This document shows positions 1-64,000 of a DNA stretch of 64,000 bases, in pieces (position 1 is the stretch's first letter; every line of letters begins with the position of its first letter). The stretch comes from Mitsuaria sp. PDC51 (GTDB lineage: Bacteria > Pseudomonadota > Gammaproteobacteria > Burkholderiales > Burkholderiaceae_C). The DNA lies in the NCBI RefSeq assembly GCF_900113225.1, contig NZ_FOZE01000001.1:1116001-1180000 (forward strand), given 5' to 3'. Position numbers and translations under genes: made by a program. The notes beneath the pieces were generated by a model. That model worked only from the letters and a program-made list of their open reading frames with translations. It made no database searches and was not told the DNA's origin.

Positions 1-2070
1 GTCGAGCTGACCGAACCACCGTCGCTGTACTCGCAGCCGGTCGGCCGGGTGACCGAAGTGCTGGGCGAGATCGACGACCCCGGCATGGAGATCGAGATCG
101 CCGTGCGCAAGTACGAGGTCCCGCACGCCTTCAGCGCCGACACGCTGCAGCAGGCCGCGAAGCTGCCGGACCGCGTCCGCGCGGTCGACATGAAGCACCG
201 CATCGACCTGCGCGACGTGGCGCTGGTGACCATCGACGGCGAGGACGCGCGCGACTTCGACGACGCCGTCTATTGCGAACCCCACAAGCAGGGCAGAGGC
301 AAGACCGCCTTCAAGGGCTGGCGCCTGCTGGTGGCGATCGCCGACGTCAGCCATTACGTCAAGCCCGGCGAGCCGCTGGACCGCGATGCCTATGAGCGCG
401 CGACCTCGGTCTACTTCCCGCGCCGCGTGATCCCCATGCTGCCGGAGAAGCTCTCCAACGGGCTGTGCTCGCTGAACCCGGAGCAGGACCGCCTGTCCAT
501 GGTCTGCGACATGCTGGTCACCGAGGCCGGCGAACTGCACGCCTACCAGTTCTATCCCGCGGTCATCAACTCGCATGCGCGCTTCACCTACACCGAGGTG
601 GCGGCGATCCTGGGCAACACCCATGGCCCCGAGGCCCACAAGCGCCAGGCGCTGGTGCCGCACCTGCTGCACCTGCACGAGGTCTACCGCGCGCTGCTGT
701 CGCAGCGGGCCAAGCGCGGCGCGGTGGACTTCGAGACCACCGAGACCCAGATCGTCTGCGACGACAACGGCCGCATCGAGAAGATCGTGCCGCGCACCCG
801 CAACGAGGCGCACCGGCTGATCGAGGAGGCGATGCTCGCCGCCAACGTCTGCGCGGCCGACTTCATCGCCGGCGGCAAGCACGCGTCGCTGTATCGCGTC
901 CACGAGGGCCCGACGCCCGAGAAGCGCGGCACGCTGCAGGCCTACCTGCGCGCGCTGGGCATCGGCATGGGCATCAGCGACGATCCCACGCCGGGCGAAT
1001 TCCAGGCGATCGCCCAGGCGACCAAGGACCGTCCCGACGCCCAGCAGATCCACACGATGCTGCTGCGCTCGATGCAGCAGGCGATCTACACGCCGTTCAA
1101 CTCGGGCCACTTCGGGCTCGCGTACCAGGCCTACACGCACTTCACCAGCCCGATCCGGCGTTATCCGGACCTGCTGGTGCACCGCGTGATCAAGGCCCTG
1201 CTCGGGACGAAGAAGTACGCCCTGGACGCGCACAAGATGGAAGCGGCCAATCCGCTGCCCAAGCGCCCGGGCAAGGCCGCGCCGAAGATCCCGAACCCGG
1301 GCCTGGCGTCGACCGAGCTCGAGCGCTGGGAGGTGGTCGGCGCGCACTGCAGCGCCAACGAGCGCCGCGCCGACGAGGCCTCCCGCGATGTCGAAGCCTG
1401 GCTGAAGTGCCGCTACATGCGCGACCACCTGGGCGAGGAGTTCGCCGGCACCGTCAGCGCGGTGACGAGCTTCGGCCTGTTCGTGCAGCTCGACGCGATG
1501 TACGTCGAGGGCCTGATCCACATCACCGAGCTCGGTGGCGAGTACTTCCGCTTCGACGAGGTCCGCCAGGAACTGCGGGGCGAGCGCACCGGCATTCGTT
1601 ATGCCACCGGCGCGCGCGTGCAGGTGCAGGTCAGCCGCGTCGACCTGGACGGCCGCAAGATCGACTTCCGCCTGGTGCGCGAGCAGGACGAGCACCGCCT
1701 GCTGCGCGGTGCCCACCGCGACAAGTTCGGCGACAAGCGGGGCGACGGCAAGGGGCCGGCGCGCAAGCAGGACAAGCGCGCCGAGCAGCGCGCCCGGCGT
1801 GAAGCCGCGGCCGCGCCCGCCGCGACGGTCGAGCCGATGCCGCTGCCGCCGCCGGACCCGCCCACGGCGGTCGATGCGCTCGAGCGCATCGAGCAGGCCG
1901 ACCGCGTGCTGAAGGCCGAGCGCCGCAAGTCGGAACGCGCGACCAAGGGCGCGTCGGCGCATCCGGTCAAGGCGGCCAAGCGCACGGCGCGCGGCGCGGC
2001 GAAGTCGGTCGCCGCGAAGGGCAGCGGCGCCCCCGCGGCCAAGACGACGCGTCGCAAGCGAGGCGCCTGA
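1..2070 (+). CDS. rnr: Ribonuclease R (RNB family exoribonuclease), 5' end outside window
   Basis: The reading frame is open from base 1, so the N-terminus (cold-shock/OB domains) lies upstream of the window. RNase R is a processive 3'-5' exoribonuclease for structured RNA, acting in mRNA, rRNA and tmRNA quality control. The RNB catalytic domain is visible, with the Asp-rich metal site IDGEDARDFDDAV near bases 231-270. An S1 RNA-binding domain follows (about 1435-1680; FAGTVSAVTSFGLFVQL). The last 120 or so residues are a low-complexity Lys/Arg/Ala tail, as is common in proteobacterial RNase R. It converges on nnr across a shared hairpin. The later ATG at 49 is internal, because the frame continues upstream of it. 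Confidence 0.95.
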   Translation, partial: VELTEPPSLYSQPVGRVTEVLGEIDDPGMEIEIAVRKYEVPHAFSADTLQQAAKLPDRVRAVDMKHRIDLRDVALVTIDGEDARDFDDAVYCEPHKQGRGKTAFKGWRLLVAIADVSHYVKPGEPLDRDAYERATSVYFPRRVIPMLPEKLSNGLCSLNPEQDRLSMVCDMLVTEAGELHAYQFYPAVINSHARFTYTEVAAILGNTHGPEAHKRQALVPHLLHLHEVYRALLSQRAKRGAVDFETTETQIVCDDNGRIEKIVPRTRNEAHRLIEEAMLAANVCAADFIAGGKHASLYRVHEGPTPEKRGTLQAYLRALGIGMGISDDPTPGEFQAIAQATKDRPDAQQIHTMLLRSMQQAIYTPFNSGHFGLAYQAYTHFTSPIRRYPDLLVHRVIKALLGTKKYALDAHKMEAANPLPKRPGKAAPKIPNPGLASTELERWEVVGAHCSANERRADEASRDVEAWLKCRYMRDHLGEEFAGTVSAVTSFGLFVQLDAMYVEGLIHITELGGEYFRFDEVRQELRGERTGIRYATGARVQVQVSRVDLDGRKIDFRLVREQDEHRLLRGAHRDKFGDKRGDGKGPARKQDKRAEQRARREAAAAPAATVEPMPLPPPDPPTAVDALERIEQADRVLKAERRKSERATKGASAHPVKAAKRTARGAAKSVAAKGSGAPAAKTTRRKRGA

Positions 2071-2103
2071 CGGAAGATCACCCGCTTCGAGCGGGATGAC
2101 ACG

Positions 2104-2124
2104 AGGCCTGGCATTGCCAGGCCT
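2104..2124. terminator. Bidirectional hairpin between convergent rnr and nnr
   Basis: The inverted repeat AGGCCTGGCA / TGCCAGGCCT lies in the 74-bp gap between the two converging stop codons. No strong T-run follows, so its efficiency as an intrinsic terminator is uncertain. A second smaller repeat (CCCGC / GCGGG) lies just before it. Confidence 0.6.
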
Positions 2125-2144
2125 TCGTCGTTGTGGGCACGCGG

Positions 2145-3671
2145 CTACGCGGCCGGGGCGTGCAGCGCGGCCATCGCTGCCACGAGGTCCGCGGCGAGCA
2201 TCGGACCGGCGTGGCCTTCCGCGGCGGCGCCGTGCCAGGCGACCGCGGCCGTGGCGAGATCGTGCGGCGAGACCTCCGGCGACTGCGCCCACATGCCGCC
2301 GATCCAGCCGGCCAGCACATCGCCGCTGCCCGCCGTCGCCAGCGCCGACGAGCCGGTGCTGTTGATCGACAAGGGCTGCGCCGCCGAAGCGACGACGCTG
2401 CCCGAGCCCTTCAGCACTACCGTCGCGCCGAAGCGCTGAGCGAGCTGCGCAGCGGCCGCGAGCCGGTCGGCCTGCACGTCGGCGGCTGACGTCAGTCCGA
2501 GCAGGCGGGCGGCTTCCAGCGGATGGGGCGTCAGGAGGGTCGACCAGCCATGGGCGGCGCGACGGCGCAGCGAGGCCTGCAGCGATTCATCGCCGGCCAC
2601 GAGGTTGAGCGCGTCGGCATCGAGCACGACGTGGCGTGCGCCATGCAGCACGGTCGAGAGCGCCGGCGCGATCGCCGTCCCGCCGCCGCAGCCGCACACC
2701 GCGACGACGTCCCGCCAGGCTTCGGCGGGAGCGCTCCAGCGCGCGAAGTCCCAATGCATCAGCTCCGGCTGGGCCGGCCAGGCCAGGCCGTCGTCATCGG
2801 GCAGCGCCGCGTAGACACGCCCGGCGCCGGCCGCGAGCGCGGAGGTGGCTGCGAGCCACGCGGCGCCGCGCATCGTCGGCGCCCCGCCGAGCACGACCAC
2901 GTCGCCATGCCGCCCCTTGTGGCTCGAGGCCGACCGGCGGAAATCGCGCTGCCAGCGCGCGATGCGCTCACGGCCGAAGAGCGTGGCGGGCGCTTGCGCG
3001 ACGGCGCCCTCGGCCGGCGCCTCGCCGAGGTCATCGAACCACAGGCGCCCGGCGAGCGCGCGCCCTTCGCCGGTGAACAGCCCGGTCTTGAGCGTCAGGA
3101 AGGTCAGCGTGTGGTCGGCCTCGACCGCATGAGCGCCCAGCGGCTGGCCCGTGCGCACGTCGAGCCCGCTCGGCAGGTCCACGGCAAGCACCAGGGCGCC
3201 GGCAGCGCGCAAGGCGGCGATGGCCTGGATCGCATCGACGAACGCGCCGTCGGGCGCGCGGTTCGCGCCAAGGCCGAGGAGGGCATCGATGACCAGGTCG
3301 GTATCGTCCGGCAGCGTGGCAAGGTCGGTGAGCGTTGCCAGGCCGGTGGCGCGCGCAGCGTCGAGCGCATGGGCCGCATCGGTGCCCGGCGCCGGTTCGG
3401 TGCCGACCAGGCGCAGGTCGACGCGCCATCCGCGCGCCGCGAGATGCCGGGCCGCGATGAGACCGTCGCCGCCGTTGTTGCCGGGGCCGGCGATGACGAC
3501 GGCGTGGCGGCCGAGCGGTCGCAGCGCCAGCGCGAGTCGGGCGACCGCCAGGCCGGCTCGTTCGATCAGCGTGTGGGGCGGGTGGCGCGAGAGCGCGGCC
3601 GACTCGATGCGTCGACTCGACGCCGCATCGTGCAAGGGCTGCGCGAGGGAGAGGGGGAGGACGGGCCGCAT
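2145..3671 (-). CDS. nnr: Bifunctional NAD(P)H-hydrate repair enzyme (epimerase + ADP-dependent dehydratase)
   Basis: This 508-residue protein has the two-domain YjeF architecture. The N-terminal epimerase domain carries the motif AGPGNNGGDGLIAARHL. The C-terminal ribokinase-like dehydratase has the glycine-rich GRHGDVVVLGG, the TPHPLEAARLLG motif and the nucleotide-site AGSGDVLAG. Together they repair hydrated NADH/NADPH: the epimerase equilibrates the R and S forms and the dehydratase restores the S form using ADP. The protein is cytosolic. It ends 74 bp from the end of the convergent rnr gene. Family length and domain order are normal. Confidence 0.93.
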   Translation of the reverse strand: MRPVLPLSLAQPLHDAASSRRIESAALSRHPPHTLIERAGLAVARLALALRPLGRHAVVIAGPGNNGGDGLIAARHLAARGWRVDLRLVGTEPAPGTDAAHALDAARATGLATLTDLATLPDDTDLVIDALLGLGANRAPDGAFVDAIQAIAALRAAGALVLAVDLPSGLDVRTGQPLGAHAVEADHTLTFLTLKTGLFTGEGRALAGRLWFDDLGEAPAEGAVAQAPATLFGRERIARWQRDFRRSASSHKGRHGDVVVLGGAPTMRGAAWLAATSALAAGAGRVYAALPDDDGLAWPAQPELMHWDFARWSAPAEAWRDVVAVCGCGGGTAIAPALSTVLHGARHVVLDADALNLVAGDESLQASLRRRAAHGWSTLLTPHPLEAARLLGLTSAADVQADRLAAAAQLAQRFGATVVLKGSGSVVASAAQPLSINSTGSSALATAGSGDVLAGWIGGMWAQSPEVSPHDLATAAVAWHGAAAEGHAGPMLAADLVAAMAALHAPAA

Positions 3672-3744
3672 GGCGCCGACTCTAGCGCTTCGGCCCCCGG
3701 AGCGTGGCGAGGCGGGGCGCCGCCAGACGCTTCCGCGTCGATGG

Positions 3745-4950
3745 TCAGCGCAGCCGGCCGGGCTCCAGCAGCGCGGCGTCGATGCCCGGGTCCTGCTTCG
3801 CCAGCCGGGCCGAGATCAATTGCGCCGCGGCGCCGGCCATGGTCCAGCCATGCTCGCCGTGGCCGATGTTGAGCCAGACGCCGGGCAGGCCCGACTCGCC
3901 GATCAGCGGCAGCTCGTCGGGCAGCAGCAGCCGCGCGGTCTTCCAGCGCTGTTGTCCGCCGGCCAGCAGCGCGCCGGGGAACCAGTCATGCGCCGCCTGG
4001 TGCAACGCGCCCATCGACTGGCCGTCGGGCTGCGACGAGGCGCCGCCGAGCTCATTGGCGCCGCCCACGCGCACGCGCTGCCCCAGCCGGGTGAGGCTGA
4101 CGCCGAGGCTCATGTCGACCACGGTGGCGCGCGGCCCCAGGTCCGGGTGCGCTTCCAGCTGCCGCAGCGGTGCCGTGATCGTGTGGGTGTGGACCGTCCC
4201 CCAGGGCAGCTTCAGGCCCTGCGCCGCGAGCAGCGGCGCCGCGCCCTTGCCCGCGCACACCAGCACCGCGTCCACGCGCACCGGCTCGCCGGCCGCGACG
4301 TGCACCGCGGGCGAGCTGCCCGGCTCGACGCGCAGCACGTCGGTGTTGAAGTGCCAGTGCACGCCCAGGCGCTGCGCCTCCACCCGCAGCGCCTGGCTGA
4401 ACTGGCGCGCGTTGGCGGCTTCGTCCTGCGTCAGCAGGATGCCGCCGTGCAGCGGCGTTTCGGCGTTGAGTCCGGGTTCCTGCGCGCGGCATCCCTCGGC
4501 ATCGAGTTCGCGGTGCGGCACCTGCCGCTCCTGCAGCCGGGCGAGCAGCGCCGCCGCGGCCTTGTAGTCCTTGGCGCTGCGCCACAGCAGCAGCACGCCG
4601 GCCTCGCGCTCGACCTCCATCTGGAGTTCACGTCGCCACACCGCCATCACCGCCTGCCCGCGCAGCGCCAGCGCGTGCAGCGCCTCGGGCATCGCCTGCG
4701 CGCCGCGCGCACGACCGGCGCGCCAGTGGGCGAAGCGCCAGCCGATCTGGCCCGGCTTGCCGCGCCAGCGCAGCGGCGCGTTCGCCCGCGCGGCCATCAG
4801 GCCCGGCGCGATGAGCCCCGGCGGCGCGAAGCTCGCGCCGGTCGCGACGCTGGTGTCGCGCTCGAAGACCTGGACCTCGTGCCCTTGCAGCGCGAGTTCG
4901 TAGGCGCTGGTCACGCCGGCCAGGCCGGCGCCGATGATGGCGATCCGCAT
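3745..4950 (-). CDS. FAD-dependent D-amino-acid dehydrogenase-like oxidoreductase (DadA family)
   Basis: This 401-residue flavoprotein begins with a Rossmann dinucleotide-binding motif (IIGAGLAGVTSAYELALQG) and an acidic strand end at FERD, typical of the DAO/DadA superfamily. The C-terminal DAO signature LNIGHGEHGWTMA is present. DadA-type enzymes oxidatively deaminate D-amino acids to 2-oxo acids, passing electrons to the respiratory chain. The start lies one base from the stop of the upstream amidase, so the two are probably co-transcribed and may act together in amide or amino-acid catabolism. The exact substrate cannot be read from sequence; glycine or sarcosine oxidase-like activity is an alternative. 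Confidence 0.8.
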   Translation of the reverse strand: MRIAIIGAGLAGVTSAYELALQGHEVQVFERDTSVATGASFAPPGLIAPGLMAARANAPLRWRGKPGQIGWRFAHWRAGRARGAQAMPEALHALALRGQAVMAVWRRELQMEVEREAGVLLLWRSAKDYKAAAALLARLQERQVPHRELDAEGCRAQEPGLNAETPLHGGILLTQDEAANARQFSQALRVEAQRLGVHWHFNTDVLRVEPGSSPAVHVAAGEPVRVDAVLVCAGKGAAPLLAAQGLKLPWGTVHTHTITAPLRQLEAHPDLGPRATVVDMSLGVSLTRLGQRVRVGGANELGGASSQPDGQSMGALHQAAHDWFPGALLAGGQQRWKTARLLLPDELPLIGESGLPGVWLNIGHGEHGWTMAGAAAQLISARLAKQDPGIDAALLEPGRLR

Positions 4951-4951
4951 C

Positions 4952-6307
4952 TCAGCGCGCTCCCGCCGCCAGGGCCGCTTCGACGCGCGCGGCCGCGCCG
5001 AGCACGGCGGCGTCGCGCGACGCCGGCGCCCACAGCATCAGGCCGACCGGCAGCTCGCCTGGGCGCTCGCACGGGATCGAGATCGCGCAGCCGTCGAGCA
5101 GGTTCACGACGGCGGTGTTGCGCAGCAGGCGCGCGTTGGTGGCAAAGAACAGGTCGTCGCTGTGCAGCAAGGGGGCGATCTCCGGGGCTTGCAGGGGAAC
5201 GGTGGGGCTGAGGAAGACATCGATGCCCTGCATCGAGGTCTTCATGTCGTGGATCCAGCGCTGGCGCGCGTCGAGCAGCGCCTGGTAGGCGTCGGGCGCG
5301 ATCGACGCGCCGCGGCGGATGCGCAGCGCGACGCGCGGGTCGTAGCGGTCGCCGCGTTCGGCGAGGCGCGCATGGTGCCACGCCCAGGCCTCGGCGGCGG
5401 TGATGCCGCCCTGGGTTTGCAGTTCCGCCACACGGGGCAGGGCGGGCAGCGCGCGTTCCTCGATGCGCGCGCCGGCCGATCGCAGCGTCGCCAGGGCGCG
5501 CTCGAAGGCGCTCGCGATCGCCGGCTCCAGCTCGTCCTGCATGAAGGTCGGCGTGATCGCGAATCGCCAGGCCGACAGCGGGCGCGCGTCGATCTCTAGC
5601 GGAGCGCCGCTCAGCACCGAATCGAGCAGCGCCGCGTCCCTCACCGAGCGCGTGATCGCGCCGGCCGTGTCCAGCGACGGCGAGAGCGGCAGGCAGCCGC
5701 CCAGCGGCACCCGCCGCGCCGTGCCCTTGAAGCCCACCAGACCCTGCAGCGCGGCCGGGATGCGCAGCGAGCCGCCGGTGTCCGAGCCGAGCGCGGCCCA
5801 CGCCGCGCCCGCCGCGACGCTGACCGCGCCGCCGGAGGTCGAGCCGCCGGGGATGCGGTCCAGGCCGTCGAGGGCGTGTGTCACCGGATTGCGGGGCGTG
5901 CCGTGGTGCGGATTGATGCCGACGCCGGAGAAGGCGAACTCGCTCAGATGGGTGTGGCCGACCAGCGCCGCGCCGGCGGCGCGCAGCCGGGCCACGGCCG
6001 GGGCGTCGCGGGTGGCGGGCGGGGCGTCGTCCATCGCGGCGGAGGCTGCCGTGGTCGGCATGCCGGCGACGTCGAACAGGTCCTTCACCGAGACCGCCAG
6101 GCCGCCCAGCGGCGGGCGAGGCTCGCCGCGGGCGGCCGCTGCGTCGCTGGCCTGGGCGGCGGCGAGGGCCTCCGCGTCGAAGCGTCGCAGGAAGATGTGC
6201 TCGCAGGCCGGGGCGTCGGCGCGGGCCAGGTTGGTGGCGAGCAGGGCGGCGGCCGACTGGCGGCCCTCGCGCAGGGACGCCAGCGCGTCGGTCAAGTCGA
6301 TCGGCAT
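4952..6307 (-). CDS. Amidase signature (AS) family amidohydrolase
   Basis: The Ser-cisSer-Lys triad of the amidase-signature family is visible: the Lys in VSVKDLF, the cis-Ser region GGSTSGGA, and [12 protein letters not shown] around the nucleophile Ser. The frame can be extended 49 codons further upstream, but that extension overlaps the rpsB promoter and leader and is not conserved-looking, so the ATG at 6307 ([12 protein letters not shown]) is chosen, giving 451 residues. These enzymes hydrolyse carboxamides to acids and ammonia. The substrate is unknown. GatA of the amidotransferase is a relative, but no gatB or gatC is adjacent. The gene precedes the DadA-like gene by one base. Confidence 0.85.
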
Positions 6308-6319
6308 GCCAAAACGGGT

Positions 6320-6325
6320 TATACT
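6320..6325 (+). promoter_or_regulatory. Candidate -10 element of the rpsB-tsf promoter
   Basis: TATACT preceded by GGT lies about 190 bp upstream of rpsB, in the gap that separates the divergent amidase. No clear -35 box is seen. It is chosen for its near-consensus match and its position before a long leader. Confidence 0.4.
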
Positions 6326-6511
6326 CTTCGGGTTTTTGCCGGACGACCCAGCCAAGGGGGCTGGAATCCGGCGGGAACGCGGTGTGCAGGCGGAGGATCC
6401 AAGTCCTTGTCGCACGTCGCAAATTCGCGGATCCGGCGAATCAAGGTGTTGCAACGTACAAGCAGACGTCGCAATTCGTGCCGGATTCTAGAACCAACCT
6501 TCGGAGTACTT
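6326..6511 (+). promoter_or_regulatory. rpsB 5' leader, possible S2 autoregulatory RNA
   Basis: A long untranslated stretch precedes rpsB and includes a hairpin-capable segment (CAGCC/GGCTG near 6350). In many proteobacteria ribosomal protein S2 represses rpsB-tsf translation through the leader. I see the length and the stem, not a confirmed motif. A GGAG ribosome-binding site lies at 6503-6506. Confidence 0.35.
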
Positions 6512-7258
6512 ATGTCCGTCACGATGCGTGAGATGCTGGAAGCCGGCGTCCATTTCGGTCACCAAACCCGCTTCTGGAACCCCAAGATGGCCCCGTATAT
6601 CTACGGCCATCGCAACAAGATCCACATCATCAACCTCGAGAAGACGCTGCCCGCGTTCGAGGAAGCCCTGAAGTTCGTGCGCCAGCTCGCTGCCAAGCGC
6701 GGCACGATCCTGATGGTCGGCACCAAGCGCCAGGCCCGTGACATCGTCGCCGCCGAAGCCGAGCGCGCCGGCGTGCCCAGCGTGAACCAGCGTTGGCTGG
6801 GCGGCACGCTGACCAACTTCAAGACGGTCAAGACTTCGCTGAAGAAGCTCAAGGACATGCAGAGCCAGATCGACGCCGGCACCCAGCCCGCGATCAAGAA
6901 GGAAGCCCTGATGTTCCAGCGCGACATCAGCAAGCTGGAAAAGAACATCGGCGGCATCCAGGACATGGCCGCGCTGCCTGACGCCCTGTTCGTCATCGAC
7001 GTCGGCTACCACAAGATCGCCGTCGCCGAAGCCAAGAAGCTGGGCATCCCGGTCATCGGCGTCGTCGACACCAACCACTCGCCCGAAGGCATCGACTACG
7101 TCATCCCCGGCAACGACGACTCGGCCAAGGCGGTCGCCCTGTACGCCAAGGCCGTCGCCGACGCCGTGCTGGAAGGCCGTGCCAACTCGACGAACGAAGT
7201 CGTCCAGGCCGTCGCCGCCGAAGGCGACGAGTTCGTGGAAGTGAACGAAGGCGCCTGA
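6512..7258 (+). CDS. rpsB: 30S ribosomal protein S2
   Basis: This 248-residue protein has the S2 hallmark segments [19 protein letters not shown] and [17 protein letters not shown], with [11 protein letters not shown] and [11 protein letters not shown] downstream. S2 assembles late on the 30S subunit and is needed for mRNA binding. The ATG at 6512 has GGAG six bases upstream; the in-frame region further upstream belongs to the leader. It begins the conserved rpsB-tsf-pyrH-frr order. Length is normal for the family. Confidence 0.98.
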
Positions 7259-7289
7259 TCCAGGCCCGAAGCCCTCAAGGGACATGACA

Positions 7290-7310
7290 AGGGGGCTGAT
7301 TCAGCCCCCT
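7290..7310 (+). terminator. Hairpin between rpsB and tsf
   Basis: AGGGGGCTGA / TCAGCCCCCT forms a strong stem followed by TTCGTCC, not a full T-run. It may act as a partial terminator or an mRNA-stabilising hairpin that sets the S2 to EF-Ts ratio. Confidence 0.6.
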
Positions 7311-7376
7311 TCGTCCAACCAGATTCAGAATTCCGCGGCGCCGGGTCGTTCCGGGCCGCGACACACGGAGATTGAA

Positions 7377-8273
7377 ATGGCAGCAATTACCGCAAGCATG
7401 GTCGCCGAGCTGCGCGCCCGCACCGACTCCCCGATGATGGAGTGCAAGAAGGCCCTGACCGAGGCCGACGGCGACATGACCCGCGCGGAAGAGATCCTGC
7501 GCGTCAAGCTGGGCAACAAGGCCGGCAAGGCCGCCTCGCGCATCACCGCCGAAGGCGTCGTCGCCGCCGCCGTGAAGGGTGCCGCCGGTGCCGTCATCGA
7601 AGTCAACTGCGAAACCGACTTCGTTTCCAAGAACGACGCCTTCCTGGCCTTCGTGAACGCGCTGGCCGGCCTGGTCGCCGAGAACAACCCCGCCGACATC
7701 GCCGCCCTGTCCGCCCTGCCGCTGTCGCAGGAAGGCTTCGGCCCGACGGTCGAGGACGTGCGCAAGGGCCTGATCGGCAAGATCGGCGAGAACATGACGA
7801 TCCGCCGCTTCAAGCGCTACGAAGGCGCCAAGCTGGCGTCCTACCTGCACGGCACCCGCATCGGCGTGATCGTCGAGTTCGAGGGTGACGAAGTCGCCGC
7901 CAAGGACGTCGCGATGCACGTCGCCGCGATGAAGCCGGCTGCGCTGTCGTCCGCCGAAGTCCCGGCCGAGCTGGTCGAGAAGGAGCGCAAGATCGCCGCC
8001 GAGAAGGCCGCCGAATCCGGCAAGCCGGCCGAGATCGTCGCCAAGATGGTCGAGGGCTCGGTGCAGAAGTTCCTGAAGGAAGTCTCGCTGCTGGACCAGG
8101 TCTTCGTGAAGGCCGCCGACGGCAAGCAGACCGTCGCCCAGATGCTCAAGGAGAAGGCCACGACGGTGAAGTCGTTCACCCTGTACGTGGTGGGCGAGGG
8201 CATCGAGAAGAAGGTCGACGACTTCGCCGCCGAAGTGGCTGCCCAGGTGGCGGCCGCGAGCAAGCAGCAATAA
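7377..8273 (+). CDS. tsf: Elongation factor Ts
   Basis: This 298-residue protein begins [19 protein letters not shown] and carries the conserved EF-Ts segments [14 protein letters not shown] and [17 protein letters not shown]-Ts is the guanine nucleotide exchange factor that regenerates EF-Tu-GTP. The ATG at 7377, preceded by CGGAGATTGAA, is chosen over the longer in-frame opening because that N-terminus matches the family. It lies downstream of rpsB, separated by a hairpin, and is followed by a terminator-like hairpin before pyrH. Confidence 0.98.
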
Positions 8274-8286
8274 GCATCGCGACTCA

Positions 8287-8310
8287 AAAAGGGCGCCTCT
8301 GGCGCCCTTT
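8287..8310 (+). terminator. Intrinsic terminator-like hairpin after tsf
   Basis: AAAGGGCGCC / GGCGCCCTTT with a three-base loop and flanking A/T lies 14 bases after the tsf stop and about 70 bases before pyrH. It probably separates rpsB-tsf from the pyrH transcript. Confidence 0.75.
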
Positions 8311-8380
8311 ACACTTGTGCGCTTGCGCATGCAGGCGCACGCACGACACTCTCTCTATCGGCTGTATTGACGAGGTAACA

Positions 8381-9091
8381 ATGCCCGCCCACAAACGCAT
8401 CCTGCTCAAGCTTTCCGGTGAAGCCCTGATGGGCGACGACTCCTACGGCATCAACCGCGCGACCATCGTGCGCATGGTCCAGGAAATCCAGGAAGTGACG
8501 AAGCTCGGCGTCGAAGTCGCGGTCGTCATCGGCGGCGGGAACATCTTCCGCGGCGTGGCGGGCGGCTCGGTGGGCATGGACCGCGCGACGGCCGACTACA
8601 TGGGCATGCTGGCGACGGTGATGAACTCGCTGGCCCTGGCCGACACGATGCGCCAGGAAGGCATGACCGCCCGCGTCATGTCGGCGATCGCGATCGAGCA
8701 GGTCGTCGAGCCCTACGTGCGCCCCAAGGCACTGCAGTATCTGGAAGAAGGCAAGGTCGTCGTGTTCGCCGCCGGCACCGGCAACCCCTTCTTCACGACC
8801 GACACGGCCGCCGCGCTGCGCGGCGCGGAAGTGGGCGCCGAGATCATGCTCAAGGCGACCAAGGTGGACGGCGTCTACACCGCCGACCCGAAGAAGGACC
8901 CGACCGCGACGCGCTACGCCCGCATCACCTTCGACGAGGCCATCAGCAAGAACCTGCAAGTCCTGGACGCGACCGCGTTCGCGCTGTGCCGTGACCAGAA
9001 GCTCCCCATCAAGGTGTTCTCGATCTTCAAGCCGGGCGCGCTCAAGCGCGTCGTGATGGGTGAGGATGAAGGCACCCTGGTGCACGTCTGA
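8381..9091 (+). CDS. pyrH: Uridylate kinase
   Basis: This 236-residue protein of the amino-acid-kinase fold has [14 protein letters not shown] at the N-terminus, the glycine loop [11 protein letters not shown], and the [20 protein letters not shown] segment of bacterial UMP kinases. It phosphorylates UMP to UDP in pyrimidine nucleotide synthesis and is hexameric and allosterically controlled. The ATG at 8381 follows GAGGTAACA. It heads the next block of the conserved cluster and is followed by frr after 94 bp. Confidence 0.97.
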
Positions 9092-9185
9092 GGCGGCTCG
9101 CGCGTTGGAGTCCGGATCGCCGCTCCACCGGGAGCGGATCCTGCTCCGCCGATCCCGCTCGACCCTTTGATCCGAGGAAAAGAAC

Positions 9186-9746
9186 ATGAGCATCGCCGAC
9201 ATCAAGAAGAACGTCGAAGCCAAGATGGCCAAGTCCGTCGAGGCCTACAAGAACGAACTGCAGAAGATCCGCACCGGTCGCGCCCACCCCGGCCTGCTGG
9301 ACCAGGTGCACGTGGACTACTACGGCTCGATGGTGCCGATCTCGCAGGTGGCCAACGTCACGCTGCTGGACGCCCGCACGGTCAGCGTGCAGCCCTGGGA
9401 GAAGGGCATGGGCCAGAAGATCGAGAAGGCCATCCGCGAATCCGACCTGGGCCTGAATCCGTCGTCGCAGGGCGACCTGATCCGCGTGCCGATGCCGCCG
9501 CTGTCGGAAGAGCGCCGCCGCGATCTGGTGAAGGTCGCCAAGGGTGCTGCCGAGGATGCCAAGGTCGCCGTGCGCAACCTGCGCCGCGATGCCAACGAGC
9601 AGGCCAAGAAGATGGCCAAGGACAAGCTCATCACCGAGGACGACGAGCGTCGCAGCCAGGACGAGGTCCAGAAGCTGACCGACCGCGTCGTCAACGAGAT
9701 CGACAAGCTGCTCTCGGCCAAGGAAGCCGAGATCATGGCCGTCTGA
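9186..9746 (+). CDS. frr: Ribosome recycling factor
   Basis: The product has 186 residues, the usual family length. The conserved features [21 protein letters not shown] and the C-terminal helical region ([15 protein letters not shown]) are visible. With EF-G it splits post-termination ribosomes into subunits. A strong GAGGAAAAGAAC ribosome-binding region precedes the ATG. It lies between pyrH and uppS, as in most proteobacteria. Confidence 0.97.
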
Positions 9747-9759
9747 TCGTCGCGTCCTT

Positions 9760-10491
9760 GTGAGCGCCGACAGCAAGGCGGGTGTGCCCCGTCATGTGGC
9801 CATCGTCATGGATGGCAACGGTCGATGGGCGAAGAAGCGCTTCCTGCCGCGCTTCTTCGGCCACAAGCAGGGCGTGGACGCCCTGGTGCGCGTGGTGCAG
9901 GCCTGCATCGACCGCGACATCGAGTACCTCACCGTCTTCGCCTTCTCCAGCGAGAACTGGAAGCGGCCCAGCGACGAGGTGTCCGGCCTGATGGGCCTGG
10001 TGCTGGCGGCGGTGTCCCGCTACCTGGCGCGCATGGGCGCGATGGGCGTGCGCATCCGCATCGTCGGCGACCGCGAGGCGGTGTCCGACAAGCTGCGGGC
10101 CGCCTGGGCCGAGGCCGAGAACTCGACCGCCCACAACAGCAAGCTGACGCTGAACGTCGCGTTCAACTACGGCGGCCGCTGGGACATCGTCCAGGCCTGC
10201 CGCAAGGCGATGGAGGCCGGCGTGCAGCCGGCCGAACTGACTGAGGCGAAGCTTTCCGAGTTCATGGCGATGAGCTATGCGCCGGATCCCGACCTGTTCA
10301 TCCGCACCGGCGGCGAGCTGCGCATCAGCAACTTCATGCTCTGGCAGACCGCCTACACCGAGTTCGTGTTCTCCGATTGCCTGTGGCCGGAGTTTGGCGA
10401 AGCGCAACTGGACGAGGCGATCGCCGCGTTCCGGGCGCGCGACCGCCGCTTCGGTGGCGTCAACGTGCCGGGCGTTGCCCAGGAGGCTTGA
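9760..10491 (+). CDS. uppS: Isoprenyl transferase (undecaprenyl diphosphate synthase)
   Basis: This 243-residue protein starts at a GTG 13 bp after frr. The active-site motif HVAIVMDGNGRWA contains the catalytic Asp. SSENWKRP and the C-terminal DLFIRTGGELRISNFMLWQ signature are also present. It condenses isopentenyl diphosphate onto farnesyl diphosphate to make the C55 lipid carrier for peptidoglycan and O-antigen. Tight spacing to cdsA (one base) indicates co-transcription. Confidence 0.96.
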   Translation: MSADSKAGVPRHVAIVMDGNGRWAKKRFLPRFFGHKQGVDALVRVVQACIDRDIEYLTVFAFSSENWKRPSDEVSGLMGLVLAAVSRYLARMGAMGVRIRIVGDREAVSDKLRAAWAEAENSTAHNSKLTLNVAFNYGGRWDIVQACRKAMEAGVQPAELTEAKLSEFMAMSYAPDPDLFIRTGGELRISNFMLWQTAYTEFVFSDCLWPEFGEAQLDEAIAAFRARDRRFGGVNVPGVAQEA

Positions 10492-10492
10492 A

Positions 10493-11326
10493 ATGCTGCT
10501 TCAGCGCGTGATCACGGCCCTGGTCCTGCTCGCGATCCTGTTGCCGGCGCTGTTCGCGTCGAACCCGATGTGGTTCGCGCTGCTGACGCTGGTCATGATC
10601 GCGGCGGCCGGGTGGGAATGGTCGCGGCTGAACGGCAAGCCCGGCGCTCCGGCGCTCGCGTTCGGCGCCGCGCTGGCGGCGGCCTGCGCGGCGACGTTCT
10701 ACGTCGTCGGTTTCCAGGTGCCGGCCTGGTGCTGGTGGCTGGCGGGCGGGCTGTGGGTGCTTGGCGGCGTGCGCGCGCTGGCGGTCGGCGTGGCCGGCTG
10801 GCCCAGACTGTCGCCGGCGCTGCGGCTGCTCCTCGGGGCGGTGCTGCTGTGGGCGGCCTGGCTGGCGCTGGTCGTCGCGCGCCAGCGCGGCATCAATTTC
10901 CTGTTGTCGGCGATGTGCCTGGTCTGGATGGCCGACGTCGCCGCCTACTTCGCCGGCAAGACCTTCGGCCGTCGCAAGCTGGCGCCGGCGATCAGCCCGG
11001 GCAAGAGCTGGGAAGGCGCGATCGGCGGCCTCGTCGGCGTCATTGTCCTGGGCGTCGTCTGGGTGCATGTGATCGACCTGCGCCTGCCGGTGGATTCGCC
11101 CTCGATGTACACCGTGCTGGTGCAGCGGCTGGGCCTGGTGTCGCTGCTGGCGCTGGTCTTCCTGTCGGCGATGAGCGTCGTCGGCGACCTGTTCGAATCC
11201 TTGGTCAAGCGGGCCGCCGGCGCCAAGGACAGCAGCCAGCTGCTGCCCGGTCACGGCGGCGTGCTGGACCGTGTCGACGCGCTGCTGCCGGTCCTGCCGC
11301 TGGCACTGGCGCTGACCTCCCTCTGA
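10493..11326 (+). CDS. cdsA: Phosphatidate cytidylyltransferase (CDP-diacylglycerol synthase)
   Basis: This 277-residue, multi-helix inner-membrane protein carries the CDP-DAG synthase signature near its C-terminus ([20 protein letters not shown], then [13 protein letters not shown]). It activates phosphatidic acid with CTP for phospholipid synthesis. The ATG at 10493, directly after the uppS stop, begins [20 protein letters not shown]. The longer in-frame reading upstream overlaps uppS and is rejected. It lies 19 bp before dxr. Confidence 0.95.
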
Positions 11327-11345
11327 TACCGCGGATTTCCCAGCG

Positions 11346-12554
11346 ATGAGCTCCACCTTCCACCGTCCGCAGCAGGTCTGCGTGCTGGGGTCCACCGGAT
11401 CGATCGGCACCAGCACGCTGGACGTGATCGCGCGTCACCCCGACCGCTACCGCGTCTTCGCGCTGTCGGCGATGAGTCGCGTCGACGAACTGGCGGCCCA
11501 ATGCCTGCAGCATCAGCCGCGCTTCGCCGTGCTGCCGGATGCCGCGCTGGCGGCGCAACTGCGCGCGAGACTGCGCGAAGCCGGCTCGCGCACCGAGGTG
11601 CTGGACGGCATGGCCGCGCTCAGCGAGATCGCCGCCCACCCCGAGGTGGACGCGGTGATGGCGGCGATCGTCGGCGCGGCCGGACTGCCGCCAGCGATGG
11701 CCGCGGCGCGCGCGGGCAAGCGGCTGCTGCTGGCCAACAAGGAAGCCATCGTGCTCGGCGGCGCGCTGTTCATGCAGGCGGTCGAGCAGGGCGGCGCCAC
11801 GCTGCTGCCGGTGGACTCGGAGCACTCGGCGATCTTCCAGTGCCTGCCCGAGGACCGGTCGACCTGGTCCCAGCGCATCGACCACATCGTGCTCACCGCG
11901 TCCGGCGGGCCGTTCCGCCAGCGTGATCCGGCCTCGCTCGCCGATGTCACGCCGGAGCAGGCCTGCGCGCATCCGAACTGGGTGATGGGTCGCAAGATCT
12001 CGGTGGACTCGGCCACGATGATGAACAAGGCCCTCGAGGTCATCGAGGCGCGCTGGCTCTTCAACCTCAAGCCCGAGCAGATCAAGGTCCTGATCCACCC
12101 GCAGAGCATCGTGCACTCGATGGTGGTCTGCCGCGACCACTCGGTGCTGGCGCAGCTCGGCACGCCCGACATGCGGGTGCCCATCGCCTATGCGCTGGCC
12201 TTCCCCGAACGTGTCGAGTCGGGCGCCGGGCTGCTGGACCTGCTCAAGACCCCCAGCCTGGCCTTCGAGGAGGCGGACGCGGTCCGCTTCCCCGGCCTGC
12301 ACCTGTCGTGGCAGGCGCTGCGCGCGGCCGAGGGCAGCACCGCGGTCCTGAACGCGGCCAACGAGGAGGCGGTGGCCGCCTTCCTGGACCGTCAGCTGCG
12401 CTTCGATCACATCTGCCGCATCAACCGCGACGCGCTCGAGGCGGTGATGCCGCAGGCCGGCGAGGTCGACAGCGTCGAAGGCCTGCTGGCGCTCGATGCC
12501 CGGGCTCGCCGGCACGCCCGGCAGCGGATCGCGGCGCTTGCCGCCGCGGTCTGA
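11346..12554 (+). CDS. dxr: 1-deoxy-D-xylulose 5-phosphate reductoisomerase
   Basis: This 402-residue enzyme of the MEP isoprenoid pathway has the NADPH-binding loop [15 protein letters not shown] near residues 13-27. It also has [12 protein letters not shown], the catalytic metal region [11 protein letters not shown], and [21 protein letters not shown]. It converts DXP to 2-C-methyl-D-erythritol 4-phosphate. Its place beside uppS and cdsA puts precursor supply and lipid carrier synthesis in one operon. Confidence 0.97.
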
Positions 12555-12608
12555 CCCTTCCGTCACCGGTCGCCACACCGATCCCGCCTTCGATCCAGGA
12601 CGCCCGCG

Positions 12609-13979
12609 ATGCTCTCCCAAGTCCTCTATTTCCTCGTCACGCTGGGCATCCTGATCGTGATCCACGAGTGGGGTCACTATCGCGTCGCCCGCGCCTGCGG
12701 CGTCAAGGTGCTGCGCTTCTCGGTCGGGTTCGGCCGCGTGCTGCTGCGTCGGCGCAAGTCGCCGGACAGCACCGAGTTCACGCTCAGCGCCATCCCGCTC
12801 GGCGGCTATGTCCGCATGCTCGATGAAAGCGACGGCCCGGTGGCGCCCGGCGAGCAGTCGCAGGCCTTCAATCGCAAATCCCTGTGGCAGCGCGCGGCCA
12901 TCGTCGCCGCGGGCCCGGCCGCCAACCTGATCCTGGCGGTGCTGCTGTTCGCGGCGGTCGGCTGGATCGGGCGCGAGGAGCCCAAGGCGCTGCTCGGTTC
13001 GCCGGTGGCCGGAGGCTTGGCCGAGCGCGCCGGCCTGCGCGCCGGTGACTTGGTGCAGGCCTGGTCCTCCGATGGCGAGGACTGGGAGGACGTGCGTTCG
13101 ATGCCGGACTTCGGCTGGCAGCTGGCGCAGGCGGTGGCCGACAAGCGGCCGCTGCTGCTGAGCGTCAGCGACGCGGCCGGCCATGGCCGCCGCACGGTCC
13201 GGCTGGAGACCGACACGTTGGAGAGCCGCGACTTCGACGAGAAGACCATGGGCCGCATCGGCCTGGGCGGTGTGTTCGTCGAGCCGGTGCTGGGGCGCAT
13301 GGTCCCGGGCGAGCCCGCCGAGGCTGCCGGCCTGCTGCCCGGGGATCGCGTGCTGCGTGTCAATGACGAGCCAGTGCTGGACGTCGCCTGGTTCATCCAG
13401 CGCGTGCGCCGCGCGGTGGTCGACAACCAGGCGGAGCCGCTCAGACTGCAGGTCCTTCGCGACGGCCAGCAGCTCGAGCGGGTGGTCACGCCGCGCGTCG
13501 AGATCGCCGGCGACCAGCGCGTCGCGCGCATCGGCGCCGGCTTCGACGCCCGGCCGGCGCTGGTCACGGTCCACTACGGTCCCGTCGAATCGGTGAGGCA
13601 AGGCCTGACCCGGACCTGGGAACTCAGCGCGCTGACGGTGAAGACGCTGGGCCGCATGTTGGTGGGTGAAGCTTCGGTAAAGAACCTCAGCGGCCCCCTC
13701 ACGATCGCCAAGGCCGCGGACCAGTCGGCGAGCCTCGGGCTGACGGCGTTCCTGAGTTTCCTCGCGGCGGTCAGCGTGAGCCTCGGGGTGCTGAACCTGC
13801 TGCCGCTGCCGATGCTCGATGGCGGACACCTGATGTATTATCTTTTCGAGGGTTTGAGCGGCCGCCCTGTCTCTGAGTGGTGGCACAAGCAGCTGCAACG
13901 CGCAGGCATCGCCGTCGTGCTGCTGATGATGAGCCTGGCCCTTTTCAACGATCTGACCCGCACGCTGGGTCTGCACTGA
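12609..13979 (+). CDS. rseP: Site-2 intramembrane zinc metalloprotease RseP
   Basis: This 456-residue protein has the HExxH zinc motif in the first membrane helix (HEWGH, residues 19-23) and the third metal ligand in the C-terminal NLLPLPMLDGGHL. Two PDZ domains lie between (about residues 120-300; GLRAGDLVQAW and GLLPGDRVLRV). RseP cleaves anti-sigma factors such as RseA within the membrane, releasing sigma-E, and also clears signal-peptide remnants. It directly precedes bamA, the usual arrangement. Confidence 0.96.
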   Translation: MLSQVLYFLVTLGILIVIHEWGHYRVARACGVKVLRFSVGFGRVLLRRRKSPDSTEFTLSAIPLGGYVRMLDESDGPVAPGEQSQAFNRKSLWQRAAIVAAGPAANLILAVLLFAAVGWIGREEPKALLGSPVAGGLAERAGLRAGDLVQAWSSDGEDWEDVRSMPDFGWQLAQAVADKRPLLLSVSDAAGHGRRTVRLETDTLESRDFDEKTMGRIGLGGVFVEPVLGRMVPGEPAEAAGLLPGDRVLRVNDEPVLDVAWFIQRVRRAVVDNQAEPLRLQVLRDGQQLERVVTPRVEIAGDQRVARIGAGFDARPALVTVHYGPVESVRQGLTRTWELSALTVKTLGRMLVGEASVKNLSGPLTIAKAADQSASLGLTAFLSFLAAVSVSLGVLNLLPLPMLDGGHLMYYLFEGLSGRPVSEWWHKQLQRAGIAVVLLMMSLALFNDLTRTLGLH

Positions 13980-13988
13980 AGCTTCCGC

Positions 13989-16292
13989 ATGTCCCGATTC
14001 CTGCCCGACGCCCTGCGCCCCCACGTGATCCAACTGGCGGTGCTGGCCACCGCGCTGCACGCCGGTTCCGCCTGGGCCGCCGAACCGTTCGTACTCAAGG
14101 ACATCCGCGTCGAAGGCCTGCAGCGTACCGACCCGGGCACGGTCTTCGCGGCGCTGCCCTTCCGCATCGGTGACACCTACAACGACGAGAAGGGCGCCGC
14201 CGCGCTGCGTGCGCTGTTCGCGACCGGCCTGTTCAAGGACGTGCGGATCAATCTCGACACCGATGCGGTCGTCATCGTGATCGAGGAACGTCCGATCATT
14301 GCCAACGTCAGCTTCGTCGGCCTCAAGGAATTCGACACCGAGGCCCTGACCAAGTCGCTGAAGGACGTGGGCATCGGCGAGGGCAAGCCCTTCGACAAGG
14401 CGCTGGCCGACCGCGCCGAGCAGGAACTCAAGCGGCAATACCTGACCCGCTCGCTGTACGGCGCCGAGGTCACGACGACGATCACCCCGATCGAGCGCAA
14501 CCGCGTCAACGTCAGCTTCTCGGTGACCGAGGGCGAGCCGGCCAAGATCGCCGAGATCCGCATCCTCGGCAACAAGGTCTTCAGCGAGAGCACGCTGACC
14601 GGCCTGCTCGAGCAGACCACCTCCGGCTGGCTGACCTGGTACACCAAGACCGACCGCTATTCCCGCGCCAAGCTGAACGCGGACCTGGAGACGATCCGCT
14701 CGTACTACCTGAACCGCGGCTACCTGGAGTTCAACGTCGAGTCGACGCAGGTCACGATCTCGCCGGACAAGCAGAGCATCAGCGTCGCGATCACGATCAG
14801 CGAAGGCCAGCCCTACACCGTCAACGGCATCAAGCTCGAAGGCGACTTCCTCGGACGCGAGGAGGAGTTCAAGCGCCTGGTGGCGCTCAAGCCGGGCCAG
14901 CCCTACAACGGCGAGGCGGTGGCGCAGACGACGCGCAACTTCCAGGACCTGTACGGCACCTTCGGTTATGCCTTCGCCCGCGTCGAGAGCCGGCCCGAGA
15001 TCGACCGCGCCACCGGCCAGGTCACCGTCACGCTGGTGGGCGAGCCGCAGCGCCGCGTCTACGTGCGCCGCGTGCTGATCTCCGGGAACACGCGCACCCG
15101 CGACGAGGTCATCCGCCGCGAGTTCCGCCAGTTCGAATCGTCCTGGTACGACGGCGCGCGCATCAAGGCCTCGCGCGATCGCGTCGAGCGGCTGGGCTAC
15201 TTCAAGGACGTCACCATCGACACGACCGAGGTGCCGGGCTCGCCCGACCAAGTCGACGTCACCCTGACGGTGACGGAGCGTCCGACCGGCAACATCCAGA
15301 TCGGCGCCGGCTACTCGAGCGCGAGCAAGCTGTCGCTGTCCGGCTCGATCTCGCAGGAGAACGTGTTCGGCTCCGGCAACTACCTGGGCATCCAGGTCAA
15401 CACCGCCAGCACCGGTCGCTCGCTGGGCGTGACGACGGTGGACCCGTACTTCACGGTCGACGGCGTGTCGCGCGCGATCGACGTGTTCTACCGCACCGTC
15501 AAGCCGATCAACAACCTGGGCGAGGAATACGAGTTCGCCTCGTACGGCGGCTCGGTCAAGTTCGGCGTGCCGTTCTCGGAAGACGACACCGTGTTCTTCG
15601 GCATCGGCTACGAGACCACGCGCATCACGACGCGCACCGGCCTGCCCAACAGCTACTGGCTGTTCCGCGAGCAGTTCGGCGCCTCGGCGATGTCCATCCC
15701 GCTGACGATCGGCTGGAAGAAGGACAACCGTGACTCGGTGATCACGCCGACCGCCGGTGCGATGAAGCGCGTCAACCTGGAAATGAGCCCGGTCGGCGAC
15801 TCGCGCTACACGATCGCCAACCTGCAGTACCAGGAGTTCTTCCCGCTGGGCCGCAAGTTCTCGCTGATGATCAACGGCGAATTCGCCTACGGCAAGGGCC
15901 TGGGCGGCCGGCCGTATCCGATCTTCAAGAACTTCTACGGCGGTGGCCTGGGCTCGGTGCGGGTGTTCGAGCCCGGCACGCTGGGTCCGGTCGACGTCAC
16001 CGGTTCCTACACCGGCGGCAACCGCAAGTTCAACCTGAACACCGAGTTCTACGTCCCGGTGCCGGGCTCCGGCAACGACAAGAGCTTCCGCCTGTTCGGC
16101 TTCCTCGACGCCGGCAATGTCTGGGGGCAGGACGAGAAGCTGGACTTCCAGGACGTCCGGGCCTCGGCCGGCGTGGGCATCAGCTGGCTGTCGCCGATGG
16201 GCCCGCTGCGCCTGAGCTACGGCTCGCCGATCCGCAAGAAGTCCACGGATAGAATCGAGCGATTCCAATTCCAGATCGGGACTGCATTCTGA
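13989..16292 (+). CDS. bamA: Outer membrane protein assembly factor BamA
   Basis: This 767-residue protein has a signal peptide cleaved near residues 30-31 (SAWA-AEPF). Periplasmic POTRA repeats follow (about residues 32-430, starting FVLKDIRVEGLQRTDPG), then a 16-strand barrel ending in the C-terminal phenylalanine motif FQFQIGTAF. It is the core of the BAM complex that inserts beta-barrel proteins. It overlaps skp by one base (TGATG), consistent with translational coupling to that chaperone. The large opposite-strand frame across this gene is a shadow. Confidence 0.98.
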   Translation: MSRFLPDALRPHVIQLAVLATALHAGSAWAAEPFVLKDIRVEGLQRTDPGTVFAALPFRIGDTYNDEKGAAALRALFATGLFKDVRINLDTDAVVIVIEERPIIANVSFVGLKEFDTEALTKSLKDVGIGEGKPFDKALADRAEQELKRQYLTRSLYGAEVTTTITPIERNRVNVSFSVTEGEPAKIAEIRILGNKVFSESTLTGLLEQTTSGWLTWYTKTDRYSRAKLNADLETIRSYYLNRGYLEFNVESTQVTISPDKQSISVAITISEGQPYTVNGIKLEGDFLGREEEFKRLVALKPGQPYNGEAVAQTTRNFQDLYGTFGYAFARVESRPEIDRATGQVTVTLVGEPQRRVYVRRVLISGNTRTRDEVIRREFRQFESSWYDGARIKASRDRVERLGYFKDVTIDTTEVPGSPDQVDVTLTVTERPTGNIQIGAGYSSASKLSLSGSISQENVFGSGNYLGIQVNTASTGRSLGVTTVDPYFTVDGVSRAIDVFYRTVKPINNLGEEYEFASYGGSVKFGVPFSEDDTVFFGIGYETTRITTRTGLPNSYWLFREQFGASAMSIPLTIGWKKDNRDSVITPTAGAMKRVNLEMSPVGDSRYTIANLQYQEFFPLGRKFSLMINGEFAYGKGLGGRPYPIFKNFYGGGLGSVRVFEPGTLGPVDVTGSYTGGNRKFNLNTEFYVPVPGSGNDKSFRLFGFLDAGNVWGQDEKLDFQDVRASAGVGISWLSPMGPLRLSYGSPIRKKSTDRIERFQFQIGTAF

Positions 16293-16801
16293 TGAAGAGC
16301 AAGCTGTCGCAGATCGTCGCCACCGTCCTGTTGGCGGGTGCGACGACCCTGGGCGCGCAAGCCCAGGAAGTCAAGATCGGCTACGTCAACAGCGAGCGGA
16401 TCCTGCGCGAGACCAACCTGGCCAAGGCCGCCGAGACCAAGCTGCAGGCCGAGTTCAGCCGCCGCGAAAAGGCCCTGCTGGACCTAGAGACCAAGCTGCG
16501 CGGCGCCGCCGAGAAGCTCGACAAGGACAGCCCCGCGCTGAGCGAAGCCGAACGGGGTCGCCGCCAGCGCGAGCTGATCGAGCAGGACCGCGACCTGCAG
16601 CGCAAGCGCCGCGAGTTCAACGAGGACGTTGCCCAGCGCAAGAACGAGGAACTCTCCGCGGTGATCGAGAAGGCCAACAAGGTCATCAAGAAGATCTTCG
16701 AGGATGACAAGTACGACCTGATCGTTCAGGATGCGATTCATGCCAGCCCCCGCGTGGACATCACGAAGAAGGTGATCGACCAGCTCAACGCTCAGAAGTG
16801 A
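16292..16801 (+). CDS. skp: Periplasmic OmpH/Skp family chaperone
   Basis: This 169-residue protein has a signal peptide cleaved after AQA (residue 24), then [14 protein letters not shown], the conserved start of mature OmpH/Skp. A long charged coiled-coil region follows (about residues 45-130) that forms the tentacle arms. It holds unfolded outer-membrane proteins in the periplasm for delivery to BamA. The start codon overlaps the bamA stop, and the stop overlaps the GTG region before lpxD. Confidence 0.93.
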
Positions 16802-16803
16802 CC

Positions 16804-17865
16804 ATGAAACAGCTTGTGGTCTCGGATCTGATCGCCGCCTTGGGCGGCGATCTTGTTGGTGCCTCCGATGTGGCGATCGGCGCGATCGCGCCCCTGGAGG
16901 AAGCCGGCGCGGACGCGATCGCCTTCCTCTCGAATCCGAAGTACGAGGCCCAGCTCGCCACTACGGGCGCGGCCTGCGTGATCGTGTCGCCCAAGCTGGC
17001 CGAGGCCGCCGCGGCGCGCCGGGGGGATGGCTCGACCGCCTGCTGCATCGTCGCGCCGGATCCCTACCTCTATTTCGCCCGGCTGACCCAGTGGTGGGCC
17101 GCGAACATGCGCAAGCCGCGCGCGGCGCCGGCCATCCATCCGACGGCCACCGTCGCGGCGGATGCGACCCTGGGCCGCGACGTCGAGGTCGGCCCGCATG
17201 CGGTGATCGAATCCGGCGCGGTGCTGGGCGACGGCGCCCGCATCGGCGCGCACACCATCGTCGAACAGGACGCCCGCGTCGGCGCGCACACGCGCCTGGC
17301 GCCCCATGTGGTGTTCGGCCATGACTGCGTGATCGGTGCCCACTCGCTGGTGCACAGCGGCGTGGTGATCGGCGCCGACGGTTTCGGCTTCGCGCCCACC
17401 AAGGGCGCCGCCGGCGTCGAGTGGGTGAAGATCGAGCAGCTCGGCGCGGTGTGCATCGGCGACGGCGTCGAGATCGGCGCCAACACCTGCATCGACCGCG
17501 GCGCGCTGGGCGACACCGTGATCGCCGACGGCGTGATCATCGACAACCTCGTCCAGATCGCCCACAACGTGAAGATCGGCCGCGGCACGGCCATCGCCGG
17601 CGCGGTGGCGATCGCGGGCAGTGCCGAGATCGGCGCGAACTGCATCGTGGCCGGCGCGGCGCGCATCAACGGCCACATCAAGATCACCGACGGCGTGCAG
17701 ATCGGCCCGACGGCCAACATCAGCAACAGCATCGACAAGGCCGGCGCCTACGCCGGCATGTGGCCCTTCGAGGACGCCGCGTCCTGGCAGAAGAACGCCG
17801 CCGCGCTGCGCGGGCTCTATGAGCTGCGCCAGCGCGTGCGAGCCTTGGAAAAGAAGACGACATGA
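16804..17865 (+). CDS. lpxD: UDP-3-O-(3-hydroxyacyl)glucosamine N-acyltransferase
   Basis: This 353-residue protein consists of an N-terminal uridine-binding domain followed by about nine left-handed beta-helix hexapeptide repeats (for example [20 protein letters not shown]) and a C-terminal helix. It transfers the second 3-hydroxyacyl chain from acyl-ACP in lipid A synthesis. The ATG at 16804 (MKQLVVSDL) is chosen; an in-frame GTG two codons earlier overlaps the skp stop and is an alternative. It overlaps fabZ by four bases. Confidence 0.95.
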
Positions 17866-18317
17866 ACGAGACCCGCATCGACATCCACGGCATCCTCGAG
17901 AAGCTGCCCCATCGCTACCCGATCCTGCTGGTGGACCGCGTCCTGGAGGTGGAGAAGGGCGTGCGCATCCGCGCGATCAAGAACGTCAGCATCAACGAGC
18001 CCTTCTTCCTGGGCCACTTCCCGCACCGGCCGGTGATGCCGGGCGTGCTGATCCTGGAAGCGCTGGCGCAGGCCGCGACGCTGCTGGCGGTGGAGAGCTA
18101 CAACTTCACGCTGGACGAGAACCATGTCGTGTACTTCGCCGGCATCGACAACGCCCGCTTCAAGCGCCCGGTGGAGCCGGGCGACCAGTTGATCCTGGAA
18201 GTGACGCTGGACCGCGCCAAGGCCGGCATCTACAAGTTCGGCGCCAAGGCGCTGGTGGGCACCGACATCGTGGCCGAGGCCGGCCTGATGTGCACGATGC
18301 GCAAGCTGGACTGCTGA
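17862..18317 (+). CDS. fabZ: 3-hydroxyacyl-ACP dehydratase FabZ
   Basis: This 151-residue hot-dog-fold protein contains the catalytic segment [20 protein letters not shown], with His52 and Glu66 as the expected active pair. It dehydrates 3-hydroxyacyl-ACP in fatty-acid elongation and so competes with lpxA and lpxD for the same substrate pool. It starts within the last four bases of lpxD (ATGA). The opposite-strand and alternative frames here are shadows. Confidence 0.97.
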
Positions 18318-18355
18318 TCCGGCGTCCGCCCCGTTTCCGCAGCCTCCTCACGCCC

Positions 18356-19147
18356 ATGGCCCAGATCCATCCCACCGCCATCGTCGATCCGAAGGCGCAG
18401 CTCGACGACACTGTCCAGGTCGGTCCCTACGCGGTGATCGGCCCCGAGGTGCGCATCGGCGCGGGCACGCGCATCGGTCCGCACACCGTCGTCGAGGGCA
18501 GGACCACGATCGGCCGCGACAACGTCATCTTCCAGTTCGCGTCGATCGGCGCGATGCCGCAGGACATGAGCCATGGCGGCGAGGTGACGGAGCTGGTGAT
18601 CGGCGATCGCAACACGATCCGCGAGTTCTGCACCTTCAACACCGGCACCTTCAAGGAGCAGGGCGTCACCCGCGTCGGCTCGGACAACTGGATCATGGCC
18701 TACGTGCATCTGGCGCATGACGTGATCGTCGGCGACCACTGCGTGCTGGCCAACAACGCCACGCTGGCCGGCCACGTCCATGTCGGCGACTGGGCGACCA
18801 TCGGCGGCCTGACCGGCGTCCACCAGTTCGTGCATGTCGGCGCGCACGCGATGATCGGCTTCCAGGGGCATGTCGCGCAGGACGTCGCCCCGTACATGAC
18901 CGTCGACGGCAATCCGCTGACGGTGCGGGCGGTCAACCTCACCGGGCTGCGCCGCCGCGGCTTCAGCAATGACCGGCTGGGCGTGATCCGCCAGGTCCAC
19001 AAGCTGCTGTTCCGCGACGGCACGACGCTGGAGCAGTCGGTGGCCAACCTGGAGGCGCTCAAGCAAGGCCAGGACGCGGAGTCCATCCGCGACATCCAGG
19101 TGATGCTGGACTTCCTGGCCGGCGCCAAGCGCGGCCTCGTCCGCTGA
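18356..19147 (+). CDS. lpxA: UDP-N-acetylglucosamine O-acyltransferase
   Basis: This 263-residue protein starts [20 protein letters not shown] and runs through hexapeptide beta-helix repeats to a helical C-terminus, the normal LpxA layout. It performs the first step of lipid A synthesis, acylating UDP-GlcNAc from 3-hydroxyacyl-ACP. The conserved [20 protein letters not shown] contains the catalytic His. The ATG at 18356 is 38 bp after fabZ; the longer in-frame extension overlaps fabZ and is rejected. Confidence 0.97.
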
Positions 19148-19165
19148 TCGGCCCGGACGCCTGAC

Positions 19166-20311
19166 ATGACCTCCACGGATCCTCGACTGGGCCTGGTGGC
19201 CGGCGAGGCCTCCGGGGACCTGCTCGCGAGCCTGCTGCTGCAGGGCTTGAAGGCGCGCTGGCCGGACCTGACCGCCGCGGGCATCGGCGGGCCGAAGATG
19301 CAGGCGCAGGGCTTCGACGCCTGGTGGCCCAGCCACAAGCTGTCGATCTTCGGCTACTGGGACGCGATCAAGAACATCCGCGAGCTGCTGGCGATCCGCC
19401 GCCAGCTCGGGGATCGGCTGCTGGCGGAGCGCCCGTCGGTGTTCGTCGGCGTCGACGCGCCGGACTTCAATTTCGGCCTGGAGCAGCGGCTGCGCGAAGC
19501 CGGCATCAAGACCGTGCACTTCGTCTGCCCGTCGATCTGGGCCTGGCGCGCGGAGCGCGTCACCACGATCAAGCGCAGCGCGGACCACGTGCTGTGCCTG
19601 TTCCCGTTCGAGCCCGAGATCCTGGCCAAGGCCGGCATCCCGGCGACCTACGTCGGCCACCCGCTCGCGGACCAGATCCCGCTCGAGCCGCCCCGCGAGG
19701 ATGCCCGCGCCGCGCTCGGCCTGGCGGAGGGCGACACGGTCGTCGCGATCCTGCCGGGCAGCCGCCGCAGCGAGTTGACCTACATCGGCCCGCCGCTGCT
19801 GCAGGCGGCCCAGCGGATGCTGCAGGCGCGGCCGGCGCTGCGCTTCGTGATCCCGATCGCGCCGGGGTTGCGGCCGATGGTCGAGGCGCTGATGGCCGAG
19901 CATGGCCAGGGCCTGCCGATGACGCTGGTGGACGGCCGCGCGCAGGACGCGCTGGCCGCCTGCGACCTGACGCTGGTCGCCAGCGGCACCGCGACGCTGG
20001 AGGCGGCACTGCTCAAGCGCCCGATCGTGATCGCCTACAAGCTGCACTGGTTCAATGCCTGGCGGATGAAGGGCAAGGCGCTGTTGCCGTGGGTGGGCTT
20101 GCCCAACGTGCTGGCGCGTGAGACGCTGGTGCCGGAATGCCTGCAGGACGAGTGCACCGGCGAGCGCATCGCCCGCGAGGGCCTGGCGTGGCTGGACGAC
20201 GCGCCCCGGCGCGAGCGGCTGCGCGAGCGCTTCCTCGAGATCCACCAACAGCTGCGCTGCAACACCGCGCGAAGGGCCGGCGATGCGATCGCGAAAATCC
20301 TCGGCGCCTGA
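19166..20311 (+). CDS. lpxB: Lipid-A-disaccharide synthase
   Basis: This 381-residue GT19 glycosyltransferase starts [21 protein letters not shown] and carries [14 protein letters not shown] and the donor-binding [10 protein letters not shown] segment. It condenses UDP-diacylglucosamine with lipid X to form the lipid A disaccharide at the inner face of the inner membrane. It follows lpxA after 18 bp, and its last 29 bases overlap the likely start of rnhB. Confidence 0.96.
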
Positions 20312-20948
20312 ACGTCCGACGCAGCTCGGCCTCGAGTGGGCCGGCGAGGGCCTGCTGTGCGGCGTCGACGAGGCGGGGCGGGGCCCGCTGGCCGGACCGG
20401 TGGTCGCGGCGGCGGTGATCCTCGACGACCAGAGTCCGATCAAGGGCTTGAACGACTCGAAGGTGCTGAGCGAGAAGAAGCGCGAGCAGCTCTTCGACGA
20501 GATCCGTGCCAAGGCGCTGTGCTTCTGCATCGCGGAGGCGACGGTTGAGGAGATCGACCGCATCAACATCCTGCAGGCGACGATGCTGGCGATGCGCCGC
20601 GCGGTCGAGGGCCTGCGGCTGAAGCCCGGGCGCGTCCAGGTGGACGGCAACCGGCTGCCGGTGCTGCGCATCCCGGCCGAGGCGATCGTCCGGGGCGATG
20701 CGCTGGTGCCGGCGATCTCGGCGGCGTCCATCCTGGCCAAGGTGCACCGCGACCGCTTCTGCCTGCAGATGCATGAGCAGCATCCGCAGTACGGCTTCGA
20801 CAGCCACAAGGGCTACGGCACGCGCGAGCACCTCGAGGCGCTGCGCGTGCATGGCGCGACGGTCTGGCATCGGCAGAGCTTTGCGCCGGTGCGGTCGCTC
20901 GACCTGAGCGACATGCGCCTGGCGGTCGACGCCGCGGCGCTGGACTGA
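20283..20948 (+). CDS. rnhB: Ribonuclease HII
   Basis: The RNase HII motif [20 protein letters not shown] supplies the catalytic Asp-Glu pair, and [14 protein letters not shown] and the [11 protein letters not shown] segment are typical. It removes single ribonucleotides and RNA from RNA-DNA hybrids. The start at ATG 20283 gives 221 residues and a 29-bp overlap with lpxB; a start slightly downstream near the DEAGRG motif would avoid it. The lpxB-rnhB pairing is conserved. Confidence 0.93.
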
Positions 20949-21025
20949 GCGCATCCCGCCGCGCGAACGCTCCTCCCGGAGCGCGCGCGGCCCCGTTCGT
21001 TGGATCACTTTGAAGAAGGCGCCGC

Positions 21026-21799
21026 ATGAGCTGGCAGTCGATCACCGCCCGAGACAACCCCCACCTGCAGCGCCTGCGCAAGCTGGCGCAGGACGGCGGC
21101 GCCTACCGCAAGTTGGGCGGCGTGTGGCTGGAGGGCGATCACCTGGCGCGCGCCGCGGTGCAGCGCGGCGTGCGGCCGGCGCTGGCGCTGATCACCGACG
21201 TGGCGGCGGCCGACGAGGCGCTGCGCGCGCTGGCCGACGCGGCGCCGAAGGTGCTGGTCGTCTCGCCGGCGCTGTTCAAGACGGTGTCGGGGCTGGAGTC
21301 GCCGGCGCAGATCGGCTTCGAACTGGCGTTGCCGGCGCAGCCGCGCATCGATGCCGGGGCGGATTCCGTCGTGCTGGACCGGCTGCAGGACGCGGGCAAC
21401 GTCGGCACGATCCTGCGCAGCGCCGCGGCGCTCGGGTTCCGGCAAATGCTCGCGCTGAAGGGCACGGCGGCGCTGTGGTCGCCCAAGGTGCTGCGCGCGG
21501 GCATGGGCGCGCATTTCGGGCTGAGCTTGATCGAGGGGCTGGCTGTCGAGGACCTCGACGCGCTGAAGGTGCCGCTGCTGGCGACCAGCTCGCACGCCGA
21601 TGCGCTGCTGCATCAGGCCGAGCTGCCGAGCCCCTGCGCCTGGGTCATGGGCCACGAAGGGCAGGGCGTCGGCGAGGCGTTGATGCGGCGCTGCGCCCTG
21701 CGCGTCGGCATCCCACAGCCCGGCGGCGAGGAGTCGCTGAACGTCGCGAGCGCGGCGTCGATCTGTCTCTACGAATCCGCCAGGCGGCGGCTGGGCTGA
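21026..21799 (+). CDS. SpoU/TrmH-family RNA 2'-O-methyltransferase
   Basis: This 257-residue protein has the SPOUT knot signatures VLDRLQDAGNVGTILRSAAALG, VMGHEGQGV and IPQPGGEESLNVASAASICLYE, with an N-terminal substrate-binding domain (NPHLQRLRKLAQD). Such enzymes use S-adenosylmethionine to methylate the ribose 2'-hydroxyl of tRNA or 23S rRNA. The target nucleotide cannot be read from the sequence. It lies 77 bp after rnhB and converges on the transporter gene. Confidence 0.9.
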   Translation: MSWQSITARDNPHLQRLRKLAQDGGAYRKLGGVWLEGDHLARAAVQRGVRPALALITDVAAADEALRALADAAPKVLVVSPALFKTVSGLESPAQIGFELALPAQPRIDAGADSVVLDRLQDAGNVGTILRSAAALGFRQMLALKGTAALWSPKVLRAGMGAHFGLSLIEGLAVEDLDALKVPLLATSSHADALLHQAELPSPCAWVMGHEGQGVGEALMRRCALRVGIPQPGGEESLNVASAASICLYESARRRLG

Positions 21800-21830
21800 A
21801 GGTCCGCGTGAGGCGAGGGCCGGAGGGTGG

Positions 21831-22724
21831 TCAACGCGCCACCGCCAGCGCCGCCACGCCAAGCGCGATGAGCGCCGCCCCGGCGATGCGCCAGCCACGT
21901 TCGCCCTCGCCGAGCAATTGCCCGCCGATCAGCGCGGCGAACAGCATCGACAGCTCCCGCGCCGGCGCCACGCGCGACAAGGGCGCCAGCTTCATCGCGT
22001 AGAGCACCAGGATGTAGGCCGCCGGTGAGCCGATGGCTACCACCAGCGCATGCTTCCACTGCCGGCGCAGCGCCGGCAGGAATCCCGCCCGATCGCGCAG
22101 CACCGCCGGCAGGCTGACCGGCACGCGCAGCAGGTTGCAGAAGTAGTCGTAAAGGATGGGCGACAGCGCCAGGACCTTCACCGCGTAGCCGTCGATCACG
22201 CTGTAGGCGGCGATGGTCGCGCCGGTCAGCGCTCCCCACGCGATGCCCAACTTGCGTCTGCGCTGTCGCTCAGGATCGGCGCTCGCCGCGTCCTTGGCGA
22301 AGAAGGCAGGCCCCGCCGCCATCAGCAGGATGCCGCCGACCACGCCCGCCAGGCCCAGCGCGCCGCCCAGCCCCAGGTGCTCGCCCAGCAGCAGCACGGC
22401 CACGAGCGAGGACAGCAGCGGTCCGCTGCCGCGCGCGACCGGATAGACCACCGTCATGTCCGCCGCGCGATAACCGGCGAGCAGCGCGTTGAAGTAGGCC
22501 AGGTGAACGACGGCGCTCGCGGCCGTGGCGGTCCACGCCTGCCAGCCCCAACTGGGCAACTCGTCGAGCCCGACCACGAAGACGGCCGGCAGCCACAGCA
22601 GGCTGACGCCAAGCGCCGTCATGCAGGCGAAGTGATGGTTGCCCTGCGCCTTCTTCGCGGCGAAGTTCCACAGCGCGTGGATCAGCGCCGCCGCGACGAC
22701 CAGGGCCAGCGCGGAAGCCGGCAT
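21831..22724 (-). CDS. EamA/DMT-superfamily transporter
   Basis: This 297-residue, strongly hydrophobic protein has about ten predicted membrane helices in two EamA-type halves. The start is MPASALALVVAAALIHALWN, and VYPVARGSGPLLSSLVAVLLLGE is the typical helix pair at the end of repeat one. Members export or import small metabolites such as amino acids or nucleotide sugars; the substrate here is unknown. It lies 15 bp downstream of ppsR on the same strand. Confidence 0.8.
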   Translation of the reverse strand: MPASALALVVAAALIHALWNFAAKKAQGNHHFACMTALGVSLLWLPAVFVVGLDELPSWGWQAWTATAASAVVHLAYFNALLAGYRAADMTVVYPVARGSGPLLSSLVAVLLLGEHLGLGGALGLAGVVGGILLMAAGPAFFAKDAASADPERQRRRKLGIAWGALTGATIAAYSVIDGYAVKVLALSPILYDYFCNLLRVPVSLPAVLRDRAGFLPALRRQWKHALVVAIGSPAAYILVLYAMKLAPLSRVAPARELSMLFAALIGGQLLGEGERGWRIAGAALIALGVAALAVAR

Positions 22725-22739
22725 CCGTCGTCGCCGGGC

Positions 22740-23561
22740 TCAATACATCAGCCGGTCCGGGCGGATGTCGCGAAGGATCGTCGTCGCGATCTCCTCGATC
22801 GACTTGTGCGTCGACGACAGCCAGTTGATGCCGGCCTTCTTCATCATCGTCTCCGCCTCGCGGACCTCGTAATGGCAGTTCATCAGGTCGGCGTACTTGC
22901 TGCCCGGGCGGCGCTCGTTGCGCACCTGCGCCAGGCGCTCCGGATCGATCGTCAGGCCGAAACACTTCTTCTTGTGGGGCACCAGCAGCGAAGGCAGATG
23001 ACCGCGCTCGAAGTCCTCGGGGATCAGCGGGTAGTTGGCCGCCTTGATGCCGTGCTGCATCGCCAGGTACAGCGAGGTGGGCGTCTTGCCGCAGCGGCTC
23101 ACGCCGACCAGGATCACGTCCGCCGAATCGAGGTTGCGCGCGGACTGGCCATCGTCATGCGCCAGCGAGAAGTTGATCGCCTCGATCCGGTCGTGGTACT
23201 CCTGGCTCTTGGCGACGTCGGAGAAACGCCCGACGCGGTGGCTGGACTTGATGCGGAATTCATCCTCCAGCGGCGCGATGAAGGTCCCGAACATGTCCAT
23301 CACCAGGCCCTTGCACTCCTGGCGCACCACGTTGAGCACCTCGCGGTTCACCAGCGTGGCGAAGACGATGGGCCGCACGCCTTCGCGCTCGCCGGTCTCG
23401 TTGATCTCCTGCACCAGCTGGTGTGCCTTCTCGCCGCTGTCGATGAACGGGCGCCGCACATGGCGGGCCTTGACCGAGAACTGCGCCAGGATGGAGTTAC
23501 CGAAGGTTTCGGCGGTGATGCCGGTGCCATCCGAGACGAAGTAGACGGTGTGCTGGGTCAT
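22740..23561 (-). CDS. ppsR: PEP synthase regulatory protein (bifunctional kinase/phosphorylase, DUF299)
   Basis: This 273-residue protein has the DUF299 N-terminus TVYFVSDGTGITAETFGNSI and the P-loop-like GVSRCGKTPTSLYLAMQHG. PSRP proteins inactivate PEP synthase by ADP-dependent phosphorylation of an active-site Thr and reactivate it by Pi-dependent dephosphorylation. The divergent neighbour is ppsA, its target, so regulator and enzyme share one intergenic region. Confidence 0.95.
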   Translation of the reverse strand: MTQHTVYFVSDGTGITAETFGNSILAQFSVKARHVRRPFIDSGEKAHQLVQEINETGEREGVRPIVFATLVNREVLNVVRQECKGLVMDMFGTFIAPLEDEFRIKSSHRVGRFSDVAKSQEYHDRIEAINFSLAHDDGQSARNLDSADVILVGVSRCGKTPTSLYLAMQHGIKAANYPLIPEDFERGHLPSLLVPHKKKCFGLTIDPERLAQVRNERRPGSKYADLMNCHYEVREAETMMKKAGINWLSSTHKSIEEIATTILRDIRPDRLMY

Positions 23562-23872
23562 GTCAGGCCTTTGAAACCGGTCGGGGAGCCTTCGCGGAAG
23601 CGGGCACGCCGCGTGCCGAAGCGAGAAGTTTCGCCGGTGGATCTCACCGGCCCGGCCCCGAACGAGGGCTTACATCATAGATCGGCCTCCCACTAGAATC
23701 GCCCGCAACTTGCCCCTGCCCACCGCATGAACGCCACGCCGCGACGCCCACAAGAATCGACAAGACCTGTCGTGCGCCGTGCCATGCCCGTCTCCCTCGA
23801 AGCCGCCGGCCGCGCCGGCCCGCTCGGGAGCGCGCGGGGAGCCCCGGTTTCTCAACATCACGGAGTTTTCCC
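23562..23872. promoter_or_regulatory. Divergent ppsR/ppsA intergenic region
   Basis: This 311-bp gap has no gene. A candidate ppsA promoter is TTACAT (23670-23675) and TAGAAT (23694-23699) with an 18-bp spacer, leaving a leader of about 170 bases. No operator or riboswitch was recognised. ORFs reading through it lack family features. Confidence 0.45.
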
Positions 23873-26284
<2,412 letters not shown>

Positions 26285-26302
26285 CCCCACCGCACCCCAC
26301 CC

Positions 26303-26324
26303 ACGGCCCGCAAGGGCCGTTTTT
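26303..26324 (+). terminator. Rho-independent terminator of ppsA
   Basis: ACGGCCC / GGGCCGT with a short GCAA loop is followed by TTTTT, 19 bases after the ppsA stop. Confidence 0.85.
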
Positions 26325-26508
26325 CATGGCAGTCCCCACTCCCAATCCGTGGCAGGACGACAGTGATGGGGGACGGCAGGTCGCGGGGTTTTGGCGCTCG
26401 CCGCCAAGGCCCCGCGACCTGGCGGCCAGCGCGCCGCCCGACGCAGTGAAGCAAGACCGGGGAAGTTGTGGATGTGTCTCCCCGCCAAGCCGGCGATGAT
26501 CCCCACCC

Positions 26509-28587
26509 ATGTCCACGCCCCCGTCCGATGCCGCGTTCCGCCGCCGGCTCCACCGCAACTACGGTGCCTACACGATCGGCTTCGTGCTGCTTGTTGGCGC
26601 GCTGGGCGTGCTGGAGCGGATGGGCATGCCCAAGCAGTGGCTGGGTTTTTCCTTCCTGCTGCTGACGGTGCTGGTCTACGCCGGCATTGGCGTCTTCAGC
26701 CGCACCACTGACCCGGTCGAGTATTACGTTGCCGGCCGGCGCGTCCCGGCGTTTTACAACGGCATGGCCGCGGGCGCCGACTGGATGAGTGCGGCGAGTT
26801 TCCTCGGCATGGCGGGCAGCCTGTACCTGGCGGGTTACGGCGGCCTGGCCTTCGTCCTGGGATGGACCGGCGGCTTCTGCCTGGTCGCGCTGCTGCTGGC
26901 GCCGTACCTGCGCCGTTTCGGCGGCTTCACCGTGCCGGACTTCCTCGCCGCCCGCTTCGAGAGTCGCGGGCTGCGCGTGATGGGCGCGGCGGCGGCGGTG
27001 CTGGTGTCGTTCATCTACCTGGTCGCGCAGATCTACGCGATCGGCCTGATCACCACCCGGCTGACGGGCCTGACCTTCGAGATCGGCCTGTTCGTCGGCC
27101 TGGGCGGCGTGCTGGTGTGCTCCTTCCTCGGCGGCATGCGGGCCGTGACCTGGACCCAGGTGGCGCAGTACATCATCATGATCCTGGCCTACGTGGTGCC
27201 GGTGATGTGGTTGTCGACGCAGCAGACCGGCTTCCCGCTGCCGCAGTTCACCGCGGGCGGCGAGGTCCGCGAGATCACCGCGCGCGAGCAGCAACTGCTG
27301 CACGATCCGAAGGAGCTGCAGGTCAGAGGCCTGCACGAGCAGCGCGCGAAGGACTTCCAGCAGCTGATCGCCGGCCTGCCGCAGTCGCTCGACGCCGAGC
27401 GCCAGCGTGTCTCCCAGGTGATCGCCCGGCTGAAGGCCGAGGATGCGCCGCTGGCGCAGATCCAGGCGGCGGAGAAAGTCCGTGCCGCGCTGCCGCGCAC
27501 CGAGGCGGAAGCCCGAGAGCTGTGGCAGCGCGCCGTGGTCGCCAACCACCAGCGGGCCGAGCCGCTGGCCGGCATGCCGCCGCATGCGAGGCCCTTCGCC
27601 GGCGATCCCGACGGCACGCCGGCGGAGCAGGAGGCCTACTCGCTGTCGCGGCGCAACTTCCTGGCGCTGGTGCTGGTGCTGATGGTCGGCACCGCCGGCC
27701 TGCCGCACATCCTGACCCGCTACTACACGGTGCCCACGGTGGCGGAGGCCCGCACCTCGGTGGCCTGGACGCTGTTCTTCATCGCGCTGCTCTACCTGTT
27801 CGCGCCGGCGCTGGCGGTGATGCTCAAGCACGAGGTGCTGCATCAGCTCGTGGGGACGCCGATCGCCGAGCTGCCGGGCTGGATGAAGCAATGGATGCGG
27901 GTCGATCCCGGCCTGCTGAGCATCCAGGACATCAACCAGGACGGGATCCTGCAGCTCGGCGAGCTGAAACTGGGCGGCGACGTCGTCATGCTGATGACGC
28001 CCGAGCTGGCCGGGCTGCCGCATGTGCTGGCCGCGATGGTGGCGGCCGGCGCGCTGGCCGCGGCGCTGTCGACAGCGGACGGGCTGCTGCTGACGATCTC
28101 CAGTGCGCTGTCCCACGACGTCTACTACCGGGTCATGAATCCGCGCGCATCGATGACGCAGCGGGTGACCATCTCGAAGGCGCTGCTGCTGGCCACCGCG
28201 CTGACGGCCGCGGCGGTGGCCGCGCAGAAGCCGGCGGACATTTTGCTGCTGGTGTCGGCGGCGTTCTCCTTGTCGGGTTCGACGCTGGTGCCGGTGCTGG
28301 TCGCGGGCATCTTCTGGAAACGGGCCAACAAGCAGGGCGCCGCCGCCGGCATGCTGGTCGGGCTGGGGGTGACGCTGTATTACATGGTCGGCGCGCATGC
28401 CGGCCTGCGCCAGGCGCTGGGCCTGGGCGGCGAGCCGCAGCTCTGGTGGGGCATCCAGCCGATGGCCGCGGCGCTGTTCGGCCTGCCGGCGGGCGTGGCG
28501 GCGCTGGTGGCGGTCAGTCTGCTGACCCCGCCGCCCTCGTCGACGGCCCGGGCGCTGCAGGGGCGGGTGACGGGTGCCGCGCCCTGA
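26509..28587 (+). CDS. Sodium:solute symporter (SSS family, long variant) with EF-hand-like loop
   Basis: This 692-residue membrane protein has the SSS core: EYYVAGRRVPAFYNGMAAGADWMSA near the N-terminus and an LSTADGLLLTISSALSHDVYY segment late. It resembles the VC_2705-type cation/acetate symporter subfamily. A hydrophilic, partly helical insert spans about residues 254-377. Between two late helices residues 474-485 read DINQDGILQLGE, which fits a 12-residue EF-hand calcium loop (D-x-N-x-D-G and Glu at position 12). The usual small DUF4212 partner subunit is not adjacent. The substrate is inferred to be a monocarboxylate only by family. Confidence 0.85.
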   Translation: MSTPPSDAAFRRRLHRNYGAYTIGFVLLVGALGVLERMGMPKQWLGFSFLLLTVLVYAGIGVFSRTTDPVEYYVAGRRVPAFYNGMAAGADWMSAASFLGMAGSLYLAGYGGLAFVLGWTGGFCLVALLLAPYLRRFGGFTVPDFLAARFESRGLRVMGAAAAVLVSFIYLVAQIYAIGLITTRLTGLTFEIGLFVGLGGVLVCSFLGGMRAVTWTQVAQYIIMILAYVVPVMWLSTQQTGFPLPQFTAGGEVREITAREQQLLHDPKELQVRGLHEQRAKDFQQLIAGLPQSLDAERQRVSQVIARLKAEDAPLAQIQAAEKVRAALPRTEAEARELWQRAVVANHQRAEPLAGMPPHARPFAGDPDGTPAEQEAYSLSRRNFLALVLVLMVGTAGLPHILTRYYTVPTVAEARTSVAWTLFFIALLYLFAPALAVMLKHEVLHQLVGTPIAELPGWMKQWMRVDPGLLSIQDINQDGILQLGELKLGGDVVMLMTPELAGLPHVLAAMVAAGALAAALSTADGLLLTISSALSHDVYYRVMNPRASMTQRVTISKALLLATALTAAAVAAQKPADILLLVSAAFSLSGSTLVPVLVAGIFWKRANKQGAAAGMLVGLGVTLYYMVGAHAGLRQALGLGGEPQLWWGIQPMAAALFGLPAGVAALVAVSLLTPPPSSTARALQGRVTGAAP

Positions 28588-28636
28588 ATCCGCCGCGTCC
28601 GCAGCCCGGCGCTGGACGGCGACCCCCGGGCTCGAC

Positions 28637-28642
28637 TAGAAT
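28637..28642 (+). promoter_or_regulatory. Candidate -10 element for rpsF operon
   Basis: TAGAAT in a CTAGAAT context lies 114 bases upstream of rpsF. No convincing -35 was identified. Confidence 0.4.
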
Positions 28643-28705
28643 CCGCGATTCCCTTGCCGGGCCCAGGAGTTGACGCTGGGGTCCGGCTTTCAGGCCAAGG
28701 GCAGG

Positions 28706-28719
28706 GCATCTTCGGATGC
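28706..28719 (+). promoter_or_regulatory. UUCG-loop hairpin in rpsF leader, possible S6:S18 site
   Basis: GCATC-TTCG-GATGC forms a stem with a stable UUCG tetraloop 37 bases before rpsF, followed by CGG. The S6:S18 complex is known to repress rpsF operons through a leader hairpin with a CCG element. This is only a positional candidate. Confidence 0.3.
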
Positions 28720-28756
28720 CGGTGCCGGCGGTCGTTGAAACCCATAAGGAGTTCAC

Positions 28757-29119
28757 ATGCGTCACTATGAGATCGTTCTGCTGATCCATCCGGATCAAAG
28801 CGAACAAGTTCCGGCGATGCTGGAGCGCTACAAGGGCCTGGTCACCAACGGTGGTGGCAAGGTGCATCGCGTGGAAGACTGGGGCCGCCGTCAGCTGGCC
28901 TACATGATCCAGAAGCTGGCCAAGGCGCATTACCTGTGCCTGAACATCGAGTGCAGCAAGGAAGTCCTGGCTGAAATCGAAACCGGCTTCCGCTTCAACG
29001 ACGCCGTGCTGCGTCACCTGACCGTCGTCAAGGACAAGGCCGAGACGAACCCGTCGGTGATGATGAAGGCCGTCGAGCGCGAAGAAGCCCGCAAGGCTCC
29101 GCAAGAAGCGTCCGCCTGA
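28757..29119 (+). CDS. rpsF: 30S ribosomal protein S6
   Basis: This 120-residue protein begins [22 protein letters not shown], a textbook S6 start, and has [23 protein letters not shown]6 pairs with S18 on the 30S platform. AAGGAG lies upstream of the ATG. It heads rpsF-priB-rpsR-rplI. Confidence 0.98.
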
Positions 29120-29176
29120 GCTGACAGGCGCGACTCCCTGACGTTCTCGTAATCCTGCCCGCCGATCCGCGCACGC

Positions 29177-29461
29177 ATGAACCGACTGGTGCTGCAGGCG
29201 CAGATCCTCGAGAAAGCGGCTCTCCGATACACCCCCGCCGGGCTCCCCGCCCTGGACCTGATGCTCAAGCATGAGTCCATGGCCGACGAAGCCGGCGCTC
29301 CGCGCAAGATCGCGCTGGAGATCAAGGCGGTGGCCATCGGCGAGATCGTGAAGCGGGTGCAGGCGCTGGACCTGGCGGAGAAGACGGTGTTCACCGGCTT
29401 CCTCTCGGCCCAGCGGCAAGGTCGGGGCACGGTGTTTCACATCACCGGCCTGGACGCCTGA
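29177..29461 (+). CDS. priB: Primosomal replication protein N (PriB)
   Basis: This 94-residue single OB-fold protein (MNRLVLQAQILEKAALRYTP at the start, FTGFLSAQRQGRGTVFHIT at the end) lies between rpsF and rpsR, the conserved position of priB in beta- and gammaproteobacteria. PriB binds single-stranded DNA and stimulates PriA at stalled forks. Confidence 0.92.
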   Translation: MNRLVLQAQILEKAALRYTPAGLPALDLMLKHESMADEAGAPRKIALEIKAVAIGEIVKRVQALDLAEKTVFTGFLSAQRQGRGTVFHITGLDA

Positions 29462-29525
29462 CAAGGATTGAAGAGAGCGGCACGTCGCGCGATTCGTTTA
29501 CATCTGGATAGATCAAGAGGTCACT

Positions 29526-29816
29526 ATGCCCCCGCCACGTGGTAAAGGTCGGTTCTCCAAGGACCGCAAGCCCAAGCGCAACCAACAATCGCTGCTGTTC
29601 CGGCGCAAGCGTTTCTGCCGCTTCACCGTCGCCGGTGTCGAGCAGATCGACTACAAGGACGTCGACGTCCTGCGCGACTTCATCAGCGAAAACGGCAAGA
29701 TCGTTCCCGCTCGCCTGACCGGCACGCGCGCGTTCTTCCAGCGTCAGCTGTCGGTGTGCATCAAGCGCGCCCGCTACCTGGCCCTGCTGCCCTACAGCGA
29801 CCAGCACAAGGTCTAA
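29526..29816 (+). CDS. rpsR: 30S ribosomal protein S18
   Basis: This 96-residue basic protein contains the S18 core [20 protein letters not shown] and [21 protein letters not shown]. It forms the S6:S18 heterodimer. It lies 12 bp before rplI. Confidence 0.98.
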
Positions 29817-29828
29817 GGAGTCCACCCC

Positions 29829-30281
29829 ATGCAAGTCATCCTGCTGGAAAAAGTGGCCAACCTGGGCAACCTCGGCGACGTCGTCAAGGTCAAGGACGGC
29901 TACGCCCGCAACTTCCTGATCCCGACCCGTCAAGCGCGCCGCGCCACGGAAGCCGCGATCAAGGAATTCGAAGCCAAGCGCGCCGAACTGGAAAAGGTCG
30001 CCGCCGAGAAGCTGGCCGCCGCGCAAGCCCTGGGCGAGAAGATCGCCGGCACCACCGTCACCATCTCGCAGAAGGCCGGCGTTGACGGTCGTCTGTTCGG
30101 TTCGGTGACCAACGCCGACATCGCCGAAGCGCTGACCAAGGCCGGCACGGCCATCGTCAAGTCGCAGGTGCGCCTGCCCAACGGTCCGCTGAAGACCGTC
30201 GGCGAGTTCCCCGTCTCCGTCGCTCCGCACACCGACGTGGTGGCGGAAGTGACCGTGAAGGTCGTCGCCGAAGTCGAGTAA
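29829..30281 (+). CDS. rplI: 50S ribosomal protein L9
   Basis: This 150-residue protein starts [20 protein letters not shown], the L9 N-domain that binds 23S rRNA, followed by the long connecting helix and a C-domain ([18 protein letters not shown]). It ends the rpsF operon; a terminator follows. Confidence 0.98.
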
Positions 30282-30377
30282 TCGCTCGATACATCCGGCG
30301 GGCGCTCTGCGCGTCCACCGGACATTCCCCAGCTTTGCAGCGCCGCCAGGGGCTGCAACGATGGAGGAAGGCCCAAA

Positions 30378-30418
30378 GAAAGCCGACAGCTGCGAAGCCG
30401 TCGGCTTTCTGCTTTTTC
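30378..30418 (+). terminator. Intrinsic terminator after rplI
   Basis: GAAAGCCGAC (30378-30387) pairs with GTCGGCTTTC (30400-30409), and TGCTTTTT follows. It separates the ribosomal operon from dnaB. Confidence 0.8.
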
Positions 30419-30481
30419 GAGGCGGCGAAACCCACAGCCGGCCCACACGCTATCAATAGCTCATCCACAGGCTTGTCCACA

Positions 30482-31903
30482 ATGTCCGCGATCTTCACCA
30501 CGCCCGGGTCCGGTGCCAGCGACAGCGAAATCGCGCGATTGCGCGTGCCGCCGAACTCGGTGGAGGCCGAGCAGAGCGTGCTCGGCGGCCTGCTGATCGA
30601 CAACACCGCCTGGGACAAGGCGGCGGACACGCTCAGCGACACCGACTTCTACCGCTACGAGCACAAGCAGATCTACGCCGCGATCGGCAAGCTGGTGAAT
30701 GCCGGCAAGCCGGCGGACGTGGTGACCGTGTTCGAGGAGCTGACCTCGGTCGGCAAGGCCGAGGAGTGCGGCGGCCTGGCCTACCTGAATGCGTTGGCGC
30801 AGGGCGTGCCCAGTGCCGCCAACCTGCGCCGTTACGCCGAGATCGTTCGCGAGCGGGCGATCCTGCGCAAGCTGGTGGCCACCTCCGACGAGATCGCCAC
30901 CGCCGCCCTGAATCCCGCCGGCCGCGCGGTCAACGAGATCCTGGACGAGGCCGAAGGCAAGATCTTCCGCATCAACGAGGAAGGCTCGCGCGGCGGCACC
31001 GGTTTCCAGAGCATGGACCGGCTGATGGTCGAGCTGATGGACCGCGTCAACGAGCTGGCCGAGCAGGGCGCCGAGGACGTCACCGGCGTGCGCACCGGCT
31101 TCTACGACCTGGACCGCATGACGGCCGGCCTGCAGCGCGGCGACCTGATCATCCTGGCGGCGCGGCCGTCGATGGGCAAGACCGCGTTCGCGATCAACAT
31201 CGGCGAGGCGGTGGCCATCAACGAGGGCCTGCCGGTCATCATCTATTCGATGGAAATGGGCGCGGCGCAGCTGGCGCTGCGGATGGTCGGCTCGATCGGC
31301 CGCATCGACCAGAGCAACCTGCGCACCGGCCGCCTGAAGGACGATGAATGGGGCCGCCTGGCCGAGGCGGTCGACAAGCTCGGCAACGCGCCGATCTACA
31401 TCGACGAAAGCCCCGGCCTCTCGCCCAGCGAAGTGCGCGCCAGAGCGCGGCGCCAGGCGCGGATCTCGGGCCAGATCGGCCTGATCATCATCGACTACCT
31501 GCAGCTGATGAGCGGCAACGGCGGCGGTTCTGAGGAGAACCGCGCGACGGTGGTGGGCGAGATCTCGCGGGGCTTGAAGGCGCTGGCCAAGGAGCTGCGC
31601 TGCCCGGTGATCGCGCTGTCGCAGCTGAACCGCTCGGTGGAAACGCGGCCGGACAAGCGGCCGATGATGTCCGACCTGCGCGAGTCGGGCGCCATCGAGC
31701 AGGACGCGGACATCATCATGTTCATCTACCGCGACGAGTACTACACCAAGGACGAGTGCAAGGAGCCGGGCGTGGCGGAGATCATCATCGCCAAGCAGCG
31801 TAACGGCCCGGTGGGCACGGTGAAGCTGGCCTTCGCGCGGCAGAACACCAAGTTCGAGAACCTCGCGCCGGGCTACGTGAGCCCGGGAGGCGACGAGTAC
31901 TGA
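30482..31903 (+). CDS. dnaB: Replicative DNA helicase DnaB
   Basis: This 473-residue hexameric helicase has the DnaB N-domain (VPPNSVEAEQSVLGGLLIDN), a linker, and the RecA-like core with Walker A AARPSMGKTAFAINIGE and Walker B IIIDYLQLMSG. It also has the DLRESGAIEQDADIIMFIYRDE motif. It unwinds the replication fork. The ATG at 30482 (MSAIFTTPGSG) is chosen because upstream in-frame codons run through the rplI terminator. No intein is present. Confidence 0.97.
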   Translation: MSAIFTTPGSGASDSEIARLRVPPNSVEAEQSVLGGLLIDNTAWDKAADTLSDTDFYRYEHKQIYAAIGKLVNAGKPADVVTVFEELTSVGKAEECGGLAYLNALAQGVPSAANLRRYAEIVRERAILRKLVATSDEIATAALNPAGRAVNEILDEAEGKIFRINEEGSRGGTGFQSMDRLMVELMDRVNELAEQGAEDVTGVRTGFYDLDRMTAGLQRGDLIILAARPSMGKTAFAINIGEAVAINEGLPVIIYSMEMGAAQLALRMVGSIGRIDQSNLRTGRLKDDEWGRLAEAVDKLGNAPIYIDESPGLSPSEVRARARRQARISGQIGLIIIDYLQLMSGNGGGSEENRATVVGEISRGLKALAKELRCPVIALSQLNRSVETRPDKRPMMSDLRESGAIEQDADIIMFIYRDEYYTKDECKEPGVAEIIIAKQRNGPVGTVKLAFARQNTKFENLAPGYVSPGGDEY

Positions 31904-31929
31904 TCCGGGCAATGACACCCGTAAAGATG

Positions 31930-31970
31930 TGGTAAGACCAGATGAATATCGTTATTCTCTGGTAAGACCG
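31930..31970 (+). promoter_or_regulatory. Two GntR/FadR-type operator half-sites in tandem before the fucosidase gene
   Basis: TGGTAAGACCA (31930-31940) is a perfect TGGT-N3-ACCA palindrome, the operator form of FadR-subfamily GntR regulators. TGGTAAGACCG (31960-31970) repeats it with one mismatch exactly 30 bp later, about three helical turns. Both lie in the dnaB-fucosidase gap. No GntR gene is in the window. Confidence 0.6.
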
Positions 31971-32025
31971 GATGCGCAGCTCCTTGCCAGCCAGTCTTGG
32001 AACCCCCACATCCACTGGAGTCCCT

Positions 32026-33588
32026 GTGTCTGATCTGAGCAAACGCGCTTTCATTGCCACCCCGCTGCTGGCCGCCGCCGGATTGGGCGTCGCCCGCCAG
32101 GCCCAGGCCCAGGGCAGCGAGCGCCCGGCGCCCGCGCCGTACACGCCGCCGCCCCTGGCCCAAGGCCCGTTCACTGCCGCGGTCGATTCCCTGCGCGCGT
32201 CGACGGTGCCGACCTGGTTCCGCGACGCCAAGCTCGGCATCTGGTCGCATTGGGGGCCGCAGGCCGTCCCCGGCCAGGGCGACTGGTACGCCCGCTTCAT
32301 GTACGTGCCCGGCCACCCGCATTACGACCATCACGTCAAGACCTATGGCCATCCGTCGGAGGTCGGCTACAAGGACCTGCTCAAGCTGTGGAAGGCCGAG
32401 CGCTTCGAGCCCGACGCGCTGATGGACCGCTACGTGGCCGCCGGGGCCAAGTACTTCGTGTCGATGGGCGTGCACCACGACAACTTCGATCTGTGGAACT
32501 CCAAGCACCACCGCTGGAACGCCACCCAGGTCGGTCCCATGCGCGATGTGGTGGGCGACTGGTCCCGCGCCGCGCGCAAGCGCGGACTCCGCTTCGGCGT
32601 ATCCGAGCATCTGGGCGCCAGCCACAACTGGTGGTGGACCAGCCACCAGTGCGACCAGTTCTGGCCCAAGCTCGGCGTGGCCTACGACGGCGCCAAGCCC
32701 GAGAACGCCGACCTCTACCACGAGCCGCACAACACGCCTTACCTCAACCGCGGCGGCGACTGGTACACGACCAATCCGAAGTTCCACGAGATCTGGTACC
32801 GCCGCATCATCGACCTGATCGACAGCCACCAGCCCGACCTGCTGTATTCGGACGGCGGCATCCCGTTCGGCGCCGTGGGCCGCGCCGCGATCGCGCACCT
32901 GTTCAACACCTCGCTGCGCCGCAACGGCGAGATGCAGGCCGTCTACAACCACAAGGCCCTGGGGTCCGGCGAGTTCATCCGCGAGATCGGCGTGCAGGAC
33001 GTCGAGCGCGGCGTGCTCGAGGGCATCAACGCGCTGCCCTGGCAGACCGACACCTCCAACGGTGACTGGTTCTTCTCCGAGCACGATCGCTACAAGACGC
33101 CGGCGCAGGTGCTGACCATGCTGTGCGACATCGTCAGCAAGAACGGCAACATGCTGCTCAACGTGGTGCAGCGGGCCGACGGCACGCTCCCGCCCGAATC
33201 GGACCGGCTGTTGACCGAGATGGCCGCGTGGATGGCGGTCAACGCGCCGGCGATCCACGGCACGCGGCCGTGGAAGGTGCATGGCGAAGGCCCGACCGAA
33301 GCCGCCGGCGGCGCCTTCAAGGAAGACACCGCCTACACGGCGCAGGACCTGCGCTTCACCACCCGGGACGGCGCGCTGTACGCCTTGACGCTGGGCGAGC
33401 CCAAGGGCCAGGTGAACATCGTGTCGCTGCGCACCGGCAATGCGCAGGAGTCCCGCCCGGTCCGTCGGGTCGAGCTGCTGGGCGCGGGCGCCGTGCGCTT
33501 CCGCCAGACCGCCCAGGCCTTGCAGGTCGAAGTGCCGGAGCGTCTGCCCAGCCGGCATGTCAGCGCGCTGCGCATCGCCTTCGCCTGA
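32026..33588 (+). CDS. Secreted alpha-L-fucosidase (GH29)
   Basis: This GH29-like enzyme shows TWFRDAKLGIWSHWGPQAVPG at the start of the barrel, AKYFVSMGVHHDNFDLWNSK, and LLYSDGGIPFG, which fits the nucleophile Asp of the family. It would release L-fucose from glycans. I chose the GTG at 32026 because GGAG lies six bases upstream and the protein then starts with a signal peptide (SKRAFIATPLLAAAGLGVARQAQAQ), Tat-like with a Lys-Arg pair. The longer ATG form at 31972 starts inside the second operator. The product is 520 residues. It converges on a GH2 gene. Confidence 0.85.
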   Translation: MSDLSKRAFIATPLLAAAGLGVARQAQAQGSERPAPAPYTPPPLAQGPFTAAVDSLRASTVPTWFRDAKLGIWSHWGPQAVPGQGDWYARFMYVPGHPHYDHHVKTYGHPSEVGYKDLLKLWKAERFEPDALMDRYVAAGAKYFVSMGVHHDNFDLWNSKHHRWNATQVGPMRDVVGDWSRAARKRGLRFGVSEHLGASHNWWWTSHQCDQFWPKLGVAYDGAKPENADLYHEPHNTPYLNRGGDWYTTNPKFHEIWYRRIIDLIDSHQPDLLYSDGGIPFGAVGRAAIAHLFNTSLRRNGEMQAVYNHKALGSGEFIREIGVQDVERGVLEGINALPWQTDTSNGDWFFSEHDRYKTPAQVLTMLCDIVSKNGNMLLNVVQRADGTLPPESDRLLTEMAAWMAVNAPAIHGTRPWKVHGEGPTEAAGGAFKEDTAYTAQDLRFTTRDGALYALTLGEPKGQVNIVSLRTGNAQESRPVRRVELLGAGAVRFRQTAQALQVEVPERLPSRHVSALRIAFA

Positions 33589-33665
33589 CCGTCCACGGAT
33601 TCCCCGGCACCGGCACGCACGCGACAACGCGGCGACGGTCCCGGGGTTTGGGTGGCTTGCCGCGC

Positions 33666-35741
33666 TCAGCGGGCGGGGCCGCCGGCCTCGCCGGTCTTTG
33701 CGGTCTCTCCGACCTTCCCGATCTCCCATTCGACGCCGTCGGCGCTGCCCCGGTCGTCGGTGACCTTGAGCACGGCGCGGCCCGCCTCGAGCACCACGCC
33801 GGGCCAGCGGGCGATGCGGTCCACCACGTCCACCGTGCCCATCCCCTTGCCATTGACCTCCAGCGTCGCCTGGCGCGCATTGCTGTAGGCCTTGATGTCT
33901 ACCGGACCCGCGGGCCGTTGGACGAGGCGCTTGCTGGTCAGGTGCAGCACCGGCTGCCTGCTCCACCAGGCGCGCATCAGGTGATAGGCGTCCTTCAGGT
34001 GGCGCCGGTCGTAGCTGACCAGTCCCTTGTCATTGCGACCGGTGGTGTCGCCCTCGTGGCGGTTCGCCGCGGCATGGTCGAAGCCCAGCCAGATGAAGCT
34101 GCCCCACAGGAAGGGCCGCCGGGCGACCTCGGCCGCATAGGTTTCGTGGAACAGCGCCTGGTACTGCTCGGGATGCCAGCGCCCGCCCGGCTCGGGGCGA
34201 CGCGGCGGGTCCTCCTGCTGGACGACGCTGGCGCCCGCGCCGAACTCGCCCAGGCCGATGGGCTTGTCCGGCATGCGGGCGTGCAGCTTGTCGGCCCAGG
34301 GGCCGATGTCCTTGAACTCGCCGTCGTACCAGCCCCAATAGCGGTTGTAGGACGCCAGGTCAGTCTGCAGCGCCATCGGATGGTCATCCGGCGCGCAGCA
34401 GTGGGCATAGGTGGTCAGCCGCGAGGGATCCTCCTGCTTGGCCAGCGCGTGCAGGTCGGCCAGCAGGGCGCGGATGGGCTCGTCGCTGCGGTAGACCTCG
34501 TTGCCCACGCCCCAGACGGCGACCGAGGCGTGATGGCGGTTCTGGCGGATCAGCTCCCGCAGCTGGGCCTGGATGTTGTCGCGGAACGCGGCGGTCTCCG
34601 CCATCAAGGCATTCAGCGGGATCTCGGTCCACACCACCAGGCCGAGCTGGTCGGCCCGCTCGTAGGTGTAGGCGGGGTGCTGGTAGTGGACCAGGCGCAG
34701 GCCGGTGAGGCCCAGGTCCATCAGGAGGCGCAGGTCCTCGTCGATCTCCGCGGGGCCCACCGCCACGCCGCGGCCGGGGCGGCCGGCGTGGAAGTAGTTG
34801 ACGCCATGCAGCGGGTAGGGCTTGCCGTTGAGCAGGAAACCGCGCTGCGGGTCGACGCCGAACTGGCGCAGGCCCACCGGCAGCTGCACCGTGTCGGCCA
34901 CGCTGCGGGCGTCCATCAGCTCGGCGCTGAGGCGGTAGAGATACGGGTCGGGGATCCCTTGCCACAGGTGGGGCTGCCGCACGTCGAGCGTCGCCGTCGC
35001 CGTGATCGGCGCGCCGGGCGCGAGCCGCAGCGATTGCGACTGCTGCGCCACGGAGCGCCCTGCGGCATCACGCAGCGTCAATCGCAGCTGACGCACGGCC
35101 GGCTGGTCGCCGTCGTTGCGCAGCTGCACCTGCAGCTGGAGGCGCGCCCGCTCGGCGTTCAGTTGCTCGATGTCCACGCGCACCCCGGGGCCGCCGTGGT
35201 CCAGCAACTCGATGTGGGCCTGCGGGGTCTCGATGAGGCGCACCGGCCGGATCAGTCCGCCGAAGACGGTGAAGTCGCCCGCCAGCGGCGCCACGTGCGG
35301 TAGCTTGCCGTTGTCGACGCGCACGGCGACGACGTTGGGCCCCGGCCGCAGCAGCGCCGTGATGTCGAAGCGGAAGCGCGCATAGCCGCCCTCGTGGCGA
35401 CCCGCGTGGCGGCCGTTGACCCACACGTCGGCGGCGAGCGTCGCGGCGTCGAACTCCAGGAAGCGCCGCGTCGCGCCGCCGGGCGCCACGTCCAGGCTGC
35501 GGCGGTACCAGGCGGCGCCGCGGTAGGGGCTGCCGCCGGTCTCGCCATCGGGCACGTTGTAGGTGTGCGGCAGGGCGACGGTGGACCAGGCGGCATCGTC
35601 GAAGTCCGGCGCCTCGGCGCCCGCCACGTCGGCGCGCTGGAAGCGCCAGGCGCTCTCCAGCGCGGTGGTCACGCGGGCGGCCTGAGCGTGCAGGGCAAAC
35701 AGGCTGAGCGCCAAGGCAAGCAGGGAGCGAAGCATCGTCAA
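33666..35741 (-). CDS. Secreted glycoside hydrolase family 2 (beta-galactosidase-like)
   Basis: This 691-residue protein has a signal peptide (residues 1-21, ending LFALHAQA). A jelly-roll sugar-binding domain follows (WYRRSLDVAPGGATRRFLEF, DVWVNGRHAGRHEGGYARF), then an Ig-like domain and a TIM barrel. The catalytic acid/base Glu is in VAVWGVGNEVY and the nucleophile in GLGEFGAGASV. GH2 includes beta-galactosidase, mannosidase and glucuronidase; which one is unresolved. The C-terminal 20 residues are Gly/Glu/Ala-rich. With the convergent GH29 gene it suggests breakdown of a fucosylated galactoside. Confidence 0.85.
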   Translation of the reverse strand: MTMLRSLLALALSLFALHAQAARVTTALESAWRFQRADVAGAEAPDFDDAAWSTVALPHTYNVPDGETGGSPYRGAAWYRRSLDVAPGGATRRFLEFDAATLAADVWVNGRHAGRHEGGYARFRFDITALLRPGPNVVAVRVDNGKLPHVAPLAGDFTVFGGLIRPVRLIETPQAHIELLDHGGPGVRVDIEQLNAERARLQLQVQLRNDGDQPAVRQLRLTLRDAAGRSVAQQSQSLRLAPGAPITATATLDVRQPHLWQGIPDPYLYRLSAELMDARSVADTVQLPVGLRQFGVDPQRGFLLNGKPYPLHGVNYFHAGRPGRGVAVGPAEIDEDLRLLMDLGLTGLRLVHYQHPAYTYERADQLGLVVWTEIPLNALMAETAAFRDNIQAQLRELIRQNRHHASVAVWGVGNEVYRSDEPIRALLADLHALAKQEDPSRLTTYAHCCAPDDHPMALQTDLASYNRYWGWYDGEFKDIGPWADKLHARMPDKPIGLGEFGAGASVVQQEDPPRRPEPGGRWHPEQYQALFHETYAAEVARRPFLWGSFIWLGFDHAAANRHEGDTTGRNDKGLVSYDRRHLKDAYHLMRAWWSRQPVLHLTSKRLVQRPAGPVDIKAYSNARQATLEVNGKGMGTVDVVDRIARWPGVVLEAGRAVLKVTDDRGSADGVEWEIGKVGETAKTGEAGGPAR

Positions 35742-35877
35742 CGGGCCCGGAAGTTGGGAAGCGCGCCACCTCGAACGCGGCGAGGCAAGTTAATGCGGCG
35801 ACCGAACTAATGTAGGGACGAGCGCGTGTCGTGGCCATTGGCGAAAACACGCCCGTGGCGGCGTGCTGCGCATCGCG

Positions 35878-36391
35878 CTACAGCAGCGGCAGCCGCACCT
35901 CGACCCGCAGGCCGTGGCCGCCGGCCGCCTCTGCCAACACGATGCGGCCGCCATGGCCCGACACGACCGAGCGCGCGAGCGTTGCGGGACCGGTACAGCA
36001 CCTGCGTCCCGCGCGTGACCAGGATGGCGGGCTGGCGCTCGGGCGAGGTGTCGTACTCCTCCACGATGGAGGCGTGCAGCAGGTCCAGCGCCTGCCGGCG
36101 CCGCTCGGGCGTGCTGTCGGTGTCGTCGGCGATCGCCAGGATGGTCGGGTAGATCTGCTTCGACTGGAGCAGCAGGAAGGCGCGCCCGCCCTGGTGCAGC
36201 AGATAGGCGATGCCCAGCACCCACAGCAGCATCAGCAGCGCCAGCTGGGCCACCAGCAGGCGCCGCACCAGGCTGGGCCGGACCACGGCGAGCAGTGCCT
36301 CGCGCAGGCCCCGGCCCACGCGGACGAGGACAAGGACGAGGGCGGCCCGCGGCCCCGGCGGCGGGGGCAGGCGGAAGGACGACGCGGTCAT
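35878..36391 (-). pseudogene. Sensor histidine kinase with internal deletion
   Basis: The start at 36391 overlaps the response-regulator stop by four bases, as usual for a two-component operon. About 130 residues are intact: a membrane helix (RRLLVAQLALLMLLWVLGIAYLL) and the start of a TctE-type periplasmic domain (up to GTQVLYRS). Around 35985-36000 the reading jumps to a different frame that encodes only the last kinase strand region, LARSVVSGHGGRIVLAEAAG, then VRLPLL and a stop at 35878. HAMP, the His-containing dimerisation domain and most of the ATPase domain are missing, about 240 residues. It cannot be a working kinase. Confidence 0.8.
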
Positions 36392-37053
36392 CGCGTCTCC
36401 TGGTCGATCACGTAGCCCACGCCGCGCACCGTCCGCACCCAGCCGTCGCCGATCTTGCGGCGCAGGTTGGCCATGTGCACGTCCAGCGCGTTGCTCGCGT
36501 TGCCCGGGCCGCCGGGCAGCACCTGCTCCTCCAGCGTGCGCCGCGTCACGATGCGGCCGGCCCGCATCATCAGCAGCCGCAGCAGCTCGTATTCGCTGAC
36601 GGTCAGCTCCACCGGCTGGCCCTCGACGCTGACCCGGCGCGTGGGCATGTGCAGCTGCAGGCCGCGCAGCGACAGCAACTCGCCGTCGAAGCCGTAGCTG
36701 CGGCGCGCCAGCGCGCGGATGCGGGACAGCAGCTCGGCCAGCTCGAAGGGCTTGACCAGGTAGTCGTCGGCGCCGGAATCCAGGCCGTTGAGCCGGTCCT
36801 GCAGCGCATCGCGCGCGCTCAGGATCAGCACCGGCAGCGACCCGTGCTCGCGCCGCAGCCGCGCGAGCAGCTGCAGCCCGTCGCCGTCGGGCAGGCCCAG
36901 GTCCAGCAGCACCAGGTCGCAGGGCTGCTGCGACAGCTGGTGCCAGGCGGCGGCGATCTGGCGGGTCCACACGACGTCCATGCCCTGGTCGGTCAGCGCG
37001 ATGCGCACGCCATTGCCGAGGTCGAGGTCGTCCTCGATCAGGAGAATCTTCAT
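36388..37053 (-). CDS. OmpR-family response regulator (TctD/QseB-like)
   Basis: This 221-residue protein has an N-terminal receiver domain with acidic pocket EDD, phospho-acceptor Asp51 (LVLLDLGLPDGDG) and Lys101 (YLVKPFE). The C-terminal winged-helix DNA-binding domain carries ELTVSEYELLRLLM and VRTVRGVGYVID. The ATG at 37053 is chosen; the longer in-frame opening runs through unrelated sequence. Its partner kinase next door is a deletion remnant, so the regulator may be orphaned or phosphorylated by another kinase or small donor. Confidence 0.92.
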   Translation of the reverse strand: MKILLIEDDLDLGNGVRIALTDQGMDVVWTRQIAAAWHQLSQQPCDLVLLDLGLPDGDGLQLLARLRREHGSLPVLILSARDALQDRLNGLDSGADDYLVKPFELAELLSRIRALARRSYGFDGELLSLRGLQLHMPTRRVSVEGQPVELTVSEYELLRLLMMRAGRIVTRRTLEEQVLPGGPGNASNALDVHMANLRRKIGDGWVRTVRGVGYVIDQETR

Positions 37054-37237
37054 GGCCGGCATTGGACCAGTCCGCGAAGCCTCCGCGCCGCCGCCGGCGC
37101 GGCGCTTCATCGATTCTTCATGTGACCCACAGCCCGGCTTCATGGCGTCGGTCAACGTCACCGGCGTTTGCGGGCGACGACGATGGCGATGGCCAGGATC
37201 GAGCCACGCGACCGCGGCCGGATCGAGACGGTGAAGG

Positions 37238-38923
37238 CTACGGTCTGCGAGCGTCCGCGGCGTCGCCGGCCGGCGCAACCGGGACGGACACGGCCGGCAG
37301 GGCCTCGGGCGGCAGGCCAGCCACGGCGCGCGCCCACATGCGCCGGTAGAGCGCTTCCAGGTCGCGCGCGAAGGCGCGTGAATCGATCCACGGCCGGATC
37401 GGCGGCTTGGGCCCGGTCGCGAGCGCGCAGGCGCGTTCCACGTAGTCATCGAGCGACTCGCAGACCAGCTCCGGCAGACCGGCCTCGGCGAGCAGGCTCT
37501 CCGCCACGCGCGACGCGAAGCCGTCCCCGCGCAGCGTCACGACCGGCACGCCGGCCGCGAGCGCATCGCTGGTCGTCGTGTGGCCGTTGTAGGGCCAGGT
37601 GTCGAGCGCCAGGTCCGCGGCGGCCAGGCGGTTCCAGTGCGCGGCCATGTCCACCGGCGGCATGAACACCAGGCGCTCGGGCACGATGCCGTGCCGCGCG
37701 GCTTCCTCGCGCAGCCGCGCGTCCGCCTGCTCGCCGCCGCTGAGCTGCCACAGCAGCGCCGAGGGCAGGCGATGCAGCAGCACCATCCAGGCTTCGAAGA
37801 TCGGCGGCAGGACCTTGTGCACCACGTTCGCCGACAGCAGCACGATCGCGTCCTCGGGCAGGCCCAGCGCGGCGCGCGGCGTCGGCACGATGCGGCGCGT
37901 CGCGTCGCCGGGCTGGTAGCAGCGCGGCAGCTGCGCGATGCGCTCGCTGTAGAACGGGGCGTCGGCCAGCGGCGTCACGATCGGGTCGCCGATGACGTAG
38001 TCGATGTAGTCCGCGCCGCAGGTGCCTGGGAAACCCAGCCACGCGACCTGCACCGGCGCCGGCCGCGCGGCCAGCGCGGTGAAGCGGCTGCCGGCCGTGT
38101 GGCCCTTGAGGTCGACCGCGATGTCCACGCTCTCGGCGCGCATGCGCGCGGCGATGCCGGCCGCGTCGAGCGCGCCGACATCGATGAAGCGGTCGCAGGC
38201 GGCGCGCACGCGCTGCTGCAGCGGCGAGCCGTCGTCCGGTCCATGCGAGAACAGCAGCACCTCGAAGTCCGCGCGGTCGCGGCACTCGAGCACCTCCACC
38301 ATCAGCGCCGCCGTCGCGTGGGCGTGGAAGTCGCCGGACAGGTAGCCGATGCGCAGCCGCGGTTTGTCGACCGCCCGCGCGGGCGGCAGGGACGCGATGC
38401 CGCGGCTCAGGAAACGCGTGCTCAGGCGCGCGACCTTGAGCAGGTCGGCCGGCGCGTGGGGCAGGGCGGCCAGCGCGAAGGGCACGCCGAACTCGTCGTC
38501 CGCCGCCTCGGGCTTGGCGCGCAGCGCCGCGTGCAGCGCCTGCAGATTGGCGTCGAAGTCGTCCCAGCGCGCGCATTGCTGGTCGCCATGGGCCTGGTAG
38601 GCCTGCGCCATGACGCTGTCGGGACGCAGCGCGGCCACGGTGCGGAAGCACTCCGCCGCCTCGGTCTTCATCTGCAGCGTCTGCAGCGCGAAGGCGAGCT
38701 GCAGGTAGGCGTCGATGTCGTCGATCTTCAGCGCCAGCGCCTGCATCAGCGGCCCGATCGCCGCCTGCGCCTGGCCGCTGCGCCGCAGCGACTCGCCCAG
38801 GTAGCGCTGCAGCGGGTTGGACGCGACGTGGGCATGCGGCGCGAGCAGCGCCGCCGCCTCGGCGTGGCGGCCGCGGCCCATCTCGTGGAGGGCGGCGCGC
38901 AGCAGGTCTTCGAGGGCATCCAT
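37238..38923 (-). CDS. OGT-like glycosyltransferase family 41 protein with N-terminal TPRs
   Basis: This 561-residue protein has TPR-like helices in the first 150 residues (ALKIDDIDAYLQLAFALQTL, AAECFRTVAALRPDSVMAQA). A GT41/SPINDLY catalytic domain follows: LRIGYLSGDFHAHATAALM, VDIAVDLKGHTAGSRF, QVAWLGFPGTCGADYIDYV and VLLSANVVHKVLPPI. Bacterial members transfer sugars to proteins such as adhesins or flagellin, or take part in polysaccharide synthesis. The acceptor is unknown. Its start lies 58 bp from the LexA box of the divergent radical SAM fragment. Confidence 0.88.
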   Translation of the reverse strand: MDALEDLLRAALHEMGRGRHAEAAALLAPHAHVASNPLQRYLGESLRRSGQAQAAIGPLMQALALKIDDIDAYLQLAFALQTLQMKTEAAECFRTVAALRPDSVMAQAYQAHGDQQCARWDDFDANLQALHAALRAKPEAADDEFGVPFALAALPHAPADLLKVARLSTRFLSRGIASLPPARAVDKPRLRIGYLSGDFHAHATAALMVEVLECRDRADFEVLLFSHGPDDGSPLQQRVRAACDRFIDVGALDAAGIAARMRAESVDIAVDLKGHTAGSRFTALAARPAPVQVAWLGFPGTCGADYIDYVIGDPIVTPLADAPFYSERIAQLPRCYQPGDATRRIVPTPRAALGLPEDAIVLLSANVVHKVLPPIFEAWMVLLHRLPSALLWQLSGGEQADARLREEAARHGIVPERLVFMPPVDMAAHWNRLAAADLALDTWPYNGHTTTSDALAAGVPVVTLRGDGFASRVAESLLAEAGLPELVCESLDDYVERACALATGPKPPIRPWIDSRAFARDLEALYRRMWARAVAGLPPEALPAVSVPVAPAGDAADARRP

Positions 38924-38981
38924 GGGCGGCGATTATGTCGGCCGCGAAGATGCCGACGGGCACTGGCAATCCGGCTGATTA

Positions 38982-38997
38982 CTGTATAAATTGACAG
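38982..38997 (+). promoter_or_regulatory. LexA (SOS) box before the interrupted radical SAM gene
   Basis: CTGTATAAATTGACAG matches the proteobacterial consensus CTGT-N8-ACAG. It ends one base before the ATG at 38999, so the box overlaps the likely promoter and the message would be nearly leaderless unless a later start is used. Confidence 0.8.
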
Positions 38998-38998
38998 T

Positions 38999-39340
38999 AT
39001 GCCGCAAGACACCAAGATCGCCAGGCCGCCGCTGTACATCCAGGCCGATGCCCTGAAGGGCCGGGGCAGCGGCTGGGCCATGCCGCACCGCTTCGAATCG
39101 CGCGAGCGCGAACAGTACGACGACGGCTGGGGCACGCTGGACCAGACGGCGCTGGAGGAGCATGTCGCGCCCAGGACCGAGATCATCGAGGAGCAGGCCC
39201 GCAAGATCCTCAGCGGCAACCAGTCGCCGGACATCGGCTTCGACCTCTCGATCAATCCCTACCGCGGCTGCGAGCATGTTATGCGAACGCAGAATGTGTG
39301 GAGCAGCAGCCCCTCTTGGGGCGGAGGGCGGAGTTTTTGA
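38999..39340 (+). pseudogene. PA0069-family radical SAM protein, N-terminal fragment cut by island insertion
   Basis: Residues 1-93 match the N-terminus of PA0069-type radical SAM proteins (for example ILSGNQSPDIGFDLSINPYR then GCEH). After base 39278 the frame runs into island sequence (VMRTQNVWSSS...) and stops at 39340. The break falls inside the CX3CX2C iron-sulfur motif: the first Cys (residue 91) is present, the next two are missing. The remaining 3' part should lie beyond the right end of the island, outside the window. A LexA box controls the fragment. A complete diverged homologue is carried at 47764-48882. Confidence 0.85.
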
Positions 39341-39616
39341 CCCAAGCGATATAGGAAGGTCTGAAGCGCCCCTCCTTCGCTGAGCTCACCATCTTGCCAG
39401 CGCTCGGTCGAAGGAGGGGGCAGCGCCTCCACAGGCTGAGCCGGAGAGGCTCCGTGCTCTTTGCTGCCGCCATGGGCTTGACGCTCAGGTTGCAAGCCTC
39501 CCAGCCCTTCGCCGTGCGCGATGAACAGGTCCTTGAAGGTGTCGAGAGTGGGTACCGCGTCGTCGTCGTCCCTTGGGCCACCGCTTGAGCCTGAAGCTCA
39601 GCACGTTCACGGAGCC
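39279..39616. other. Island left end without a convincing gene; possible degenerate minus-strand remnant
   Basis: The first 45 bases include GCCCC-TCTT-GGGGC, a small hairpin near the element end. On the minus strand a stretch reads DDDAVPTLDTFKDLFIAHGE and continues open toward the end with no proper start, next to another frame reading LSFRLKRWPKGR. This looks like one frameshifted coding remnant, but I do not recognise it. Confidence 0.4.
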
Positions 39617-41263
39617 CTAGGTTCGCGGAGAGTCCGACTCGGGAGTGTTGTCGTCGACGATGCTGGCAAACAGTCCTGGAACTTCAGTTGAGAGCATCTC
39701 CACATCGGCACTCTTAGTTGGAGGTGTGAAGGTGTACAGCGAGGCGACGCCAGACACCTTCCTCGCCGTCACGCGGTGCCTCGTTCCGTCTGCGATTGGG
39801 GTGACCTCAATGACATCGCAGAGCGTGTTGCCCACCAGCGGCGGAAGGTCCACAGGAACACCAAACACTGAGATGCGCTCGCCCTTGGGGAAACGCAAGA
39901 TGAGACTTATCCGCTGTTTAGGAGTCGGCACGAAGACATCGTCAGCCGACGCCGAGTTCACGACGAACTCAACAAACTCATCATAGGAAGAATCGGGTGC
40001 AGCAAGCGTGCCGGATGCGGCATGAGCCGCTCGTTGTAGCGCGTTGTACTCGTCCTTCTTAAACGGGTGACCGTCGATGAAGGGAATTTCCAACTTGAGG
40101 TGCTTCGCAACCAACTGAGCGTTGCATGCATAGCTCAAACGAACAGCGTGAGTTCTCAGAAGTGGAGCTTCGGACAGTCGCGTGATGTCCCACGGCCCAG
40201 CGGACTTGCCATAGGCGAAGACTTCAAGCTTGCAGTTCCAGTCCGAGAGTAGACGACTCAGCAGTTCGAAGGTCTTCTGCAGGTGCGGCAAGGAGCGAAG
40301 GTCCTTCCTATTCCACACAGCCGTGCTGACCTCCAGCGTAACGTCCAGTGACCCCAGCCGTTCCCCTGCAACGTGAACGCGCACCGCAATCACGACAGCT
40401 CCGCCATACAGCTCTCCGCGGACCGTTACGGATTGGCGTCCTGCCGTTGCAGCACCTTCAAAGTGAACCTCTTCCGTAGTTGTTCCGTCTGGAGGCTGTA
40501 GCTTTAAAGTAAGCATTGCCTGCTCGGTCACAGGGGTCAGCTCAAGCCGGCCAGGTCCGCGGTCTTCGCTCAAGTACTCCAGCAGTGCGGAACCGAAGAA
40601 ACGAAGGTCGGTGAACTCGATAGAGGCGACTTCCCCATGAGCGCTCACTGCGGCCATGGCCGCTGATATTGCTTCCATGTCCGTACCCGTCAGGCGAAGC
40701 TTGACGTCGAAGTTCTCCTTGGCGACGAGTTCCAGCACATGACCTTCGGGACCGAATGAGCTCTTGACGGCGATGCGCTTGTCCTTCCCATTCAAGAATG
40801 CCTCTGTCGCCCGATGCACCGACGTGACCGCGTTGTGCGCCTGAGGACTGGGGACGATGCTCAGCATCGTCCTCATGCGTTCTTGCACTACCGTCTCGCT
40901 GATGTGAGACTCCACCAAGTGGCGGAGAGCCAGTTGCTCCGCGCCTCGCTTCCAGTCACGTAGGAGTTCTCGCGTGTAGGTGGTCACATCCCCGTCAATT
41001 CTCCGAGAGCAGGAATGGCATACCCAGATTCCGTTCTCCAAGGAGCGTCGTTCTGCGGGCGACTGCAAGGGGTCAAACCTCGGACCGCCCTTGGCCGCGG
41101 CGCAAATGTGGGCTGCAACGCCGATGCTCACGGACTCGGTCGGGGTTCCAGCGGGACCTACCGTGCCATTTCGGCAGTCTGGGTTAGAGCAGATGTAGCC
41201 GGCACGCTCGGCAAGCTTCTGTCGCGCAGCTGCATTGAAGTCATCCCGAGCGGCTCTTCCCAT
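39617..41263 (-). CDS. HNH-nuclease-domain protein with long unknown C-terminal region
   Basis: This is a 548-residue protein. The N-terminal 110 residues carry an HNH/treble-clef layout: Cys25 and Cys30 (YICSNPDCR), the AAHICAAAKGGPRFD core with His52, then NGIWVCHSCSRRIDGD with the second Cys pair (82, 85), and YTRELLRDWK. Such domains cut DNA and are common in defence genes. The remaining 430 or so residues are mixed alpha/beta with no motif I recognise and may sense the trigger. It is divergent from the NERD-NTPase gene; the pair may be one system. Confidence 0.7.
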   Translation of the reverse strand: MGRAARDDFNAAARQKLAERAGYICSNPDCRNGTVGPAGTPTESVSIGVAAHICAAAKGGPRFDPLQSPAERRSLENGIWVCHSCSRRIDGDVTTYTRELLRDWKRGAEQLALRHLVESHISETVVQERMRTMLSIVPSPQAHNAVTSVHRATEAFLNGKDKRIAVKSSFGPEGHVLELVAKENFDVKLRLTGTDMEAISAAMAAVSAHGEVASIEFTDLRFFGSALLEYLSEDRGPGRLELTPVTEQAMLTLKLQPPDGTTTEEVHFEGAATAGRQSVTVRGELYGGAVVIAVRVHVAGERLGSLDVTLEVSTAVWNRKDLRSLPHLQKTFELLSRLLSDWNCKLEVFAYGKSAGPWDITRLSEAPLLRTHAVRLSYACNAQLVAKHLKLEIPFIDGHPFKKDEYNALQRAAHAASGTLAAPDSSYDEFVEFVVNSASADDVFVPTPKQRISLILRFPKGERISVFGVPVDLPPLVGNTLCDVIEVTPIADGTRHRVTARKVSGVASLYTFTPPTKSADVEMLSTEVPGLFASIVDDNTPESDSPRT

Positions 41264-41539
41264 ACTTCCATCCCAAGTTCAGTCCGTACGAACCGTGCCC
41301 TTCAGAGCATCTAGTGGCAAACCATCGTATCTCGGCAGCGAGGACGGTCCTGACCTCGCTCCTCAGCATCCCGGTAAGTTCGTTGGCCGCGGCCGGCGGC
41401 GGCAGCCCTTTGGCGCGGACAGACGGGACTTAGAAGAATGTGGCCGACGGCGCGCCTCACGAATGAGGCATGAACGGTTGTGCCGGTTCGGTAAGACACA
41501 CTCGTCGCCCAGCTAGCCTATTTCGCACCCTCGCTGACC
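41264..41539. promoter_or_regulatory. Divergent intergenic region between HNH and NERD-NTPase genes
   Basis: This 276-bp gap must contain both promoters. I see no clear consensus pair, repeat or operator, and ORFs crossing it lack family features. Confidence 0.4.
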
Positions 41540-44500
41540 ATGAGCGCCCCTTCGGCATCCCAACGCAGCAGCCAAGTCGACGTCTATATCGGCGCGCCAA
41601 TCGATGTCGCCTCGGAGGTCGAGGTGTATCGACACCTACTGGTCGCTCTTGCCGGACTCCCCGGGCCGTTCGCGATATTGGCCAACTTCGAAGCTTCTGG
41701 TCGGCAGCTCGACTTCGTCGTGTGTACGCCGAAGGGCGTGTTGGTTATCGAGGCCAAGTCCTATCGATGGCCGGTGACTGGCAAGGAGAACGGTCCGTGG
41801 ACCGTAGCGACGCAAGGCGGGCTCATTCTCGAGATGAGGAACGCGTATCGCCAAGCGTTGGACGCGAAGAACGCCTGGAAGGACGCAGTTGGAGCGACCG
41901 CGAGCAAGGCGTCCGGCTATCCCGACGCATGCGTCATGGCCGCGTTCGGCTGGCCCGAGGGCTCATCCGTGCCGACCACAGAAAAAGTGAGCAAAGCGAT
42001 TCCAGGGCAACTACCCGAGCTGCTGCAGCGTGGGTCGCAGCAGCGCCTCACTCCAAAGGAGGTGGCGGCGGTCGCGGCCTCTCTCGGGCTGAGACGCGTT
42101 GCTATGCATATCGATGCGGTCGACGAAGAGATGGCCGCTGCACGGTCGCGCATCGAGCTATACAACGAGCAGTTCCGAATCCAGCACGAGCTGATGGCAG
42201 CTCAACTGGTCGATGACCAGTACGAACTGGACGGGGAGGCGCGAACAAGGGCCGATGTGATGAATGAGGTGCTGAAGGCACCTGGGCAAGTAGTCATTCT
42301 GCTCGGACCATCGGGCTGCGGAAAGTCGTTGCTCATTTCACGACTCGCGATTGACTGCATCGAGGTGGGGTTTGCTCCCTTGCTGCTCCAGGCGCAGGAT
42401 TTCGACGGCTCGCTCAAGGACCTCATCGAGCGAGAGGTTGGTCTGTTGTCTGGCTCGAGTGCGAAGCAGTTCCTGAGCGACGTGCGGCGACTACGCAGAC
42501 CAGTTCTTGTCTGCGTAGACGGCTACAACGAGTGCCACGAGTTCCGACAAGAGCGCCTGACGAGGGCGGTTCGGGCGTTCGTGCGAAAGGTCAGCTCACC
42601 GTGCGTCGTGACGTCGAGCGGTCACCTTGTTCGCTCAGACTTACTCGATGGCGTGACCGTGAACGTGAAGAGACCGGACAACGACTTGAAGGTCCGCATT
42701 GCTCAAGGGGCATGCGGAACCGGCGATGCGTTGAACCGACTGCCTAACTTCCTCGACGCAGTTGGCAGTGGTCTGGAAGCGAGACTGGTCGGGGAGGTGC
42801 TTGCCGAGCTCGGCGACGGAAGTAGCGGCTTCGCGCTCTTTGACACGTTCGTTAGGAAAGTGCTTGGAGAGCATGCGTTCGAGGGTATTGCCTTCCTCGC
42901 GCGCCTTGCCGGCGTGCTGGCGGAAGACGCCCGCTTCTCGACTTCGGTGCGAGAGGCAGACCGACTTCTACAGGGTGTTCCGACTGCTCGAGCCCTGCTC
43001 AACCTGTTGATTGCCAAGCGTGTACTCGCGAGGCGCGGTGACAGGATGAGCTTCGGGCACGAGCAGTTCCTGCGCGCAGCTACGGCGGAGTGGGCCGCCC
43101 GCGTGCGCATGACAACTGCACAGACGACGCTTGAAACACTGCAGTCCCCTCGCTTGGCAAAAAGTCGCCAATTCTTGCTAGGCGCGATAGAGAGCAAACA
43201 GTTGCTTCAAAGCGTGCTGCCGCAAGTGCTGGATTTTGAACTCTTGCGCGCGGCAGATGCTGGACAGTGTGGCGCCGCATCGCAAGCGTGGATACGCGCC
43301 AAGTGCGATGAAATCATTGCAAGGTTGCAGCAAGAGGCAGACGTTCTGACGTTTGAGCGCGACGGGACTGGAATGACAGGCGTTTCCTGTGTCGTTCCAA
43401 ACTCGCCTCCGTGGTCTGAGCAAGACAAGGTTCTGCTGACGCTGGTGACGAAGGCATTCTGCGAAGGACGTTACCTGTCCCCCGTGCTCGATGCCGTCCG
43501 GCGAGCGGACGCTGCAATCTTACGCATGCTCGCGTCTGTTGGGGCGGACCTCGAGCGGATAGAACTAATCAAGTTGTCGGAGGAGCTGTTCGCTGAGGTC
43601 GTGCTTTTCGGTGGGAATGAGTTCTCCTTGAGCGCGCTGATTTCAGCAACCGCGGGCGGACATCATTCCATCCGAGCCATCTACCCTGTCGGCTTAGGCG
43701 AGGTGCGTGCTGCGCATTGGACTGGCGACAAGTCGCTCTTGGAAACGTACGTGCTTCTTGCGTTGCTAAAGCGACCAGCACCCGCTGAGACTGGACCGTT
43801 GACCGACAGGCTAGTGGATTTCTTCAGGAAGGACTGGAAGCGAAGTCCCTATCACTTGAAGCTCCAGTCTCTGGACCTCGCCGAACAAATGGAGGTGGGG
43901 GACGAAGCACGTAAGCGGGAGCTACTGGATGCGATGGGGGAGCTGAAGACCAACCATCCCTTCCTCCAACATGCTCTGACCGCAGCCATGTACGCGCAAG
44001 GCGCGTATGACGACGTCAAATGGGGCGACCTTGACCAGCTTAAGGCCGAGCTGAAGTCGCTGTTGGCGGAGCCGGAGGATGCCGAGGCCTGCGCGGCAGC
44101 GATGCGGTTTTACATGCAACAGTTCGACAGTCCTTTTGGGGATGTTCACTATCAAGCCTGGCATGACCAGTCGGCCGAAGACATTGCTCTCCTGAGCGCG
44201 ATGGCTTGCCGGGGAACTACCGCGGACAAGGCCGCTTTCTGCTTTCCGTCCTCGCTGATTCGCCGAGCCGTCGACGCCGGACCATCTCCTTATGTGGTCG
44301 AAACTATTAGTCCGTGGTTGGAGCTTCCCTCTGAGCACTCTCACGGCCCACAAGAGTCGTTGGAGTCTCTCGTTGTTGCGCATGAGGCGTTCGGAACGAT
44401 GGGGCTGGAGCTGCCAACGGTTTCATGGACCGCGTTGCTGCCAGAGCCGGCCAAGGTCGCGTTACTTGCATGTGCGCGTCTCTACTATGTCAGTGCGTTA

Positions 44501-44878
44501 CCAGAGCAAGCTGGGTGGCTTCGTCAGCGCGTGCTGGCCGAGTCTCGGGAGCAACTGAACTTGGTTGGTGGACTACACGCGATGGCTGCGGTCGCCACGC
44601 TGCGATGGGGCCGTTCCATGTCGATGAACGCAAAGCAGTTGCCCGAGCTTTTCCCGAGCCTGTCTGTCGCACTTGCGCAAGACGCACTCGCGACGAAGGC
44701 CGACGCGGCTTGGTACTACGAGAGGATTGAGCCTCCCCAGTCCCACCTCCTGCTTGCCATCCAAGTGTTGGGTCGTTTCGGAACGGCCAACGACGTCTCC
44801 TCGCTCTACCCACACGTGGATGACGTCGATGTGGGCGAGGCGGCGCTCGATGCAATCCGAGACATCGAGGCCCGCTAG
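41540..44878 (+). CDS. NERD nuclease-domain / NACHT-like NTPase protein, candidate STAND defence protein
   Basis: In this 1112-residue protein, residues 20-140 form a NERD (nuclease-related) domain with catalytic-type residues QLDFV (Asp58) and VLVIEAKSY (Glu71, Lys73), a PD-(D/E)XK pattern. A P-loop NTPase follows: Walker A LLGPSGCGKSLL (256-263) and Walker B VLVCVDGYNEC (322-332), a NACHT-like form. The C-terminal 600 residues are helical and repeat-like, as in STAND sensors. Nuclease plus NTPase plus long sensor is the Avs-type layout of anti-phage proteins, although NERD as the effector is less usual. It starts with ATG 41540; the frame is intact. Confidence 0.75.
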   Translation: MSAPSASQRSSQVDVYIGAPIDVASEVEVYRHLLVALAGLPGPFAILANFEASGRQLDFVVCTPKGVLVIEAKSYRWPVTGKENGPWTVATQGGLILEMRNAYRQALDAKNAWKDAVGATASKASGYPDACVMAAFGWPEGSSVPTTEKVSKAIPGQLPELLQRGSQQRLTPKEVAAVAASLGLRRVAMHIDAVDEEMAAARSRIELYNEQFRIQHELMAAQLVDDQYELDGEARTRADVMNEVLKAPGQVVILLGPSGCGKSLLISRLAIDCIEVGFAPLLLQAQDFDGSLKDLIEREVGLLSGSSAKQFLSDVRRLRRPVLVCVDGYNECHEFRQERLTRAVRAFVRKVSSPCVVTSSGHLVRSDLLDGVTVNVKRPDNDLKVRIAQGACGTGDALNRLPNFLDAVGSGLEARLVGEVLAELGDGSSGFALFDTFVRKVLGEHAFEGIAFLARLAGVLAEDARFSTSVREADRLLQGVPTARALLNLLIAKRVLARRGDRMSFGHEQFLRAATAEWAARVRMTTAQTTLETLQSPRLAKSRQFLLGAIESKQLLQSVLPQVLDFELLRAADAGQCGAASQAWIRAKCDEIIARLQQEADVLTFERDGTGMTGVSCVVPNSPPWSEQDKVLLTLVTKAFCEGRYLSPVLDAVRRADAAILRMLASVGADLERIELIKLSEELFAEVVLFGGNEFSLSALISATAGGHHSIRAIYPVGLGEVRAAHWTGDKSLLETYVLLALLKRPAPAETGPLTDRLVDFFRKDWKRSPYHLKLQSLDLAEQMEVGDEARKRELLDAMGELKTNHPFLQHALTAAMYAQGAYDDVKWGDLDQLKAELKSLLAEPEDAEACAAAMRFYMQQFDSPFGDVHYQAWHDQSAEDIALLSAMACRGTTADKAAFCFPSSLIRRAVDAGPSPYVVETISPWLELPSEHSHGPQESLESLVVAHEAFGTMGLELPTVSWTALLPEPAKVALLACARLYYVSALPEQAGWLRQRVLAESREQLNLVGGLHAMAAVATLRWGRSMSMNAKQLPELFPSLSVALAQDALATKADAAWYYERIEPPQSHLLLAIQVLGRFGTANDVSSLYPHVDDVDVGEAALDAIRDIEAR

Positions 44879-45201
44879 CAGCAGGAACCGAGTAGGTTGC
44901 CCGTGGCTAAAGCAGTGAGAGACCGAGAACCACGCGGCCTCTCCCCGCTTCGAACGGCTTGGTCCCTTGCTGGCCACCGCCGCCGCCATGCATTGGCGGA
45001 TGCGTTGGCACTGCGCTCGAAATCATCGCAGTGCCTGACGCATAGCTCGGCCGAGCTACGAGCCTCCCAATCTCCTCGTTGCCTATCCCCTCTGGTCGAG
45101 GGGGTGAAGGCATAGGCGGCGTCTTTCTGAGGAGATTCACCATGTCGCCACCCCCAAGGACTCTGCCAACATAGTTCACGGGAGCGAAAAAGGAGAAGGC
45201 G
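44879..45201. other. Intergenic stretch with a perfect 16-bp palindrome
   Basis: No convincing gene is present. TAGCTCGGCCGAGCTA at 45043-45058 is a perfect palindrome. A good AAGGAGAAGG ribosome-binding sequence closes the region just before the NYN start. Confidence 0.5.
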
Positions 45202-45746
45202 ATGGCTGACTACATCTACGTGGACAACTCTAATCTCTACATCGAGGGACGGCGGGTCGCAGCCGTGAAGCATGGGCTTGTCCCGACGATTCGGGAGGCG
45301 CTGCCGACCCTGGGGTGTTCGACCACGCGTACACCATCAGCTTCGGAAAGCTGTACGAGTTCTTGGTGGGCAAGGACATTTCGAGCTTGAAGCGCGCGGC
45401 GCTCTTCGGCTCGCGCCCTCCGCCAAACGACTCAATCTGGGCAATTGCGGAGAGGGTCGGTTTTGAACTTCACCTTGAGGACCGCAATGTGCGGAACAAG
45501 GAGAAGAAGATTGATACCGGCATTGCTACACTGCTCACCAAAGATGCGTACAAGCATGGCGACCCAAAGGCCGATACCTTCGTGCTTGTCTCAGGCGATG
45601 CGGATTACGTCCCGACCATCAAGGAACTCAAAAAGGACGGGTATAAGGTGGAGGTTGTGTTCTGGAGCCATGCGGCCCGCGAACTCCGAGAGGAAGCTTC
45701 CAAGTTCATTGCCCTCGATGACTACCTTGAAGCCCTGCGGTTTTAA
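45202..45746 (+). pseudogene. NYN-domain (PIN-like) RNase-type protein, frameshifted in a G tract
   Basis: The first 37 or so codons read MADYIYVDNSNLYIEGRRVA, the NYN start with its catalytic Asp (VDNSN). After the four-G run at 45312-45315 the frame is lost and stops soon. Inserting one G restores a continuous 181-residue protein: VFDHAYTISFGKLYEFLVG, then DTGIATLLTKDAY and VLVSGDADYVPTIKEL with the conserved acidic residues. NYN proteins are metal-dependent RNases, often of the NicB/LabA-like type. The rest is clean, so the mutation is recent, a slippage variant, or a sequencing error. Confidence 0.75.
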
Positions 45747-46210
45747 CGTCGCAAAGGGCATGCGTGTCTGCGAGCAAGCGTCGGTTCTGGGGCGGGCCAT
45801 CCAGCGTAGGCGACGTTTGACTGAGGTCCCGTGCTCTGCGACAGCCGATGGACTCGCACGCTGGAGTTGGAGAAATCGACGCGAGGCGTGAGCTTTCCGC
45901 GTCAGATGCAATCCGGGCATAGAAGGACATCGTCGGGAAGCTTCAAATCAAGGGGTACCAGGTAGTAGGTGTTGAGGCTAGTTCCAGTCATTACAGGGTG
46001 GATGAGGCCTCCTAGCTATTCGTCCAAGGGAGGCGTTCAGCAGTACATGGGGCAACTCAAAGCTATTCCTGAGCAGGAACGCATGGAATGCATGAAGCAA
46101 GAGGTTCCCATCCGTCTGGGAAGTGAGTTGGGCCCGTCGCCAGCTATGCTCAGGCTTCGAACTGTCGCTGCGAAACGGACGCATTGTTCTGTGCAGCCTG
46201 AGGGAGAACC
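45747..46210. other. Intergenic stretch with a degenerate coding remnant
   Basis: On the plus strand around 45880-46010 a frame reads KDIVGKLQIKGYQVVGVEAS flanked by two TAG stops. It looks protein-like but has no intact start. No promoter was recognised for the next gene. Confidence 0.35.
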
Positions 46211-47293
46211 ATGAACCTGCAGACACTTGCGACGGCTGCGGACGTCGCAGTGGGCACGGCGCTGAAAGATTACAGCCTTATTGCCGGGTCGACCGAACCG
46301 TGTGAGGTCGCTCGGCTTGTTGCCCATATGCCGGCAATCCTGGCCACTCAGTGGTCGCCCTTTGTGGCGTCCGGGTCGATGACGGTGTCCGCCGTCTTCT
46401 GCCACAACATTCCTCGTGTGAGTTGGAAGTCTCTATTGCACTCAGCGACCAAGCCGTGCAAGCCGGAGCTAGCAGACCTCCTACTTATCTTGCAACGAGG
46501 CAGCGGCGTAAGCCGCGTTTCTCGGAGCTTGCTGGTTCAAGCCAAACGTGCCGAAGGCAATGACGTTTGTAAGCTCACTCAGGAAAGCGAGCTAATACAG
46601 CGCTACATGTATGCCAACTGGCCGTCGTTCGAGGTGCTAAATCCCCCCGCCAACGCTCCAAAGATTCCGACCCCTTTCGTTGTATGGCAGCCCACGTACT
46701 ACAGGTCAAAGCAAGCAAAGTATGCGGTGGTTAGGCCCAAGGGGACGTGCAATGAAGGATGGCGACTGGAGTCCGCGGTAGCCGCACTGCCGGTGAGCCC
46801 ATCCGCTTCCGCATTCACCGTACCTGATGGCGTGAGCGTCGGCGAATCCGACTCTCTGGGACTCGGCCTTGCCAAGTTGTACCAAGGGACCGAGGGGAGG
46901 CAATGCGACCTTGGCGATGACTGGTCGCAGCTAACCAATTACCTCGTGTGGTTCGCCTCGGACCGAATGAGCCAAGGCCTGCCCCTGTCTCACGTCGCTG
47001 GCGGCAAAGTGGTTGCTGGAGCGTCTCCCCCTCAAATCGCCGCTGCGACGTCTTACATGGCGCAGCATGCTCCGTTTCTCAAGTACACCGGAAATCATCA
47101 TCTGCTGCCTGGGATGGATGATTGGGTTCATCTGGACCGGGTACGAGACGGCTTCATATCGTGGCCACTGACGCCTCTCGAGCGCTTCATACAAGAACCC
47201 GTGCAAGGTTTCGGCGTGATTCGCATCGTCATCGACGACGACCTTCGCATCGACGACGTGGAGGCTCGGCGGCCGAGCTCTACGCCGTTATGA
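46211..47293 (+). CDS. Unknown protein with PD-(D/E)XK-like nuclease motif
   Basis: This is a 360-residue intact frame. Residues 86-112 contain ELADLLLI (Asp89) followed by SLLVQAKRA (Gln110-x-Lys112), the spacing and hydrophobic strands of a PD-(D/E)XK-type core with the Q-x-K variant. The middle (KIPTPFVVWQPTYYRSKQAK) and end (HHLLPGMDDWVHLDRVRDGF) are not recognised. No membrane segment or signal peptide is present. It lies between the NYN gene and the radical SAM gene. A nuclease role is inference from one motif. Confidence 0.5.
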   Translation: MNLQTLATAADVAVGTALKDYSLIAGSTEPCEVARLVAHMPAILATQWSPFVASGSMTVSAVFCHNIPRVSWKSLLHSATKPCKPELADLLLILQRGSGVSRVSRSLLVQAKRAEGNDVCKLTQESELIQRYMYANWPSFEVLNPPANAPKIPTPFVVWQPTYYRSKQAKYAVVRPKGTCNEGWRLESAVAALPVSPSASAFTVPDGVSVGESDSLGLGLAKLYQGTEGRQCDLGDDWSQLTNYLVWFASDRMSQGLPLSHVAGGKVVAGASPPQIAAATSYMAQHAPFLKYTGNHHLLPGMDDWVHLDRVRDGFISWPLTPLERFIQEPVQGFGVIRIVIDDDLRIDDVEARRPSSTPL

Positions 47294-47763
47294 CAAGCAA
47301 GAAGGGGCTGCATCACTAAGTTGCGACCCCAATGGCGTGCAACGAGGGCCAGCCTGCTTCGTCATGACTGTGTACCGACGGTCAACCTTTCCCTAGGCCG
47401 CCACGATGTCCTTCGTCTCGCCGTTGTGCGCGTAGTCGAGGTAGCCGTTGGCGCCGCCCATGTAGAAGAGCTCAGCGTTCCGCTGCCAGGGGCTAGTCGG
47501 TGCGGATGCGGTCCAAGCTCCAGATTCGAGACGAACAGACCGCCAACGAGACCAGGCCTACGTGCCCTTGGCAGTCGACTCCTCCGCTTCCGATGGCATG
47601 TAGCAGGTCATCAGCAGCGTGCCGCGATAGCTGGAGCGCAGCCACGGCGCGGGGTCATTGGACGCTGCCGCGGGCGCGCCTCTTCTCAATACGCTCGACA
47701 ACAACGAACGCTTGGCTGCTCGTGCGCGCGTTGATGCGGCTCAGCGAGCTCTCGCTCCCCCAG
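47294..47763 (-). pseudogene. Decayed minus-strand gene, unidentified
   Basis: This 470-bp stretch has no intact gene. On the minus strand, successive frames read SRINARTSSQAFVVVERIEK, then DPAPWLRSSYRGTLLMTCYM ending in a stop, then ELFYMGGANGYLDYAHNGET and a stop at about 47393. They fit one C-terminal region broken by at least two frameshifts, co-directional with the radical SAM gene. I do not recognise the family. Confidence 0.35.
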
Positions 47764-48882
47764 CTAGAACAGCGTCTGTTGGCCATCAGAACTTGCGCGA
47801 ACGGCCGGAGGAATCCGAAACAGGCTGGTGTCAACCGCCCCTGGCACCTTACTCAAACCAAACCTCTTCGCTGCAACGTTGAATCGTTGCCTCAGAAGTG
47901 CGGCATAGGGGCCGGTGCCACGCATCCGTGAACCGAAGGACGAGTCGTAGTCGACCCCGCCGCGCATTTGCCTCACGAGGCTCATCACGTGCTCGGCACG
48001 CAGAGGGAAGTGTTGGCGAAGCCACTCAACGAACAAGTCGCGAACTTCTAGTGGCAGCCTGAGCACAATCATGCTCGCGTAGGAGGCGCCTGCAGCGGCA
48101 GATGCTTCCAAGATTGACTCCAAGTCCGCATCGTTGATGCCAGGAATCATCGGCGATGCAAAGACGGCCACGGGTATGCCTGCCCGTGCCAGCTCTTGCA
48201 TGGCTCGCAAGCGCCGATGCGGTGCATTGGCACGAGGGTCCAGGATGCGAGCCAGGTCGGGAGTGACAGTGGCCAGCGAGATGTTCACCCTGGCTAGACC
48301 TCGCTCCGCCATCGGTCCCAGAATGTCGATGTCACGCGTGACCAGGGCTGACTTCGTCGTGATACTCACTGGGGCTTGGTGTTCAGCCAATACCTCCAGA
48401 ATGGACCGCGTGATGCGGAAGTCGCGTTCAATCGGCTGGTAGGGGTCCGTGCTGGCGCCAAGCGCGATGAGGCTAGGCTGGTACCCCTTGCGACCGAGCT
48501 CTTTCCGCAAGAGCTCGGCTGCGTTCGTCTTGGCGACGAGCTTGGTCTCGAAGTCGAGCCCTGGTGAAAGGCCGAGGTATGCGTGAGTCGGTCTTGCATA
48601 GCAGTACACGCAACCGTGCTCACAGCCAGCGTAGGGGTTGATGCTTTGGTCGAACGGAATATCCGGCGATGTGTTGTGGCTAATGATGGACCTCGCCTCG
48701 CGCGCCATCACTTCCGTTCTGACGCTCGGTTCGCTTAAAGGTCCTTCGCCGTCAATCAGACGCGCCTCGTCCAGGTGCTCCAGCGAGGGCTCGCGCTGCC
48801 AAGCTTCGAAACGTGAACGGGCGTTTGACCCGACGCCGCGGCCCTTGACGAACTGAACGATGGAGGAGGGTGTGTGGCCCAT
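47764..48882 (-). CDS. PA0069-family radical SAM protein, complete island-borne copy
   Basis: The radical SAM CX3CX2C motif (GCEHGCVYCYARP; Cys87, 91, 94) is complete, followed by the TDPYQPIERDFRITRSILE and VTPDLARILDPRANAPHRRL segments of this family. I chose ATG 48882 (MGHTPSSIVQFVKGRGVG, 372 residues) because AAGGA lies eight bases upstream; a longer frame would run through the LexA box at 48934. The reaction is unknown; family members use S-adenosylmethionine and a 4Fe-4S cluster and resemble SplB-like proteins. It appears to replace the host copy broken by the island, but codon choices differ, so it is not a recent duplicate. Confidence 0.88.
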   Translation of the reverse strand: MGHTPSSIVQFVKGRGVGSNARSRFEAWQREPSLEHLDEARLIDGEGPLSEPSVRTEVMAREARSIISHNTSPDIPFDQSINPYAGCEHGCVYCYARPTHAYLGLSPGLDFETKLVAKTNAAELLRKELGRKGYQPSLIALGASTDPYQPIERDFRITRSILEVLAEHQAPVSITTKSALVTRDIDILGPMAERGLARVNISLATVTPDLARILDPRANAPHRRLRAMQELARAGIPVAVFASPMIPGINDADLESILEASAAAGASYASMIVLRLPLEVRDLFVEWLRQHFPLRAEHVMSLVRQMRGGVDYDSSFGSRMRGTGPYAALLRQRFNVAAKRFGLSKVPGAVDTSLFRIPPAVRASSDGQQTLF

Positions 48883-48933
48883 GGCGCCATTCCTTGTCGC
48901 GCGGAGTGGGGACTCCGCACGCCTGCAAGATTT

Positions 48934-48949
48934 CTGTATAAATATACAG
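48934..48949 (-). promoter_or_regulatory. LexA (SOS) box before the island radical SAM gene
   Basis: CTGTATAAATATACAG is a perfect CTGT-N8-ACAG palindromic core, 52 bases upstream of the chosen start. The AT-rich centre also contains a TATA-type -10. Confidence 0.85.
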
Positions 48950-49025
48950 TAGTTCATGGATTCCGCCACGCGGCTCGCCGACGCCTAGTGCACTGGCCGC
49001 AACTGCAGCTGCTCTTCTGCCCGTG

Positions 49026-49454
49026 TCAAACCCCGGACAACTTTGGCTTGGGCACCACTTGCAAGCTTCGGCGGCGCTGGGCAGATGTTGAGGCGCCTCG
49101 GTCCATCCCATCTGCGCTTCGTCCCCTGCTCAGATTCCAGCGGCGAATCAAATCGTCTGCTGCTGCGTGACGGCGCTCCACTTCTTGCTGAAAGTCACGG
49201 CGCTCTTGTGCGGCCGCCAAAACCTTCGCTCTGGCGGTACTAGCTCTCGCGCGCACCGCCTCTCGGATTTCCGTTTGCAGAGCGACATAAGCAGTCCGCC
49301 TTCCGCTGAGTACATCCCTCGAGAAACCTGCTCGGCGTGCCACGGACGATATGCCTAACCGCGCCTTAGGTTCTGCTTGAATGGCGTTAAAAGCTTCCCG
49401 CAGAAGGCGTTCGGTTTCCGCGACATAGCCCCATTGTTGACGTCGAGCCTTCAT
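49026..49454 (-). CDS. Small accessory protein of the recombinase operon (TnpC-like position)
   Basis: This 142-residue, Arg-rich protein has a helix-turn-helix-like segment (LGISSVARRAGFSRDVLSGR) and a long charged helix (residues 60-105). Its ATG overlaps the stop of the 772-residue recombinase, so it is the last gene of a four-gene operon. Tn554-type elements encode a small TnpC at the same position that biases orientation and efficiency of integration; the similarity is positional. Confidence 0.6.
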   Translation of the reverse strand: MKARRQQWGYVAETERLLREAFNAIQAEPKARLGISSVARRAGFSRDVLSGRRTAYVALQTEIREAVRARASTARAKVLAAAQERRDFQQEVERRHAAADDLIRRWNLSRGRSADGMDRGASTSAQRRRSLQVVPKPKLSGV

Positions 49455-51769
49455 GCCGCCGCGTCCTTAAGCCAAAGAACTACTTTTCGGGCCTGTTCGC
49501 GTTGCGAAAACAGAACATGGAACTCCCGCGCGTCCCCATCAATATGGCGGTCAGCTCGGTCTACCCAATATGTGCGATGGCTCGGGTCAATGGCGAAGCA
49601 GCCGCATCCGGCACAGAGCGCTGGTGTTCGGTATTCAAAAGCAGGCTCGTCCCACAGCCATCCCGTATGCTCGGCGGCCTCGTTGCAGCGTGACTCGAGG
49701 GGCTTAGCTTTAATGAAGCACATTCCATATCGAGTGAAATAAATGGTCAACTCGTGAAGCAGAACGGTGGCCTTGATTGCAATATATCGCTCGCGTCGAG
49801 TGCTTGCGTTAGCCCAGGCTTCACTATTCACCATCGCGTCAATCGCAGCCGCCATTCTTCCGACAAGGACGACGTTTCCGTCCATCACTTCTTCAAAAAC
49901 GCGGATAGTGTTGGCCGTAGTCTCAGAATTGACCTCCCTTTTCAATCGTGCAACTGCGGCGAAATACGATGCTTCAGTTACTGTCGTGTTGAGGTGATGA
50001 AAGTGTCGACTAACGGGAAGCAGCAAGCTCCGGCGAGAGTCAAGCATAAACGCCGAAAAGGTCTTCCGCCCCTGATGTGAGGTGATGCATCTTCCCCTGG
50101 TCGCAATGTAGGGGGTTAAGTCTTCCCCATGCGCTCCTCTCTGTGGGAGGCCCGTGAGGTCGACCTCATGATGCACAAAGCGACGTAAGCCCAACACCAG
50201 ATTTCCAGAGAATGCATCGACGGTCAAATCTTCGTCGTAGGGCAAGGAGTTCATGTTGGAGAACTGCTGGAACAGTCCATACTCCTGACAGTCGCCCTTC
50301 CAAGGTAGGAATAGTTCGTGCAGAAGTCGAATTGCTCGAAGAGGTATGGGCTCAAAATCGGAGCCTACGGGACGACATCCAATAACCCATTCGGTCTCAA
50401 TTGGAATGTCACGGCCTTTCGTGATGAATCCTTTTACAAAGAAAATCTCAAGAATTCCCGAGCGAGAAGTTCTCTTTTCCACACAGCCGAAAAGCAATCC
50501 GCTTTGGTTTCGTACCCGAATAGATTTGTACTCGGATATTCGAAGGCCAACGAGATAGTTTAGTAGTACAAAGGCTGCATCACGTAGCGTGAGGATAAGG
50601 CGTCTGACTTGCCTCAGTGGCCCAAGCTGAACTGGAATCAACTTCGCGGGGTTGGTCGTAGGTGTCTCCATGGAGACGGATTCGAGGCCCTCACGCCAGG
50701 GGCTGACTTGACCAGTAAGTACCGAAAACTCGAAAGCGCGCAGCGCCTTGTTGAGTTGCGTGTAGTACTTCGTAGTACGCAAGCCATGTTCCTTCGCAAG
50801 GCGAGTGCGTTCCATCAAAACCAGGTCGCGCAATCGAAGGACGTCGGGTGCTTTATCGTCAAGCCATGTAAGAGCCTCAGTCAGCAACGGCAGAGCGACC
50901 TCGTCAGGCAGTGGGGGCGTAATTTCTCGGACAATTCTGGATACCGGCTCCGCCACTTTCTTTGCCGACAGACCGTCGAATGGCTGCGAAAGCATGAATG
51001 GAATTCCGAATTCTTCGAAGTCGAGACGTTGCGAATAAATCTGATGAATGGTGCTAATTCTCAAATAGACTTGGTTAAATGAGGGTTGACGGTTTTCCTC
51101 ATTCTCAGCAACGTTTTGCGCAACGATGGAATCATCAATCTGTTCGACGCTCACTGTTTCGTTGCCGTCTTCGTCCCTCACGTCGTCATTGACGTACTCA
51201 TCCTCGCCGCCCGTTTCTTCATCGAATGTGGGCGTTGCCTGTTCGTCGAACTCATCGACCCCCGCGCTTTCGTAAGCGAGTTCGATATCAGCCATCTCTC
51301 GGAGTTCGGTGACCTTCTTTCGACCCTCCTGCGGTCCGGGACGGTAGTTCACTGGGTGAAGAATCTCAGACGGCAGGTCTGCCAAGTACGCATCGCACAC
51401 TTCCGGAGTTAGTTCGGAGAAGTCACGAATGTTGTTGGTCGCCATCCACCGTAACATCGCGCGCGCGCCGATGAGGAACGCAGGGATTGAACGTACGGAA
51501 AAATCATAGGATTGCTGATTACGATTCGCCAGCAGGCTAGCCAAGAGAGCCTTGAAGCATTCGATTAGTTCTGGGTACTGTTCAGACGTAATGCCCGGGG
51601 CGATGACAAACGACCAGTGAGCCGGAATCCGAACTTCTCCAGTGGGCAGGAAACGGGAGAAGTACCAACTCATTGAGTCCCAGGGGGAGCAAAGTACATC
51701 GCGTAGGGCTTGCCCCAACGTCCGTTGGTAATCGTAGCTGCCGGCTCTTTGCAGTGCGTTTAGTTTCAT
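49451..51769 (-). CDS. Large tyrosine-recombinase-like protein (third of trio)
   Basis: This 772-residue protein has a tyrosine-recombinase core in its second half: LVGLRISEY (Arg), VKGFITKGRDIPIE (Lys), ITSHQGRKTFSAFM (HxxR box) and SRHFHHLNTTVTEASYF (His, then candidate Tyr). The C-terminus has a Cys cluster (RCNEAAEH..., ALCAGCGCF) that may bind zinc. An acidic stretch lies near residues 155-210. It overlaps the upstream recombinase gene by four bases (ATGA). Confidence 0.75.
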   Translation of the reverse strand: MKLNALQRAGSYDYQRTLGQALRDVLCSPWDSMSWYFSRFLPTGEVRIPAHWSFVIAPGITSEQYPELIECFKALLASLLANRNQQSYDFSVRSIPAFLIGARAMLRWMATNNIRDFSELTPEVCDAYLADLPSEILHPVNYRPGPQEGRKKVTELREMADIELAYESAGVDEFDEQATPTFDEETGGEDEYVNDDVRDEDGNETVSVEQIDDSIVAQNVAENEENRQPSFNQVYLRISTIHQIYSQRLDFEEFGIPFMLSQPFDGLSAKKVAEPVSRIVREITPPLPDEVALPLLTEALTWLDDKAPDVLRLRDLVLMERTRLAKEHGLRTTKYYTQLNKALRAFEFSVLTGQVSPWREGLESVSMETPTTNPAKLIPVQLGPLRQVRRLILTLRDAAFVLLNYLVGLRISEYKSIRVRNQSGLLFGCVEKRTSRSGILEIFFVKGFITKGRDIPIETEWVIGCRPVGSDFEPIPLRAIRLLHELFLPWKGDCQEYGLFQQFSNMNSLPYDEDLTVDAFSGNLVLGLRRFVHHEVDLTGLPQRGAHGEDLTPYIATRGRCITSHQGRKTFSAFMLDSRRSLLLPVSRHFHHLNTTVTEASYFAAVARLKREVNSETTANTIRVFEEVMDGNVVLVGRMAAAIDAMVNSEAWANASTRRERYIAIKATVLLHELTIYFTRYGMCFIKAKPLESRCNEAAEHTGWLWDEPAFEYRTPALCAGCGCFAIDPSHRTYWVDRADRHIDGDAREFHVLFSQREQARKVVLWLKDAAA

Positions 51770-53655
51770 GTTAAACGTCCCAGGTCATTGACGTTCAGCA
51801 GACGAGCCGCTTCGATGCATTCGTCCGAGAACAGGTTTAACCAATACTCATCCAGTCGCTTTGCAACGGGACTGAATACCTTTGCCCAACGCTCATACTC
51901 CATGTAGTCAAATGCGTCGGTTATCTCGTTTCTAAGTTGGACTGCTCGGGCGAAGCAGTAAGGCGAATCCGTGTCGAGAACTGAGTGAGGGCAAGCGGGG
52001 CATTCGCCAAAGGCATCGCAAAGGCGCCCGGGCTTTTGCCCGGGACGCGGCGAATTGAAGCAGTCGAGGCAGTTCCATCCTGGCGTTGCAGCGAGTAAAT
52101 CTTCGCTGAGGTTGTTTCCTCGCTGATGGATGCGCCCGTTGGACGTAATCCACCGAGACTGATTAGCCATTGCTTCGCCCAACTGCTGGGACCTTATAAG
52201 TTTGGCGTCCTCCCCCTCGTAATGGTCTTTGATTACTGCTTCAGTGCTCGTGCCCGAGGCAACTTTATGCGCGAGTAGGTCATCACCGGAACGTTCACGA
52301 ATAACGTGCAGGCCGGTTAAGCGAAGCTCCTTGATAACGAAATGCGGCAGACTGTGAACCCTGCAGAAGTCCTTTGCTGCTGAAAGCCAGTGTCCACATG
52401 CTTCCGTTTTCTTGCCAGGCATTGACGATGCACTGAATGGAAATACGTTTCCCCAGTTATTCACGAAAATGAAGGTGAATTCTCGATAATCTCCCGCCAA
52501 TCTTCGAATCCTGCGTGTCCAATGAATAATGAACTCCACGATGGCGTTCGGAGATAGAATGTCCTCTCGGTCAATCGGAAACGACCGGGTGTAATCACTT
52601 CCGCGAGGCTTGCTCAAGTACCAAGCCACGCGTTGACCGCCGAAACCTTCAATTTCTGCGATGTCATTAATCCGCAGTGTCCGCAGGGAACCAGTGTTGG
52701 CCTGCGAGTAGATGTACAGAAGGAGGACAAATGGAAACAGGGAGCGAGCTGTCGGTTGGAAGCACAGGCTCGCGCGATAAATGCTTATGTGTTCCTTAAT
52801 TGCGTTCGTGAGGTCGCCAGGCCATTCCGCCTGCATCTCGCGGATGGTGGGAATAATGTCGGGGTGGCGATTCTTGAGGCCCCATAGAACGGCTGGGAAG
52901 TTGTTGCGGAATCTGCCTGAGCCCGCGCGATTTTCGTCAGGTGCGATAAAATCGCCTTCCAGAATGTTCCATGATTCATAGCAAGTGGTAATCGTCTCCG
53001 TCACTTCTTCGACAGCGGCATCGTAAATCTTCAGCCAAAGTTCATCTGACAGTCGCTTGGTTCGCTTTCCATGCTCTTCTGCATCGGGAAACGGAATCCT
53101 TGGAAGCTTTAGTTTGGGGCTGAGTAAATGGCTGCATCGTGCATTTCCGCGCAAGGCATCAATTAGTGCCTTGAAGTAGAGGTATTGGCGTCTTGCAGTG
53201 TTGTATGCACGAGGCCCTTCACCCAGGCTAGATATTGCCCGCTTCTTAAGCTTTCTATCTGCAGTCTTCAACCAGTCAACTAAGGCGTTCACCCATTTGG
53301 TGTCAATTTCCGTCGACTGGATTTGGAGATAATCGTGTGCTTCCATGAACTCAAAGACACCATTCTGAAGGCCTCCTACAAAGTTTGAAAATTGACGGTG
53401 GTTTTTACGTTTGGACTTTGGGTCGTTCGCCCATAGCACGTATCCCTGCAGCCAGAAATCGGACGTGGGCCATTCCTGAACTGTGTTGCGCAGAATCTCG
53501 AGCTGCTGCAAGAAGCTTGGCGCCAGCGAAGGATCTCCCGTATAGGACGTAAGCGATGCATCAACGCTGGGGAGCGTATCCCGAGCAGCAACGACCTCCC
53601 AAGCAGCCGCAGAGAGTTGGTCGTAATGAGTAGGTCGTTTAGGACGACGTGACAT
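51766..53655 (-). CDS. Divergent tyrosine-recombinase-like protein (second of trio, TnpB-like)
   Basis: This 629-residue protein is close in size to Tn554 TnpB (about 630). The core is recognisable but altered: ANTGSLRTLRIND (Arg), WYLSKPRGSDYTR (Lys), FVIKELRLTGLHVIRE where the usual HxLR His is replaced, and STEAVIKDHYEG with the candidate nucleophile Tyr. A C-terminal Cys-rich module follows (NCLDCFNSP, CDAFGECPACPHS, YC). The altered box suggests a structural or accessory role. It starts eight bases after the first recombinase. Confidence 0.72.
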   Translation of the reverse strand: MSRRPKRPTHYDQLSAAAWEVVAARDTLPSVDASLTSYTGDPSLAPSFLQQLEILRNTVQEWPTSDFWLQGYVLWANDPKSKRKNHRQFSNFVGGLQNGVFEFMEAHDYLQIQSTEIDTKWVNALVDWLKTADRKLKKRAISSLGEGPRAYNTARRQYLYFKALIDALRGNARCSHLLSPKLKLPRIPFPDAEEHGKRTKRLSDELWLKIYDAAVEEVTETITTCYESWNILEGDFIAPDENRAGSGRFRNNFPAVLWGLKNRHPDIIPTIREMQAEWPGDLTNAIKEHISIYRASLCFQPTARSLFPFVLLLYIYSQANTGSLRTLRINDIAEIEGFGGQRVAWYLSKPRGSDYTRSFPIDREDILSPNAIVEFIIHWTRRIRRLAGDYREFTFIFVNNWGNVFPFSASSMPGKKTEACGHWLSAAKDFCRVHSLPHFVIKELRLTGLHVIRERSGDDLLAHKVASGTSTEAVIKDHYEGEDAKLIRSQQLGEAMANQSRWITSNGRIHQRGNNLSEDLLAATPGWNCLDCFNSPRPGQKPGRLCDAFGECPACPHSVLDTDSPYCFARAVQLRNEITDAFDYMEYERWAKVFSPVAKRLDEYWLNLFSDECIEAARLLNVNDLGRLT

Positions 53656-53663
53656 ATTGGAGT

Positions 53664-54959
53664 TCAGTTTTTTGCGCCGCCGCGGCGAGTTTTAAAACTT
53701 TCCAAGAAATCGTCGCTTACTATTGCTTCGTATGCATTGATATGTGCGAGGTAAATTTTCAGCGTTGTTTCTATGCTGGCGTGCCGAAGTTGTTCGGAAA
53801 CGTACTTCCACGGTTCTGCATCCGTCCACCGACGGGCGAGATAGGTCCAGAATGCAAAGGTATGTCGCAAGTCGTGAAAGACGTATTTGGGGCATTTGCG
53901 TTTCCGCGGGGTGCTTTCGTATCTGCCATCATCTCCAATTGCAAAGTACTCTTCTTCCCGCAGAACGCCAAGGGCAATACAGGCTTCAGAAAAACGTTTC
54001 TCAAGAGTCCTCGTTGTACATTGGCGACCCATAAGGCTCGGTCCGTAGTGCGGCGGATTTACTAGCACCGTATCGCATCTTGGATTACAGCAAGCCCTTT
54101 CGCCGCGGACGTACGCAGCAATTTGGAGAAGCAACGCTCCTGAGAAATTGGTCGGCAGTGTCTTGCCGCCTTTTCCCTTGATATCTACCGGATAAAGTTT
54201 CGTGGCGACAATATTCTCGATGTCGTCGAGATACTTCTGCACGGCACCCAGTTTCAAGCGTGTGCATTCAAAGACTCGCAAGCCTGCATTAAGTGCCATC
54301 TCTGCAGCTAGTCTGTCTTTTGCGCTAGGTGGAAGTGACTTGGAGACGCCTTGTCCAAAGTCCTTCCACGCCTGCTCGTGCTTGGTAGGGCGTTCGCCCA
54401 GCTTCTTGAATATTTCCTTGGCTTCATCCTTCAGTAGTCCTTTTATTCGATAGGCATCTTGCTTACTGGAGCAATCCGGCCATTTGAAGTATCTAGCGCC
54501 CCTACTCGTAGAGGCCTTCTGCAGCAGTAACTCGTCGTTACTATCGTCCCATTTGCAGAAGTGGACTCTTGCTGCCCACCTATAGAGGTTCGAGACTGTG
54601 GATACGCGGCGCTTCATTGTTTGTTCCGAATGGAACTTCGCGGTTTTTGGAGCGATGGTGATTGCCATTGCGTGGATGTATCCCGCCACATGAGACTCGG
54701 TAGCCTCCGACCAGTCCAACTCCACATGTTCTAGATAGGTGAACCAACCCTTAAGGTCGTTTGCTAGGTTTGTTACTGAGTACTCCTTATCCGCATAGTT
54801 GATTTTTGCGCGAACAAACGTTTCGTACAAAAAAACTACGGCGGGCTCGCATAGGAGGTCAGACGAGGCATCGCTCAATACCGGAAATCCCTCCGGCAAG
54901 AGCGAAGAGGGAAGGGGGCGATGGCAACGTGTTAACTGCCAGTCGATGGAGGCGGCCAC
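53664..54959 (-). CDS. Tyrosine recombinase/integrase (first of trio, probable catalytic subunit)
   Basis: This 431-residue protein has all catalytic positions: Arg228 (LNAGLRVFECTRL), Lys in the DIKGKGGKTLP turn, His362 and Arg365 (FHDLRHTFAFW), His393 (QLRHASIETTLK) and Tyr403 (LKIYLAH). An N-terminal SAM-like core-binding domain (residues 35-130) is present. A Cys pair (CCNPRC) lies in the insert. It heads the operon of three recombinase-like genes plus a small gene. It is expected to cut and join the island ends at the radical SAM att site. Confidence 0.85.
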   Translation of the reverse strand: MAASIDWQLTRCHRPLPSSLLPEGFPVLSDASSDLLCEPAVVFLYETFVRAKINYADKEYSVTNLANDLKGWFTYLEHVELDWSEATESHVAGYIHAMAITIAPKTAKFHSEQTMKRRVSTVSNLYRWAARVHFCKWDDSNDELLLQKASTSRGARYFKWPDCSSKQDAYRIKGLLKDEAKEIFKKLGERPTKHEQAWKDFGQGVSKSLPPSAKDRLAAEMALNAGLRVFECTRLKLGAVQKYLDDIENIVATKLYPVDIKGKGGKTLPTNFSGALLLQIAAYVRGERACCNPRCDTVLVNPPHYGPSLMGRQCTTRTLEKRFSEACIALGVLREEEYFAIGDDGRYESTPRKRKCPKYVFHDLRHTFAFWTYLARRWTDAEPWKYVSEQLRHASIETTLKIYLAHINAYEAIVSDDFLESFKTRRGGAKN

Positions 54960-55055
54960 GAGGTCGGTCGAGATGTGAAAGGCGCCGAATGTGCCACCCG
55001 AAACTCAATGGTGCAAACCCCTTTTATCACTTCAAGAAAATGTGAATTCCTTCAA

Positions 55056-55077
55056 TGGATACAGTTGCTGTAATCCA
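55056..55077. promoter_or_regulatory. Imperfect palindrome between recombinase operon and divergent ORF
   Basis: TGGATACAG and CTGTAATCCA flank a three-base centre, giving arms that match except for one bulged base. It sits 97 bases upstream of the recombinase start, in an AT-rich divergent region, and is a candidate operator for control of excision. Confidence 0.4.
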
Positions 55078-55232
55078 TCCACTTGATTTGCAATGCTGAA
55101 GTTGAATACCGTTCTGGTCGGGCTATGCAAAAGGTGGATACCAGGGGTCTTCTGCGTTTTTTTACTTGCTCTGAACTCGACGATGGTGTTAGCGTCAGAC
55201 CATTCCTACTTGGCTTGGGCAAGTTTTCAGTC

Positions 55233-55952
55233 ATGAGCAATGACGTATCGAATCAGGTGTCGCACTCCGACGGCCATGCCGATACAGCGGCGGAAGAGGA
55301 GTCGCGCGACGAGCTTGAGATGGATGTGCTAGCGGTCTACACAACGGCAGATGGGGCTTTGCATTGGGGCCCTCGTTTTGACCTTACTTCCGAGGTTTAC
55401 GGGTCGGATGTTGGTTGGTCGGTCACCGAGAGAAACCATCGCTTTCAGTGCATTGGAGGCGAAAGCGTTGAGCACCATCTTGTCTCGAGAGAGTCGTTGA
55501 TTTGCCTCGCAGCACGAGCCGCAGAGGAGCTCTGGTCGTATCAGAGCGAATGGGAGCAGGACGGGCCGGAGGTTTCCTGGCTACTCATTGAGGTTCGTTA
55601 CGGTGAGGAGATTGCCGTCCGAATTGAGGCATGTGTCCAATCTGGGAATTGGTCTTGCGAGGCTTGGTCATTCTCGGACCATATGAGAGCGGTGCTCGAC
55701 TTGGTTCCTCCGCCAGGAAGAATTGAGGTTAGTCAGCTGGTGATGCGGATTCTGAGGTTGCTGGCATTTGCAGGCCCAACTCCTCCTCCGTTGCGCATGA
55801 GTGACCCCAAGCGTGCGTTACCTTTGCCCTGGGAGTACGCCTCCGAGATTCCTCCCATGGATTCCCCGCTTCGGGCCAGCTATTCCGACTATTGGGGTGG
55901 TTATACCGACCTCTTCGAATTCTTTGACCAAGAGCTTCGTCGGGTGCGTTGA
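55233..55952 (+). CDS. Unknown acidic protein
   Basis: This soluble, acidic protein of 239 residues has no motif I recognise. The segment LICLAARAAEELWSYQSEWE is amphipathic, and a Pro-rich stretch lies near residues 180-210. The frame opens at 55083, but the ATG at 55233 (MSNDVSNQVSHSDGHADTAA) is preferred because the earlier codons run through the divergent promoter region. It is divergent from the recombinase operon and the first of three co-directional small genes. Confidence 0.55.
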   Translation: MSNDVSNQVSHSDGHADTAAEEESRDELEMDVLAVYTTADGALHWGPRFDLTSEVYGSDVGWSVTERNHRFQCIGGESVEHHLVSRESLICLAARAAEELWSYQSEWEQDGPEVSWLLIEVRYGEEIAVRIEACVQSGNWSCEAWSFSDHMRAVLDLVPPPGRIEVSQLVMRILRLLAFAGPTPPPLRMSDPKRALPLPWEYASEIPPMDSPLRASYSDYWGGYTDLFEFFDQELRRVR

Positions 55953-56067
55953 GGCAGATGAGTCGCTCGATACACTGCCGACGCATATTTGCGAATTTGC
56001 TGTGCACAACTTCCATGCCCCCAGCGGCCAGTGTTTCAAAGCGGGGTTCTTGTGAACTGGAGTACTG

Positions 56068-56430
56068 ATGTCCAAGAGTTATGGGCGCGCGGTTCCCTTT
56101 CGGCGTGCGGATGAAGCGTATGAGCGTTTGCTTCAGGCAGTAGAAGGCGGCTTAGAAGAGGGTAGAGAGCCGGTGATATCGTTTGGTCGGAAGATGATTT
56201 GGGGAGGTGAGCAAACTGAGCTTGCCGCGTTTGGCCCCGTCATCGCGGCGGATATGGAAGCTTGCTTGGCAGCGGCTGGGCAACTCCAACGGCCGATTTG
56301 GCGCGTGTCGAACGCGCTTCTAGCTCGTGCAGTTGCTGTGGGTAGCGACTACTACGTCGATACGGAGCCTGGCGAGGTGGTCGCGAACTCAGGAGGGGCT
56401 AGAGGGCCGATGAACCATGAAGGACAGTGA
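56068..56430 (+). CDS. Unknown 120-residue protein
   Basis: This small soluble protein starts MSKSYGRAVPFRRADEAYER, with alternating helix and strand. It has no signal peptide or recognised domain. The last 14 bases overlap the next gene, suggesting coupled translation. Coding appearance is good, but the function is unknown. Confidence 0.55.
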   Translation: MSKSYGRAVPFRRADEAYERLLQAVEGGLEEGREPVISFGRKMIWGGEQTELAAFGPVIAADMEACLAAAGQLQRPIWRVSNALLARAVAVGSDYYVDTEPGEVVANSGGARGPMNHEGQ

Positions 56431-56839
56431 TGAACCGCACCCGCTGAGTCCGGCGCGGGCGCCCATGAAGCGCCAGGAACCTAGCGTTGAGCAGGTCGAG
56501 GCGCGCCGCCGAGAGCGGGAGGCGGAGCAATTGGCGTGGGCTGAGCGTGCCCGTGCTGCCCAACAGCCAGCAAGGGAGGCGCTAGAGCTGTTGTTGTCGC
56601 TGGCGGAGCGGTCGGACACAGGGCAGGCCCGCCGCGCGGCAACGTTCGTTGCGGCCGTGGCTGGATATCAGCACTTCGACATGTACTCGCTGCGGAGTCT
56701 CGATGTCGAGTTGTCTGACGCCATGCTTGCTTGTCTTGATGGGGTACGTTGGGCTCAATGCCCTTTGATGGACCTTGTTCCACGCGGGCGCGCTCGTATC
56801 GACCAGGTGTGCGTCGATTGGGGTTTCAAAGCTCCCTGA
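56417..56839 (+). CDS. Unknown 140-residue protein, integrative-element cargo type
   Basis: Residues 20-60 form a charged helix (EQVEARRREREAEQLAWAER), then EALELLLSLAERSDTGQARR and YQHFDMYSLRSLDVELSDAM. I have an impression that similar small proteins accompany integrative elements in Burkholderiales, but I cannot name the family with certainty. It overlaps the preceding gene by 14 bases. Confidence 0.5.
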   Translation: MKDSDEPHPLSPARAPMKRQEPSVEQVEARRREREAEQLAWAERARAAQQPAREALELLLSLAERSDTGQARRAATFVAAVAGYQHFDMYSLRSLDVELSDAMLACLDGVRWAQCPLMDLVPRGRARIDQVCVDWGFKAP

Positions 56840-57034
56840 CGAGGATGGAACATGGCGTAGGCGATGGCCACCTTGTCCGCGGCAGCAGTCAATATCGAGC
56901 GGCGTAGTTGCACCATGGTTTGTCGCTCACGTCTCGCTGGAGACTTGCGCAGAACCTTGTTGGTAGGGCATCAACTAGGTAGCGCCGATTGGCGGGCGCC
57001 CAGACTGTCCTCGCTCGGATAAGTTCTTGGCCGT

Positions 57035-58318
57035 CTAGTACAGCCGTTGCCCGGCGGTGAGCGGTAGTAGGTCTTCTGAGTACGCTTGGGCGCCGGTGTA
57101 CTTGTTCAATGTCTCTGGCCGGATGGCCCCAGGATGGCGGAGGAACGACGACGCGCCAACGTACTTGAGAAGCGACGCTCGTAGCGCTCGTTTGTAGGTC
57201 GGATTCATGTGTTCCAGCAGTGCGTACCGGCGCAAATAGACTTTGAAGCGATGTCCCGCCGGCGTCGCAGCGTTAGCGGCCAACAGAAGCACCGCGTCCT
57301 CACTGACCATCCCTCGCGCAATTTTTGCGTAGCGCTCTTTCTCGATTCGCGACATCGGCGATTGGTCGATGAGCTTGAATGTCTGATAGAGCGTGCGGAA
57401 GTACGGCCCGAAGCTGCCGGAGTTTGGCAGATAGATGTAGTTGTGGAAGAACGTAGATACCAACCGCAGCCGGTCCTCTTCGGGCACTGCTGCGCCATTC
57501 GCCGCGGAGAACTCCATGAGGGCTACCGCCCAAGCTGAGAGAGCATCCGAGCCGCGCACTTCGGGCGGCATTTGGAACGGACGTTCGGACCGCGTGGAGC
57601 GGTCTCGCACGTACTTCGTTCGCCGATTCAGAGGGGGCCGCCTTGCGAAGATGGAGGCGGGCTCTTTGACCTCGCGCTTGAAGCGGCTCTCAAGCTCCCG
57701 CGTCAACGTCAGCAACTCGAAGAATGTCGTTTCGAAGGCCTGCCGAGCATTCACCTTTCTTGCTTCTATCAACGACCGTCGCTGCAGCCAGCCCGCCCAG
57801 ATGAGCAGCGCACCGGCGATGGCTGAGAAGAGAGCGTTCGCCCCGCCGAAGGCGTCACCTGCCTGTCCAAGCTCTGACAAGCGCGAAGGTGGTTCCGTTG
57901 GGGCCTTGGGTAGCTCAGGCAGTTCGACACGGATAGCGACACTGCTTTGGCTTGCCACTTTGCCGGCCTCGCCATTCTTAGGCATGGGAATCTCTACAAC
58001 ATACGCTTTGGCGTCAGGCGCAGCGGGGGCTCCCGAGCCAGGAACGGCCTCAGGTGCTGTGCCTTCAGACAACATCTTTCCTCGCACAAACGCCGCGCCC
58101 CAAGCAACCCACCCGCACCAGATGAACGCGGCGACTGCGATGGCCAGTATCGGTACGAGGCCGGACAACCAGTCTCGCTTGTCCGTGGCGTCGGCCGGAC
58201 GCGGCTGAGTCCTTCGTCGAATGAATCGAGCGAGCGGTCCAGGTACCGGCAGCGGAGGAGTCTTCGTCGCCTTGCCCTTGGGTCTAGTGGGCAAACTGTC
58301 GCTGCTGCTTGTTTTCAT
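57035..58318 (-). CDS. PutAbiC-like membrane abortive-infection protein
   Basis: This 427-residue protein has two membrane helices (about residues 51-76 and 158-177) separated by a Pro/Ala-rich periplasmic loop. A cytoplasmic domain follows with ETTFFELLTLTRELESRF, GSFGPYFRTLYQTFKLID and IEKERYAKIARGMVSEDAVL, the conserved blocks of the putative phage abortive infection (PutAbiC) family. The family was named from lactococcal Abi proteins; its mechanism is unknown. It lies alone, 136 bp downstream of the Lamassu-like pair on the same strand. Confidence 0.75.
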   Translation of the reverse strand: MKTSSSDSLPTRPKGKATKTPPLPVPGPLARFIRRRTQPRPADATDKRDWLSGLVPILAIAVAAFIWCGWVAWGAAFVRGKMLSEGTAPEAVPGSGAPAAPDAKAYVVEIPMPKNGEAGKVASQSSVAIRVELPELPKAPTEPPSRLSELGQAGDAFGGANALFSAIAGALLIWAGWLQRRSLIEARKVNARQAFETTFFELLTLTRELESRFKREVKEPASIFARRPPLNRRTKYVRDRSTRSERPFQMPPEVRGSDALSAWAVALMEFSAANGAAVPEEDRLRLVSTFFHNYIYLPNSGSFGPYFRTLYQTFKLIDQSPMSRIEKERYAKIARGMVSEDAVLLLAANAATPAGHRFKVYLRRYALLEHMNPTYKRALRASLLKYVGASSFLRHPGAIRPETLNKYTGAQAYSEDLLPLTAGQRLY

Positions 58319-58454
58319 ATCTCTCCCTCGGACGGATTTAGCTCTTAGCGAATCGTCCGTCGGTCCGCCCGAAGCATGGACTAAGGGGAAATTTACGAGG
58401 TAGCGACGTCAAGCGCGCAGACCTCGGCTCCGGACCTCGTGGCACCGCTCTCGG

Positions 58455-60161
58455 TCAACTCCGGCTTTGGGCCAATGTTGCCTCGTACATCTTGGACAGC
58501 AGCGGTTCCACCAGAGCGTTGGTGTCGTCCCAATGCGCCTCGGTAAGCATTCCGAACTTCTCGGTCAGTGTCTCCGCGCGGTCGAACACAAAGTCAGTCG
58601 GAGTCTCCAGACCAACGATGAGTTGTGTTCCGGCGGGAAGCTCGTTCGCGATGAACTGCAGGACGGCTGGTAGGTTAATGTCGTCCTGAGCCTGCTGGTT
58701 GGGGGAGTCAATGACGATGGGAATGTCGTAGCTCCCCTGGTCGCCTTGAACCGTCCGCCAGATGGCTGCGTAATAGGCGAGGATGGACCTTGGGCCGCCA
58801 CTTCCCGATAGGGAGGGGCGAGAGGCCAGTTGGAGCGTCTTGGTCGGTACGGCGTGCAGTTGCAGTGCGATGCGGCTTGCAACGTAGTGCTCCCGGAACT
58901 TCGTCAAAATTGCCTTGGTGCGCTTTACTGAGCGAAGCTCTGCCATCTTTGTCTCGAGTGCTTCCACCGTAAGAACCACCGCGTCGATGGCCGCCTGTAT
59001 CTGTTTGCGTTCCGCCTCGAAGGCCGCGAATGCGGACTCGGCACCGAGGCTACCGACCACATCCTTAAACTTCAGCTCGCCCTTGCGAGAATCCAGAAGG
59101 CGGGAGATGCGCAGATAGTTCTCATTGAGCGTACTCAATTCAGAGAACGCCTTGTGCGTGCGTCTGCGGACCTCTGCCGCATCCTCCCGAAGTCGTGCCG
59201 CTAGCTCCCGCAGAACACGGGCGTCCTCAGCAAATTCGAGCAAGTCGATGAATGGCTTCTCGTGCTCCGCGTGACATGTCGGGCAGATGAGCGGTGCGGC
59301 ACCCTCCTTGAGAAGGTACTTTGTGTCGCTGTCGTACGCAGCCAAGGCTCCTTCGGCGAGGTGAATCTGATGGTCAAGGCTCTTCAGGAGCTCCTGCTCA
59401 CGGACGGCCGTGCTCCTCAGTCCTTCTTGCCGGACGTTGAGCTCATTGACCTCCCGCGTAAGCTGCTCAATCTCTGCGACAAAGTTCTCCGGGGCAACTT
59501 TGGGGCCGGACAACGGGATGGATTTGCTGAAGCGCTCTATGGCGCGCTCGAGCAGCTTGTACTCACGCCGATGTTCCTCGAGCGTCTTAGAGTGCTGCGA
59601 CTTCTCAGCGCTTGCCGAGTAGTACTCCGGTGGGCAGACCCCAGTGAAGTACTCCAGGATGGGCTTGAAAGGTGCGCTGAAACGCTTCATGCCGCCGAAT
59701 GTGTTCCATTCGGCCTGCCAGCTACCGTCCTGGTTAACGTAGAACGGGGCGAAGAAGCAGGCGGGGTCGGCCGGGACCACTTCTGCCTGCTTCTTATCGG
59801 AGAACACCAAGTTGAAGTCCGTGACTTCGCAGAAGCGCTTAGACCATTCTCCGAACTTCGAAGTGGAGATTAGGAGGTTGAATTGCCCGTCGAAGAGCGC
59901 ACGTCGACCATCTTGATGAAGCGCGAAGTAGCTCTTCCCGTCAACGCCGAACTCAAGCAGAGAAACTGCGTTCTCGTCCCATTGTTCGAGCTTTCCTTGC
60001 GGCGTGGCGCCGAGCGTTTCAAACAGGCTCCGAATTAGCGTCGTCTTGCCCGTGTGGTTCCTCCCCACCAGCAAGTTCTTGCTCGGATGAAACTCCACGT
60101 GCCGCGCCTTCTTCTCTCGGTGAGAGAGCAGCCAGATGTTTTTGAATCGGAAGCGATGCAT
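58455..60161 (-). CDS. Zinc-hook SMC/Rad50-like ATPase, LmuB-like
   Basis: This 568-residue protein has Walker A VGRNHTGKTTL (residues 33-40) and a coiled coil broken by a CPTC zinc hook at 293-296. A second coil, the ABC signature LSGSGGP (451-457) and Walker B PIVIDSPNQQ (481-490) follow, with DSP as in ABC-3C/Lamassu ATPases. It starts 33 bp after the DUF4297-like gene. In Lamassu systems the SMC-like ATPase senses foreign DNA and releases the nuclease subunit. The short coils make it compact for the family. Confidence 0.8.
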   Translation of the reverse strand: MHRFRFKNIWLLSHREKKARHVEFHPSKNLLVGRNHTGKTTLIRSLFETLGATPQGKLEQWDENAVSLLEFGVDGKSYFALHQDGRRALFDGQFNLLISTSKFGEWSKRFCEVTDFNLVFSDKKQAEVVPADPACFFAPFYVNQDGSWQAEWNTFGGMKRFSAPFKPILEYFTGVCPPEYYSASAEKSQHSKTLEEHRREYKLLERAIERFSKSIPLSGPKVAPENFVAEIEQLTREVNELNVRQEGLRSTAVREQELLKSLDHQIHLAEGALAAYDSDTKYLLKEGAAPLICPTCHAEHEKPFIDLLEFAEDARVLRELAARLREDAAEVRRRTHKAFSELSTLNENYLRISRLLDSRKGELKFKDVVGSLGAESAFAAFEAERKQIQAAIDAVVLTVEALETKMAELRSVKRTKAILTKFREHYVASRIALQLHAVPTKTLQLASRPSLSGSGGPRSILAYYAAIWRTVQGDQGSYDIPIVIDSPNQQAQDDINLPAVLQFIANELPAGTQLIVGLETPTDFVFDRAETLTEKFGMLTEAHWDDTNALVEPLLSKMYEATLAQSRS

Positions 60162-60194
60162 AGTCTTTTGTTCTCAGGCTTCGGACGAGCAGTC

Positions 60195-61370
60195 TTAGTT
60201 CTGGTCCACGCATTTCGTTATGGCTCTCATTACGAACCGAGCAATCAGGTCCTGGTCGCGATGTGCGCTGAACTTGACCTTGAGCTCGGTTAACGCGGCC
60301 TCGACGTAGGGCCGCAATGTCGGGGTGGGTGGGTTCGCCGCTATCCATCCATCGCTGAAATCGTCGATTTCCCGAGAAACGTCCGTCCCTCCAGTGAGTC
60401 GCTCTTGCTGCACCCGTGCCGCTGCGACGCGAATCGCAGCGATGGTGATGAACGGCATTCCCTCGGCCTGAAGCTGGCCCAGAAAGTCGCTGAGCAGCGC
60501 CATTCGGTCCGGCACCGTCTCCAGGGCCGCAAGCGCGTCGATGAACGCACCCCTGGAGAAGCCTCGCTCCTTCACGAGGTCCTCGAACGTTTTGCACGCG
60601 TCGGTACCGCGGGTCAACGGCGAAATCTTCATCACCAGCGACTCAACGAGTGCCTTAGCCTGGCCGGCGTGTAAAGGGCTTCGCTCCATCAACAGCTCCA
60701 GAGCTGCGGCAATGGCCGGCGCATCTAGCTTGTCCGGATGTATAGCGACCTTCTGGAGCTTCACGCGCGCCAGGTCGGGCGGTGGGCCGCCTGGCGCCAG
60801 TGATGCGAAGGCGTCTGTCAGCAACTGAACGTGGTCGGGCGACAAGTCCGTTAGGGAGCAGGGCATCGTCGTCGACGCAGAGCCCCCGCCGGCGAGCGGA
60901 AGGTCACAACCGGCGTTAGAGAGGAATACACCTTCGACGGGAAGCGCGGTGAATGCACTGAGACTGAGATGGAGCTTTCCGAGCACGGAGCCCGCGACTT
61001 TCGAAAAGTCAGGGGCTTTCGGCGTCGCCGCTGTAGTCTTGGCCGGTTTCTTTGGGGGCGCGGATGGGTCCTTCGGAGTGACCGTGCCAGTTAGGACCGC
61101 CCAAGTCCAGCTGCCCGAGTCCTTCTTCTTGACTTGGTAGACCCTAGCCCGCGTTGGCGCGCTAGCTGAATCGAGCTCCGCAACGTCTTGGACTGATTCG
61201 AAGAGAAGCAGGAAGTCCGGCTCGTTGGCCTTTTCCAGCTCCATCATTCTGAAGACCGCCCACCAGCGCGGAAAGTCAACGCCCTTGGCGCCGTGACCAC
61301 CACCGGTCTCCGAGTAGTCTGGATTGTTGGCGACGGACAGAAGCTCCGCCGCGCCGTTGATTCCGCTCAA
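60195..61370 (-). CDS. DUF4297/Cap4-like nuclease, LmuA-like effector
   Basis: This is a 391-residue protein. The N-terminal 90 residues show a PD-(D/E)XK pattern: GGHGAKGVDFPRWWAVFRMM, then FLLLFESVQDVAELD (acidic positions 58-66) and RVYQVKKKDSG (Gln79-x-Lys81). This matches the DUF4297/Cap4 nuclease type that serves as effector in CBASS and Lamassu. A Pro/Lys/Ala-rich linker (97-120) leads to a helical C-terminal domain. It is paired with the zinc-hook ATPase downstream. No separate LmuC gene lies beside them. Confidence 0.72.
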   Translation of the reverse strand: MSGINGAAELLSVANNPDYSETGGGHGAKGVDFPRWWAVFRMMELEKANEPDFLLLFESVQDVAELDSASAPTRARVYQVKKKDSGSWTWAVLTGTVTPKDPSAPPKKPAKTTAATPKAPDFSKVAGSVLGKLHLSLSAFTALPVEGVFLSNAGCDLPLAGGGSASTTMPCSLTDLSPDHVQLLTDAFASLAPGGPPPDLARVKLQKVAIHPDKLDAPAIAAALELLMERSPLHAGQAKALVESLVMKISPLTRGTDACKTFEDLVKERGFSRGAFIDALAALETVPDRMALLSDFLGQLQAEGMPFITIAAIRVAAARVQQERLTGGTDVSREIDDFSDGWIAANPPTPTLRPYVEAALTELKVKFSAHRDQDLIARFVMRAITKCVDQN

Positions 61371-61678
61371 CGCGCCCTCCCTCTTTTGCCCCCGTTCATG
61401 CGGAGGAAATCTTGTGTTTGGCGAGGGCCATCATCGAGGAGTGTTTGAGATGTGTAAAGACGTGAAACAAGAAAATTGTTGAGCGAATGCGAAACGTGAA
61501 CCCCCCCCGATGAGGGGGCGGCCCTTACTCACACCGAGGCCAAACACCGGATGCTTGGTCAGAGCAGCATCGTGCGGGGCTACTTCCTTGCCCTGGTAGC
61601 TGAAGGCGTCAAGCGGGCTTGGAATGGCGACTTCCACCTCGAGAGCAGATGCCGGCCTCCAGACCGTTCCGGTGCGAG
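61371..61678. other. Intergenic stretch upstream of Lamassu-like pair, with C8 tract hairpin
   Basis: No certain gene is present. Eight C residues (61501-61508), then GATGA and five G residues could fold into a hairpin. A minus-strand frame from 61700 reading LTRTGTVWRPASALEVEVAI is protein-like for about 60 codons but is unrecognised and overlaps the Mrr gene end. The 61371-61500 part is AT-richer and probably holds the promoter. Confidence 0.4.
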
Positions 61679-62782
61679 TCAGTGTGCATCCTTGAGCCAA
61701 GCTTTCAACCGCAGGAAGTCCACGAGAGTAAGTTGATGCTTAAGCTGCTGAGAGTAGCTAACGGCATCCGGCGAGAAGTAGGACGAGGTGACCATGATTC
61801 CGGCAGTTACTCTGTCCGCATAGATTGCGCCCACGAGCTCTCGGACGAGGTGGACGCCGACAGGTCTCTCCGGGGCGTAACGCTTGCACTCAACGTAGTA
61901 GACGAACTGGCCAACGTTGGAATGGCTCGCCAGGATGAGGTCCTTGCCGCCGTCTCTGGTTGCCTTAGTGAGTTCGACCTTGTATCCAAGCTTCTCCAAC
62001 AACTCGCCTGTGACTTCTTCGAACTGCCGAGACGTGAGGTCGAAGATGGCGTTCGGATTCTTTTGCACCGACCGAAGGAGTTGGCCGTTGACTGTTTGAA
62101 TGTGCGACGTGAACTCGAGCCACTCTCGTTTCCTATCTGGGAGTAGGAGGCCGCCGCTGCTCAGCGCGTACTCGACGCCGCTGGAGATAGTCTGAAGCGC
62201 GCCGTGGAGGTCGCCAGGGTTGGCCGAGAGCTCCCTGACAAGTGCGCGTAGCAGTCTGATATCGCCTCGACAGTAATCGACAGCGCGCCGCAACTCAGTT
62301 GCAGTAGAACCGCCTGACAGCAGCTTTGACAAGGTGCGTCGGACGTGAAGGTCGTCGAGCGTCGCCATACGGATGTGTGTGCTCGGGCCGAATCGCTCGA
62401 AGAACTCAGGGTAGCAGCCGACCAGCAGCACCTGCTTCTCGGGATGCTGGTGAAGTAGGGTCGCAATTGGGCCGAACCAACTCTCGATGCTTTCATTGTC
62501 TAGGTCGTCGAGAACTATCAGTGCTGTGTCGCCAGCTATGCGGGGGAGGCTCCTCGGCGTGTGGCGACAGCTGATGGCTTCAACGCCTCCGACGAGGTCT
62601 TCGCGATGGCGCTCCAGCATCGTCCGCCACAGCAGGGTTTTGCCGGTGGCGTTATCACCGGATATGGCTACGACTCGCTCTCGCCTAGTCAGCATCGCCT
62701 CTCTAAGGTGCTCCATCTCTGAAAGGTGGAGGAGTGGCAGGTCCTCGCCTAATGGGGATAGAACAGAATCGATGCTCGCCAT
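61679..62782 (-). CDS. P-loop ATPase fused to Mrr-type restriction endonuclease
   Basis: From ATG 62782 (MASIDSVLSPLGED) the product has 367 residues. The N-terminal half is a P-loop ATPase: Walker A ISGDNATGKTLLWRTM and Walker B ALIVLDDLDNES. The C-terminal half is an Mrr_cat nuclease: FEEVTGELLEKLGYKVELTK, then RDGGKDLILA (catalytic Asp) and YYVECKRYAPERPVG (Glu-x-Lys). VRELVGAIYADRVTAGIMVT follows, as in Mrr. Mrr proteins cut modified or foreign DNA; here an ATPase may gate the cut. The frame upstream of 62782 is not conserved-looking. Confidence 0.8.
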   Translation of the reverse strand: MASIDSVLSPLGEDLPLLHLSEMEHLREAMLTRRERVVAISGDNATGKTLLWRTMLERHREDLVGGVEAISCRHTPRSLPRIAGDTALIVLDDLDNESIESWFGPIATLLHQHPEKQVLLVGCYPEFFERFGPSTHIRMATLDDLHVRRTLSKLLSGGSTATELRRAVDYCRGDIRLLRALVRELSANPGDLHGALQTISSGVEYALSSGGLLLPDRKREWLEFTSHIQTVNGQLLRSVQKNPNAIFDLTSRQFEEVTGELLEKLGYKVELTKATRDGGKDLILASHSNVGQFVYYVECKRYAPERPVGVHLVRELVGAIYADRVTAGIMVTSSYFSPDAVSYSQQLKHQLTLVDFLRLKAWLKDAH

Positions 62783-62842
62783 GTTTACTCGCTGTGATGT
62801 TCTACTTCGTTCAAACGCATTTCTCCGTCGCAATTCACGACC

Positions 62843-63142
62843 TCAGGTCCATCCTGCGGAGCTGAATTGATACAACGCTGCCGATACTTCTCGATTTGAC
62901 GCACTTGTATCTTCTGAGTTCTCGGTCCGAGTGCCGACGCCTTGATGTTTGAGCGACCGCCGCTTTGAATCTGCGCTAATGCGTTCCGTCCGTTGGCGGA
63001 CGAGGCGGAGCACCTCGCGCCTTACGAGCTCGCACTCACAACCCATCACGACTCTTAACTTGCGGGGCAGCGCTGCGTGTTGTTTCTCGCGTCGAAGCGG
63101 CACGCTGAGGACCACGTTTCGGAGGTCCGCAAGGTCCGACAT
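62843..63142 (-). CDS. Possible small unknown protein between Mrr and GIY-YIG genes
   Basis: A 99-residue basic frame starts MSDLADLRNVVLSVPLRREK and continues LRVVMGCECELVRREVLRLV. Its strand and spacing fit a small operon member between the two nuclease fusions. No motif is recognised, and it could be spurious. The 409-bp gap holds nothing else that I can support. Confidence 0.35.
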   Translation of the reverse strand: MSDLADLRNVVLSVPLRREKQHAALPRKLRVVMGCECELVRREVLRLVRQRTERISADSKRRSLKHQGVGTRTENSEDTSASNREVSAALYQFSSAGWT

Positions 63143-63191
63143 CGCGAGGTGCAAGCGAAGGGCTCAACCAAGAGCTGGACTAGCGTTGTCT

Positions 63192-63947
63192 CTAAGCCAT
63201 GACCCGCGGGCCGCTACGCATGTTGGACAAATCGTCTTCGCCGAGGTCGAACCACTCGCCGTTGATGTGACGGTCCGAGAACTGCCTATGAAAGCTTCGT
63301 TCCGCCGCATGACAGTCCTTGAACCAGATGCAGAAGGGAATGGAGTACGCGAACGGAAGTTGCACACCGAAGGCTCGCATGCGCGAAGGAACATTGTTAG
63401 TCCGGCCCACCTTGTAGCCGTAGGCGGACTTCAGTACGTAGACAACGCCAGCCTTTGGTCCCACCGTCGGTGTCCCGATGATTTCTACAGGAACCAGCCG
63501 CTCCTTCGAGATGCCTGAGCGCGTAGGGCCCACGCTTCTCGGCGCGCGAGGCATACGTTCGACCTTTGCGTGGTCCCTAAGTTCCAGGCCAAAGTGATGG
63601 GCCCATACCTCGTGGAGTCCGTAGCCAGCAACCTTGGAGTCCGCGAATCCGAACGCTCCCTTACGCCAGTAGCCGCGGCCGGGAACCGTATCCACGTAGA
63701 TTTCTTCGCTGGCAGGTCGCCAGTCCACCATCCGCTCCGGGCCGACACCAATGCCCGTCACGACACCAACCCACCTGAACAGGCCGGAAGAGTTTTCGAT
63801 GTCATACGCTGCAAGTACAACACCGTCGCCAACGGCTGGCGGGCGGGATTGGCCCGAGATAGTCGACGGCAGCGTAAATGCGGAACGCGGCACGGACTCG
63901 TCATCGATGTCGACTGGTAGGCGCCAGTATTTTTTCGGGGTCAGCAT
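63192..63947 (-). CDS. EVE-like domain fused to GIY-YIG (T5orf172/MUG113-like) nuclease
   Basis: This is a 251-residue protein. The C-terminal part is GIY-YIG-like: VVYVLKSAYGYKVGRTNNVP (Tyr and Arg of the core), AAERSFHRQFSDRHINGEWF with the metal-site Glu, then DLGEDDL, as in T5orf172/MUG113. The N-terminal 120 residues, with PAVGDGVVLAAYDI, WVGVVTGIGVGPERMVDWRP and GRGYWRKGAFGFADSKVAGY, look like an EVE/PUA-type fold, a reader of modified bases. A reader plus nuclease fits modification-dependent restriction. The start is taken at 63947, 53 bases from the window end. Confidence 0.65.
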   Translation of the reverse strand: MLTPKKYWRLPVDIDDESVPRSAFTLPSTISGQSRPPAVGDGVVLAAYDIENSSGLFRWVGVVTGIGVGPERMVDWRPASEEIYVDTVPGRGYWRKGAFGFADSKVAGYGLHEVWAHHFGLELRDHAKVERMPRAPRSVGPTRSGISKERLVPVEIIGTPTVGPKAGVVYVLKSAYGYKVGRTNNVPSRMRAFGVQLPFAYSIPFCIWFKDCHAAERSFHRQFSDRHINGEWFDLGEDDLSNMRSGPRVMA

Positions 63948-64000
63948 AGGGCGGAGCCTACCTTGCCTACCGGGCTGACTTCACCCCCGAAACGTGCGGA

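Follow-up and report, generated by a model that had tools for sequence, protein, structure and literature searches.

Four tightly packed genes on the minus strand lie within the 64,000-nucleotide stretch of Mitsuaria sp. PDC51 DNA that we analysed (the window), and they encode, in the order intA-tfp-intB-srap, two tyrosine recombinases, a further protein of the same fold and a small Srap-like protein (Table 1). Eight base pairs separate intA from tfp, and the tfp/intB and intB/srap junctions are 4-bp overlaps, so that the compact four-gene operon of the original prediction is reproduced in its coordinates, gene lengths and spacing.

Table 1. Features of the locus, with window positions; evidence is given in the last column.
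Feature	Position	Strand	Evidence
intA, tyrosine recombinase, 431 aa	53664..54959	-	PF00589 E 1.4e-9, PF02899 E 3.2e-6
tfp-like, tyrosine-recombinase-fold protein, 629 aa	51766..53655	-	SE Tfp profile match
intB-like, large tyrosine recombinase, 772 aa	49451..51769	-	SE IntB profile match and residues
srap-like small protein, 142 aa	49026..49454	-	SE Srap profile match
Integrated element, in-window part	39279..64000	.	Junctions, inverted ends
Disrupted native radical-SAM gene, 5' part	38990..39277	+	85% identity to an undisrupted gene from the same genus, residues 1-100
Element end C at attL, TTATGCGAACGCAGAATGTGTGGAGCA	39279..39305	+	21/27 inverted match to right end
Intact radical-SAM gene, PA0069 family, element-carried	47764..48882	-	NF033668 473.7 bits, cut-off 360
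Defence-type gene, N-terminal CBASS-effector / SAVED-HNH match	39617..41263	-	padloc, best E 5e-21
NERD-NACHT STAND-type protein	41540..44878	+	Pfam NERD E 6e-9
Lamassu LmuB and LmuA	58455..61370	-	padloc 934 and 534 bits

In IntA, the catalytic residues R228, K263, H362xxR365, H393 and Y403 are each kept in 21 of 21 aligned members, and a PDB sequence search with this protein gave no match. It had been proposed that only this first gene has the full R-K-HxxR-H-Y set and that the third protein has a variant HxxR; IntB, however, is complete as well, with R410 in 23 of 24 aligned members (one gap), K451 in all 24, H565 in 22, and R568, H592 and Y602 in 24 each, and the H565-Q-G-R568 spacing is canonical, which is no defect. 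Since its set is complete and the HxxR spacing canonical, IntB should, judging by these residues, be catalytic; its fold is assigned from profiles and motifs, and an acidic insert occupies about residues 140-235. The reported loss of the HxxR His from the second protein stands (His in 0/23 aligned Tfp). The putative Arg-I column of Tfp, picked by eye, has Arg in 0/23 and the Tyr column has Tyr in 9/23, while K349 and R445 (Arg-II) are kept in 23/23. Both larger proteins do have Cys clusters, and these are invariant: four C-terminal Cys in Tfp (529/546/552/555, 23/23) and three in IntB (684/719/722, 24/24).

Family profiles compared with the proteins of one literature-named SE, the sole SE sequence reference for all profile comparisons here, gave one-to-one (diagonal-only) matches: E 4.8e-11 for IntA, 8.9e-6 for Tfp, 3.7e-8 for IntB and, with a profile of 10 family members, 1.4e-6 over 43 residues for the Srap-like protein. 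The Srap match was not significant with four-sequence profiles (E 0.024); SE Srap was the best query in 3 of at least 36 loci (E 0.002-0.003), and the small protein had no match when searched against plasmids. A tblastn search with SE Tfp (cut-off 1e-4) found no match among part of the collected loci, a single-sequence Tfp scan of genome contigs detected no relatives, and NCBIfam assigned no family to Tfp and gave weak, meaningless matches for IntB. Deep profiles, whose inputs were aligned with MAFFT, which strips gaps, and may include some pre-gapped rows, link the Tfp family to the operon's own IntA family (E 5.9e-9) and to IntB (E 3e-9), and the best Foldseek match of the Tfp AlphaFold model (pLDDT 75.7) is XerH (5jk0, E 1.2e-4). 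The three large proteins are thus tyrosine recombinases by fold, as had been suggested, with Tfp inside that fold and not outside it; going by profiles and a modelled structure with a partial fold match, Tfp is a tyrosine-recombinase-fold protein that is predicted to be catalytically incomplete.

When the surroundings of the operon were searched locally for inverted repeats, no convincing ends emerged, Rfam and tRNA searches of the window found nothing, and the ends of the element were recognised only after a split gene had been noticed. This native PA0069-family radical-SAM gene, intact in five of five translated genus-mates, is interrupted in its CxxxCxxC region; its 3' part lies beyond the window at 77516-78355 in window-extended coordinates (L032:13516-14355) and corresponds to residues 100-379 of the genus-mate gene with 95% identity. 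The right end of the inserted element falls at about 77519 in the same coordinates, giving a total of 38.2 kb. The 6 bp before its left end C, AGCATG, are target codons, the right end consists of C' and a 6-bp spacer, TACACG (spacer placement is uncertain by 1 bp), and the attB halves are present in attL and attR. Across elements, the attL 6 bp are AGCATG or AACACG, equal to target codons, and the attR 6 bp in four elements (TACACG, GTATCG, GCTCTG and TCGATG) are all different and would derive from the circle. C and C' match at 21, 19, 17 and 17 of 27 positions in four radical-SAM-site elements, scores reached by 0, 0, 0 and 1 of 10,000 letter shuffles with the register picked by eye. Of 399 genomes of the family, two have the junction pattern GGNTGYGARCAYGTTATGYGA, and both were already known as carriers; of 399 genomes of the order, one has it, namely the present genome itself; the reversed-pattern control gave 0 among the matches listed. 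The operon thus has the look of a recombination apparatus serving a 38-kb defence island that broke a radical-SAM gene and that, by its sequence features, would be mobile.

The element also carries an intact PA0069-family gene (start 48882 is our choice; the longest ORF begins at 48969). The same combination of a split native gene and an intact copy was present in 4/4 element-bearing genomes examined (G000, G220, G311, Paraburkholderia lacunae, and G312, Burkholderia sp. Bp9143), with identical cut site and element start; three of these carriers were located through the operon or the copy, so the four are no random sample. In a tree from which identical sequences were removed, and in which the copies of G311, G312 and G220 (locus L037) were read by coordinates, the four copies fall into one clade (support 0.99), which also takes in a single gene from each of the genomes G139 and G305 and stands apart from the native genes, among which the disrupted ones group. 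In G139 and G305 the copy-clade gene stands beside an apparently intact native gene, and no IntB match was found in either genome (G305 is 88% complete). Unrelated defence genes abound here, and the gene split and the extra copy might be unrelated accidents in such a plasticity region, but we give this reading practically no credence: four genomes, which represent two or more genera, share the base at which the gene is cut, the end sequence and an additional copy from a single clade, albeit in a non-random sample. The carried copy probably restores the enzyme function, replacing the broken gene, and, being altered at the site, it may be a poor target and so shielded from re-targeting. A literature search on PA0069 and radical SAM, outside of which lay subscription journals, preprints and supplements, found no paper; within the same scope, a single, unrelated paper came up for radical SAM in connection with integration sites, genomic islands and tyrosine recombinases, and a single one for strand-biased circularizing elements and Burkholderia.

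The operon adjoins C in G220, G311 and G312, and intA of the window element lies 15.7 kb from C in reversed orientation. Because the operon is inverted and this far from the expected end, the window copy may be rearranged, probably by inversion of a 15.7-kb operon-bearing segment. The sole breakpoint hint is a weak 32-bp inverted repeat (39337-39368 and 55191-55222) with a score of 30, against 28 for the best of 200 shuffles, although shuffling in a comparable test gave scores up to 32; the stretches just inside the ends of the other elements show no match to the subterminal sequences of the window element. The internal, reversed operon would also suit a composite island, in which the radical-SAM gene was first entered by an older element, since deprived of its own operon, that now houses a second SE-like element together with the copy (about 39.3-55.2 kb). 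We consider such a composite unlikely: neither strand of the island has an internal match to the TTATGYGA end motif, the radical-SAM copy beside the operon falls in the same clade as the copies of other elements, and IntA, IntB and Tfp cluster with their counterparts from elements inserted in the same gene. This last grouping comes from trees rooted on one SE, in which the four radical-SAM-site operons form a clade with support of 0.58 (IntB), 0.55 (Tfp) and 0.99 (IntA), low in two of the three.

Among at least 36 relatives found by an IntB scan, 29 have intA-tfp-intB matches in order on the same strand; seven (L075, L078, L079, L080, L093, L095 and L096) are without at least one of the three, and in several of them the contig end is reached or tfp is short. 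This co-conservation, the matches to SE proteins and the defined att sites support one integration machinery, whose proteins may form the single complex proposed earlier. The matches listed (at least 36) comprise 18 from Betaproteobacteria, 11 from Alphaproteobacteria and 7 others or unplaced, with classes assigned from organism names and general knowledge of taxa. The SE survey reported SEs from Gammaproteobacteria only and did not find them in Alpha- or Betaproteobacteria. Methylomonas pUP202 holds a natural cargo-free element of about 6.1 kb. A 13-bp inverted repeat was rejected as its terminus, since the empty site in M. koyamae puts the right end ~90 bp further out; at the corrected ends C and C' match poorly, with no clear repeats, and the C/C' rule is therefore not fitted by every relative.

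Of the systems tested, the SE family is the closest relative; the original prediction named Tn554 and the gamma-mobile-trio islands but not SEs, and it overlooked both the surrounding island with its split radical-SAM gene and the second copy of that gene. SEs share the gene order (PMC9345347, PMC10214605), the catalytic IntA and IntB (RHRY) with an incomplete Tfp of XerH-like fold, the imperfect inverted ends, the 6-bp spacer pattern and a G+C content below that of the host, and SE-6283, an insertion in bcp whose cargo includes a homologue of that gene, parallels the radical-SAM case. They differ in that most relatives here are named outside Gammaproteobacteria and have distantly similar proteins, in that the target here is a radical-SAM gene, and in that SE operons sit at the C end, away from which the window operon lies. 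The GInts of the Tn6571 family (ginABCD), as described in PMC5385486, likewise pair a small protein with three of the recombinase fold in site-specific cargo islands with short att repeats and are reported from Alpha-, Beta- and Gammaproteobacteria and other phyla; among betaproteobacterial replicons, the SE survey counted 69 (2.5%) that have ginC-ginD blocks. That the island is a GInt is nevertheless quite improbable, as the incomplete protein is described there as the third (GinC, without the first Arg) and is the second here, as in SEs, and the proteins match their SE counterparts one-to-one by profile, the comparison with GInts being with their published description. Tn554 (TnpA, TnpB, TnpC) has a similar 6-bp footprint but, as described in PMC10214605, no counterpart of the Tfp-like second gene. 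Gamma-mobile-trio islands, to the extent that PMC12715929 relays Mahata et al. 2024, are also mobile and rich in defence cargo; among the NCBIfam matches of the window proteins and of the scanned SE and related proteins, none bore the name GmtX, GmtY or GmtZ. The remaining cargo here is largely anti-phage defence. The gene with the CBASS-effector match is without a Pfam match, and in the NERD-NACHT gene the NACHT match (E 1e-4) is below cut-off and the padloc matches are weak only. SE-like elements are thereby linked to defence islands.

Our main reading, to which we give a probability of about 0.86, is that the operon forms the core of an SE-like integrative element, which inserted in a radical-SAM gene and carries its own copy of it. 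IntA, IntB and the incomplete Tfp, helped by the Srap-like protein, would recognise C and C', the ends that form an imperfect inverted repeat, together with a ~20-bp target, and a circular copy would be joined into that target, such that the target's own 6 bp remain beside C (attL) and the circle-borne 6 bp end up beside C' (attR). In this lineage the target would be the coding sequence for the iron-sulfur CxxxCxxC motif of the PA0069-family enzyme; the incoming element would cut the native gene in two and bring along an intact, diverged copy, altered at the target site. We infer a circular copy-out intermediate and a strand bias, SEs being characterised by a circle copied from one strand with no empty site left behind.

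More tentatively, and at somewhat less than even odds, we suggest that this SE-like lineage persists by gene replacement, breaking, in each of the four carriers, a conserved enzyme gene at its best-conserved codons and supplying a site-altered substitute that would escape renewed targeting and on which the host becomes dependent. The ends of four elements that share one target are now exactly defined, and the pUP202 element offers material for dissecting how a small protein cooperates with two catalytic recombinases and a degenerate one. The range of a little-known class of mobile DNA, confined to Gammaproteobacteria according to one survey, is extended to Beta- and Alphaproteobacteria. If gene replacement is true, it would be a persistence strategy that needs neither toxin nor antitoxin and acts outside Gammaproteobacteria, and, after bcp, possibly the second known instance in which an element replaces the gene broken by its insertion.

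The window carries an SE-like integrative element. Its sequence is only distantly related to the published SEs (a known element class with intA, tfp, intB and srap genes), and its host lies beyond their published range; the element targets a PA0069-family radical-SAM gene and carries a second copy of it. Near 39 kb the codon composition shifts, with the third-position G+C of plain-strand genes at about 0.9–0.97 before this point and 0.55–0.75 after it. The native radical-SAM gene is broken at its GCEHGC codons, upstream of the CIYC motif, and its two pieces are separated by 38.2 kb of DNA that runs past the window end into locus L032 and holds the four-gene operon, defence-type genes and, immediately downstream of the srap-like gene, another radical-SAM gene that is intact. 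The defence-type cargo comprises Lamassu, a type III-A retron-like pair, an Mrr-type enzyme, a NERD-NACHT protein and an AbiP-like protein. The island also holds a Pfam SRAP-domain gene, which differs from the SE protein Srap.

Coordinates of features of the island and its target gene (window positions unless preceded by L032, the DNA beyond the window end)
Feature	Position	Strand	Detail
Native radical-SAM gene, 5' piece	38990-39277		residues 1-100; 85% identity to genus-mate
Four-gene operon	54959-49026	minus	431, 629, 772 and 142 codons; neighbours separated by 8 bp or sharing 4-bp overlaps
IntB-like gene	49451-51769		long acidic insert, residues about 140-235
Orphan ORF	55083-55952		289 aa; adjoins intA
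Lamassu pair LmuB, LmuA	58455-61370
Pfam SRAP-domain gene	L032:2076-2876		SOS-response-associated peptidase
Type III-A retron-like pair	L032:4886-7563		PRTase and reverse transcriptase
Native radical-SAM gene, 3' piece	77516-78355 (window-extended)		residues 100-379; 95% identity to genus-mate

Of the four operon proteins, the first alone is recognised by Pfam as a tyrosine recombinase. Catalytic residues are kept in the first and third proteins and not in the second, as judged from family alignments that left out sequences beyond set length limits and retained, after near-duplicate removal, 21 of 36 IntA, 23 of 28 Tfp, 24 of 39 IntB and 10 of 12 Srap members. The original prediction that only the first recombinase is complete therefore does not hold for the third, while the Cys clusters it described were borne out. 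The succession of a catalytic, an incomplete, a large catalytic and a small protein matches the gene order of SEs (PMC10214605). The acidic insert of the IntB-like protein is partly common to G220, a carrier of another genus, and is missing from the Methylomonas and Sphingobium proteins. The orphan ORF is present in one of 299 family genomes, that of the window.

As the SE reference we used the published SE-Pda04Ya311 from plasmid pAQU1, recognised by its position after traN, the GMA-1 gene and the four genes. Family profiles matched their counterparts at E = 4.8e-11, 8.9e-6, 3.7e-8 and 1.4e-6 (IntA, Tfp, IntB and Srap), and none of the 12 off-diagonal pairs fell below 0.03. Four-sequence profiles gave 2e-8, 6e-4 and 3e-4 against the same reference, and a non-significant 0.024 for Srap; at this depth Tfp and IntB had no match to IntA. 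Deep sequence sets give fold links between the recombinase families (E = 6e-9, 3e-9 and 4e-8). Tfp modelled with AlphaFold (15 sequences, pLDDT 75.7, pTM 0.56) had XerH as its top Foldseek match (E = 1.2e-4) and as all five matches below 1e-3, with XerA, lambda integrase and Cre ranking after it at E > 1e-3; query-normalised TM-scores were low, about 0.33, so the match covers only part of the model. XerH is among the templates that the SE authors give for SE Tfp (PMC10214605).

The closest relative of the carried copy (64%) lies in G220 beside the same operon; the element there spans 43.3 kb, intA adjoins C (C and C' being the imperfect inverted ends at attL and attR) and the native gene is cut at the same base. 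Scanning named genomes for IntB yielded at least 36 relatives, two of which, in Paraburkholderia lacunae and Burkholderia sp. Bp9143, have a radical-SAM 5' piece before intA. Both genomes also hold the 3' piece and, adjoining it, an intact copy; all three lie on one Bp9143 contig, about 47 kb end to end, and are spread over two contigs in P. lacunae. With the window genome and G220 included, the native gene is therefore split, and an additional copy present, in all four carriers of the radical-SAM-site clade. These additional copies make up a clade separate from the native genes, among which the broken genes group; CVYC replaces CIYC in all four copies, whose two arms likewise depart from the target sequence, a divergence that might protect them. 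The exact junction occurs in 2/399 family genomes and 1/399 order genomes, every one a known carrier, and insertion at this site is therefore rare. Tfp relatives with any target were found in 8/200 family genomes, the window genome counted. Two genomes, G139 and G305 (loci L058/L059), have a copy-clade radical-SAM gene, an apparently intact native gene and no IntB match; these genes are candidate relics, or candidates for the source from which the carried copies arose.

In the order left arm, spacer, C, the left junction of the window element reads CTGCG-AGCATG-TTATGCGAACGCAGAATGTGTGGAGCA; in the order C', spacer, right arm, the other junction reads TTACACGAACCAAAAATATGTGGAGCA (C', reversed), spacer TACACG and then GCTGCATCTACTGC. 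The spacer position could shift by 1 bp. C and C' are identical at 21/27 positions here and at 19, 17 and 17 of 27 in the other three elements; with the register picked by eye, 0, 0, 0 and 1 of 10,000 letter shuffles matched these scores. The 6 bp at attL equal the target codons in all four elements, and each element has its own 6 bp at attR, a pattern that the SE rule on 6-bp spacers predicts.

The window operon is reversed and lies 15.7 kb away from C. Inversion of 39.3–55.2 kb would give back the usual layout, and the breakpoint evidence for such an event is weak; the main rival is a composite island, although a search within the island revealed no internal end motif. SE intA and intB mutants were not complementable, and the authors conclude that it matters to have the whole operon undisturbed beside C (PMC10214605). 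By analogy, the window element may be immobile.

By record title and taxonomy, 29 of the at least 36 IntB relatives come from what we take to be Beta- (18) or Alphaproteobacteria (11), and plasmids, among them those of Sphingobium, Novosphingobium and Methylomonas, harbour further relatives. BLAST detected a srap-like gene in only 8 of the at least 36 loci; its protein apparently evolves rapidly. In Methylomonas, plasmid pUP202 has just the four genes as a cargo-free insertion of ~6.1 kb between traU and traN (L010:7468-13617), and M. koyamae pFW12EY (L035) has the matching empty site. A further operon group (L085-L100) was seen in Rubrivivax, Roseateles, Piscinibacter and related Burkholderiales. 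Neither Tfp nor Srap homologues from Alpha- or Betaproteobacteria are reported in the available text of the SE survey (PMC10214605).

A target gene accompanied by a carried copy has a precedent in SE-6283 and bcp, as described in PMC9345347, and the principle is therefore already known. As far as these searches show, it is the lineage, its hosts, its target and the repeated pattern that are new.
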